A DNA stretch of 35,902 nt, taken from positions 1 through 35,902 of IMG/VR virus record IMGVR_UViG_3300037246_000634, one strand, 5' to 3'. This DNA is from a virus. Made by a program: the position numbers and the translations under genes. The notes under the pieces were generated by a model. It did no database searches. It was not told where the DNA came from and worked only from the letters and a program-made list of their open reading frames with translations. Position 1 is the stretch's first letter. Every line of letters begins with the position of its first letter. Shown in pieces: positions 1-35,902 of this stretch.

Positions 1-712
1 GCTCGCCGCGATCTCGGTGCACAACATCGAAGGCCTCGAGCTCCGCGATAACTACATCGACATGGCAAGCCTCGGCGTCATCAATGCAATCGAGATCGCC
101 ACCGATGGCGTGAGCGGTGATGTGGGAATAAGCGGAAATACGATCATCAATGTGGGCGGCGCTGCGATAATCAATGGCGTAACCTCCACGGCCGTTTTCC
201 GCGTCGATGGCAACACGATCGAGAGCGTGGTGGACGGCATCACAATCGAGGATTCCACCGACGCCTTCATCACGAATAACTCGCTTGTGGATGTCTCGGG
301 CGATCTGATCACCGTTGGCACGCTCACTGACTGCATTCTCGATGGCAACAGCTACACCGGCGGCGCACCTACTACGTTTGCGCAGAATTCCGGCAGCATC
401 ACCAACCTGACCACCGGCGAAAACTTTTGGGATGAAATCGATACGAGCATCCTGGATCTGACCGGCGCGGCGATCCCAATCACATCGCATTACCACGAGC
501 TCACCGACACCACCACGATCACGAGCGCAACCTTTACCGGTGACGTGATCGGCTTCCTGGTGGTGTTGCTGGCAACGGGGAGCGTGCAGGTAAACGACAG
601 CGCAACGATCGTGCTGGTGGGCGGCGCTAACTATTCAATGACGGCCAGCGATACGCTCACGCTGGCGTGGGATGGTGCGGCATTCAATGAGGTCTCGCGC
701 AGCGTTAACTAA
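1..712 (+). CDS. Tailspike/tail fibre C-terminal part, right-handed beta-helix (partial)
   Basis: The frame is open to the left edge, so the gene starts outside the window; the GTG at 17 is internal. The protein shows short strand-turn repeats with recurring Asn-containing turns (GNTI, DGNTI, NNSL, DGNSY), the pattern of a right-handed parallel beta-helix as in phage tailspikes that bind or cut surface polysaccharide. The last 90 residues are beta-rich and lack this pattern, as in C-terminal trimerisation or capping domains. No catalytic residues can be assigned. It converges with the minus-strand gene at 709-870, the two stop codons overlapping. Beta-helix assignment is by pattern; the host-receptor role is inferred. 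Confidence 0.7.
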   Translation, partial: LAAISVHNIEGLELRDNYIDMASLGVINAIEIATDGVSGDVGISGNTIINVGGAAIINGVTSTAVFRVDGNTIESVVDGITIEDSTDAFITNNSLVDVSGDLITVGTLTDCILDGNSYTGGAPTTFAQNSGSITNLTTGENFWDEIDTSILDLTGAAIPITSHYHELTDTTTITSATFTGDVIGFLVVLLATGSVQVNDSATIVLVGGANYSMTASDTLTLAWDGAAFNEVSRSVN

Positions 713-870
713 GCGAAGATCGCGAAGCTGAGGCCGCCGAACACCAGCAGCCAAAACGCAAGCAGTGCCAGACCAACGGCGAAGCGCCAGATAGCGCTCC
801 AGAACATGACCACCATGAAGGCGATGAGGATGCCGCCGGCGACAGCCATCATGAGAGTAGTGCGCCCCAT
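709..870 (-). CDS. Small membrane protein, two TM helices (53 aa)
   Basis: A 53-residue frame beginning MGRTTLMMAV that is almost wholly hydrophobic. Two membrane segments are seen at about residues 5-25 and 31-51, separated by a short WRF turn. Its ATG lies inside the end of the upstream gene (849-1046), consistent with translational coupling. It is the last gene of the leftward block and ends exactly at the tailspike stop. Size and topology would suit a holin-like, antiholin or superinfection-exclusion protein, but nothing specific identifies it. Confidence 0.6.
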   Translation of the reverse strand: MGRTTLMMAVAGGILIAFMVVMFWSAIWRFAVGLALLAFWLLVFGGLSFAIFA

Positions 871-1046
871 GATTCGGCGCGCTCCAGCTTGTGCTCATCG
901 ATCCACGCCTCCGCTTCCTCGACGGTAACGAAAGACTCCTTGATCAAGACGGTCTGCCCGGCGCCGTTGGATATTTCAACTTGCAGGCGCGGAAGGGTGG
1001 AGCCTACGCGATAGAGCCACGGCGTGTACCAATCGGCGGTTTTCAT
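849..1046 (-). CDS. Small hypothetical protein (65 aa)
   Basis: Starts MKTADWYTPW and ends in a mixed helical segment (VEEAEAWIDEHKLERAES). Its ATG overlaps the stop of the upstream gene as ATGA (1043-1046). Composition is that of a soluble alpha/beta protein, with a beta-hairpin-like first half and a charged helix after residue 40. No family recognised. Confidence 0.6.
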   Translation of the reverse strand: MKTADWYTPWLYRVGSTLPRLQVEISNGAGQTVLIKESFVTVEEAEAWIDEHKLERAESWGALLS

Positions 1047-1219
1047 GGCTTTTTACATCCTATGTGGAAGCACTCGCGGCATTGCTTGCGATAATCGTGG
1101 GGCACCGTTTCGATCTGCTCACCAAACTTGTAGACCATATCGGTTTCTATCTTTTTGCCGCACACGGTTTCTAGCGTTAGATAGTCCTTCGAATTGGGCG
1201 TCCACACTTTATGAATCAT
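1043..1219 (-). CDS. Small Cys-containing protein, possible zinc site (58 aa)
   Basis: Begins MIHKVWTPNS. Cys20 is followed by a C-terminal cluster CRECFHIGC (residues 47-55), giving a possible Cys4/Cys3His metal site. It is joined by ATGA overlaps at both ends (1216-1219 with the upstream gene, 1043-1046 with the downstream gene), which strongly supports it being real. Function unknown; a zinc-ribbon-like fold is a guess from the cysteines. Confidence 0.6.
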   Translation of the reverse strand: MIHKVWTPNSKDYLTLETVCGKKIETDMVYKFGEQIETVPHDYRKQCRECFHIGCKKP

Positions 1220-1389
1220 AGCGGCAGCGGCCCGAGCTCACCGATGGCGTACAGTGCGACCGCAAGGATGAGGCCGCCCCAAAAGCAGACCACCAGCCCG
1301 GCCGAAACATACTCCCAATTTTTGAATGCCCAAACGGCGACCAGGATGCCTGCCACGATCTTAGCGAGCAGGATCACGGCGAAAGCCAC
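1216..1389 (-). CDS. Small membrane protein, two TM helices, GTG start (57 aa)
   Basis: The frame opens after an in-frame TGA and the only usable start is GTG at 1389, inside the end of the 38-residue upstream gene. Two hydrophobic segments are seen (about residues 2-20 and 28-48) separated by the polar link FKNWEY. The stop overlaps the next start as ATGA. Very probably an integral membrane protein; role unknown. Confidence 0.55.
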   Translation of the reverse strand: MAFAVILLAKIVAGILVAVWAFKNWEYVSAGLVVCFWGGLILAVALYAIGELGPLPL

Positions 1390-1490
1390 ATCACGATTGC
1401 GTCACCGAACAGAATGAGCGTGAGCATCGCGCCGAATATCGCGGCTTCTACTCGCGGTGACATGCCGCTATTCTCCATTTGCTGCTTCAT
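1374..1490 (-). CDS. Very small membrane protein, one TM helix (38 aa)
   Basis: Begins MKQQMENSGM and carries one hydrophobic segment (about residues 15-36). It overlaps the downstream GTG-started membrane protein by 16 bp, an arrangement seen for coupled small membrane proteins. It overlaps the end of the upstream gene by 23 bp. At this length coding status rests on hydrophobicity and gene spacing only. Confidence 0.45.
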   Translation of the reverse strand: MKQQMENSGMSPRVEAAIFGAMLTLILFGDAIVMWLSP

Positions 1491-1650
1491 GGTCAAAACC
1501 TCCAACCTGCTCTAGTTCGTAATCGTGGATGCCGTGCGCCTTGATCTTCCAATCGTAAGGTCGGGGCATGGCTTCGCGTGCGAATTTCGCAGCGTAGTAA
1601 CTGGCGAAGCTGCGCTCGCGCGGTACTGAATCGTTTTTGTTGGTGCTCAT
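1468..1650 (-). CDS. Small hypothetical protein (60 aa)
   Basis: An open frame reaches up to 1785, but the first part overlaps the neighbouring gene, so the internal ATG at 1650 (MSTNKNDSVP) is chosen. The product is polar with a Tyr/Ala-rich central helix (SFASYYAAKFAREAM). Spacing to the upstream stop is 31 bp. No family recognised. Confidence 0.55.
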   Translation of the reverse strand: MSTNKNDSVPRERSFASYYAAKFAREAMPRPYDWKIKAHGIHDYELEQVGGFDHEAANGE

Positions 1651-1681
1651 TGTCTGATGTACCTTGTGAATACGAGACGAA

Positions 1682-1930
1682 TTATCTACTCCCGCGCCTT
1701 CTTTTTCTGTGCGGCGTGTCACTATTCGTAACACTCGCTCTATTCCATTGCCGGCTCGGGATGTGCCACCAGTCGATAAGCTCATCCAGGTGCTCGAGCG
1801 CGGCCGCCTGCTCGGCTTTGGTGGTGCGGGCGGTGAAAGATACCTCTAGGCCTTTGATCTTCGTGAGACCGCTCTGAGCGGCTGCTGAAGGGAAAGGCCG
1901 AGGCATCTTGACCAGCCGATTGGTGGTCAT
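1682..1930 (-). CDS. Small hypothetical protein with basic tail (82 aa)
   Basis: ATG follows the upstream TAA directly (TAAATG read on the minus strand). The middle is probably helical (TKAEQAAALEHLDELIDWW) and the C-terminus is strongly basic (PHRKRRRGSR), as in small nucleic-acid-binding proteins. No recognised domain. Confidence 0.55.
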   Translation of the reverse strand: MTTNRLVKMPRPFPSAAAQSGLTKIKGLEVSFTARTTKAEQAAALEHLDELIDWWHIPSRQWNRASVTNSDTPHRKRRRGSR

Positions 1931-2158
1931 TTAGTAGTTTCTCCGCTTGGCGGCCTTGATGCCGGCTTTGAGGCCTTCGCGGAAATCAGACGATCCGACC
2001 GGTGTGAGCGGCGCGAGCGGGCATAGCGGCAGGAGCACGAGGTCGCCCTTGACGCTCTTGTAGCCTTCCGAGAAGCCGTGGCAGAAGTCACCCTGGTTGG
2101 CGTGGGCGATCGAGCTCAACGCGAGCAGTACGATTACGAATAGGCTTAGTCGTTTCAT
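1931..2158 (-). CDS. Small secreted protein with signal peptide (75 aa)
   Basis: The frame extends upstream, but the ATG at 2158 is preceded by GGAG at good spacing and gives a clear signal peptide: MKRLSLFVIVLLALSSIAHA with cleavage expected after AHA. The mature part of about 55 residues has two cysteines (FCHGF, PLCPL) that could form a disulphide in the periplasm. Export is well supported; function is unknown. Phage periplasmic proteins of this size can act in exclusion or envelope modification, but that is only a possibility. Confidence 0.7.
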   Translation of the reverse strand: MKRLSLFVIVLLALSSIAHANQGDFCHGFSEGYKSVKGDLVLLPLCPLAPLTPVGSSDFREGLKAGIKAAKRRNY

Positions 2159-2208
2159 ATCATTCTCCAAAAAGGGCGCCGTGCGGGCCGACGCCAAACT
2201 GGTTGGGC

Positions 2209-2508
2209 CTAGCGCAAATATGCCGGGCCAGTCCAGGTGTAGCCGCGGCCGTATTCGCTGGTCGCGATGTTGCCGCGCGGATGGCGGGCCGGTGATTTCC
2301 AGCCGGCGGCCTTGAGGATGTTGCCGGTGGCGACTTCGATGAAGCCCCAAGCGCTGCCTTGGCCGCATGAAGTCATGATGATGCGGGCATATTTGCGGGC
2401 GCCGGTGTCAATTCGATAGGTCGGGGTATCGTCGCGCCCTTCGAAGAAAGGATCGGTTTTGACCTCTTCGGTGAGGCGGTCGGCAAACTCTTGGATCTGG
2501 TTGGTCAT
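2209..2508 (-). CDS. Conserved phage hypothetical protein (99 aa)
   Basis: ATG at 2508 (MTNQIQEFAD) is preceded by a GAGGAAAC ribosome site and follows the promoter at 2535-2562. The C-terminal half (GFIEVATGNILKAAGWKSPA followed by HPRGNI) matches a pattern I know from small hypothetical proteins of many tailed phages; their function is not established. It is the first gene of the promoter-proximal leftward transcript. A longer reading from 2550 would run through the promoter and is rejected. Confidence 0.75.
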   Translation of the reverse strand: MTNQIQEFADRLTEEVKTDPFFEGRDDTPTYRIDTGARKYARIIMTSCGQGSAWGFIEVATGNILKAAGWKSPARHPRGNIATSEYGRGYTWTGPAYLR

Positions 2509-2534
2509 GCCGCTGTTTCCTCGTGAATGAATGT

Positions 2535-2562
2535 ATAATACAGTAACCATTCAGTAACGCAA
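2535..2562 (-). promoter_or_regulatory. Leftward sigma70-like promoter P1 with GTTACTG direct repeat
   Basis: Read on the minus strand: -35 TTGCGT (2562-2557), 16-bp spacer, -10 TATTAT (2540-2535), about 26 bp before the ATG at 2508. GTTACTG occurs twice, 11 bp apart (one helical turn), at 2558-2552 and 2547-2541, between the two hexamers. The arrangement closely matches the rightward promoter at 4785-4812. Confidence 0.6.
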
Positions 2563-2596
2563 GGGAAACAGCCAAATAAACGGCTAAGTTTGTGAT

Positions 2597-2860
2597 TTAG
2601 TTCACAATTTCGAGCGGTTTGTTGCGTGTTTGGTCCATGAATTCAACCGGAGTCCGGAGGAAGCTGGCGGCGCGCATGCCGTGGACAACGATCGGCCGAA
2701 ACGCTTCCCATTCATCGCGTGAGAACGTTATGGCGCCACGCATTCGGTGGTTTGCCCGGCTGCCGATGCCGACGCGGAGCTCCACGATCGTGCCCTGGTC
2801 CATGAGCGCGGCATGCAAATAGAATCCAATCACTTCTGCTCGCCCTCGGTGGTGGGCCAT
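2597..2860 (-). CDS. Hypothetical protein (87 aa)
   Basis: Begins MAHHRGRAEV; its ATG lies one base past the upstream TGA. Predicted mixed alpha/beta with a central TFSRDEWEAFRPIV segment. It is the last gene before the P1 promoter region. No family recognised. Confidence 0.55.
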   Translation of the reverse strand: MAHHRGRAEVIGFYLHAALMDQGTIVELRVGIGSRANHRMRGAITFSRDEWEAFRPIVVHGMRAASFLRTPVEFMDQTRNKPLEIVN

Positions 2861-2861
2861 A

Positions 2862-3089
2862 TCATTCTTCGGGCGCTCGTAGATAGGATTGCGAAATCAC
2901 GTGTATTGTTACCTCAAATTTCTCAGCCAATTTTTTGACTGTGAGCTCGCGGAGCCCTCGGTTTATTTGGTTGATCTCGGCTTGGAGTACCGCGCGCCGC
3001 TTCTGCAGAGTCTCTTTTTCGTGCCAGCATTTCTCGATGAGGTCGATATCTTCATTGCTGAGCCTCATCGTACCATTCGCCTGTTTCAT
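2862..3089 (-). CDS. Small helical protein, possible HTH/coiled coil (75 aa)
   Basis: The ATG at 3089 (MKQANGTMRL) has AGAGGT upstream; ATG 3068 is an alternative start. Residues 10-52 are strongly helical and charged, and residues 50-70 (ELTVKKLAEKFEVTIHVISQ) resemble a helix-turn-helix in which the host sequence-reading helix would be VTIHVISQ. A DNA-binding role is possible. It overlaps the upstream gene by 38 bp. Confidence 0.6.
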   Translation of the reverse strand: MKQANGTMRLSNEDIDLIEKCWHEKETLQKRRAVLQAEINQINRGLRELTVKKLAEKFEVTIHVISQSYLRAPEE

Positions 3090-3348
3090 TTTCGGTTACC
3101 TCTTCCGGTATCGATTCACACATGGTGCCGCATTTGGTGCATTCATTAGTCTCAGGGAAACGCGCGCTTGGCTGGAAATCGTGCTCGCATTCGACAGTCT
3201 CTACAGTCGCCGGATCGGGCGTTTCCGAGAGCATTTGCTTGCACATTTCCAATGCGGCATAGCCTTGTTCTTTGCCGCTCAGATTACGCAGCAATTTGGT
3301 TGCCTCGCGCCACTCTTCGGTGGTTCCGAGTTCGTAGTATTTGGGCAT
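3052..3348 (-). CDS. Hypothetical protein with CxxC zinc site (98 aa)
   Basis: Begins MPKYYELGTT. The N-terminal half is helical; the C-terminal half has C54-E-H56, followed by CTKC and a further Cys (TNECTKCGTMC, about residues 69-77), a likely zinc-binding knuckle. No function assigned. Confidence 0.6.
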   Translation of the reverse strand: MPKYYELGTTEEWREATKLLRNLSGKEQGYAALEMCKQMLSETPDPATVETVECEHDFQPSARFPETNECTKCGTMCESIPEEVTENETGEWYDEAQQ

Positions 3349-3371
3349 GTTTCACGTGTTAACGCTAAAAG

Positions 3372-3704
3372 TTATAAGGATCTTGGGAAACTGAACATTT
3401 CGTGCTGACCGCCGAGCAACACATCAATCTGGTTTTTGCGCCGATGACTCATGTGTTTTCTGATGGTTTGCATCATTGTTCGCGCCTTGGCGCCTGAAAT
3501 ATAGGCCACATAAACCTCTTTATCGCCGAGCGACCCTTCTGGCGCATACGGGCCAAGAACGTTGCTCCCCAAATACAATGCGGCTCTTTGCACAGTGTCC
3601 AGATCCGTCATTTTAACGCTGATGCGAGGGTGCTTGCCGTCAAATGTAAAAGTGCCATCCCCTTCCAGTAATCCGCATAGCCAACCGAGGTCGAATTGAT
3701 TCAT
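3372..3704 (-). CDS. LAGLIDADG-type homing endonuclease (single motif, 110 aa)
   Basis: Start chosen at ATG 3704 (MNQFDLGWLC), preceded by AAGGAAA; a GTG 18 bp upstream is less likely. Residues 7-17 (GWLCGLLEGDG) match the LAGLIDADG signature with its acidic residue followed by Gly, then a beta strand (TFTFDG, PRISVKMTD) as in this fold. At 110 residues with one motif it would act as a homodimer, the usual state of single-motif enzymes, cutting a pseudo-palindromic DNA site. It sits as a free-standing gene among small leftward genes, so it is probably a mobile passenger. Specificity is unknown. Confidence 0.75.
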   Translation of the reverse strand: MNQFDLGWLCGLLEGDGTFTFDGKHPRISVKMTDLDTVQRAALYLGSNVLGPYAPEGSLGDKEVYVAYISGAKARTMMQTIRKHMSHRRKNQIDVLLGGQHEMFSFPRSL

Positions 3705-3778
3705 TTCTTTTCCTTCAGGCACAGCTACCGCCTTTCCCCTCTCGGTAGGTAAGCAGAGTTACCATTCCGTTTTGGAGT

Positions 3779-3808
3779 AGGCGCGCTGCCTTTAAGCAGC
3801 AAGCGCGC
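3779..3808. other. GC-rich inverted repeat at the stop of the 3792-4055 gene
   Basis: GGCGCGC and GCGCGCC flank the stop codon, with TGC/GCA pairing inside. No U-tract follows on either strand, so it is not a canonical intrinsic terminator; it may stabilise an mRNA end before the homing endonuclease gene. Confidence 0.35.
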
Positions 3809-4055
3809 CGCACTCATGCGTGAAGAGTCCGGTCCCTTCCACTTTTTCTGCGGCAAGTCCCCATTCAGACCGGGATGCAAGGCGGCAACAGAGCCCGGAA
3901 TAGTGCTTTTTGTCGAGAGGCACGCTTCTGCCCCACCAATCCCGTTCTCGGGTGGCCTTTGCGCGGTTGATCTTCGTGGGATGGTATCGGACAATAGGTG
4001 CCCAGTCGGGCAAGTGATTCGGAACCAGCCTTTCGATGATCGTTGACCGGTGCAT
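3792..4055 (-). CDS. Hypothetical protein (87 aa)
   Basis: Begins MHRSTIIERL. The frame is preferred over an overlapping 116-residue frame (3725-4075) because its composition is protein-like and lacks the Ser/Pro/Arg scatter typical of shadow frames. The C-terminal part (SEWGLAAEKVEGTGLFTHEC) has two Cys-containing stretches. No family recognised. Confidence 0.45.
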   Translation of the reverse strand: MHRSTIIERLVPNHLPDWAPIVRYHPTKINRAKATRERDWWGRSVPLDKKHYSGLCCRLASRSEWGLAAEKVEGTGLFTHECGALAA

Positions 4056-4086
4056 CTAACACCGTCGCCGACCACGTAAATGTAAG

Positions 4087-4121
4087 CCGCTTGTTAGCTA
4101 ACGCGCAAGCGGTTTCTTTTT
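4087..4121 (+). terminator. Rho-independent terminator, plus-strand orientation
   Basis: CCGCTTG (4087-4093) pairs with CAAGCGG (4106-4112) and is followed by TTTCTTTTT. The loop holds a small palindrome (TTAGCTAA). It points rightward although all neighbouring genes are leftward, so any transcript it ends would be antisense to the leftward operon. Confidence 0.5.
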
Positions 4122-4172
4122 GGCGCAACATATAGTGTCTAGCCTTCGCGATCGGCACTAGATATGGGTAAC

Positions 4173-4442
4173 TCAGCGTTCTGCTTCGGCTGTGACAACT
4201 GCCTTGAGCCCATCCTCAAGCAACTGGGCTTCGCTTCCTGCTTGTCTGTGAGCAGTAAGATTCCGCGCGGCTTCACTCAAACCAACAGCGCTTAGAATTT
4301 CGCCGGCCGTCTCGCGCGCGATCTCTCGGCCACGTTTCGACTTCATGCTGATCTTCATGTCAACGTGCAGATAGCGGCCATCGATGTAGACGGCAGAATT
4401 GCGGTGGTGCTTCAGGATTCTGGCGTGCTTTCGTTTGAACAT
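4173..4442 (-). CDS. Hypothetical protein (89 aa)
   Basis: Begins MFKRKHARIL with a basic N-terminus, then a short beta hairpin (SAVYIDGRYLHVDMKISM) and a long helical C-terminus. Overlaps the upstream gene by 31 bp. No recognised domain; the basic start could contact nucleic acid. Confidence 0.55.
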   Translation of the reverse strand: MFKRKHARILKHHRNSAVYIDGRYLHVDMKISMKSKRGREIARETAGEILSAVGLSEAARNLTAHRQAGSEAQLLEDGLKAVVTAEAER

Positions 4443-4597
4443 ATTTTCCTCGCTTTGATGGTTATGCTGTCGCTGTCGCTGTCGAAATATTCAGACAGAC
4501 ACCCCAGCGCGCACTCAATGGCATCCATTTCGGTCTCGCGCACGATGCCTTCCGTGAAGAACTTGCCTTCGATTTCTACTCGCCATCGGTCGGGCAT
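4412..4597 (-). CDS. Small acidic hypothetical protein (61 aa)
   Basis: ATG 4597 (MPDRWRVEIE) lies inside the end of the ribbon-helix-helix gene, so the two are probably coupled. A longer frame to 4813 is rejected because its extra part is a Gln/Arg-rich shadow. The product contains an acidic repeat (SEYFDSDSDSI). Function unknown. Confidence 0.55.
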   Translation of the reverse strand: MPDRWRVEIEGKFFTEGIVRETEMDAIECALGCLSEYFDSDSDSITIKARKICSNESTPES

Positions 4598-4731
4598 AGC
4601 TTCAGCCTTTTGTGTTCTTTGTTGATCAGTTGCTCCACCACCAGCGTCATGCTCGCGTTGGGGTTGGTGGTTTCGCGCAAATGCTGCTTGATCTGCTCGA
4701 GCCTCTCTTTGCTTTCGATGCGGACCTGCAT
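4576..4731 (-). CDS. Ribbon-helix-helix-like small DNA-binding protein (51 aa)
   Basis: ATG 4731 gives MQVRIESKERLEQIKQHLRE: a short beta strand with alternating residues (QVRIE) then two helices separated by a turn (NPNAS), the size and pattern of a ribbon-helix-helix (Arc/CopG) protein. Such proteins bind operators as dimers through the strand. As the first leftward gene next to the divergent promoter region at 4785-4812, it is a candidate regulator of one or both transcripts. Assignment is by pattern only. Confidence 0.5.
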   Translation of the reverse strand: MQVRIESKERLEQIKQHLRETTNPNASMTLVVEQLINKEHKRLKLCPTDGE

Positions 4732-4784
4732 TGTTAGCGCCTCGCGTCCTTTGATCCGGCCTGGCACAAAAATATTCCTTGTGG

Positions 4785-4812
4785 TTGAGTTTCGGTAAGG
4801 GTACAGTATCCA
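4785..4812 (+). promoter_or_regulatory. Rightward sigma70-like promoter P2
   Basis: -35 TTGAGT (4785-4790), 16-bp spacer, -10 TATCCA (4807-4812). Together with downstream sequence it matches the leftward promoter at 2535-2562 over 20 of 30 aligned positions from GG.TAC.GTAT to ATTCAC.AGG. CCTTGTG (4778-4784) and CACAAGG (4822-4828) form an inverted repeat around it. It precedes the recombination genes; the leftward block starts at 4731 on the other side. Confidence 0.55.
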
Positions 4813-4835
4813 TTCTACATTCACAAGGTCATGTC

Positions 4836-5057
4836 ATGCCGGAACTGACTCCACAAGAAACCGTAGAGCTCTGGGCCGAGACGGCTTTCGATGCTTGGGT
4901 CGATGAAGATCCGGAAATATTCGAAAAGTTCAAGAAAAGGGATTTGCCGACTTTCACTCTGGTAAAACAAGCTCACCAGGTTGGGTTTTGCATGGGCGCC
5001 ACCGCTGTCTTGGGGCCGGATCCTGACGAGCTACTAACTGCGTTGAAGGATTTGTGA
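4836..5057 (+). CDS. Small hypothetical protein (73 aa)
   Basis: ATG 4836 (MPELTPQETV) follows AAGG and the P2 promoter; the upstream part of the frame would overlap the promoter. The product is acidic and largely helical (ETVELWAETAFDAWVDEDP). It is the first gene of the recombination transcript and overlaps the next gene by one to four bases. Function unknown. Confidence 0.65.
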   Translation: MPELTPQETVELWAETAFDAWVDEDPEIFEKFKKRDLPTFTLVKQAHQVGFCMGATAVLGPDPDELLTALKDL

Positions 5058-5893
5058 TGAGTGAGCCCAAAGACGATCTAGCAGCATTAACGCCTACGGC
5101 TGAACAAGAAGCGGCGTACTCAAACTTAACAGCAATTTCAAATCTGGAGTGGTGGGATCAACTCGAGGTCACCGATACCACCTACACCAAAAAGATGGAC
5201 ACCGGCGCGAAGCTCACTTCCATCAACCCCGAATACCAAATCAAAAAATTCACCGAGCTCTTCGGGCCATGCGGCCGGGGCTGGGGCTTCACTGTCACAC
5301 ACTCCGAAATCATCGAGGGTGCAGTGATGAGCAAACGCGAGATCGTTGACGCAGATGGCGCACCTATCAACTTTGGGCCGTGCAAGGTACACACCGCGCG
5401 CGTTGAACTCTGGTACGAAAGCCCCGAAGGCGAAGCCGGCAAGCACACGATCGAAGGCACTGGCCACACACCATTCGTTTATATGACTTCTCACGGCCCG
5501 ACCACTGACATGGAGTACGAGAAAAAATCGATCACCGATGCGCTAACCAAGGCGATGAGCATGCTTGGCATGGGCGGTGATGTGCGCATGGGCCTCTTCG
5601 ATGACTCTGAGTATGTGGCGGATCTGCAGCGCACCGAAGCGATCGAGGGCGCGGTCGATAAAGAAGCCGAAATGATTAAGCAGCGCCAGAACTATGACGA
5701 TTGGCTCGAGCAAACGGCCGGGCTTGTGCGCACCTCCCTCGGAATGCACGAACTGGAGGTGATATTCAAATCGAGCATGGTGCGCCTCGAGAAGCAGGGC
5801 AGCGCCGCAGACAAAAAGAAACTCAACGATGCGAAAAACGCGCGAGCCCGCGAACTGATGGCGGAAGCGAAAGGCCAGGAGAACATCGGATGA
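5057..5893 (+). CDS. Rad52/Sak-like single-strand annealing protein (278 aa)
   Basis: ATG 5057 is used, with AAGGA at good spacing; GTG 5054 is an alternative. Residues 62-185 follow the order of the Rad52-type annealing fold: an FGPCGRGWGF segment (69-78), a paired strand region (TARVELWY, then TIEGTGHTPFVY), and a basic helix EKKSITDALTKAMSMLG (155-171) followed by an FDDSEYV acidic loop. Known members anneal complementary single strands in phage recombination. The next gene encodes Gp157, which commonly accompanies phage annealing proteins. The C-terminal 80 residues are helical and polar. Assignment is by recalled motifs; an ERF-family protein is the main alternative. Confidence 0.65.
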   Translation: MSEPKDDLAALTPTAEQEAAYSNLTAISNLEWWDQLEVTDTTYTKKMDTGAKLTSINPEYQIKKFTELFGPCGRGWGFTVTHSEIIEGAVMSKREIVDADGAPINFGPCKVHTARVELWYESPEGEAGKHTIEGTGHTPFVYMTSHGPTTDMEYEKKSITDALTKAMSMLGMGGDVRMGLFDDSEYVADLQRTEAIEGAVDKEAEMIKQRQNYDDWLEQTAGLVRTSLGMHELEVIFKSSMVRLEKQGSAADKKKLNDAKNARARELMAEAKGQENIG

Positions 5894-6417
5894 GCATTGC
5901 GCTGTACGAAATCGCTGAAGACATCCTGAAGCTCGAGGCGATCCTCGAGGATGAAGAGATCGGCAACGATGAGTCGCTGGCCGAAGCGCTGGCCGAAGCC
6001 ATGGATGAAGCACAAGGCAATCTCTCCGAGAAGGTTTCGAGCATCGTTGGCTTGCTGCGCAATTGGGATAGCACTGCGACCGCGATTAAGGCCGAGGAAA
6101 CTCGGCTCGCTGAGCGGCGCAAGATGTTCACCGGTAAATCCGATCGCCTGCGCGGCTATCTGCTGACTCACCTGCAGCGGATCGATGCGCCGAAACTCAC
6201 GCTCGACATCGCGACGGTTAGCCGGCGCCAAGGATCTGAGCGCGTTGAAATCGATGATGAGCTCAATCTCCCGCAGGGTTATTACGAGTCCGAGTATGTG
6301 GTGAAGCCCGACAAAGCGGAGCTCAAAAAGCTATGGAAAGAAACGGATGAAGCGGAGCGTGATGAGCTTCCTGGTTTCCACGTCGCACGTGGGCCAGAAT
6401 CGTTGATGATTAAATGA
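5890..6417 (+). CDS. Siphovirus Gp157-family protein (175 aa)
   Basis: Start at ATG 5890, overlapping the annealing-protein stop as ATGA; the frame extends upstream but as a shadow. The order of features fits Gp157 (PF05565): N-terminal LYEIAEDILKLEAILED, a long coiled coil (SEKVSSIVGLLRNWDSTATA, then ERRKMFTGKSDRLRGYLL), then a C-terminal beta part ending with PQGYY and PDKAELKKLWKE. The family is often found beside phage annealing and ssDNA-binding genes; its biochemical role is not settled. Phage resistance was reported for its namesake in Streptococcus thermophilus. Confidence 0.85.
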   Translation: MSIALYEIAEDILKLEAILEDEEIGNDESLAEALAEAMDEAQGNLSEKVSSIVGLLRNWDSTATAIKAEETRLAERRKMFTGKSDRLRGYLLTHLQRIDAPKLTLDIATVSRRQGSERVEIDDELNLPQGYYESEYVVKPDKAELKKLWKETDEAERDELPGFHVARGPESLMIK

Positions 6418-6504
6418 GAATCCGAGAAACGGCAGCCGCTCGGTTGCCGTGCCTTGTGAAGCCGGTCGATCCAAAGTCTCTCCCATGCGACTCCCCTGGA
6501 TCAC

Positions 6505-6542
6505 GGCGCCCACCGGTTGGATAAAACGGGCGCCACTTTTTT
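6505..6542 (+). terminator. Rho-independent terminator
   Basis: GGCGCCC (6505-6511) pairs with GGGCGCC (6528-6534), loop 16, followed by ACTTTTTT. It lies 88 bp past the Gp157 stop. An extra hairpin, ACGGCA with TGCCGT, is seen just upstream near 6430-6452. It would end the P2 transcript or attenuate reading into the next genes. Confidence 0.75.
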
Positions 6543-6557
6543 CACAAGGAAGCAAAC

Positions 6558-6746
6558 ATGATTTATATTGGACGTAGATGCAGAGGTCAGCATCGGGATG
6601 TGGACGGCAGCGGCAAGGAATTTACCGTGGTGTGTCGGCACAATGCTGTGAAGGATGACCTTTGCCAGTACCACCATGACCTTTTTTCCGGCCGCGTCCA
6701 ATGCCCATCCGATTTCCTCACGGAGCGCGGGGTTGGGCGGCGATGA
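6558..6746 (+). CDS. Small Cys/His-rich hypothetical protein (62 aa)
   Basis: ATG 6558 follows AAGGA at 8 bp spacing, right after the terminator. Cys/His residues are distributed as C9, C27-H29, C37-H40-H41 and C50, which could form a metal site. Overlaps the DUF1367 start as ATGA. No family recognised. Confidence 0.6.
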   Translation: MIYIGRRCRGQHRDVDGSGKEFTVVCRHNAVKDDLCQYHHDLFSGRVQCPSDFLTERGVGRR

Positions 6747-7162
6747 AATGCATTGTTAAAGTCGAGCACGGCGATGGTGGCATTGGGCAGGGCATTATTC
6801 TTGAGCCCGCATCCGCGCAAGATGAGACCGCATTCGAATCGCTGCGCGTAGGCACTCAATACAAGTGCGATCTTCGCAAGGCGCGCAACCCCGACCACCA
6901 CCGCAAAGGCTTTGCGTTGATCAAGCTGATACTCGACAGCCAGGAGAAATACACCAACATCGAAGATCTGCTCACCGAGCTCAAACTGAAAGTCGGCTGG
7001 TATCGCGAGCACGTAAGAAGCAACGGCGAACTTGTTTACATCCCCAAGTCAATATCGTTCGCCGATATGGATCAAACTGAGTTTGAAGAATTCTATGAGC
7101 GAGTGATGGATATCGCGCTGCAAGAATACGGACTCGAGGAAGCAGTGGAGTTTTTGGAGTGA
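6743..7162 (+). CDS. DUF1367-family phage protein (139 aa)
   Basis: ATG 6743 (MKCIVKVEHG) overlaps the previous stop. The order YKCDLRKARNPDHHRKGFAL, then IKLILDSQEKYTNIEDLLTE, then IPKSISFADMDQTEFEEFYE matches the conserved blocks of DUF1367, a family found in the early/recombination region of lambdoid and other proteobacterial phages (Nin-region-like positions). Function is not established in the family; placement next to a YbcO-like nuclease is typical. Confidence 0.8.
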   Translation: MKCIVKVEHGDGGIGQGIILEPASAQDETAFESLRVGTQYKCDLRKARNPDHHRKGFALIKLILDSQEKYTNIEDLLTELKLKVGWYREHVRSNGELVYIPKSISFADMDQTEFEEFYERVMDIALQEYGLEEAVEFLE

Positions 7163-7296
7163 GACGAAGAACAAATCCAGAGCCACCGGGCGGAGCCGAT
7201 CGACGCAAGGCAGCCGGCCGCACGAAAATTATTCTGTGGCTCTCGGTGATGATCGCCCTCGAGCTCGCCTACATCATTGCGGTGCTGCAGCCATGA
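7159..7296 (+). CDS. Small membrane protein, one TM helix, GTG start (45 aa)
   Basis: GTG 7159 overlaps the DUF1367 stop as GTGA, and the TGA at 7294 overlaps the next ATG as ATGA. Both ends being coupled argues strongly for a real gene. A basic N-terminus (MRRRTNPEPP) precedes one membrane segment (about residues 23-44, IILWLSVMIALELAYIIAVL). Confidence 0.6.
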   Translation: MRRRTNPEPPGGADRRKAAGRTKIILWLSVMIALELAYIIAVLQP

Positions 7297-7655
7297 GGCC
7301 GCTCGATCAAAACAGCATGCTCCTGAAGTTTCCCAAAGACTTTTTCAAGAAATATGCGAAGGGCAAGCCGTGCATGATTCGGATCGCCGGAATGTACCGG
7401 CTGCAATGCGGATCGGAAGAAACCACATCGTTGTGCCATTTCACAATGGCCGGATACAAAGCCATCGGATCGCGGGCGGCGAGCCTGCCGGATCTGGCCG
7501 GCGCGTGGGGCTGCAACGTTTGCCACGATTTGGTAGATGGCCGGCGCCCGGTGCCGATCTCGGTGGAAGGTGATCAATTGCAACTCTGGCACGCCGAAGG
7601 CGTGATGCGTACTTTGGATGCTCTCGTAAAAGAGGGTGTTTTACCAAACCCATAG
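7293..7655 (+). CDS. YbcO-like (DUF1364) HNH/zinc nuclease-like protein (120 aa)
   Basis: ATG 7293 overlaps the previous stop. KGKPCMIRI (23-31), H49 within LCHFTMAGY, then LAGAWGCNVCHDLVDGR (68-84) with CxxCH match the YbcO/DUF1364 family, whose members bind zinc and are related to phage HNH-type recombination nucleases. C27, C39, H49, C74, C77 and H78 are available ligands. The C-terminal VMRTLDALVKEG is the usual ending helix. Likely part of the recombination/early set with Rad52-like, Gp157 and DUF1367. Confidence 0.75.
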   Translation: MRPLDQNSMLLKFPKDFFKKYAKGKPCMIRIAGMYRLQCGSEETTSLCHFTMAGYKAIGSRAASLPDLAGAWGCNVCHDLVDGRRPVPISVEGDQLQLWHAEGVMRTLDALVKEGVLPNP

Positions 7656-7667
7656 GGGAAGACCTAT

Positions 7668-8441
7668 ATGAGACTACTCACAGTAATAATCGCAGTTCTG
7701 ATCGCAGCGCCGGCAATGGCTAAATTTCCGCAGGAAGAAGATGCCAGCACCACGGCGACCGCAGAGCAACGCCAAAACCAGCAACAAAGCCAAGGCCAAG
7801 CGCAACGCCAGGCGGCGCTCTCAAACTCGAGCAGCCAACTAAGCAGCGGCGATCAGTGGGCAACTTCGGGGCCATCGAGCGCCGCGAACGGCGACCAGAT
7901 CACCACCAATCTGCAAACCTATGAAGAAGTGTACCGCGCGCCATACGTGGATAGCGGCGTGCTGCTGATGAACAATGCGCCATGCAAAACGTTCTTGGGC
8001 ATTCAATTCAGCGGTGCCAATAGCAACGGTGCCGGTGCAACCGGTCTAGGCATCCCCATCGACGATGAAGATTGCAAATTGGACAAGGCCGCGCGGCTGG
8101 CCTTCTCGGCTGGGAACCTGCAATACGGTTGGTTTCTATTCTGCTCGCAGCCAGTGGTCAGCAAAGCCGGGATGCGCCAACAGAAGCTATTAAACGTTAC
8201 GAGCCGGGCGCAACGCAGGCGCAATGCAAACGCCAGGTGCATGGCCGGGGCTATCGACAAGGCCGCCACGCTCACCAACATCAAAGCCGAGCTCACTGAA
8301 CTCACCGCTACGTTGATCCAAGTGCAAGCGCTGCCGGGTTATGATGACGCAGCACTGAGGGCGAGGATTCAATTCTTAGAAAGCGCCGCACATCGGCCTG
8401 ATTCGCGGGCGCTGATTGTGGAAAAACACGAATATGAGTGA
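7668..8441 (+). CDS. Secreted hypothetical protein, Gln/Ser-rich N-terminus (257 aa)
   Basis: AGGGGAAG precedes ATG 7668. A clear signal peptide, MRLLTVIIAVLIAAPAMA, is followed by a low-complexity region rich in Gln, Ser and Ala (about residues 25-75), then a folded part with four cysteines (APCKTF, DEDCKL, LFCSQ, ARCMAG). The end (residues 200-235) is helical. Probably periplasmic. It lies just before the M15 peptidase, so a role in lysis or envelope remodelling is possible, though nothing catalytic is visible. Confidence 0.7.
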   Translation: MRLLTVIIAVLIAAPAMAKFPQEEDASTTATAEQRQNQQQSQGQAQRQAALSNSSSQLSSGDQWATSGPSSAANGDQITTNLQTYEEVYRAPYVDSGVLLMNNAPCKTFLGIQFSGANSNGAGATGLGIPIDDEDCKLDKAARLAFSAGNLQYGWFLFCSQPVVSKAGMRQQKLLNVTSRAQRRRNANARCMAGAIDKAATLTNIKAELTELTATLIQVQALPGYDDAALRARIQFLESAAHRPDSRALIVEKHEYE

Positions 8442-8874
8442 GCAAAGCGAAGCCTACCTGCAAATGATCGTGCGCGAAGAAACCTTCGCGCATGGCTTCT
8501 CCAGCTTCACCGCGGATGAAATGCGTTGTCAGTGTGACGACATCATGTGCGGCCTGCCGATCGATGAGCCTGAATTCAAGAACTGGTGCCAGGAGCTCCA
8601 GGACTTGCGCAACGTGCTGCAGTTTCCTTTTCACGTCACGAGCTGGTATCGCTGCCCGGCCTACAACGACTCGCTGTACAACGGCGATGGGACACGCTTG
8701 GAGGGGCCGCACACGATCGGTGCCACAGACCTGGCCATCGAATTCGAGCGCATGTATCGCCTGGTGGATGAGGCGACGAGCCGCGGCATGGGTGTCGGGA
8801 TCTTTCAAAAGGGACCAGTTGCGGGACGGTACATACATCTGGATAATCTAGGGTCAAGAATCTGGACGTATTAG
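8434..8874 (+). CDS. M15-family peptidase, probable endolysin (146 aa)
   Basis: ATG 8434 (MSEQSEAYLQ) overlaps the previous stop by 8 bp; ATG 8416 is an alternative. The zinc-peptidase pattern is present: SWYRCPAYN (70-78), H93 and D99 in PHTIGATDLAI, and H135 in GRYIHLDN, the order of M15 D-Ala-D-Ala or L-Ala-D-Glu peptidases that cut the peptide cross-links of peptidoglycan. No signal peptide, so it would need the holin to reach the wall. Neighbouring TM-coil and 3-TM holin genes make a lysis cassette. Confidence 0.8.
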   Translation: MSEQSEAYLQMIVREETFAHGFSSFTADEMRCQCDDIMCGLPIDEPEFKNWCQELQDLRNVLQFPFHVTSWYRCPAYNDSLYNGDGTRLEGPHTIGATDLAIEFERMYRLVDEATSRGMGVGIFQKGPVAGRYIHLDNLGSRIWTY

Positions 8875-8884
8875 GGGCCGCTCA

Positions 8885-9178
8885 ATGCTTGGCTGGCACG
8901 ATCTCACGGAACTCAAACTGCCACTGTGGAAGGTGGGTGCGTGGTCGCTTGTCCTGATCGGAGCAGTCTGGGGCGCATTCACTTGGGCCGATGATATCGA
9001 AGATAAGCAGATGGCCACGCAGGATCAGCTTTCCCAGCTGGTGCTCATCGTCACCAAAACCACCACCGATACCAACGCAAAGAACGATATTCAAGACGAA
9101 GATATCGATGCGATAGAAGATGCGTTTGATCTACTGCGGCAGGAAATAGAGCTGCGGCGTGAGCTTGATGATGATTAG
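8885..9178 (+). CDS. TM plus helical-tail protein, possible spanin/lysis accessory (97 aa)
   Basis: One membrane segment near the N-terminus (about residues 17-34, VGAWSLVLIGAVWGAFTW) followed by an acidic, helical tail rich in Gln, Asp and Glu. This topology, N-in with a coiled coil outside, resembles i-spanins (Rz) and phage membrane-bound coiled-coil proteins. It sits between the M15 peptidase and the holin. No partner lipoprotein was recognised, so the spanin role is tentative. Confidence 0.65.
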   Translation: MLGWHDLTELKLPLWKVGAWSLVLIGAVWGAFTWADDIEDKQMATQDQLSQLVLIVTKTTTDTNAKNDIQDEDIDAIEDAFDLLRQEIELRRELDDD

Positions 9179-9326
9179 GCGGGCGCTGTTGAAAAGCATT
9201 GTGCCAGCGTGGGCGCTCATCCCAACCAAAAGGGCTGCGCCTAGATTGGATGATGGCCGCTGGCATTTAGTGGTTACAATAACTCCCGCTACGGTGTACG
9301 TGGATGGTGTCAAATATGACTATTAA
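9168..9326 (+). CDS. Small hypothetical protein (52 aa)
   Basis: ATG ATG at 9168/9171 overlaps the previous stop by 11 bp. The product starts MMIRRALLKS and ends in a beta hairpin (GRWHLVVTITPATVYVDGVK). The 11-bp overlap at both ends fits the packed gene order. Function unknown. Confidence 0.5.
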   Translation: MMIRRALLKSIVPAWALIPTKRAAPRLDDGRWHLVVTITPATVYVDGVKYDY

Positions 9327-9492
9327 CAATCCGCTAGAAGTGCTATCGCTGAAAGTGCTGGGCTTTGGCGTCAAGCTCACGTATGGCAAATGGGCCGGCA
9401 CCGCTAAAACAAAATTCGAGGGCTTGATCACGCTCGAGGCTTCGGCTGCGTTTGGGAGCTGGCGGAAAGAATGGGCTGTTTGGCGTAAATAA
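9316..9492 (+). CDS. Small hypothetical protein (58 aa)
   Basis: ATG 9316 (MTINNPLEVL) is preferred; ATG 9304 is in frame upstream. It is hydrophobic but not obviously membrane-spanning, and ends basic (SWRKEWAVWRK). The stop TAA overlaps the holin ATG (TAATG). No family recognised. Confidence 0.55.
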   Translation: MTINNPLEVLSLKVLGFGVKLTYGKWAGTAKTKFEGLITLEASAAFGSWRKEWAVWRK

Positions 9493-9950
9493 TGGGGATC
9501 GGCGCCAAGATCGTTGACGCGCTCACCGGCGGGATCGGTGGCAAGATCCTCGACACCATCGATAAATTTGTGCCCGACAAAGATCTACGGGACAAACTGA
9601 AACACGCGCTCAGCATGGCCGAGCTCACTGGTGATCTGGATCTGCAAAAGGTCGAGATCGAAGCCGAGCGCGATACACAGATCGTCATCGAGCAGACGCA
9701 CCAGGCGGCACTCAACCAGCAAGATCTCTACACGAAGCGCACCAGGCCGAAGATCGCGCGTCAGTCGTGGTTGCTGTGCATTGGCTACGTGATCGTGACT
9801 ATTTTCGGTGGTGGTCTTGCGGATCCGTTTGTGGCCGCAGATCTCTCGACACTGGCTTTCGATCCTGTCATATTCGGGACGTTGGCCGGCCCGGCGTTGT
9901 GGTATATGGGCATGCGCGGTTTTGACAAATGGAAAAATGGAGCCTCGTGA
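9492..9950 (+). CDS. Holin of the 3-TM (GTA holin-like) family (152 aa)
   Basis: N-terminal GxGGKILDTIDKFVPDKDLR and a charged helical region (residues 30-85) precede KRTRPKIARQSW and hydrophobic segments at about 92-110 and 124-142. The order, soluble helical start, TRP motif, then membrane segments, is that of the PF11351-type 3-TM holins found in phages and gene transfer agents. It would form membrane lesions that release the M15 endolysin. The third membrane segment is not obvious. Confidence 0.7.
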   Translation: MGIGAKIVDALTGGIGGKILDTIDKFVPDKDLRDKLKHALSMAELTGDLDLQKVEIEAERDTQIVIEQTHQAALNQQDLYTKRTRPKIARQSWLLCIGYVIVTIFGGGLADPFVAADLSTLAFDPVIFGTLAGPALWYMGMRGFDKWKNGAS

Positions 9951-10148
9951 ATGGGAACCTGGAAAGACGGCCCGAAATCCGACAGCGTTAAACCCCAGGG
10001 GCCGAAAGCTCGGAATTCGGGCAAGGCGCCCTTTCCTGGCGTGACGCCTGGATCTGGTGGCGTAGGTAGCCAGATGAATCCGCGCCGTGAGCGCCGTGAG
10101 GACTACACGCCGACGCCACAGCCGCGCGAATCAGGGGTGAAAATTTGA
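9951..10148 (+). CDS. Small Pro/Gly-rich basic protein (65 aa)
   Basis: ATG 9951 follows the holin stop directly, with GGAG 8 bp upstream. Low complexity with many Gly, Pro and Arg (MGTWKDGPKS; NPRRERREDY). Probably disordered. No function can be given. Confidence 0.5.
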   Translation: MGTWKDGPKSDSVKPQGPKARNSGKAPFPGVTPGSGGVGSQMNPRRERREDYTPTPQPRESGVKI

Positions 10149-10158
10149 TTTGATGAGA

Positions 10159-10202
10159 GCGCTTGCCGTTAAAAGCGGAATCCTATAGCGAGTGCTTTTT
10201 TC
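10159..10202 (+). terminator. Rho-independent terminator
   Basis: AGCGCTTGC (10159-10167) pairs with GCGAGTGCT (10189-10197), including two G-U pairs, followed by a run of T to 10202. The loop contains a second CCG/CGG pairing. It closes the early/lysis transcript. Confidence 0.7.
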
Positions 10203-10220
10203 AAAGAGGTAGTATATTGA

Positions 10221-10421
10221 ATGGCCAGCCTGCCAGGAGGTGGGGTTAGCCTTGAAGGCGGGATCAGCCTAGCGTCAACAACAACAAAGAAAAAAGGACC
10301 GAAGGAAAAAGAACCAAAACCGCCGAAGGATAAGCCGCCAAAGGACAAACCGCCGAAAAAAGCGAAGGGTGAAACGTTGAGCGCGAAAGAATTGAGAGTT
10401 AAGATCAGAGCACTAAACTAG
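10221..10421 (+). CDS. Lys/Pro-rich protein with GxSxxGGISLA N-terminus (66 aa)
   Basis: ATG 10221 follows AGAGG and an AT-rich stretch (TAGTATATT). The N-terminus MASLPGGGVSLEGGISLAS shares the pattern G.[IV]S..GGISLA with the LamG-like virion protein at 27178. The middle is a Lys-Pro tract with a PPKDKPPKDKPPKK repeat, then a short basic helix. Coding is supported by the shared N-terminal motif. Function unknown. Confidence 0.55.
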   Translation: MASLPGGGVSLEGGISLASTTTKKKGPKEKEPKPPKDKPPKDKPPKKAKGETLSAKELRVKIRALN

Positions 10422-10432
10422 GCGCATAGATC

Positions 10433-10543
10433 ATGGGTGTAGCCAACGCCAAAGCCCAAAACAAATCGCAGGCATGGCGAAACAAGCGGACAAAGAAGCG
10501 GCGCCAGACGCGCAACTCAACGAAGCGGAGAAAACGGCGATGA
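10433..10543 (+). CDS. Very basic micro-protein (36 aa)
   Basis: MGVANAKAQN then a nearly continuous Arg/Lys tract (NKRTKKRRQ, TKRRKRR). Its TGA overlaps the following ATG as ATGA (10540-10543), the style used throughout this phage. Length and low complexity make this uncertain; an overlapping frame from ATG 10474 feeds into the next gene. A nucleic-acid-binding role would fit the charge. Confidence 0.4.
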   Translation: MGVANAKAQNKSQAWRNKRTKKRRQTRNSTKRRKRR

Positions 10544-10719
10544 AAGACCACGAAGGCAAGTGCGGCGCGAAAATGGGCGAAGGCAAGTGTGGTGGTGGAG
10601 CGTGGCAGAAGCGCTATCGCAGCAACAGCCACCGGGCCGCCAACGATGACGGCTCAACGAAATCACGCCAAAGCGCTGGCTCCCGATCGCGCAAACACAC
10701 ATCACCACTATTGGGGTAA
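10540..10719 (+). CDS. EGKCG-repeat peptide (59 aa)
   Basis: ATG 10540 has GGAG at 9 bp and overlaps the previous stop as ATGA; ATG 10474 in the same frame would give 81 residues. The start MKDHEGKCGAKMGEGKCGG holds two EGKCG units eight residues apart; the two Cys codons differ (TGC, TGT) although the flanking DNA repeats. EGKCG repeats are the hallmark of HvfA-type precursors modified by MNIO (DUF692) enzymes, which usually carry a signal peptide; none is present here and no MNIO enzyme is in the window. The rest is basic, Ser-rich and probably disordered. Confidence 0.5.
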   Translation: MKDHEGKCGAKMGEGKCGGGAWQKRYRSNSHRAANDDGSTKSRQSAGSRSRKHTSPLLG

Positions 10720-10722
10720 ACC

Positions 10723-11064
10723 ATGGCGCAGCGACCACAATGCCATCCATCCGTGAGGCCATCAGTAGATGTACCAGCACCAGACGTACTCGACAGCGGA
10801 GAATCTGACGCCGGAGCAGTCGGAGCGAGCGAACAGGATGCTCCAGAAGTCGTTGCAGCAAGTGCCGGCGCTGAGGAAACCGAAACGTCTGACCAACAGC
10901 CAGAAGCGACAGATGAAGCGCAGGCAGGCGGAGCAGACGAAGCAGTTTCGGGCGATGATGCAGAACCAACAGCTGCGGAAGACATTGCGCCCACATTTGA
11001 TGAGCCAGGCAATCCAGAAGATCAACCAACAACCGAAGAACCTGGCGGCGACGACAGCAACTAG
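10723..11064 (+). CDS. Acidic low-complexity frame (113 aa), alternative to 10769-11068
   Basis: ATG 10723 has GGGGT just upstream and follows the previous stop by three bases. The product is Ala/Glu/Asp/Pro-rich and probably disordered, with strong G at first codon positions, as in real genes here. It overlaps in another frame with the 99-residue basic frame at 10769-11068, and I cannot decide between them. Confidence 0.4.
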   Translation: MAQRPQCHPSVRPSVDVPAPDVLDSGESDAGAVGASEQDAPEVVAASAGAEETETSDQQPEATDEAQAGGADEAVSGDDAEPTAAEDIAPTFDEPGNPEDQPTTEEPGGDDSN

Positions 11065-11068
11065 CTAG
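10769..11068 (+). CDS. Basic Gln/Lys-rich helical frame (99 aa), alternative to 10723-11064
   Basis: MYQHQTYSTAENLTPEQSER leads into an amphipathic, basic helical protein (KRQMKRRQAEQTKQFRAMM). Third codon positions are very G-rich (CAG, AAG, CTG, GCG). The ribosome site is weak. It resembles other basic small proteins of this phage and overlaps the acidic frame at 10723-11064; one or both may be real. Confidence 0.45.
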   Translation: MYQHQTYSTAENLTPEQSERANRMLQKSLQQVPALRKPKRLTNSQKRQMKRRQAEQTKQFRAMMQNQQLRKTLRPHLMSQAIQKINQQPKNLAATTATS

Positions 11069-11081
11069 AATAAAACTCGCA

Positions 11082-11101
11082 GCGCCGCAGAAGAGCGGCG
11101 C
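11082..11101. other. Perfect 7-bp hairpin upstream of the small terminase
   Basis: GCGCCGC and GCGGCGC flank the hexaloop AGAAGA, with no U-tract. It lies in the 60-bp gap before the small terminase. A hairpin of similar form, loop GGAAGA, precedes the decoration and capsid genes (24201-24218). Confidence 0.5.
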
Positions 11102-11127
11102 GCCATTTAGCCGGAAGAGGCAAGTGA

Positions 11128-11574
11128 TTGAGCGATACAACAACCGATCCTGATGACTCGCCCTTAGAAGGCGAGCTTCTACTTTTCCGAGAAGACTACG
11201 AGGGCGAAGACCTCGGTGGCCGCCCTCGCCTGTACGAAAACCCTGCCCAATTCGATGAAGCCGTCTATGCGTACTATCTATGGTGCGCTGAACATCACGA
11301 GCCCATGACCATCACCGGCATGGCTCTCGCTCTCGGCTTCTGCTCAGTTCAAACGCTCTACAACTACGGCACTTACGATGGGTTTCTGGAATCCGTTGCG
11401 CGTGCTCGGTTGCTGGTTGAGTACGGCTATGAGAAGAACTTACACGGACCACACAGCGCTGGATCAAAATTCGCGTTAGCCTGCATTGGATCTGATGACC
11501 GCTGGCGATCGGTCAAAGAACTTGGAGGGGATGAGCTCATGACGCACGAAGATAGGCTGGCGCACTTGCGGTGA
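11128..11574 (+). CDS. Small terminase subunit, P22 gp3-like / packaging protein (148 aa)
   Basis: TTG 11128 is the only start after an in-frame stop and has GAGG at 7 bp, so a TTG start is likely. The acidic N-terminus leads to GGRPRLYENPAQFDEAVYAY and a helix-turn-helix, PMTITGMALALGFCSVQTLY (59-78), then a helical part (ARLLVEYGYEKNL) and SAGSKFALACIG. The order matches phage small terminases that recognise packaging sites and hand DNA to the large subunit. Oddly it is 5.6 kb from the large subunit gene. Confidence 0.8.
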   Translation: MSDTTTDPDDSPLEGELLLFREDYEGEDLGGRPRLYENPAQFDEAVYAYYLWCAEHHEPMTITGMALALGFCSVQTLYNYGTYDGFLESVARARLLVEYGYEKNLHGPHSAGSKFALACIGSDDRWRSVKELGGDELMTHEDRLAHLR

Positions 11575-11798
11575 TGTACAACTTTCACGGCACGGAAATC
11601 GAATGGCCAAGGGTGCGCGAAATTAGCGGGGATGCTGTGATTCAGGATTTCAGCAACGGGCGGTTTGTAGGGCCGGAAATCTTTCGGATCAAAAAAGAAG
11701 ATCTCACGCCAGGCTATGGCTTAGGCGCTGATCCGGTTGTGAGAGCAAAGATCCGCGAGATCACCGGTGAGCCTGCACCACTGGAGCACCTACGATGA
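11574..11798 (+). CDS. Hypothetical protein (74 aa)
   Basis: ATG 11574 shares one base with the terminase stop; GTG 11571 is an alternative. MYNFHGTEIE begins a compact beta/alpha protein ending IREITGEPAPLEHLR. First gene of the terS-terL island. No family recognised. Confidence 0.55.
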   Translation: MYNFHGTEIEWPRVREISGDAVIQDFSNGRFVGPEIFRIKKEDLTPGYGLGADPVVRAKIREITGEPAPLEHLR

Positions 11799-11998
11799 GC
11801 AGAACCGAGATCACCTTGATTGTCGCGGTCGGTCTCATTGCCGTTATTTCTGCACTGGGCTGGAAAATGGCCCAGGACGCCGAACGAAAAGAAATGGCTT
11901 CAGACTTTTGTGAAGGCGGCGTGGTGCTGGGCGACGGTGGAACGATGGGTGTCAGGCATCTGTTTTGCGACGATGGGAGGGTGATACACCTGCGATGA
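11795..11998 (+). CDS. Small membrane-anchored protein (67 aa)
   Basis: ATGA overlap at 11795. An N-terminal membrane segment (about residues 5-23, EITLIVAVGLIAVISALGW) is followed by a polar part with two cysteines (DFCEGG, LFCDDG) that could bond in the periplasm. Could be a signal anchor. Function unknown. Confidence 0.6.
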   Translation: MSRTEITLIVAVGLIAVISALGWKMAQDAERKEMASDFCEGGVVLGDGGTMGVRHLFCDDGRVIHLR

Positions 11999-12165
11999 AC
12001 TACAAACTGGCCTTGGCCTGCAGCTTTTGCGACAAAACAGGCGCAACGATCGGTGAGCGGCACCGCAGCAAAAAGTGGGTGCTGCGCCATGCTGTGCAGC
12101 TTCGTGGCTGGGTGCTTAAAGCTGGCGCGGTGTGGTGCCCTGGATGTGCGGAGCTCCTGCTATGA
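11995..12165 (+). CDS. Small zinc-ribbon-like protein (56 aa)
   Basis: ATGA overlap at 11995. Two CxxC pairs (CSFC at residues 9-12 and CPGC near 50) with about 37 residues between form a classic four-Cys zinc site; the middle is basic (GERHRSKKWVLRH). Possibly nucleic-acid-binding. Assignment by motif only. Confidence 0.6.
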   Translation: MNYKLALACSFCDKTGATIGERHRSKKWVLRHAVQLRGWVLKAGAVWCPGCAELLL

Positions 12166-12341
12166 GTGATTACACAAACGAAGATCTGGTGATCAAACTA
12201 GCAGACCCGACGCGCACCATTCTTGAAACCACGCCGAGCGGGAAGATAACGCTTTATGTCGCTGGCAAGCCGGTGGATCTGGATGAGCTCATCGAGGCGC
12301 TGCACGAGATCCGGCGGTGGGTAGAGGACAACCGAATATGA
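12162..12341 (+). CDS. Small hypothetical protein (59 aa)
   Basis: ATGA overlap at 12162. MSDYTNEDLV begins a small alpha/beta protein with a hairpin (SGKITLYVAGKPVDL) and a C-terminal helix (DELIEALHEIRRWVED). No family recognised. Confidence 0.55.
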   Translation: MSDYTNEDLVIKLADPTRTILETTPSGKITLYVAGKPVDLDELIEALHEIRRWVEDNRI

Positions 12342-12544
12342 TCAGCGGCACCGAAGCATCGGCAGCGGGCACAGCCTTGGCTCGATCGCGAGAAGCCGCA
12401 GCCTTTCAATATGACAAGTGCCCGATATGTGGCCGTAACGATTGCCCGCACAAAGAAATGCCGAGGATTCTAACGTGGCCGCTGTGCGTGATGTGGGCGA
12501 CGATCGGCTTTGTGTGGGGCGGCGTGGTGTTTTACCCGTGGTGA
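12338..12544 (+). CDS. Zinc-knuckle plus TM protein (68 aa)
   Basis: ATGA overlap at 12338. CPICGRNDCPH at about residues 28-38 provides a Cys3-His metal site, followed by a C-terminal membrane segment (LTWPLCVMWATIGFVWGGVV). A tail-anchored zinc protein; compare the similar layout at 15276-15488. Function unknown. Confidence 0.6.
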   Translation: MISGTEASAAGTALARSREAAAFQYDKCPICGRNDCPHKEMPRILTWPLCVMWATIGFVWGGVVFYPW

Positions 12545-12738
12545 TTATCCCGAGAGATCATGCCGATTCGGTTTGCAAGATGGGCGAAGGTGCTGATTGT
12601 TGCCGATATCTGATGGTGGGATCGGGCGGCCTCGAGTGCGCCAAAGATCCTGCAAACCACGGCTTTCGCAAAATCCTAGACCGGCGCAAGGATTCGATGG
12701 TGGCCAAGGGCGACAACTGCGATGGGTATATGCCATGA
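12541..12738 (+). CDS. Small Cys-rich protein, GTG start (65 aa)
   Basis: GTG 12541 overlaps the previous stop as GTGA. Five cysteines (VCKMGEGADCC, LECAK, DNCDG) are scattered through a soluble protein. Overlaps the next ATG as ATGA. No family recognised. Confidence 0.5.
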   Translation: MIIPRDHADSVCKMGEGADCCRYLMVGSGGLECAKDPANHGFRKILDRRKDSMVAKGDNCDGYMP

Positions 12739-13016
12739 CTGAGGGCGAATGGAAACTCATCCACGGCTTTGCCGCCATGATCGAGGGCGCTGAGCGCAAA
12801 GGCGCGCCGATAGATTTGCCGGAAGGTGCGCGCACGGTGAGCTTCACGCTGTCGGATACGATGGCCACTCGAGTGACGATGGCCATGCGCCAGGCTGCCG
12901 GCGAGATCGAATCACTGCAAGAAACCAAAGCCGAGCAGGCCGAGGCGCTGGAGTCACTGCGCAACCAGGTGAATTTGATCACCGATCCGAAAATCGTCAT
13001 ACCGAGAGCGCGATGA
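12735..13016 (+). CDS. Helical hypothetical protein (93 aa)
   Basis: ATG 12735 (MTEGEWKLIH) in ATGA overlap; the upstream part of the frame is a shadow. The C-terminal half (QETKAEQAEALESLRNQVNL) is a likely coiled coil. Function unknown. Confidence 0.6.
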   Translation: MTEGEWKLIHGFAAMIEGAERKGAPIDLPEGARTVSFTLSDTMATRVTMAMRQAAGEIESLQETKAEQAEALESLRNQVNLITDPKIVIPRAR

Positions 13017-13324
13017 GCGCAACCGAGGAACTGACAGCGCAGTTACGCGACCTCCGAATAGTGATTGTCTCGTGGGCTAAGCGCCAACAAATAGCCCGCA
13101 CCATAGAAGCCCTGGAGGCTGAGAACACCGATCTAGAGCAGGCGTGCGACGCTCACCAAGCGGATACCCTGCAAGCCACCAAGATAATATGGGCGCTCAA
13201 GGCGCAGATAGGGCAGTTGCTAAATCTGTCGCGCAACATTGACGAGCATCCCGAAGACTACGATGGCCCCTGCGAGTGCCGATTGTGCCTGACCTATGCT
13301 GCGGGGGATGGTGATGGCGGATAG
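13013..13324 (+). CDS. Coiled-coil protein with Cys cluster (103 aa)
   Basis: ATGA overlap at 13013. MSATEELTAQLRDLR then a coiled coil (ARTIEALEAENTDLEQAC) and a C-terminal PCECRLC cluster. The first 37 residues are paralogous to the start region of the next gene (13314 onward): EELTAQLR and TIEAL recur there. Probably a duplicated module. Confidence 0.6.
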   Translation: MSATEELTAQLRDLRIVIVSWAKRQQIARTIEALEAENTDLEQACDAHQADTLQATKIIWALKAQIGQLLNLSRNIDEHPEDYDGPCECRLCLTYAAGDGDGG

Positions 13325-13422
13325 CCCAGGAACTGATAGCCAGGTTGAAAAGCCCATTCAACGCCTGCTCGTTTAGGCAAGAATGTATCGACACCATAGA
13401 AGCTCTCACGAAGGAGTGCCAC

Positions 13423-13953
13423 ATGATGAGTGCGGGTTGTACGGAAGCAGATTTACTCAGACCGGAAGTGGCGAAGTTAGAGCAGGAAGTAGAAGCCCTG
13501 AAGGCTGAGAAATTAGAAACCCTGAAAGAAGCGGTTGTGATTCGGGAGCAAATAGAGTTTAAGGCGGCCGAGCTCCTGGCGCTGCAGACTGATTACGCCG
13601 ACATCCAGCGCCGGCTCACCGACTTGCACGAAAAGCACGCAGAGCTCGAGCTAGACAACCTGGGGCTGAGCAACAAGCTGGAAACATCCGAGCAGCGGCG
13701 CACCAGTCTGACACTAGAGATCCAGCGAGCCGGCAGCGTGGTGCAGCTGGCGCGGCAGATCCGAGTCGATCAAGAAAAGCTGGCCGCGCAAGGCGAGGGC
13801 GCGAACCTGCAACTGTACTGCTCAGACTGCCTAAAATCCGCCGGCGATGAAAATGATCATAAAACCGGGTACCTCGAGGAATGTCCGCAATGTGGTGGCA
13901 AAGGGCCGTTCATGTATTCATGGGATATCGCAGGCGTGCGCGCGCCACAATGA
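13423..13953 (+). CDS. Long coiled-coil protein with C-terminal zinc ribbon (176 aa)
   Basis: ATG 13423 has AAGGAG at 6 bp. The frame is open upstream to 13324, and the upstream residues (QELIARLK, then RQECIDTIEALTKE) resemble the start of the previous gene, so the ancestral start may be ATG 13314 with a one-base shift (see findings). Residues 15-125 form a coiled coil; the end has CSDC and CPQCGGKG, a zinc ribbon. Overlaps the next gene as ATGA. Function unknown. Confidence 0.6.
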   Translation: MMSAGCTEADLLRPEVAKLEQEVEALKAEKLETLKEAVVIREQIEFKAAELLALQTDYADIQRRLTDLHEKHAELELDNLGLSNKLETSEQRRTSLTLEIQRAGSVVQLARQIRVDQEKLAAQGEGANLQLYCSDCLKSAGDENDHKTGYLEECPQCGGKGPFMYSWDIAGVRAPQ

Positions 13954-14174
13954 TGGAATTCGAATATGGCCGCGGCTGCACCGGCACTGACGTGAAATCT
14001 TTCCGCAGGATGGCTTCGGCGCTTGCGGCTGATCTCGTGCAGATCAATGACAAGTGGGGCATCGATGATATGACGCTGCCGGAGTGGTCGATCGTAGATG
14101 GCAACGTGCAAGTGAGGTTTCGATACGAGAGCAAGAAATACTCCGAGATAACAATGGAGCCACCGACAGCATGA
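13950..14174 (+). CDS. Hypothetical protein (74 aa)
   Basis: ATGA overlap at 13950 (MMEFEYGRGC). Compact alpha/beta protein with a helix (KSFRRMASALAADLVQINDK) and a beta hairpin (GNVQVRFRYESKKYSEITME). No family recognised. Confidence 0.55.
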   Translation: MMEFEYGRGCTGTDVKSFRRMASALAADLVQINDKWGIDDMTLPEWSIVDGNVQVRFRYESKKYSEITMEPPTA

Positions 14175-14497
14175 GTGAGCCAACCTATGTGGGCATGCCT
14201 GGCAACGGCGAGCGACATCAATTGCGCCTTACGATGACGCAGAGCCCTGAAGGCGACTACACCGAATGCACCGTGCGGATCCCGAAGGCGCTCGAGGTTG
14301 AAGCCGGCCCGGCGCCAACGTATGCGACGGTGGGTGATAATTGGATGTGCCTGCAAGACGCAAAGATACTGGGAGAGCTCGGCTACCACGAGCTGGCGCC
14401 CGAAGGCCTGGCGATGAAGTTTCTGCGGCTGGCATGGCTGGCTGCTCACGATGAAATAGCAAGGAAAGATAACGGTGGATCGTCCGATGCCGATTAA
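14171..14497 (+). CDS. Hypothetical protein (108 aa)
   Basis: ATGA overlap at 14171 (MSEPTYVGMP). Beta-rich first half (RLTMTQSPEGDYTECTVRI), helical second half. Overlaps the nuclease-like gene by 23 bp. No family recognised. Confidence 0.55.
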   Translation: MSEPTYVGMPGNGERHQLRLTMTQSPEGDYTECTVRIPKALEVEAGPAPTYATVGDNWMCLQDAKILGELGYHELAPEGLAMKFLRLAWLAAHDEIARKDNGGSSDAD

Positions 14498-14975
14498 GCT
14501 GGATAGGTTCGAAATTGAGCAATGTGGATTTGTCACCTCTATCCGCGTTGCGCGGGTGCTTTCTGAAGATCTGCCAGAAACCTACGGATCACAGCGCCAG
14601 AATGTGGATGCGCAGCACAACATTTACGCTAGGCACTTCGAAGGCGCGATGGCTGAATGTGCGTGGGCAAAGCTCAGCAATCAGTATTGGCCTGGCGCCG
14701 GGGTCGAGATCGATGGCGTGGACGTTGGCGAGTGCGATGAGGTTAAGCACAGCGCGCATCAAGATGGGAGCGGCAAATACGATGGTCGCTTGCTGGTGCA
14801 GAAAAATGGCCGCGATGAACGCCGTTTCATCCTGATCGTGGGCAAGCTGGGCGTTTATCAATACCGGGGCTGGATGCCCGGCCTTGAAGCGAAGCAAAGT
14901 AAGTATTGGAATGAATCAATGCCGCGTCCGTGCTATGCGGTGCCGCAGGAAGATTTGCACAAGGGGAGAACATGA
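14475..14975 (+). CDS. Putative PD-(D/E)xK-like phage nuclease (166 aa)
   Basis: GTG 14475 is preceded by AAGGAAAG; ATG 14487 is an alternative. E61 in GAMAECAWAK, D83 in GVDVGECDEVKHS and the E89-V-K91 motif, then RLLVQKNGRDERRFILIVGK, give the helix-strand-strand order of PD-(D/E)xK nucleases. The ending (YRGWMPGLEAKQSKYW, then PCYAVPQEDL) recalls a hypothetical phage family with the same layout. Could act on host DNA or in recombination. Nuclease activity is inferred. Confidence 0.55.
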   Translation: MDRPMPIKLDRFEIEQCGFVTSIRVARVLSEDLPETYGSQRQNVDAQHNIYARHFEGAMAECAWAKLSNQYWPGAGVEIDGVDVGECDEVKHSAHQDGSGKYDGRLLVQKNGRDERRFILIVGKLGVYQYRGWMPGLEAKQSKYWNESMPRPCYAVPQEDLHKGRT

Positions 14976-14991
14976 GCAGGAGGAAAAGCCA

Positions 14992-15279
14992 ATGGCTGGT
15001 TCATATTGGATAAACGGGCAGGAATACATCAGCGTTGAGGTGTTCGAAGAGGCGGGAGATGAGCGCGATGAACTCCGCGTGCGCAATGGCGAGCTGATCG
15101 CCGAAATGATCATGCTCTCGAAAGCCCATCGAGAGCTCATGCAATCATGGGCCGGCCTTGCCAGATCGGCGCAGGAGCAGCCAGATGTGCTTCAAGCGCT
15201 CAGTGATATACGCGATGAGCTGGCGGCACATCGCCGAACGATACTGACCATGGCAACGAAGCAGGAGCCGGGCGGATGA
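14992..15279 (+). CDS. Coiled-coil protein with GELIAE module (95 aa)
   Basis: AGGAGG precedes ATG 14992 (MAGSYWINGQ). VRNGELIAEMIMLSKAHREL is a helix that recurs in form at 16133-16435 (VGELIAEGIEYKAENRKL). The rest is helical and ends QEPGG. A 13-codon frame from ATG 14972 overlaps the ribosome site and is not listed as a gene. Confidence 0.6.
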   Translation: MAGSYWINGQEYISVEVFEEAGDERDELRVRNGELIAEMIMLSKAHRELMQSWAGLARSAQEQPDVLQALSDIRDELAAHRRTILTMATKQEPGG

Positions 15280-15488
15280 ATGAAAAGGATTTTGGTCTGG
15301 CGCTGGTAAAGCAGGAAGGGCACAGCTTTTGCGGCTATTGCCACGCCGACGCTGCACCAGGTGAAGAACTCATGCACGAGCCCTGGTGTCCACCACCGGA
15401 GCCGCCGAAGCAATACAGCGCATGGAGCAACATCTGGCCGTTTGTATTGTTGATGGCGATCGCAGTGGCGGTGTCATGGCTGGTATGA
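15276..15488 (+). CDS. Zinc-site plus C-terminal TM protein (70 aa)
   Basis: ATGA overlap at 15276. CGYCH at residues 19-23, then H34 and C38 (ELMHEPWC), form a possible metal site; a membrane anchor follows (SNIWPFVLLMAIAVAVSWLV). Layout matches 12338-12544. Function unknown. Confidence 0.6.
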   Translation: MNEKDFGLALVKQEGHSFCGYCHADAAPGEELMHEPWCPPPEPPKQYSAWSNIWPFVLLMAIAVAVSWLV

Positions 15489-15730
15489 AAAACGTTATAC
15501 CGCATCCCTTCGGCGGCAAACGCACGCCTGAGCAGGTGCTCATCGATGCTCTGAGCGAATGTGAGAGCTACGAGCAAGTGGTGGTGGTCGCTGTCGATAA
15601 AGAAGGCGCTATCCGCACTGGCTGGAGCCAGGGCAGCAATCTGGAATTCATCGGAATGCTCACCTTTGCGACAGAGCGCATGTGTCAACGCGCGGCCTAT
15701 GATCCGGATGATCCGAACAACGATAAGTAA
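15485..15730 (+). CDS. Small alpha/beta hypothetical protein (81 aa)
   Basis: ATGA overlap at 15485 (MKNVIPHPFG). Contains strand-helix alternation: PEQVLIDALSECESYEQVVV, then AVDKEGAIRTGWSQGSNLEF, resembling a small phage family whose members are annotated only as hypothetical. No catalytic motif seen. Confidence 0.6.
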   Translation: MKNVIPHPFGGKRTPEQVLIDALSECESYEQVVVVAVDKEGAIRTGWSQGSNLEFIGMLTFATERMCQRAAYDPDDPNNDK

Positions 15731-15848
15731 AACCTGCAAATGCGGCGGCGAGCTCAAGCCGACTCGAGACTGTTATGGCTACTACACGTGCGCAAAGTGC
15801 CGTAGTGTGTATCACGAAAATGCACTCAACAAAGCGCAACTGAAATAG
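15708..15848 (+). CDS. Small zinc-ribbon protein (46 aa)
   Basis: ATG 15708 (or 15699) gives CKCGGELKPTRDCYGYYTC and then CAKC-type pairing, a four-Cys ribbon like those of phage proteins of this size. Overlaps the previous gene by 23 bp. Its stop TAG overlaps an ATA codon (ATAG) that could start the next frame. Confidence 0.55.
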   Translation: MIRTTISKTCKCGGELKPTRDCYGYYTCAKCRSVYHENALNKAQLK

Positions 15849-15985
15849 AATATCCAACCTGCAAAGTTTGCGGCCACCGTCACGCACTGCGTGAGCCGCA
15901 CATCTATAAAACCGGAAGAGGTAAAACAGATGATCGCGACTCCAAACGCAAAGCACGCCAAGGTAAGAGCTCGCCTGGCAAGTGA
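15845..15985 (+). CDS. Possible AUA-initiated zinc-knuckle protein (46 aa)
   Basis: The frame has no ATG/GTG/TTG. ATA 15845 would overlap the previous stop as ATAG, the same 4-bp style as neighbours. Residues 2-17 (EYPTCKVCGHRHALRE) look strongly coding: CxxCxHxH plus ALREPHIY. The second half, overlapping 15930-16136, is basic and may be a shadow. Alternatives are a frameshift joined to 15708-15848 or a decayed start. Confidence 0.35.
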   Translation: MEYPTCKVCGHRHALREPHIYKTGRGKTDDRDSKRKARQGKSSPGK

Positions 15986-16136
15986 CGTGGCCGCCTTTTT
16001 ATCTGATGGCCATACGATCGAGAAAGTGGACTACACTGCCAACCAGGGCTGGCGAAACCGACACGTGAAAACGCTGCCTCATTTGCCGATGATCGTCAAT
16101 CGGCGGAATAATCCGAATGCTGCAGGGTATCGTTGA
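15930..16136 (+). CDS. Small basic hypothetical protein (68 aa)
   Basis: ATG 15930 (MIATPNAKHA) has CCGGAAGAGG ending 8 bp upstream, a strong ribosome site. The product is basic with a helix (RARLASDVAAFLSDGH) and ends NPNAAGYR. Stop overlaps the next TTG (TTGA). Confidence 0.6.
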   Translation: MIATPNAKHAKVRARLASDVAAFLSDGHTIEKVDYTANQGWRNRHVKTLPHLPMIVNRRNNPNAAGYR

Positions 16137-16435
16137 GCGCTTGCTCAGGCGTGCAGCCCACACAGATCGAAATGCTCGATCCAGATGAACTGATCGCCGC
16201 GCTTCGATTGCGGGTCGGTGAACTCATTGCCGAAGGCATCGAATACAAGGCCGAGAATCGAAAACTCACCGCGATCTATAACGCTGCCGAAAGCCTAGCT
16301 TGCCCGATCGGCATGGAGGGTGAGGTAACGTTCAACACTTGCAGCCCGCTGGTGGAAGCGCTGATGGATAGCTTTCACGAGTATGATGATGGCCAGCACA
16401 AGCCAACGAAAACCGAAGAAGATGGCAATTCCTGA
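16133..16435 (+). CDS. Coiled-coil protein with GELIAE module, TTG start (100 aa)
   Basis: TTG 16133 overlaps the previous stop as TTGA; ATG 16172 is a fallback start. DPDELIAALRLRVGELIAEG and AENRKLTAIYNAAE are helical, paralogous in form to 14992-15279. It ends acidic and overlaps the PP-loop gene. Function unknown. Confidence 0.55.
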   Translation: MSACSGVQPTQIEMLDPDELIAALRLRVGELIAEGIEYKAENRKLTAIYNAAESLACPIGMEGEVTFNTCSPLVEALMDSFHEYDDGQHKPTKTEEDGNS

Positions 16436-17213
16436 ATACTTGAGCCTAGGCGCGGGCGTTCAATCCTCAACGATTGCCTTCATGGCTGCCTATGGGGAAA
16501 TCACGCCAATGCCGAAGGGCGCTATCTTCGCGGACACTGGGGCCGAGCCATCCGGTGTCTATGAGTGGCTGAAATGGATGGAGGAACTCTTGCCGTTTCC
16601 GGTTCACCGGGTAATGGAAAAGGACGGTCTGAAGGCCGCGATTCTGGGTTCCACATCTGGTTTTTTCGCTGCGCCGTTCTACACGACATCCGCGAATGGG
16701 GGCGGGTTAACGCGGCGCCAGTGCACCAGGGAATTCAAGATCGCTCCAATTACACGCAAGCTACGCGAGTTAGAGGGGATCAAGCCACGCCAGCACGCCA
16801 AGGGCACCGTCGCGATTCAGTGGATTGGTATTTCATGGGACGAAATGCAGCGCATGAAAGAGCCGAGGGTGAAATGGCTCAAACATCGGTGGCCTTTGAT
16901 CGAAAAGCAAATGACTAGGCTGCACTGTTTGGAATGGATGCGGGACCACAACTTTCCACTTCCCCAAAAATCGTCCTGCACATTCTGCCCATATCGCGAT
17001 AATGCCTCTTGGCGGGATATGAAAACAAACGATCCAGAATCTTGGGTTGATGCGGTGGCGATGGATGAGGCGATTCGCGATCGAGACAAGCCCCAACAGC
17101 TCTATGTCCACCGGTCTATGTCCCCGTTGGCGGATGCCGATCTTGCAGATCCGGCAAAAGATCAAATTGTCATGTCATTCATGGATGAGTGCGAAGGTAT
17201 GTGTGGGGTTTGA
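16422..17213 (+). CDS. PP-loop enzyme, PAPS-reductase/DndC-like family (263 aa)
   Basis: ATG 16422 (MAIPEYLSLG) gives the family start; ATG 16383 is upstream in frame. SLGAGVQSS (8-16) is the PP-loop that binds ATP or PAPS; FADTG (36-40) is the next family motif. C101 in RRQCTREFKI, C169 in HCLEW, and C186/C189 in SCTFCP give four cysteines that could hold an iron-sulfur cluster, as in DndC-type ATP pyrophosphatases. WIGISWDE and RWPLIEKQM are further family blocks. Likely adenylates or thiolates a substrate, possibly nucleic acid; substrate unknown. Directly precedes terL. Confidence 0.8.
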   Translation: MAIPEYLSLGAGVQSSTIAFMAAYGEITPMPKGAIFADTGAEPSGVYEWLKWMEELLPFPVHRVMEKDGLKAAILGSTSGFFAAPFYTTSANGGGLTRRQCTREFKIAPITRKLRELEGIKPRQHAKGTVAIQWIGISWDEMQRMKEPRVKWLKHRWPLIEKQMTRLHCLEWMRDHNFPLPQKSSCTFCPYRDNASWRDMKTNDPESWVDAVAMDEAIRDRDKPQQLYVHRSMSPLADADLADPAKDQIVMSFMDECEGMCGV

Positions 17214-18803
17214 ATGGCCGAAGCCGAAACCCTCGATGACGATTTCGAGATATTCCAGAAGCTCAAAGATGACTTCACGCACTACGCGCCGCGGTGCCTG
17301 CGGATTCGCACCAAAGAGCACGGTGTCATTCCGTTTGTGCTCAATGACGCGCAGCAATACATCCACCAGATCGCCGAGGCGCAGCAGCTCGAGTTTGGCT
17401 GGGTGCGGATCATCGTGCTCAAGGGCCGCCAGCAAGGGATGTCCACCTACATCGAGGGGCGTTTCTATTGGAAGGTCACGCATCTGGAAGGCCAGAGAGC
17501 CTATATTCTCACCCACGAGAGCGATGCAACGGCGAATCTTTTTGCCATGGTCGCGCGTTACCATGAGAATTGCCCGGTTGAAGTGCGCCCCCACACTGAC
17601 CGGGACTCGGGCAAGGAGCTAAATTTTGACGGACTCGACTCGGGTTATAAGGTTGGTACCGCGGGCACCAAAGGTACTGGACGGTCTTCTACTATCCAGT
17701 ATTTCCACGGATCCGAGGTCGCCTTCTGGCCCCATGCTGAGACGCACGCAACTGGCGTCATGCAGTCAGTACCATCGACAAGCGGTGAAGTGTTCCTCGA
17801 GAGCACAAGCGATGGGATGGGAAATTATTTTCATCAAACCTGGGTGCACGCAGTAGCGGGCCTCAACGATTTTATCCCGGTGTTCATTCCATGGTTTTGG
17901 CAATCTGAATACGAACTCGCGTACACCGAGCAAACGCTCGATGAGGACGAGATCGAGCTCCTGGAGCAGTACGGCGAAAATGAGCAGGAGAGCAAACGCC
18001 TATCTCCGGCCAACCTCATGTGGCGCCGCAAGAAGATTGGCGAATTCAAAAACGGCCCTGATGATTTCAAGCGCGAATATCCGAACGATCCACAGGAGGC
18101 CTTCGAATCGGCCGGCTATCGCCAGTTGATCCCGGCCGAGCATGTTGCGCGGGCGCTGAGGAATCGAGATATTGAGGCGCGTGGGCCGATCGTCATGGGT
18201 GTGGATCCAGCTCGCTTTGGCGATGACCGGCTCGCGATTGCGCTGCGCCAAGGCCGCGTGATGTTTGATATCGTTGCCTATTCCAACAAGATGGATCAGA
18301 TGGAGATCGTGGGCCTATGCCGGCAGATCCTCGATGCCATGCCGATAGATCGCTGCTTCATCGATGTGGGTATGGGCGTTGGTGTGATCGACCGATTGCT
18401 CGAGCTCGACTACCAGCAAGTGCGGGCCGTGGACTTCGGCGCCGGTGCCTTCAATTCGATCGCCTACATCAACCGGCGCAACGAAATGTGGCAGGAAATG
18501 GCCGACTGGTTCGAGGACACGCACGTGCAGCTGCTCACCGACAACAGCGCTGACGCCGATAATCCGCATGAATTCGAGAAAAAGGTGCAGGCGATCACGA
18601 TGGATCTATGCTCTGTCGAGTACAAATTCAACAGCCGGAACATCATGGTGCTCGAGGATAAGGACTCAACTAAGGCGCGCAGCGGGCTCAGCCCAGATAT
18701 GGGCGATGCGGGTGCGTTGACATTTGCCGAGCCAGTGGCAGAGTATTACCACGAGGGCGCCGGCGATCATGATGATGGGCGCCATAAAAAAACAGGGTAT
18801 TGA
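17214..18803 (+). CDS. Large terminase subunit (529 aa)
   Basis: ATG follows the previous stop directly. Walker A-like KGRQQGMS (70-77), a Walker B-like strand with E168 in YFHGSEVAFW, a coupling-type VFLESTSDGMG (193-203), and an RNase H-type nuclease with GVDPARFGDD (D331), FIDVGMGVGVID (D384) and DMGDAGALTF near the end. It pumps DNA into the prohead through the portal and cuts the concatemer. The length and the early DNA-binding part are normal for a phage large terminase. Confidence 0.93.
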   Translation: MAEAETLDDDFEIFQKLKDDFTHYAPRCLRIRTKEHGVIPFVLNDAQQYIHQIAEAQQLEFGWVRIIVLKGRQQGMSTYIEGRFYWKVTHLEGQRAYILTHESDATANLFAMVARYHENCPVEVRPHTDRDSGKELNFDGLDSGYKVGTAGTKGTGRSSTIQYFHGSEVAFWPHAETHATGVMQSVPSTSGEVFLESTSDGMGNYFHQTWVHAVAGLNDFIPVFIPWFWQSEYELAYTEQTLDEDEIELLEQYGENEQESKRLSPANLMWRRKKIGEFKNGPDDFKREYPNDPQEAFESAGYRQLIPAEHVARALRNRDIEARGPIVMGVDPARFGDDRLAIALRQGRVMFDIVAYSNKMDQMEIVGLCRQILDAMPIDRCFIDVGMGVGVIDRLLELDYQQVRAVDFGAGAFNSIAYINRRNEMWQEMADWFEDTHVQLLTDNSADADNPHEFEKKVQAITMDLCSVEYKFNSRNIMVLEDKDSTKARSGLSPDMGDAGALTFAEPVAEYYHEGAGDHDDGRHKKTGY

Positions 18804-18806
18804 TCC

Positions 18807-19100
18807 ATGCCAACCAAGAAGAAAGCCGCCAAGAAACCAAAGGTCACATCCTTTGGTCAATTTGATCAAGGCGCTGGCCAGGCAGCTGCGGGCGTCAAAC
18901 CATCCAGGCCTAAGCGCAGTGCCACCATCAGCGCCAAAGCACACAAAGCCAAGCAGGACAAGGAAAGCAAAGCGAGGGCGGCAAAGCGCGATCAGCCCAG
19001 CGCCGAGCCGAAGGGCAACTCAATCCGCAACGCCAACCAAGTGCGCCAGGATATGAAGCGGCACCGGAGCCAGGTCACGCGATTGGGAGCCAACTACTAA
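18807..19100 (+). CDS. Basic Lys/Ala-rich protein (97 aa)
   Basis: MPTKKKAAKKPKVTSFGQFD then Lys, Ala and Ser-rich sequence (AKAHKAKQDKESKARAAKRD). Histone/protamine-like composition. It follows terL by 3 bp and its stop overlaps the next start (TAATG). May bind DNA in the head or tune the terminase; no family. Confidence 0.6.
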   Translation: MPTKKKAAKKPKVTSFGQFDQGAGQAAAGVKPSRPKRSATISAKAHKAKQDKESKARAAKRDQPSAEPKGNSIRNANQVRQDMKRHRSQVTRLGANY

Positions 19101-19504
19101 TGGTAAGAGTACCTACAGGCTACGCTCGCCGGTCAATCCAGCAGGCCCAGGCGAAACAGAAAGGCACCGCGCCAAAAGCGAAAAGGCGCCCACAACTGAA
19201 CAAGAGCACCCCCACCGGCGTCGGCAGACCGACCCCCAAAGCCGGCCCCGCCCAGCGCCGTCCTCAATCGAACACGAGCGTTACCTCAAACAAAAAGAGT
19301 GCCGTGGCGGGTATACGTAGGTCGCAGAAGCGTGGCTCGTCTGCATCGCCCGGTCAGGTGGTGGCCCAAGTGAGAGCCAAGCCTAAGGGGAACAAACCCG
19401 GCGCTCGCGTACCAAAGCCAGCACCGAAATCTAAGCGCCAGCGCAGTGGCGGGCCTCGCCGTGGTGGTGGCACGCCGCGTCCTGGTGGCCGTCGCCGATA
19501 CTAA
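19100..19504 (+). CDS. Extremely basic Arg/Pro/Gly-rich protein (134 aa)
   Basis: MVRVPTGYARRSIQQAQAKQ then low complexity rich in Arg, Lys, Pro and Ser, ending with GGPRRGGGTPRPGGRRRY. No acidic residues are seen over long stretches. Disordered; a DNA- or RNA-condensing virion protein is possible. Located between terL and the portal, where packaging proteins are expected. Confidence 0.55.
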   Translation: MVRVPTGYARRSIQQAQAKQKGTAPKAKRRPQLNKSTPTGVGRPTPKAGPAQRRPQSNTSVTSNKKSAVAGIRRSQKRGSSASPGQVVAQVRAKPKGNKPGARVPKPAPKSKRQRSGGPRRGGGTPRPGGRRRY

Positions 19505-19519
19505 TATGGAGAACGCAGC

Positions 19520-21589
19520 GTGGCTGAAGTAGAACAGATCCCAGAAGAGCCGCTAGAGCCGATCGAGACCGATGTGCTGCCTGATGGCGTAGAAAAAACG
19601 CCAGATCTACCGCTGTTCAACTTCCTCGACGCCGGCAACCTGGTCGGTAAACTCAAGAACGATACCCAGGTCGCAAGCGATGTGTTGCGGCTGCTCGGTG
19701 ACGCTGAGCGATCGATGTCGGACTGGCAAAAGAAATACGACACCGCGCTCAAACTCGCGAAGCTTGAGGCCGAAACCGAGAAAAAAACCTTTCCGTTCGA
19801 AGATGCCAGCACGGTGATGATGCCTTTCATCACAGAAGCAATGCTCGACTTCCATGCGCGCGTGGTGCCCGAGCTCGTCTGGTCGAAAAAGGTGGTGGCA
19901 ATTAAAGCATGGGGCCGCCAGACCAAAGAGAAAGATGACCGAGCCGATCGCGTTTCGACCTTCATGAATTACCAGCTCACCGAACTCATCAAAACGTGGC
20001 GCAAAGAGCAGGACAAAATGCTGCTGGGGCTGCCATGCGTCGGCACCGCCTACAAAAAGACATGCTACGACCAGGATGAGCAGGAAGTGGCCAGCGATTT
20101 GCTGCAGGCCGATGAAGTCAAATTCGATCACAGTTACAAAACGTTTGATGATGCGCCCGATAAATTCATCAACGAAGAATACACGCGCAACGAGTGCATC
20201 GAGTTTATCCGCGGCGCGATGGAGTGGGGTCTAAAGGAAGACGATCTGCCGAAAGAGCGCGATCATTCTGAGCCCTTCGAATTCGTGCGCGCATTCACCT
20301 GGCTCGATCTCGATGGCGATGACCTGACAGAGCCCTATGAAGTCGTAGTGTACAAAGAGACCCAGCGCGTTGTCAGCGTTTACCCGGCTTTCGATGAAGA
20401 TGACATCGTAACCAACGATGACGGCGAGATCGTCAAAGTGGCGATGGCTCGAATCTTCACGCAATACCAATTCCTGCCGGATCCTGAAGGTGGGCCGATG
20501 GGCATGGGCTGGGGCATATTGCTCGGCGATATGTTCGATTCGCTCAACACCACCGTGCGGCAAATGATCGACGCTGGCACGCTGGCGAACATTGCCGGCA
20601 GTTCCGGCCTGATCGAGCATCAACTGAGCGGCTCGTCTGCTCGGGGCAACCGAATGCAGGCCGGCCCGGTTGAGGTCCGCATGGGTGAGCTCACGCCAAT
20701 CACCACCGGCGGCAAGTCGCTGCGCGAATCGATAGTGCAGTTTCCCTATCAAGGGCCGAATCAGGCGCTTTTCATGCTGACCGATTGGATGCTCAAGCAG
20801 GTTAGAAGCATGACCAACTCCGCGCTCAACATGGAGACCAACGGCCAGGAAGCCGCGATGATGTACCTGGCTCGCTTGCAGCAAGGCTTGAAGGTGCCCA
20901 ATTCGATTGTGATGCGCGTCTACAACTCGGCGAAGGAAGAATTTGCGAAGATCGCGGCGCTCAACTTCAAGCACTACTCGAACAAGAAATACAACAAAGT
21001 GCTCGATGGCGAACAGCCCGCCGACATGCACGCCGACTTTAACCCCGATGATTGCGATATCCGGACGGCAACGGAGCCGAGCCAGGGCAGTGACATCGAG
21101 CGCCAAGGCCGTGCAACGGTGATCCTCGAGGAAGCGAAAACGCAGCCGCAGCAAATACTAAACTTGCGCGAAGCGTATCTCGATTGGCTCGATGCCCTGA
21201 AGGTCACCGATCTCGACCGCCTCGCACCTGAGCCCTCGGGCGAGCCGGATCCGATGGAACAGTTGATGAGGGCCAATCTCGCACGCGAGGCCGAGCTCGC
21301 CGATCGGGAAATGAACATCAAAGAAGCCAAGCTCAACCTCGAGCAGATGGACGCGATGATGGAGGGCATGCGCAAGGGTGCTGAATTCGGGCTCAAGCTG
21401 GATAAAACTGAGGCCGAGATCTCGGTGGCTTACGCCGACGCCATGAAGTCGCTATGGGAGATTGGTATGGCCGGTGATGATCCGGTCGAAACGGTGCAGA
21501 ACATCGAGACGCGATTGATCGATAAAAAGGGTGCCGCTGTGCCGCCTGTTCCGATAGACTCGCCCAACCCCAACGCGCCCGCACCCTAG
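19520..21589 (+). CDS. Portal protein, P22-like large form (689 aa)
   Basis: GTG 19520 with GGAG at 10 bp. The size is that of P22-type portals (about 725 residues) and larger than the HK97 type. Conserved portal-like blocks: helical start (NDTQVASDVLRLLGDAERSM), PFEDASTVMMPFITEAMLDF, a central beta/alpha body with RGAMEWGLKEDDLP, LLGDMFDSLNTTVRQM and a C-terminal coiled coil (LAREAELADREMNIKEAKLN). Twelve copies would form the DNA gate at one capsid vertex and dock terminase and gp4-like proteins. Position directly after terL and before the scaffold supports it. Confidence 0.85.
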   Translation: MAEVEQIPEEPLEPIETDVLPDGVEKTPDLPLFNFLDAGNLVGKLKNDTQVASDVLRLLGDAERSMSDWQKKYDTALKLAKLEAETEKKTFPFEDASTVMMPFITEAMLDFHARVVPELVWSKKVVAIKAWGRQTKEKDDRADRVSTFMNYQLTELIKTWRKEQDKMLLGLPCVGTAYKKTCYDQDEQEVASDLLQADEVKFDHSYKTFDDAPDKFINEEYTRNECIEFIRGAMEWGLKEDDLPKERDHSEPFEFVRAFTWLDLDGDDLTEPYEVVVYKETQRVVSVYPAFDEDDIVTNDDGEIVKVAMARIFTQYQFLPDPEGGPMGMGWGILLGDMFDSLNTTVRQMIDAGTLANIAGSSGLIEHQLSGSSARGNRMQAGPVEVRMGELTPITTGGKSLRESIVQFPYQGPNQALFMLTDWMLKQVRSMTNSALNMETNGQEAAMMYLARLQQGLKVPNSIVMRVYNSAKEEFAKIAALNFKHYSNKKYNKVLDGEQPADMHADFNPDDCDIRTATEPSQGSDIERQGRATVILEEAKTQPQQILNLREAYLDWLDALKVTDLDRLAPEPSGEPDPMEQLMRANLAREAELADREMNIKEAKLNLEQMDAMMEGMRKGAEFGLKLDKTEAEISVAYADAMKSLWEIGMAGDDPVETVQNIETRLIDKKGAAVPPVPIDSPNPNAPAP

Positions 21590-21611
21590 AGCGCACCAAT
21601 AGGAGCCAGCT

Positions 21612-21917
21612 TTGCCGGAAGAGGTAAGGTTAGAATACCCGCAAATTACCGGCGATCAATTCGAGCTCTGGGAGGCCAACCCGGTCACCAAAGCCTATCT
21701 CCGCTGCCTCGCGTGGAAAGAAGCCGACACCGTTGAGCATACCGGCACCGGCAGGCTCGTGGATTCATCCAATGCCGACATGACGCACGCCTTAGTGCAT
21801 CGATCGCTCGGCCAGCAAGACGCCTACAAGGAAGCCGCGCTGCCTGAAAAGCTGCTCGAGTTTTACCGCATGGTCTATCGACCACCACCGCCAGCAAAAG
21901 AAGAAACCGATGAGTGA
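21612..21917 (+). CDS. Hypothetical protein in head operon, TTG start (101 aa)
   Basis: TTG 21612 is preceded by AGGAG; no ATG lies further upstream in frame. Starts MPEEVRLEYP (TTG read as Met), helical middle (NPVTKAYLRCLAWKEADT), ends with PPPPAKEETDE. It overlaps the co-chaperonin start by 8 bp. Perhaps a head assembly accessory; no family. Confidence 0.6.
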   Translation: MPEEVRLEYPQITGDQFELWEANPVTKAYLRCLAWKEADTVEHTGTGRLVDSSNADMTHALVHRSLGQQDAYKEAALPEKLLEFYRMVYRPPPPAKEETDE

Positions 21918-22464
21918 ACCCGATCTCGATGACCGCATGGCCCGCGAAGCCCGTGATGGTGAAGCCGACGCCGATTTAATGGCGAAGCTAGACAGAATGA
22001 CTGATGGTGAGGAAGCGGCGCTCGATAAGATCTTGCCACCAGGTGCTCGAGAGCGTGAGGATGCAGCACGCGAGATGGCTCGGGCTGTATTCGACGCGGC
22101 GCGTGCGCTCATGGCAACCGGCATGTTGCAGGCGGTCGGCTACCGCGTGGTGATCAAGCCGATCGAAGCAATCCTCACGCTCGAGGAAGCTGAGGCCGGG
22201 GTCGCGCCGCACCTGGCCGAGAAAGGTTTCCAGGTGAAAAGTGAAAAGGAGCGCCAGCGCGAAGAGCACGGCGAAAACCATGGCGTGATCATCCACCTGG
22301 GACCAACGGCATTCGAGCGGCTCGGAGGCATTCCGATGTGGGCCGATGTGGGTGAAACGGTTGTTTTCTCTCGCTATGCCGGCACGGCCGTAGAGCATCC
22401 GCCTGGATCTGGCAACAAATATCAAATCATGAATGATGAAGACATCTTCGGGAAAATCGTATGA
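21910..22464 (+). CDS. Phage GroES-like co-chaperonin with helical N-terminal extension (184 aa)
   Basis: Residues 76-184 follow the Cpn10 order: AVGYRVVIKP (75-84, like DRVIVKR), a polar mobile-loop region ending with FQVKSEKERQREEH, HGVIIHLGP (124-132, like GEVLAVG), DVGETVVFSRYAGTAVE (146-162) and YQIMNDEDIFGKIV (171-184, like LIMSESDILAIV). The first 75 residues are a helical extension not seen in GroES. T4 gp31 and similar phage proteins replace GroES to fold capsid proteins in GroEL; genes between portal and scaffold suggest the same task here. The mobile loop lacks a clear GIVL, so GroEL contact is uncertain. Confidence 0.75.
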   Translation: MSEPDLDDRMAREARDGEADADLMAKLDRMTDGEEAALDKILPPGAREREDAAREMARAVFDAARALMATGMLQAVGYRVVIKPIEAILTLEEAEAGVAPHLAEKGFQVKSEKERQREEHGENHGVIIHLGPTAFERLGGIPMWADVGETVVFSRYAGTAVEHPPGSGNKYQIMNDEDIFGKIV

Positions 22465-23453
22465 GCGAAGCAGAATTTGACGTTGAGGCGGCCGAGAACG
22501 AATTCAACGCTGCGAGAGCGGCGCGCGAAGCTGGCGAGCCCGCGCCTGGCGCCGAAGATGATGCCGGTGACAAAGGTGACGAGCGCGCAGATCCGCCAAC
22601 CTATATGACGCATGACGAATGGATTGAAGCCGGCCGAGATCCTGAAGACTACATCGGCAAAAAAGCATTCCAAGCACGTCACGATGATATCCAGGAAAGC
22701 AAGCGCCTGCGCCGTGACATGAAAGGCATGAAACAAACCGCGAAGCAAACCATGGAGGCGGTACAGGAGTGGCAGACCACTGAGCGCGCGAAGATCAAGG
22801 CCCAGGCCGAGGCCGACCTCCACAAGGCGAAAGAAAACGAAGATCCCAACGCGGCGCTCGCGGCTCAGAAAAAACTCGATGATCTCGATGCTGAAAAGCC
22901 GGCGGCTCAGCGCGAAGAGCACCCAGTCATTGAGGATTTCCGCGAAGATAATCCGAAAACCGATCGCGATTCGGAAGAATACGATGAGGAATTCACCGCG
23001 GACGTTGAGGCGGTCTATAACAGCATGGCGCAACAGCTGACACAGGGCGGCAAACGCAAGATGACCGATGGCCAGATCAAACGCTGCTTGAAAAAAGCGC
23101 TGAAGGAAGCCAACGAACTCCACGAAATCGATGACACGCCGGCGCCCGATGACGACAAAGGCAAAGATGACGATGATGATGCTGGTGAAAGCGCGCGGAA
23201 TAAGCGGTCCACCGGTCAGCAACGCAGCACGCGGCGCAGCCGCAGCAACGTAGACACCACGCCGAGAGCCGAGGACTATGACCTCAAGGATCGTGTCAGC
23301 CACAACCCGCGTGATGGTAATGCGGCCGCCGAAATCCGAGACACAATCCGAAAGTCAGCCGAAGACAATGCCCGCAAAGGCGGCAAAGATGATGCAGCCA
23401 TCAAGAAGGCCGGCGACACAGCTGCCAAGAATTTCGAAAGGAGCATCGCATGA
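22461..23453 (+). CDS. Scaffold protein, probable (330 aa)
   Basis: ATGA overlap at 22461. Acidic and helical with large charged low-complexity parts: an early acidic segment, YMTHDEWIEAGRDPEDYIGK (48-67), a long coiled coil, a Asp-rich tract and a basic C-terminal region (AIKKAGDTAAKNFERSIA) that could bind the capsid protein, as P22 gp8 does. Between the co-chaperonin and capsid genes this is the expected place of a scaffold that directs prohead shell assembly and exits. Assignment by composition and order. Confidence 0.7.
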   Translation: MSEAEFDVEAAENEFNAARAAREAGEPAPGAEDDAGDKGDERADPPTYMTHDEWIEAGRDPEDYIGKKAFQARHDDIQESKRLRRDMKGMKQTAKQTMEAVQEWQTTERAKIKAQAEADLHKAKENEDPNAALAAQKKLDDLDAEKPAAQREEHPVIEDFREDNPKTDRDSEEYDEEFTADVEAVYNSMAQQLTQGGKRKMTDGQIKRCLKKALKEANELHEIDDTPAPDDDKGKDDDDDAGESARNKRSTGQQRSTRRSRSNVDTTPRAEDYDLKDRVSHNPRDGNAAAEIRDTIRKSAEDNARKGGKDDAAIKKAGDTAAKNFERSIA

Positions 23454-24157
23454 GCGAGAATGAAAAACTGCCGGGCGGTCCTGGGCGGCCGACCAAAAAG
23501 CAACTCGACGACCGTACAAGCGAGCTCGAGGCGCGCGAAGGTGATATCGCAGAGCGTGAGGCCTCGCTGCGTGAACGTGAGGCGCAAGTCGATGACGCCG
23601 CGATCGACTTGGCCCAAGCCAGCTCTATGGCAACGGCTCTGCCGGCACGGCAATCAGTTGATGAAGCGGTCGCGCGCGATGGCAAAGGCGAAAACCCGCT
23701 GTCTATCCGCAGCGAAATGGAGGACGGTAAGAAATTCCCGAATGTGCGCGCCTACCTCGAGAAGCACAAGGAAAAGCAATTGCTGTGGGTCAACGACTAC
23801 AACGGCGATGTGCAGCGCTGGATCGAAATGGGCGCAGAGCCGGTGCCGCTGCTGACCAAGGCAGGCCAGGTATTCGAGGGCATCACCGATAAATCAGAGA
23901 CCAAGTGGGTGCGTGTTGTTGGTGGCGAGCTCGCGACCGGCGTGATGTGGGTATATCTGATGATGTGCTCGCATGAAGTTTACCACCGCGTGCGCATTGC
24001 GCCGCAGTTGGCGCGGCAGGAGCTCATCCGCCGGGCGATGGTCATGGGGCGCAATCAAAGCGGAGAAGGAATGGAGAAAGGCTTCCAGGCCTACGCGCCA
24101 TTCCTGCCGAGCGGCGAGCGGGGCTACACTGAGGAACACGAAACCGTCAGCGGCTAG
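23450..24157 (+). CDS. Coiled-coil head-region protein, unknown (235 aa)
   Basis: ATGA overlap at 23450. Starts MSENEKLPGGPGRPTKKQLD, then a coiled coil (SELEAREGDIAEREASLRER). A folded C-terminal part from residue 85 contains a WVRVVGGELATGVMWVYLMM stretch. No family recognised. Last gene before the MCP promoter; perhaps a virion or assembly protein. Confidence 0.6.
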   Translation: MSENEKLPGGPGRPTKKQLDDRTSELEAREGDIAEREASLREREAQVDDAAIDLAQASSMATALPARQSVDEAVARDGKGENPLSIRSEMEDGKKFPNVRAYLEKHKEKQLLWVNDYNGDVQRWIEMGAEPVPLLTKAGQVFEGITDKSETKWVRVVGGELATGVMWVYLMMCSHEVYHRVRIAPQLARQELIRRAMVMGRNQSGEGMEKGFQAYAPFLPSGERGYTEEHETVSG

Positions 24158-24186
24158 TTGCGCTTGCTACTGCGCGGTGATATAAA
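24158..24186 (+). promoter_or_regulatory. Sigma70-like promoter for decoration/capsid genes
   Basis: -35 TTGCGC (24158-24163), 17-bp spacer, -10 TATAAA (24181-24186), immediately after the stop at 24157. Strong for this phage. It would raise capsid and decoration protein output above the rest of the head operon. Confidence 0.65.
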
Positions 24187-24200
24187 ACGCGCATATTACC

Positions 24201-24218
24201 CGCCTCGGAAGAGAGGCG
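24201..24218. other. Leader hairpin CGCCTC-GGAAGA-GAGGCG
   Basis: Six-bp stem with loop GGAAGA in the 5' leader of the capsid-region transcript, no U-tract. Same loop type as the hairpin at 11082-11101. Could protect the mRNA end or bind a phage regulator. Confidence 0.45.
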
Positions 24219-24280
24219 CGGCGCTCCAAGGAAGATTGGCAGCGGTATTGAAGTTAGTTTAACAACTTTGGAAACCGTAA

Positions 24281-24874
24281 ATGTTCAATCCAATTGGAAC
24301 CACAGACGGCGCAGACTGGCACGGAAAGATGCGCGAAGTCGAAATCGCATCTGGTGTAGCCAACGTTTTTCTCGGTGACATGATGGCCGGATCCGGCACT
24401 GGCTCAGCTGATGGGCGTGCGGAAGGCGTTATCATTGCGACCGCCGGTGATGCAGGCGCTTTTGGCGCCGCTGGTGGTGCTGACGATCTGATCGGCGCAA
24501 TCGTTGGATTCACGCCAGACTTCACCGACGAAGGCTCACTCATCCGAAACTTTCATCTGACCGGCACAGCGCAGCTGGCCAAGCTTGTTTATGGCTCAGA
24601 TGTCGTCTACGAAGCGCCAGCCCTCACGGCCTTGGCCATCACCGACATCCAGATAAATCGCAATATCGCGCTCGGCGCCGGCGGCGATACCGGAAACGGG
24701 ATCGGCACGCACGGTATCGGCGCGGCTCCATCTGCTCCAGACTTGGGGCAGGTTCGAATCATCGGTGCGACTCGCACTGAGAGTGACACGACACTGGCGA
24801 TTACAGATGTTGGCGCCATTTGGCGCTGCAGGCTGAACGCCTCAAATGATCAAATGCGCACGGATGGGTGGTAA
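24281..24874 (+). CDS. Head decoration/cement-like protein (197 aa)
   Basis: ATG 24281 in the MCP transcript. Begins MFNPIGTTDGADWHGKMREV; small, beta-rich, with VFLGDMMAGSG, then GADDLIGAIVGFTPDFTDEG and DIQINRNIALGAGGDTGNG. The pattern and its place just before the major capsid gene match cement/decoration proteins of other tailed phages, which glue capsomers and stabilise packaged heads. Not certain by sequence alone. Confidence 0.6.
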   Translation: MFNPIGTTDGADWHGKMREVEIASGVANVFLGDMMAGSGTGSADGRAEGVIIATAGDAGAFGAAGGADDLIGAIVGFTPDFTDEGSLIRNFHLTGTAQLAKLVYGSDVVYEAPALTALAITDIQINRNIALGAGGDTGNGIGTHGIGAAPSAPDLGQVRIIGATRTESDTTLAITDVGAIWRCRLNASNDQMRTDGW

Positions 24875-24876
24875 TC

Positions 24877-25791
24877 ATGAGTCAGCAAATCTCAATCACC
24901 ACACAAGGCTCCGAAGCTCGGCTGCTCCAGGAAGGCATCAACGCGATCGCCACCATCGAGTACACCGATTATCCGATGGAGAAAGACAAGATCTTTACCT
25001 CGGAAAGCTCCGAGAAGGCCTACGAGCTCGACGTTAGCTTGAGCGGGACCGGGTTTGCCGCTGAGAAGCCGGAAGGCACGAACATCGGCTACGATTCGGA
25101 AAAGCAGGACTTCGCAACCACGTACACGCATATCGTTTACGCGCTCGGCACCATCATCACGATGGAAGCGCAGATGAATAACCTTTACAGGGACCTCATC
25201 TACAAGGCCGGCCGCATGCTCAAACGATCGCTGGTGCACACCGACGAGCAGGTGGCCGCGGACATCATCAACAACGCTTACGATACGAACTTCCCGCTGG
25301 GCGATGGGTTGCCGCTGGCTTCCACGGCACACATCCTCGGCAAAGGCGGAACGTTTTCCAACCGCTTCGCGGTGGCAACACCGCTCAGCCAGGCGGCCGT
25401 GGAAGATGGCACGATTGAGATTGAGGATTACCGAGACGGCGCTGGCTTACTGATTGATGCGAAAGTCGTGAGCCTGCACCTTCCTCGGCAGCTGCGGTAC
25501 ACCGCCGATCGGATCCTGGCCTCGAGGTTCGAGCCAGGCACCGGCAACAACGCGATCAACCCGGTGGCGCAGATCTTCCCTGAGGGTTACCACGTCAACC
25601 ACCGTTTCACGTCCGCGGTAGATTGGTTCATGAAAACCGATGTCGATGACGGCTTCAAAGAATTCAACCGGATGGATTACACGTTTGATACCGATAACGA
25701 TTTCGGTACTTCGAACTATCGTCACAAAGGCATGTTCTACAAATCCTATGGCGTAACCGATCCACGCTGCGGGTTCTTCTCGGGCCAGTAA
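24877..25791 (+). CDS. Major capsid protein, HK97-fold type (304 aa)
   Basis: ATG 24877 is preferred over GTG 24868. ITTQGSEARLLQEGINAIAT, AYGLD-like spacing and YTHIVYALGTIITMEAQMNN, then the central helix (MLKRSLVHTDEQVAADIINN) and beta strands follow the HK97 layout of N-arm, E-loop and P-domain. The length without a protease domain is usual when a scaffold is separate, as here. Located after decoration protein and own promoter. The tail TDPRCGFFSG is a typical end. Builds the icosahedral head. Confidence 0.85.
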   Translation: MSQQISITTQGSEARLLQEGINAIATIEYTDYPMEKDKIFTSESSEKAYELDVSLSGTGFAAEKPEGTNIGYDSEKQDFATTYTHIVYALGTIITMEAQMNNLYRDLIYKAGRMLKRSLVHTDEQVAADIINNAYDTNFPLGDGLPLASTAHILGKGGTFSNRFAVATPLSQAAVEDGTIEIEDYRDGAGLLIDAKVVSLHLPRQLRYTADRILASRFEPGTGNNAINPVAQIFPEGYHVNHRFTSAVDWFMKTDVDDGFKEFNRMDYTFDTDNDFGTSNYRHKGMFYKSYGVTDPRCGFFSGQ

Positions 25792-25799
25792 AAAATTGA

Positions 25800-25820
25800 A
25801 GCCCGGCCCACGGATGGGCT
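25800..25820. other. Small inverted repeat after the capsid gene
   Basis: AGCCC (25800-25804) pairs with GGGCT (25816-25820). No U-tract follows; may be a weak transcription or processing signal after the capsid gene. Confidence 0.3.
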
Positions 25821-25878
25821 GCAAAGGGCACGTAACGGAATTGATATTGGTAGGCAATCTGTTTAAGGAATAATTCGA

Positions 25879-26841
25879 ATGACGCTCACAGCATTCCCCG
25901 GCGGTCTTTCTTCTTTTGGTGTTCCCGTTCTCGGCGGCATCGGCGGCATCCCTTTCACCGGAAATTATTTTTTCGTTGATCCAGACACGGGCAGCGATGG
26001 CGCCACCGGTGAATCGCCGGATGCAGCCAAAGATACGCTCGAGTCGGCATTTGCTCGGTGTGAATCCGGCAACAACGATGTGGTTGTGCTCATGGGCGAT
26101 GGCACAACGGGAGGCACGGCGCGATTGGCGGCAACGCTTGAGTGGAACAAAGACGCAACCCATTTGGTGGGCGTAGCTGCGCCCACTTACGTTGCCCAGC
26201 GCGCACGGATAGCCGCATCATCCGGCGTTGAGTTTTCGCCGATGATTCAGGTCACTGGCGATGGGTGCATGTTCTACAACGTCTCGACGTTTCACGGCTA
26301 CGCAACCAATGAGGCCCAAGTGTGTTGGCTGGATGAAGGCGAGCGTAACTATTACGGCAACGTTTCGTTCGGTGGCTTTGGTAGCGTCCTCGGCGCTGAT
26401 CACGTTGATAGCCGCGCGCTGGTTATCGGCGCAGCTGGCACCGGTCGCGGTGAGCACACGTTTGAACATTGCACCATCGGGCTCGACACGCGAACTCGAG
26501 GTGCGGCTAACGCATCGGTTGAGTTTCTCGGCGGCAGCCCGCGGAACGTTTTCCGCAACTGCCTCTTTCCAATGGATCGCGACGCGGGCGAACCTACCTA
26601 CATTCTGGTTGGTTCCGGTGGCATCGATCGGTTCGCATGGTTTCAAGATTGCCTATTCCACAACTTCGGCACTACGATCGCTGAGGTTGCAGGCGTCAAC
26701 GCCTCGGCTGGCGGGAACGTTGTCATGCAACGCTGCACATCGATTGGTGCAACCAGCATTCGCAACGGTGCCGGGCCGGTGTTCGTGGATGGTGGAGTGC
26801 CAACGGCGGCAACCACGGGCATCGCGGTGCAGGCCACATAA
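25879..26841 (+). CDS. Beta-helix/pectate-lyase-like virion protein (320 aa)
   Basis: AAGGA before ATG 25879. After a short Gly-rich start it has YFFVDPDTGSDGATGESPD (29-47), the entry motif of parallel beta-helix proteins, then repeated strand-turn blocks (GCMFYNVSTFHG, NVFRNCLFPM, WFQDCLFHNF, VVMQRCTSIG) with regular Cys/Asn ladders. No polysaccharide lyase residues can be pointed out. Directly after the capsid gene, so probably a capsid-surface or vertex protein. Confidence 0.65.
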   Translation: MTLTAFPGGLSSFGVPVLGGIGGIPFTGNYFFVDPDTGSDGATGESPDAAKDTLESAFARCESGNNDVVVLMGDGTTGGTARLAATLEWNKDATHLVGVAAPTYVAQRARIAASSGVEFSPMIQVTGDGCMFYNVSTFHGYATNEAQVCWLDEGERNYYGNVSFGGFGSVLGADHVDSRALVIGAAGTGRGEHTFEHCTIGLDTRTRGAANASVEFLGGSPRNVFRNCLFPMDRDAGEPTYILVGSGGIDRFAWFQDCLFHNFGTTIAEVAGVNASAGGNVVMQRCTSIGATSIRNGAGPVFVDGGVPTAATTGIAVQAT

Positions 26842-26858
26842 TCGGGGGAGAGTAGGCC

Positions 26859-27173
26859 ATGCGCCCTCAACGAGTCGTACTTGGTTCCGCTACTACGAAG
26901 GTCGTTCCGGTGGATTTCCAGCAGCAAGATTTCAAACTTGGCCTGCAGATGGAATTCACCGACACGGCAACGGCAAGCGCCGAGGCCACCATGGATGATG
27001 TGCAAGATTCCGACATCACGCCGGTATGGTTTGCGATCACCGATCTCGATGGAATCACGGCCGATGCTCAGGGAAATGTTTTCTTTCCGATTCGCGCGGT
27101 GCGCTTGAACGTAACCGCGTGGACTAGCGGGGATGTAATTCTCACGATACTGCAAGCCAACGCACCGGGTTAA
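26859..27173 (+). CDS. Small beta-rich virion protein (104 aa)
   Basis: GGGGGAGAG precedes ATG 26859. Begins MRPQRVVLGSATTKVVPVDF; alternating beta residues, no helix evident. Likely a small virion or capsid-surface protein by position. No family recognised. Confidence 0.6.
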   Translation: MRPQRVVLGSATTKVVPVDFQQQDFKLGLQMEFTDTATASAEATMDDVQDSDITPVWFAITDLDGITADAQGNVFFPIRAVRLNVTAWTSGDVILTILQANAPG

Positions 27174-27177
27174 CAGC

Positions 27178-28023
27178 GTGAGCATTTCAGGTAGCGGCAT
27201 CAGCATTGACGGCGGGATTAGCTTGGCACCGGGCGGCGGGGCGGCCGCCACCGTATCGAGTCTCATTGCGGCGCAGAAGCCCAAAAAATTCTTCAAGATG
27301 TGGGAAGAGGTTGGATTCAACATCAGTGATCATGGAGCGGAACCAAGCGAGAGCATGACCGCCCAGGGCACCACTACGTTTGAATCAGAAACGCCGATGC
27401 TGGATGATCCCACGCAGACTGCCATCGAATTCAACGGCACCACCGGATACATTTTAAGCACGGACGCGGGCGACGTTGTAGATTTTGCGACCGGCACTTT
27501 TTTCTGTTTCTTCAAATTTCAGACTCTCACCAATGGGATGCTTTACTCACAAGGCAACGCAGGGGGCGCAACCAAGGGCCAGATATTCCATTTCGACAGT
27601 AGTGGAACGTCTCAGATTTGGATACGGATGCGGATCGATGGTGGGGCTAATTTTATGGCTTCGATCCTGGAACCCGTTGGCGCTGCGAATATCGCGCTCA
27701 ACGTTTGGCACATGATTGCATACAGGCAGCCAGGACTAGGGGCAGGTCCCAACGCATTTTGGGATGGCACTTTCTACACTACGGCAGACGCAGAACTCAC
27801 GAATTCTATAGGGGGCACGGAGGATTTAGACGCTTGGTTTGCGGAAACCACGGCAGCAACAGATCCAGCAGATCGCGCGTCAATAGCGGCTTCTGTGGAC
27901 ACGGTGCCCACTAGTTTTATAGACGGGCTTGAGTTTGCGGTTGTCATAGATGATGTGGTTTGGAGTGATGCGAATATATCTGCCGTTTGGGATGCGGCGT
28001 TGGCCAATGGCTTGAACGCCTAG
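27178..28023 (+). CDS. LamG/concanavalin-like virion protein (281 aa), GTG start
   Basis: GTG 27178 gives MSISGSGISIDGGISLAPGG, the N-terminal motif shared with 10221-10421. A jelly-roll domain (about residues 85-240) shows the LamG signature order: TAIEFNGTTGYILSTDAG, ATGTFFCFFKFQTL, MLYSQGNAGG, IFHFDSSG, IWIRMRIDG, NVWHMIAYRQ. Such domains bind carbohydrate or proteins. Being next to the beta-helix protein after the capsid gene suggests a surface role in host adhesion. Confidence 0.6.
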   Translation: MSISGSGISIDGGISLAPGGGAAATVSSLIAAQKPKKFFKMWEEVGFNISDHGAEPSESMTAQGTTTFESETPMLDDPTQTAIEFNGTTGYILSTDAGDVVDFATGTFFCFFKFQTLTNGMLYSQGNAGGATKGQIFHFDSSGTSQIWIRMRIDGGANFMASILEPVGAANIALNVWHMIAYRQPGLGAGPNAFWDGTFYTTADAELTNSIGGTEDLDAWFAETTAATDPADRASIAASVDTVPTSFIDGLEFAVVIDDVVWSDANISAVWDAALANGLNA

Positions 28024-28064
28024 CCTAGAGTATCCTATTCAACCTTCAATAATGAGGGATCGAC

Positions 28065-28355
28065 ATGCCCAAGGCCGCAGTCGGTGGGAGAGGCTACAAG
28101 CATCTGCCAGACAAGCAGTTTCGGCCGTGGGACTCGAACACGATCTGCGACATAACCGGCTTCCGCGTTAAATTCTCGGAAGTGCTTCGCCGATGGGAGG
28201 GCTGGTACATGGTCCCGGCGGCCTGGAATCCTCGGCAGCCGCAGGATTTCCCGGTGGTGCCTCAGAAGCAGGTCATTTATCGTGACATTCGCCAGGGTAA
28301 TGCTGATGCTGATATCGTCGTAACCCCAGCAACACCGAGCTTTCCAATCGTATGA
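28065..28355 (+). CDS. Conserved virion-associated protein with CDxxGF and RxPQDF motifs (96 aa)
   Basis: GAGGG before ATG 28065. NTICDITGFRVKFSEVLRRW (25-44), then WEGWYMVPAAWNPRQPQDFP, corresponds to a small phage family where the same places carry CDRSGF and RHPQDF, often within a Cys4 zinc site. Here only the first Cys remains. The family lies between capsid and tail-hub genes in many podoviruses; role unknown. Confidence 0.65.
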   Translation: MPKAAVGGRGYKHLPDKQFRPWDSNTICDITGFRVKFSEVLRRWEGWYMVPAAWNPRQPQDFPVVPQKQVIYRDIRQGNADADIVVTPATPSFPIV

Positions 28356-29560
28356 CCACCAATCTCAGCGGCGCCTACGAGCTCGACCTCTCCGCCGAGG
28401 ACATCATCAGCGAGGCTTACGCGGTCTTGCAGGCGGAAGGCCAAGGCGAGACGTTAGACGGTGGCCTATTCATCACCGCCAAAAAGTCGCTCAACCGCAT
28501 GCTCAAGCTGTGGGAGGCGCAAGGCATCCATCTGTGGACCTACACCGAATACACGCTCTTTTTTGTGCCAGGGCAGGAAAAGTACGATCTGAGAGTGAAC
28601 TCCGGCGCCGACCTTGTGCGCGTGGTCAATGAATTCACGAGCACGTCACTGGCTGCCGATGAGGTCGCAACGGATGTGGATATCGAGGTGAATTCGGCGA
28701 CCGGTATGAGCCTCGGCCAAGCGATCGGCGTGATGAATAACAGCAACGCGCTGTTCTGGACGGTGATCGAGACGATAGCCGGCACCACGATCAGCCTGCG
28801 CGATGCGCTGGCCGTGAATTCGAATGAAAACAACATCGTGCGCTTCTACGACACGGCCGACCTGGTTGCGACCACGGCTGCAGCTGGTCAGGTAGCCACC
28901 GATACCGAGGTGCAGTTGGTGAGCTCGGTGGGCTTTGCCGCCGATTACACGATCCAGATTACTCAGGACGATGGCACCGTGCTGCATACCACGATCAACG
29001 CGATAGACTTTGACACCGACATTGCAACGATTGATGACGCGCTCACCGATGCCGTGACGATCGGCAACGATATCGTGGCCTACTCGAGTGAGCAGAACTT
29101 CATTCCTTTCAGCCGGATCCCTGAAAACGATGCGGTGCGCCGGCACTCGGGCGAGAACTCTGATTATGAGATCCCGATCGTGTTCCAATCGCGTGAGGAA
29201 TATATGAATCTGCCAAACAAGAAGCAGCGCGGCACGGTGATCCAGTCGTATTTCGACCGCCAGGAGCCGGCCGGCGTATGGTATGTGTGGAACAATCCAG
29301 ACTCGGCGGTGGAATATCTCAACTACACGGCCGAGCGCCAGATCCAGCTCATCGTAAACGCCGATGACACTTTCGATCTGCCGACTGAATGGTATGACGC
29401 GGTTGTATACCAACTCGCCAAACGTTTAATCCACAAGGTTGGATGCTCGGCCGCGCGGCGCGCGGAGATTCGGGAGGACGCAAAAGATTACCTTGATCAG
29501 GCGCTCGCGTTTGATTCGGCCATCTACCCCATCAGGTTAAAACCCCAGAAATACGGATGA
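28352..29560 (+). CDS. P22 gp4-like tail accessory/head-completion protein with large insert (402 aa)
   Basis: ATGA overlap at 28352. The N-terminus (EDIISEAYAVLQAEGQGETL, then KSLNRMLKLWEAQGIHLW) is the helical signature of gp4, which binds the portal bottom and seals packaged DNA. The C-terminus (YDAVVYQLAKRLIHKVGCSA) completes the helical core. P22 gp4 has 166 residues; here a beta-rich insertion of about 200 residues (Ser/Thr/Ala/Asp-rich, about 80-280) is present between. Next gene is a homing endonuclease, then gp10-like. Confidence 0.75.
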   Translation: MTTNLSGAYELDLSAEDIISEAYAVLQAEGQGETLDGGLFITAKKSLNRMLKLWEAQGIHLWTYTEYTLFFVPGQEKYDLRVNSGADLVRVVNEFTSTSLAADEVATDVDIEVNSATGMSLGQAIGVMNNSNALFWTVIETIAGTTISLRDALAVNSNENNIVRFYDTADLVATTAAAGQVATDTEVQLVSSVGFAADYTIQITQDDGTVLHTTINAIDFDTDIATIDDALTDAVTIGNDIVAYSSEQNFIPFSRIPENDAVRRHSGENSDYEIPIVFQSREEYMNLPNKKQRGTVIQSYFDRQEPAGVWYVWNNPDSAVEYLNYTAERQIQLIVNADDTFDLPTEWYDAVVYQLAKRLIHKVGCSAARRAEIREDAKDYLDQALAFDSAIYPIRLKPQKYG

Positions 29561-30003
29561 TGCGAGCGAAGCTCGGAGCAGCCATGGCCTTTCTGAACAA
29601 CCTTCCTAGGACGAATGAGTGTGTTCTATGGCCGTTTGGTGGCGCCGCTGGGTACGGATATGTGCGATTTGCTGGCCGCGCGCAGCCCGCACACAGAATA
29701 GCGTTGATCCTCCACACTGGAGAAGACCGGGGAGGGATGGACGCTGCTCATGGCGCATGCCACAACCGCCTGTGCGTGAACCCAAGGCATTTGTCATGGA
29801 AAACGCGAAAAGAAAACGTCGCTGATACGCTGCGAGACGGAACGCGCAATTGCGGAGTAAGGAACGGAAGGAGCAAATTATCTGAGGCTGAGATTTTGGA
29901 AATCCGGGCAGATCAGCGCTACGGAAGGAAGATCGCCAAGGATTTTGGGGTAACCCGGCAGACAATCAGTGATATTAAGCTCGGCCGAACATGGCAGAAT
30001 TGA
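29557..30003 (+). CDS. HNH homing endonuclease with C-terminal HTH (148 aa)
   Basis: ATG 29557 overlaps the gp4-like stop; ATG 29584 is a possible second start. The HNH_3 pattern is clear: ECVLWPF, H46 in QPAHRIAL, HGACHNRLCVNPRHLSW (65-81), then WKTRKENVAD. The end (SEAEILEIRADQRYGRKIAK, then FGVTRQTISDIKLGRT) is a helix-turn-helix DNA-binding module, the usual partner of free-standing HNH homing enzymes. It sits exactly between two tail genes that normally adjoin, so it is an inserted mobile gene. It overlaps gp10-like by 13 bp. Confidence 0.88.
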   Translation: MMRAKLGAAMAFLNNLPRTNECVLWPFGGAAGYGYVRFAGRAQPAHRIALILHTGEDRGGMDAAHGACHNRLCVNPRHLSWKTRKENVADTLRDGTRNCGVRNGRSKLSEAEILEIRADQRYGRKIAKDFGVTRQTISDIKLGRTWQN

Positions 30004-31427
30004 GGGAAATCCCGCTCGGAGGGGCGGACCAAAATTATAATAGCGTGCGCGCTCGCCAGGGCGTTGTGAATCTGTTGGCCGAGGGCGATGCAAAAGGCAC
30101 GTATCGCACCGTCAAAGATACGCCAGGCCTTACCACCTTTTCGACATTAGCCAGCGGCGCCGGCCGCTCGAATCTGTTTGTCAATTCGGGATTCATGTAC
30201 GCGATTGCCGGTACTGATCTGATTCGCGTGGATGAATTTGGCACGGTCACGGTGCTGGGCAGTGTTGGTGGATCCGGCCGCGGGCAGATCTTCTCGAATT
30301 CGGTGCCAGGCGATAATCAGATCATGGTGCTCAATGGGGTCGGCCTCGGCTACGTATACACCAACGGCGCCGGGTTAGTGCAAGTTACAGATCCGAGTTT
30401 TTTCTCAACCGTTTCAGGCGACGTGCTTGGCGAGCGCGGCTGGTTCGCGCGCCGCGGTACTAATGAGTTTTTCGGCTCTGATATCTCTGACTTCTCAAGC
30501 TACGATCCGCTGACCTTCGCGACGGCCGAGCAAAACCCCGATGAGGTTGTGGCCGTCATTCAAAAGAAATCGGCGCTGTGGGTAGGTGGTGGCAAGAGCT
30601 GGGAATATTGGCAAACGATCGATGATGTGACGCTGCCGCTTCGTGCGGTGATCGGCGCATCCAAAGAGCGCGGCATCGCTGTTGCTGCATCATTGGCTGA
30701 AGCTGGCGAGCGCTTCTGCTGGTTTGCTGATGACAACACCGTGCGCATGATCGAAGGCTCGCAGATGACAAAGATCTCGGACCTTGATTTCGAGCTCCTG
30801 GTGCGCGGCGACGGCACGGCCGATTTCCCTGGCTTCGCTGTCACCGATGATGCCGTTGGCTTTTTTATCGATGGGCCGGTGCACAAGATCTACTACCTGA
30901 GCTTTCCCACCGAGCAGTTTACGTGGGGTTATGACTTCACCACCGGGCTCGAGCACCGGCGCGCGAGCGGCAATCTCGGCGATGAATTCTGGCGCGTGGG
31001 CGCTGTAGCGCTTTTCAACAACAAGCTCTACGGGCTCGATGTTACGGATGGCTTCATCTATGAGCTCGACCAGGGCAACAAAACTGAAAACGGCGCGATC
31101 ATGCGGCGCGTCATCACCACACCATCGATCTCAGCGCCTTACGATTGGACGCTGCCTTACATCGAGCTCGACATGGAGGTTGGCGCCGTCACGGACCCTA
31201 CGGCCACGCCGGTGATGCGCGTCGAGTATTCGAAAGACGGCGGCTACAATTACACCACTTGGGGCACGATATCGCTGGGCAACTTTGGCGATCGTCGCAA
31301 GCGAGTGCCCATGCGTTTGTTCGGTCGGATCACGCGCCACAAGGATTTCATTCTGCGCTTCACGATCACCGATGATGTGCAGGTGCAGATGTACACACTG
31401 TGGGCCGACATTGAGCCGGACGCATAG
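29991..31427 (+). CDS. P22 gp10-like tail hub / packaged-DNA stabilisation protein (478 aa)
   Basis: ATG 29991 lies inside the end of the HNH gene. AELREIPLGGADQNYNSVRA and RQGVVNLLAEGDAKGTYRTV (1-40), GLTTFSTL, then GRGQIFSN and YVYTNGAG match the start and beta-propeller-like order of P22 gp10. It docks under gp4 and above the tail needle, keeping DNA in the head and binding the spikes. Length is that of P22 gp10 (about 470 residues). Confidence 0.88.
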   Translation: MAELREIPLGGADQNYNSVRARQGVVNLLAEGDAKGTYRTVKDTPGLTTFSTLASGAGRSNLFVNSGFMYAIAGTDLIRVDEFGTVTVLGSVGGSGRGQIFSNSVPGDNQIMVLNGVGLGYVYTNGAGLVQVTDPSFFSTVSGDVLGERGWFARRGTNEFFGSDISDFSSYDPLTFATAEQNPDEVVAVIQKKSALWVGGGKSWEYWQTIDDVTLPLRAVIGASKERGIAVAASLAEAGERFCWFADDNTVRMIEGSQMTKISDLDFELLVRGDGTADFPGFAVTDDAVGFFIDGPVHKIYYLSFPTEQFTWGYDFTTGLEHRRASGNLGDEFWRVGAVALFNNKLYGLDVTDGFIYELDQGNKTENGAIMRRVITTPSISAPYDWTLPYIELDMEVGAVTDPTATPVMRVEYSKDGGYNYTTWGTISLGNFGDRRKRVPMRLFGRITRHKDFILRFTITDDVQVQMYTLWADIEPDA

Positions 31428-32753
31428 ATGCCTGCAACCATTCTGACAGCTGAGCTCGATGCAAATGTGCCTATTGCCGAAGAGTATCCCGATGGGCTGA
31501 AGGCCACGGCGTATTTTGAAGATTACCTTTTCAAGCTGTTCCAAGCTATCAACGAAATCAACGTATTGGCGGGCGTGTCGTATGGCGTTGTAAACGGCGA
31601 TTCGGGCTCAGCCACGGCGCTGATACCTTCGGATACGCTCAGCATATTGGGCGGCACTGGCATCAGCACGGTGGCGGCAGATGGCGCCCCGGATTCGGTG
31701 GTCATAACAAACACCGATCCATTCCCAGAAGCGCCGGTTGATGGAGTGACATACGGCCGCAAAGATACTGGCTGGATAGATCTGAATTCGGTGGGGATCG
31801 ATCACGGCTCGCTTGCCGGGCTTGCTGACGATGATCACCCGCAGTATTTTTTGGCGGATGGCAGCCGGGAATTAACGGGTAACGTTTCGTTCGCTTCTAG
31901 CGTTACCGCCCCAACCATCACAAGCCTGAATCACGGTGGAGCATTTACGATTGCCGCAGAAGATGCGGGCGGCACGTTGCGATCACTTCTCGAGGGTGAT
32001 CCGGATCACAGCACGGACCTCATGTTTGCCGGCGCCAAAGTTTTAGAAACAACGGCGCAGGGCTTCCGCTTCGGGACTACAAACCTGGCTCTGCTAGAAC
32101 TAGATTTAGGGGCCACTCCCGATCGCGTCAATCTGCGCAACCTGACAGTGAGCGGACATCTGCTATTCCAGGGTCAAAATTCTGGCAACGTGCAGACAAA
32201 TCTATTTGAAGGCGACCCGGATGGTCAGGCTCAACTGCATTACGCCGGCACTAAAGCATTCTCAACCAACGCATCTGGTATTGATGTTCAGGATACAAGC
32301 GGAGTGGTGCCCATCATTACGTTCCGCAATGACGCATCAACAGGGCTAGGTCAGATATTAATAGATGGCACGGGCAATACAGCAGTTCGCAGCCAGGTCC
32401 ACGGAGGCACACTTCGCCTCCAAGGTGAAGACGCCGGCGGCACGCTAAGACAACTCGTTGTATGTGATCCGGATAACACCGTCGAGCTTTACTACGCGGG
32501 CACCTTAGAGGCCACTACTAAGAGCGGCGGCTTCCGCATCGATGACGAGCTAGAGGTAGATGGTGCCTTCAACCACGATGGCGCCACTTTCGGAATCTAC
32601 GCCACAACACCGGTGGCGCAATCATCGGCATACACGCCGACCAATGTGAGCGCAGATAGATCATACGATGCTGATGCGACCTCAGTGGATGAATTGGCGG
32701 ATGTGCTGGGCACGCTGATAGCAGACCTCCAATTAACAGGCATCATTGGATAA
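31428..32753 (+). CDS. Tail fibre with three internal repeats (441 aa)
   Basis: ATG directly follows the gp10-like stop. DHGSLAGLADDDHPQYFL (125-142) is the classic phage fibre motif. Three units of about 47 residues recur at 168-215, 243-286 and 325-371, each with HGG...DAGGTLR-like start, GDPD-like turn and YAGTK/TTK-like end. The C-terminus (SADRSYDADATSVDELADVL) is helical and fits the end of a fibre or a chaperone-free trimer tip. Likely binds the host surface. Confidence 0.75.
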   Translation: MPATILTAELDANVPIAEEYPDGLKATAYFEDYLFKLFQAINEINVLAGVSYGVVNGDSGSATALIPSDTLSILGGTGISTVAADGAPDSVVITNTDPFPEAPVDGVTYGRKDTGWIDLNSVGIDHGSLAGLADDDHPQYFLADGSRELTGNVSFASSVTAPTITSLNHGGAFTIAAEDAGGTLRSLLEGDPDHSTDLMFAGAKVLETTAQGFRFGTTNLALLELDLGATPDRVNLRNLTVSGHLLFQGQNSGNVQTNLFEGDPDGQAQLHYAGTKAFSTNASGIDVQDTSGVVPIITFRNDASTGLGQILIDGTGNTAVRSQVHGGTLRLQGEDAGGTLRQLVVCDPDNTVELYYAGTLEATTKSGGFRIDDELEVDGAFNHDGATFGIYATTPVAQSSAYTPTNVSADRSYDADATSVDELADVLGTLIADLQLTGIIG

Positions 32754-33295
32754 TGACAAACTTCGGCGAAGTGTTGAGCAGCACGGCATTAAGCCATGAG
32801 GTGATCATTGCGCTGGAAAACTTTCGCAAGGGAATGACAGCACCCACCGATGTAGGTATAGGGAGTACGCCGGGGGTTATCATGTTTCACTTTGATGCCG
32901 TGGCTGAAACGATATCCCACGCGCTGATCTTGCCTATAAATATGGATAAAACAATAGACCCTCAGATCATATTGGTATGGTCTTTAACGCAAACAGAAGT
33001 AGACGGCACCGACCTCAGCACCACGATAGACTACACAGCGGCCATCGAGCACAGTACGGGCAGCGGCGTAGATAAAACCAGCACGCAGCTTACTGATGAT
33101 ATGACAGTCACCACGGCTAACGGACTGGCTGCTCAAGATATATACGCACAGGCATTTACCGTGGATGCGGAGGATGCCACAAACCCGTTAGCCAATGCCG
33201 CTGTATTATCTTTTGCACTACACTTAACCAACATCACCGGGGTAGATTCAGGGAATCTAGTCGGTGCGTGTTTTGCGTATGAGAGGCTACACTAA
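32753..33295 (+). CDS. Beta-rich tail/virion protein (180 aa)
   Basis: Stop TAA and ATG overlap (TAATG) at 32751-32755. Many beta strands (VIMFHFDAVAETISHALILP), Asp/Thr-rich turns, one Cys at the end. Position after the fibre suggests a fibre-tip or attachment protein. No family recognised. Confidence 0.6.
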   Translation: MTNFGEVLSSTALSHEVIIALENFRKGMTAPTDVGIGSTPGVIMFHFDAVAETISHALILPINMDKTIDPQIILVWSLTQTEVDGTDLSTTIDYTAAIEHSTGSGVDKTSTQLTDDMTVTTANGLAAQDIYAQAFTVDAEDATNPLANAAVLSFALHLTNITGVDSGNLVGACFAYERLH

Positions 33296-33543
33296 TGGCT
33301 ATTGGCGTAAAATCACCGGGCATGGGATCGCCTAAAATCATCGAATCTGCCCCGCTAGAAGGGCAGACCGAAGAAGAGGCAGATGATGCATTGGGTGAGA
33401 GGTACTATGTGGAAGCGCAGGGCAATGTGATCATCTACAAAGTAGAAGATGCGGGCCAAAGCGGCCGCGTGAACCTAATCCCGCGAACGGTCAAAAATGA
33501 GACGAAAGCAGAAAAGATAACTGAGGTTGAATTCGATGCCTGA
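33295..33543 (+). CDS. Small hypothetical protein (82 aa)
   Basis: TAATG overlap at 33295. MAIGVKSPGM; acidic with a strand-rich middle (RYYVEAQGNVIIYKVEDAGQ). Possibly a small tail protein. No family recognised. Confidence 0.55.
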   Translation: MAIGVKSPGMGSPKIIESAPLEGQTEEEADDALGERYYVEAQGNVIIYKVEDAGQSGRVNLIPRTVKNETKAEKITEVEFDA

Positions 33544-33760
33544 AAATGAAGAAACGGAAGAAACGCCATCGTTGGTTCCTTCAATTGGCGCCACGCATTT
33601 GGCGTTACCGATCGATGTGATGAATGAATTGGTCACGGTGGCGGCAACAAAATACACCTGGGCCGAGCTCGATCCGTTAATGAGCAAAGTGAAGAAATAC
33701 ATGCTTTCGTTTCGAGTCACCGAAGATGGCGTGAGCAGGGTTTCGAAAACCGAAGGCTGA
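33536..33760 (+). CDS. Small hypothetical protein (74 aa)
   Basis: ATG 33536 (MPENEETEET) overlaps the previous stop by 8 bp. Acidic N-terminus, then a helical part (LDPLMSKVKKYMLSFRVTED). The next gene follows directly. No family recognised. Confidence 0.55.
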   Translation: MPENEETEETPSLVPSIGATHLALPIDVMNELVTVAATKYTWAELDPLMSKVKKYMLSFRVTEDGVSRVSKTEG

Positions 33761-34246
33761 ATGCGCTACCTGATTACAGGCCATCCGCGGACGCGAAGCG
33801 CCTGGCTGTGTGCGCTGATGAATGCGCATGGCTCGCTTTGCTACCATGATGCGCTGTCTTGCCAGATCGATCCGGATGTTGATGCAGGTATCGCAGATCC
33901 TACATTCGCCTGCTTCTTTCCCGATATGGCGCTGGCGTACAGCTGTCCGCGCGTTTGCATTTTGCGCGATGATTGGCGCGAAGCCATCGAGCAATGGAGC
34001 GGCGTCGGCGTATCCGATGAAGCAGCCGAAGCCTCGAGCGTGAACTGTGATCGATTTGCGCGCACACTCGGCACACTGTCTATCTCGCTTGCGTCATTGG
34101 AAGATAACGGCCAGGTCAAGGAGATCGTAGAACTATGCACCAGCAAACCAGCGTCGCTCGAGATCATCCAGATCTTCCAGGGGTTGAAGATCGAGCAGCA
34201 TCCCGAAAAGTACCGATCCGCCTTTGCGATTTCACAATCGGCGTAG
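33761..34246 (+). CDS. P-loop sulfotransferase-like protein (161 aa)
   Basis: MRYLITGHPRTRSAWLCALM starts with a strand and a GHPRTRS loop (7-13), the 5'-phosphosulfate-binding pattern of sulfotransferases; LCYHDALS and CILRDDWREAIEQW (a 3'-phosphate-binding-like RDDWREA) follow in family order. It would use PAPS to sulfate an unknown acceptor. It is short for the family. It overlaps the next gene by 112 bp. Activity is inferred from motifs. Confidence 0.6.
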   Translation: MRYLITGHPRTRSAWLCALMNAHGSLCYHDALSCQIDPDVDAGIADPTFACFFPDMALAYSCPRVCILRDDWREAIEQWSGVGVSDEAAEASSVNCDRFARTLGTLSISLASLEDNGQVKEIVELCTSKPASLEIIQIFQGLKIEQHPEKYRSAFAISQSA

Positions 34247-34770
34247 ACACGGCTGTACGGGAGTTAGAAGGGCATCCGGCTTGGGATCGCCACACACCGC
34301 GCAAAACGATTCAGACGGATCTCAATCCACATACTGAAATGTCGGATATCTGGGTGCGCTTCAACGCTTGGGAAAATTTTCACGGCGATCTGCGCGCGAT
34401 GTGTGAAGAACATGAGCCCGTTTGGTATCCGGTGGCCGATGAGGTGCCGGCGCTTCGGCTTTTAGTGAATGATGTGCTGGCCAATCTGGATGGGCCGGTT
34501 GAGCTTGGCATGGTGCTGATTACGCGCTTACGGCCGGGCGGCAAGGTAAAACCGCATGTTGATGGCGGCTGGCACGCGGCTTACTATAACGACAAGTACG
34601 CCGTGCAGCTCCAGGGGAATGCAGAGCAGAGCTTCAACTTTCAGCACCACTGGATCAGCCCCAACCCCGGCGAGGTGTTTTGGTTCGATAATTCCCAGCT
34701 GCATTGGGTGTTCAACGATAGTGATGAGGATCGGATGACCATGATTATCTGCACGCGGAGGATTGACTGA
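34135..34770 (+). CDS. 2OG-Fe(II) oxygenase, Asp/Asn beta-hydroxylase-like (211 aa)
   Basis: ATG 34135 is the only start before the folded region (from KVPIRLCDFT), so the 112-bp overlap with the previous gene seems real. RLRPGGKVKPHVDGGWHAAY holds the H141-x-D143 iron pair; H190 in NSQLHWVFN is the distal His, and R200 in EDRMTM would bind 2-oxoglutarate. These match cupin-type Asp/Asn hydroxylases. Substrate unknown; could modify a virion or host protein. Confidence 0.75.
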   Translation: MHQQTSVARDHPDLPGVEDRAASRKVPIRLCDFTIGVDTAVRELEGHPAWDRHTPRKTIQTDLNPHTEMSDIWVRFNAWENFHGDLRAMCEEHEPVWYPVADEVPALRLLVNDVLANLDGPVELGMVLITRLRPGGKVKPHVDGGWHAAYYNDKYAVQLQGNAEQSFNFQHHWISPNPGEVFWFDNSQLHWVFNDSDEDRMTMIICTRRID

Positions 34771-35902
34771 TGCCGGCTGGATGGGTAGCAGCTGCGGGGG
34801 CCGTCATCGGAGGTGTGGCGACTTACGCCGGCGCGCAAGAAACGGCCGACGCGGCTGATAGGGCTGGCGAGCGCACCGGTGAAGCCAGTGCGGCCGCGCT
34901 AAGGCGATCCGAGGAAGCCTTCCAGATGGGCGAAGCGGCGCTCTCGCCGTATGCCCTACAGGAGCAGGTGGCCAGCTCGCAGCTCATGTCTCAAATGGGC
35001 CTCGCGCCGCCAGGTGGTGGCGGAGGCGCAGGCATGACGGCCGGTGGCACGGCCGGTGGCGGAGGCGGCGATGGCTGGGGATTTGGCGCAACAGCGGGCT
35101 CTGATCCGATCGACCCTGAAACATTTCCGCGGACTGGCAATGTAACTCAGGAGCAAATTCGCCAAGTGTTCCGCGAGTACGCATCGCGCGAGCCGACCGA
35201 TTACGAGCTCAACTACTACATCGATCACGGTGGCGCATCCGAGCTCCATCGCGACATGATCGAGCCAGGGCCATACGTTCGCACCACGGCCTGGTATGAC
35301 GGCTCTGGGCCGCAGGAGTTTAGGGGCGACATCATCGAGCAGCCTGAAGGTGGGCCGCAAGCCGGCGGCCCTGGTGGTCCGGAAGGCGGCGCCGAAATGA
35401 TGGGCGGCGAACCAGGGGCCGGAGGTGGCGCGCCGGAAGCTCAAACAATCGATGACATCATGAGCCGGGCGGGCGCCGATCAATTGCCGCCGGAGCTCCG
35501 CGAGCAATATCTGCAAGATCTGATGGGCACAACGGTCGGCAACGAATATCAGGAAACGGGCGCCTATCAAGCCGCTCGAGAAGCTGGCATCGAGACGGTT
35601 GATCAAGGCGCTGCCGGCCGCGGAGGCTTGTACTCTGGGGCTCGAGGCAAGGCGCTGCGTGATGTGGGCCAGGACGTTGAGCAGCGGTACTACCAGATGG
35701 CGCAGCAGCAAGCAAACACCGAAGCATCACGCCGAGGCGGCGCGTATCAGGCCGAACAGCAACGCGGGCAAAGTTACTACAACAATTACATGCAGATGCT
35801 TACGTCAATGAGCGATCCGCGCACAACCACCAACATCGAGCAGATGCGTCAAGGCTCGGCGCAAGCTCAGGGCGCCAACATCATGGGCACCGCTCGCGAC
35901 AT
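34770..35902 (+). CDS. DNA-ejection protein, P22 gp7/gp20-like (partial)
   Basis: ATG shares one base with the previous stop (TGATG); the frame is open to the right edge. A hydrophobic Gly/Ala start (GWVAAAGAVIGGVATYAGAQ) may enter the membrane; then Ala-rich helix, a very Gly-rich linker and a helical part (YQAAREAGIETVDQGAAGRG). Such proteins leave the virion before DNA and form a channel through the envelope. Assignment by composition and gene order; the end is missing. Confidence 0.65.
   Translation, partial: MPAGWVAAAGAVIGGVATYAGAQETADAADRAGERTGEASAAALRRSEEAFQMGEAALSPYALQEQVASSQLMSQMGLAPPGGGGGAGMTAGGTAGGGGGDGWGFGATAGSDPIDPETFPRTGNVTQEQIRQVFREYASREPTDYELNYYIDHGGASELHRDMIEPGPYVRTTAWYDGSGPQEFRGDIIEQPEGGPQAGGPGGPEGGAEMMGGEPGAGGGAPEAQTIDDIMSRAGADQLPPELREQYLQDLMGTTVGNEYQETGAYQAAREAGIETVDQGAAGRGGLYSGARGKALRDVGQDVEQRYYQMAQQQANTEASRRGGAYQAEQQRGQSYYNNYMQMLTSMSDPRTTTNIEQMRQGSAQAQGANIMGTARD

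Follow-up and report, generated by a model that had tools for sequence, protein, structure and literature searches.

A string of small, variable genes between the terminase genes of an uncultured tailed phage

Variable loci in phages and the terminase junction

In phage lambda, the ninR region between the replication genes and Q consists of small genes that run in one direction and overlap at their starts and stops. Hypervariable small loci between conserved phage genes are also known from P2 and P4, whose hotspots adjoin the packaging site and carry functions of phage-host or phage-phage conflict. In P2 the locus is flanked by gpA and gpQ, adjoins cos and encodes defence systems whose activity has been tested. 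The P2/P4 study suggests that DNA ends trigger recombination at these cos-adjacent hotspots.

In this paper we describe a locus in a 35.9-kb virus record (IMGVR_UViG_3300037246_000634) of an uncultured tailed phage, called the window throughout. The best matches of its large terminase subunit (TerL) among annotated phages, by tblastn, are in Pseudoalteromonas phage vB_PspP-H6/1, a Vibrio phage and Escherichia phage PTXU04. Like the 1-5 kb hotspots of P2 and P4, the locus has a high turnover between two conserved genes, and its terS, of the P22 gp3 type, suggests that it also lies near the packaging site. Its counterpart to the conflict functions is putative, namely C5 methyltransferases in relatives. 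It differs from the P2 locus in that it splits terS from terL, contains about 20 microgenes and has putative functions only, and from lambda ninR in that the NinB-like gene of the window lies outside the island. The distinctive points are its position between terS and terL and how densely the microgenes are packed. We found no report of a terS-terL hotspot in the open-access literature, and a DNA-level search of annotated phages with positions 11000-17300 of the window gave no match.

Architecture of the island

The distance from terS to terL in the window is 5.64 kb, and to the left of terS we find recombination genes, an endolysin and a holin-like gene. The initial annotation had proposed about 19 micro-genes between the terminase genes, and we indeed count 19 small ORFs at 11574-16435 (46-175 aa, median 74). 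To these we add g20, which had been left outside the island, as its 20th gene (Table 1).

Table 1. Genes of the island and its two borders in the window.
Gene	Coordinates	Strand	Description	Evidence
terS	11128..11574	+	Small terminase subunit, GP3_package family; left border; TTG start	PF16677 5.3e-10; phrog_606 4.4e-11
g02	11574..11798	+	74 aa; TGATG junction with terS	Codon usage; no family match
g03	11795..11998	+	67 aa; N-terminal hydrophobic helix	Sequence features
g04	11995..12165	+	56 aa; CxxC...CxxC putative zinc ribbon	Motif; near-neutral codon usage
g05	12162..12341	+	59 aa	Codon usage
g06	12338..12544	+	68 aa; CPIC...CPH motif and C-terminal hydrophobic helix	Sequence features
g07	12541..12738	+	65 aa; five cysteines	46.6% to a stretch of uncultured phage LR756500
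g08	12735..13016	+	93 aa; helical/coiled coil	By eye
g09	13013..13324	+	103 aa; coiled coil, C-terminal CxCxxC	Sequence features
g10	13426..13953	+	175 aa; coiled coil and CxxC...CxxC; own Shine-Dalgarno AAGGAG	Sequence features, Pfam
g11	13950..14174	+	74 aa	Codon usage
g12	14171..14497	+	108 aa	Codon usage
g13	14487..14975	+	162 aa; phrog_18407 (function-unknown family); DVG..DEVK signature	5.7e-15
g14	14992..15279	+	95 aa; helical; own Shine-Dalgarno AGGAGG	Codon usage
g15	15276..15488	+	70 aa; CGYC...C motif and C-terminal hydrophobic helix	Sequence features
g16	15485..15730	+	81 aa; phrog_7268 (function-unknown family)	2.5e-6
g17	15699..15848	+	49 aa; zinc ribbon	phrog_8315 3.4e-4; weak L087-island counterpart, E 9e-4
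g17b	15845..15985	+	46 aa; CKVCGHRHALREPHIY, zinc-knuckle-like; ATA start in ATAG overlap	L154 homologue just before SutA-like gene
g18	15930..16136	+	68 aa; SutA RNAP-binding-domain-like	PF20661 29.8 bits; L154 homologue
g19	16133..16435	+	100 aa; coiled coil; TTGA overlap	Codon usage
g20	16422..17213	+	263 aa; predicted PP-loop ATP pyrophosphatase, C-terminus ECEGMCGV	phrog_424 5.6e-43; SspD 1.2e-15; fold
terL	17214..18803	+	Large terminase subunit; right border	tblastn to annotated terminases

The string is beyond what chance would produce. As the initial annotation had noticed, most genes are joined by overlaps: 13 of the 21 junctions in the island are exact 4-nt overlaps (ATGA, GTGA, TTGA or ATAG) and one more is TGATG, compared with 4 of 20 junctions among the late genes (Fisher p = 0.011). 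This geometry fits with translational coupling. Seven of the 19 small genes encode a CxxC motif, as many as had been claimed, against about 1.5 expected (per-protein shuffling; 0 of 2000 shuffles), and cysteine makes up 2.85% of the island residues but 0.86% in the other window genes tested. The two genes described as joining a zinc site to a C-terminal membrane helix are g06 and g15, which have a zinc-type motif and a C-terminal hydrophobic helix; the hydrophobic helix of g03 is N-terminal. The reported coiled coils are visible by eye in g08, g09, g10, g14 and g19, some with weak Pfam coiled-coil matches. Scans for promoters and terminators gave nothing beyond what shuffled sequence gives.

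Codon usage favours the called frame in 14 of the 19 small genes and is near neutral in g04, g06, g17, g17b and g18. The only start available to g17b is an ATA. Homologues of g17b and g18 are found in the same order, again overlapping, in the related contig L154. For 13 of the 19 microgenes our searches found no homologue or family match, and a concatenated tblastn of the microproteins matched g07 only.

Spacing and gene content among relatives

That terS and terL normally adjoin holds true among the 137 relatives, metagenomic or isolate, in which terS could be detected, near-duplicates counted in. The gap between the two genes is below 100 nt in 109 of them, 100-500 nt in 12, 500-1300 nt in 11 and above 1300 nt in five, and in Pseudoalteromonas phage H6/1 terS overlaps terL. 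A scan with the single TerL protein found no relatives, and a scan of GTDB genomes found a single TerL relative (42%), in an Omnitrophota MAG contig. A five-sequence profile reached relatives of 45-52% TerL identity, among which no microgene homologue was found, and a tighter profile then recovered the closest clade. This clade consists of the window, L086, L087/L088, L090 and L154, all of them metagenomic sequences with 64-74% TerL identity.

On the TerL tree the window groups with L086, L087, L090 and L154 (99% SH-aLRT), all placed as large-island, which for L086, L087 and L154 is based on detecting no terS in the 1.7, 5.2 and 1.0 kb that their contigs cover upstream of terL. Both island borders are visible only in the window and L090, since the contigs of L086, L087, L088 and L154 stop short of terS. 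In L090, terS (phrog_309 7e-30) lies 2.9 kb before terL with other genes between them, so that both conserved flanking genes are present there as in the window. Small-gene strings of 2.2-3.8 kb between terS and terL also occur outside the clade (L095, L117, L134, L142); their ORFs are small and many overlap, and CxxC motifs occur in some of them. The large-island state requires at least four changes on the tree.

Gene turnover among the close relatives is high, and no two clade members share an island, near-copies aside. In L086 a C5 methyltransferase and a zinc ribbon are encoded before terL. The L087 island contains zinc proteins, a sulfotransferase, an Asp/Asn-hydroxylase-like gene and a C5 methyltransferase, and that of L090 a cysteine-rich protein, a sulfotransferase-like gene, a weakly hydrolase-like gene and a zinc protein. 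In L154 we find the homologues of g17b and g18 with three other small genes. Single genes are nevertheless common to pairs of islands: the methyltransferase to L086 and L087 (3e-71), the sulfotransferase to L087 and L090 (1e-34), a gene for a 69-aa protein to L087 and L154 (8e-22), and the pair of zinc knuckle and SutA-like protein to the window and L154 (1e-5 and 8e-9). Shuffled controls for this pairwise sharing were near zero. The genes downstream of terL are collinear across the clade with 34-88% identity, including the gene at the portal position (56-66%) and the one at the capsid position (81-88%).

In the near-copies L087 and L088, the 8.8 kb from terL onward have 99.98% identity and the 4.3 kb preceding it 98.9%. 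They differ by about 0.9 kb directly before terL, which holds the C5 methyltransferase (7.9e-38) in L087 and is absent from L088; ATGGC stands at both ends of the extra piece, so that the breakpoints share a 5-nt repeat. Just before its methyltransferase gene, L087 keeps ATGTGTGGGGTTT, which encodes the C-terminal MCGV of the g20 family; the reading there is ...DGMCGV followed by a stop. Nearly all g20-family proteins checked end in ECEGMCGV or a close form. The pattern [ED]G[MILF]CG[VILT]-stop occurs at 45 of 208,319 frame stops, and besides L087 these are only g20-family loci and the window. The simplest history would be that the L087 line formerly had a g20-type gene, which was lost except for its last codons.

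A sulfotransferase-like and hydroxylase-like cassette, the counterpart of the one in the L087 island (hydroxylase 42.6% identity), is found at 33761-34770 of the window. There it follows the structural genes, which shows that genes of this kind move from one accessory site to another. Comparison of these islands demonstrates exchange of content, a clean gain or loss at a 5-nt repeat between L087 and L088, and what appears to be the relic of a lost gene. Varying island content, collinear structural genes and the L087/L088 difference together point to a recurrent accessory locus with gene turnover.

Putative functions and origin of the locus

By its profile matches and predicted structure, g20 is a PP-loop ATP pyrophosphatase of the SspD/PAPS-reductase type. 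The model has a pLDDT of 89 and its nearest folds are PAPS reductases, NcsA and LarE; a thiolase fold also matched. The SspD match, these folds and the invariant cysteines relate g20 to the pyrophosphatases of the SspD/DndC/PAPS-reductase group. No SspABC or DndBDE partners were recognised among the island and neighbouring genes scanned, which are part of the window genes. Members of the g20 family are widespread among unrelated phages. A PD-(D/E)XK-like motif, recognised by eye, suggests that g13 may be a nuclease; its structure model is of low confidence (pLDDT 35), and a scan for g13 homologues found none. PADLOC matches of g10 to CorA or LmuB (about 1e-3) were rejected as coiled-coil noise.

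The SutA RNAP-binding domain PF20661 matches g18 with 29.8 bits, just above the cut-off of 29.3, and with 30.1 bits in a second search. In Pseudomonas aeruginosa SutA (PDB 7f0r; PMC9300723), ten residues form the interface with the RNAP beta protrusion: K60, R64, L67, M71, F74, L75, G78, G79, V81 and I84. Eight of these ten are alike in g18, five identical and three similar, and positions 60 and 79 are histidine. The long acidic N-terminal region with the wedge loop is absent, as g18 begins about 7 residues before the domain, and the C-terminal part differs as well, so that only the RNAP-binding domain is in common. Activation by SutA depends on the acidic arm, which g18 does not have; g18 is therefore distinct from SutA and its action may be another, such as occupying the SutA site on RNAP. 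Matches of g18 to type II secretion protein J in the PDB (E 0.6-0.9) were dismissed as chance.

Other small proteins with this domain are encoded in L154 and in two further sequences: L007 has one before terS (40.8 bits), and the gene for the one in L174 (50.3 bits) lies directly upstream of a terS-like gene. L174 was the only addition from further scans for such phage genes, and the open-access literature gave no report of SutA-like proteins in phages. As a tentative proposal, g18 and its phage relatives could be stand-alone SutA-type domains without the activating arm, which would sit on the beta protrusion of RNAP and block host transcription or redirect it. Their genes would stand next to those of the terminase or open the late module, and the surrounding island would supply a rotating set of takeover microproteins. 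Pseudomonas B3-like phages show weak matches to the domain (E 0.1-0.3).

C5 methyltransferases are a classic route of escape from restriction. Their presence in the same place in two relatives lends counter-defence indirect support at the level of the locus, though not of individual window genes, and the SspD-like g20 and the SutA-like g18 add to this indirect support. Among the island products, ten of which were run through PADLOC, none matched a known anti-defence protein. Host takeover or counter-defence is a plausible and, in our view, the best reading of what the island does. The initial annotation is therefore partly supported: its description of accessory genes gathered as one string was right, and its suggestion of counter-defence is plausible. 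The comparison of relatives which it had proposed shows content that differs between all non-identical clade members. Identical content in all relatives with structural roles, the outcome that it had named as speaking against the idea, was looked for and not seen, and no recognised product is structural.

Other explanations for the string have to be considered. It could be a displaced delayed-early operon for regulation and DNA metabolism, similar to ninR: ordinary middle genes of a temperate-type phage would have come to lie between the terminase genes through relocation of terS and the lysis genes. The window has other nin-type genes (NinB-like phrog_319 and HNH phrog_131), lambda ninR is likewise a string of small overlapping genes, g18 could regulate transcription, and L007 has its microgene string, which includes a SutA-like gene, before terS instead of after it. 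However, the NinB and HNH genes of the window are outside the island, and the methyltransferases, sulfotransferase and hydroxylase of the clade are not nin genes. A fixed regulatory operon should also keep its content at 64-74% TerL identity, which the island does not, and we consider this origin unlikely.

Far less probable is that the microgenes are packaging or head accessory factors working with the terminase. Their position between terS and terL, co-orientation and overlaps would agree with such a role, but Pfam and PHROG profile searches gave no credible structural or packaging family match, most TerL relatives (109 of 137) are without such genes and the content varies. We give as little weight to the view that part of the string is non-coding and consists of short ORFs in a decaying region. 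The five genes with near-neutral codon usage and the ATA start of g17b would fit with decay, but in 14 genes codon usage supports the frame as called, the genes are tightly joined, and g17b and g18 are kept as an overlapping pair in L154.

We therefore think it probable, from the comparison of sequences, that the terS-terL junction is a recurrent accessory locus with turnover, whose products are likely to be small host-takeover and counter-defence factors. As the comparison shows, genes are gained, lost and exchanged at this junction one or a few at a time, while the module from terL onward stays collinear. Incoming genes would fit because each start overlaps the previous stop, so that the whole string could be read on one message with terS and terL. 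Terminases of the gp3 type begin packaging in or near terS in P22. DNA ends made by packaging could in this way promote recombination beside terS, a speculation by analogy with the cos-adjacent hotspots of P2 and P4. Among the products, g20 would contribute sulfur chemistry, g18 RNAP binding and g13 possibly a nuclease, and the others would be zinc-binding or membrane microproteins.

The terminase subunits are usually encoded side by side, an arrangement relied on in finding and classifying phages. A lineage with a rotating store of genes between terS and terL indicates that this spot can act as an insertion site, and it offers a simple rule for finding more accessory genes, which is to look between terS and terL. 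The island itself points to about 19 candidate microproteins and a candidate RNA-polymerase-binding factor.

SutA-like genes and the inverted repeat

Matches of differing strength to the RNAP-binding domain of SutA (PF20661), the domain matched by g18, are also found in two other phage sequences. In L174, a phage retrieved without a TerL query, the match scores 50.3 bits and a terS-like gene lies directly downstream. In Pseudomonas phage B3 the similar stretch in ORF3 is a weak match (E 0.3), and GemA-like and Mor-like genes adjoin it. In the window, g17, g17b and g18 are enclosed by the arms of a 32-nt inverted repeat (84% complementary), which could be due to chance.

Location of the described features
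Feature	Sequence	Position
Small ORFs, - strand	window	1000-4900
Inverted repeat arms	window	15522-15553 / 16123-16154
GroES/Cpn10-like gene	window	21910-22464
Sulfotransferase/hydroxylase cassette	window	33761-34770
SutA-RBD-like gene	L174	4679-4909
ORF3	B3 (L175)	2447-2914

Genes outside the island

A series of small ORFs runs opposite to the remaining genes. The two-gene cassette opens with a sulfotransferase-like N-terminus, and its second gene is Asp/Asn-hydroxylase-like; this cassette is also present inside the terS-terL island of the relative L087. A head-module gene kept across the TerL clade matches the GroES/Cpn10-like domain (PF00166, 3.8e-7), and its product is possibly a phage co-chaperonin.
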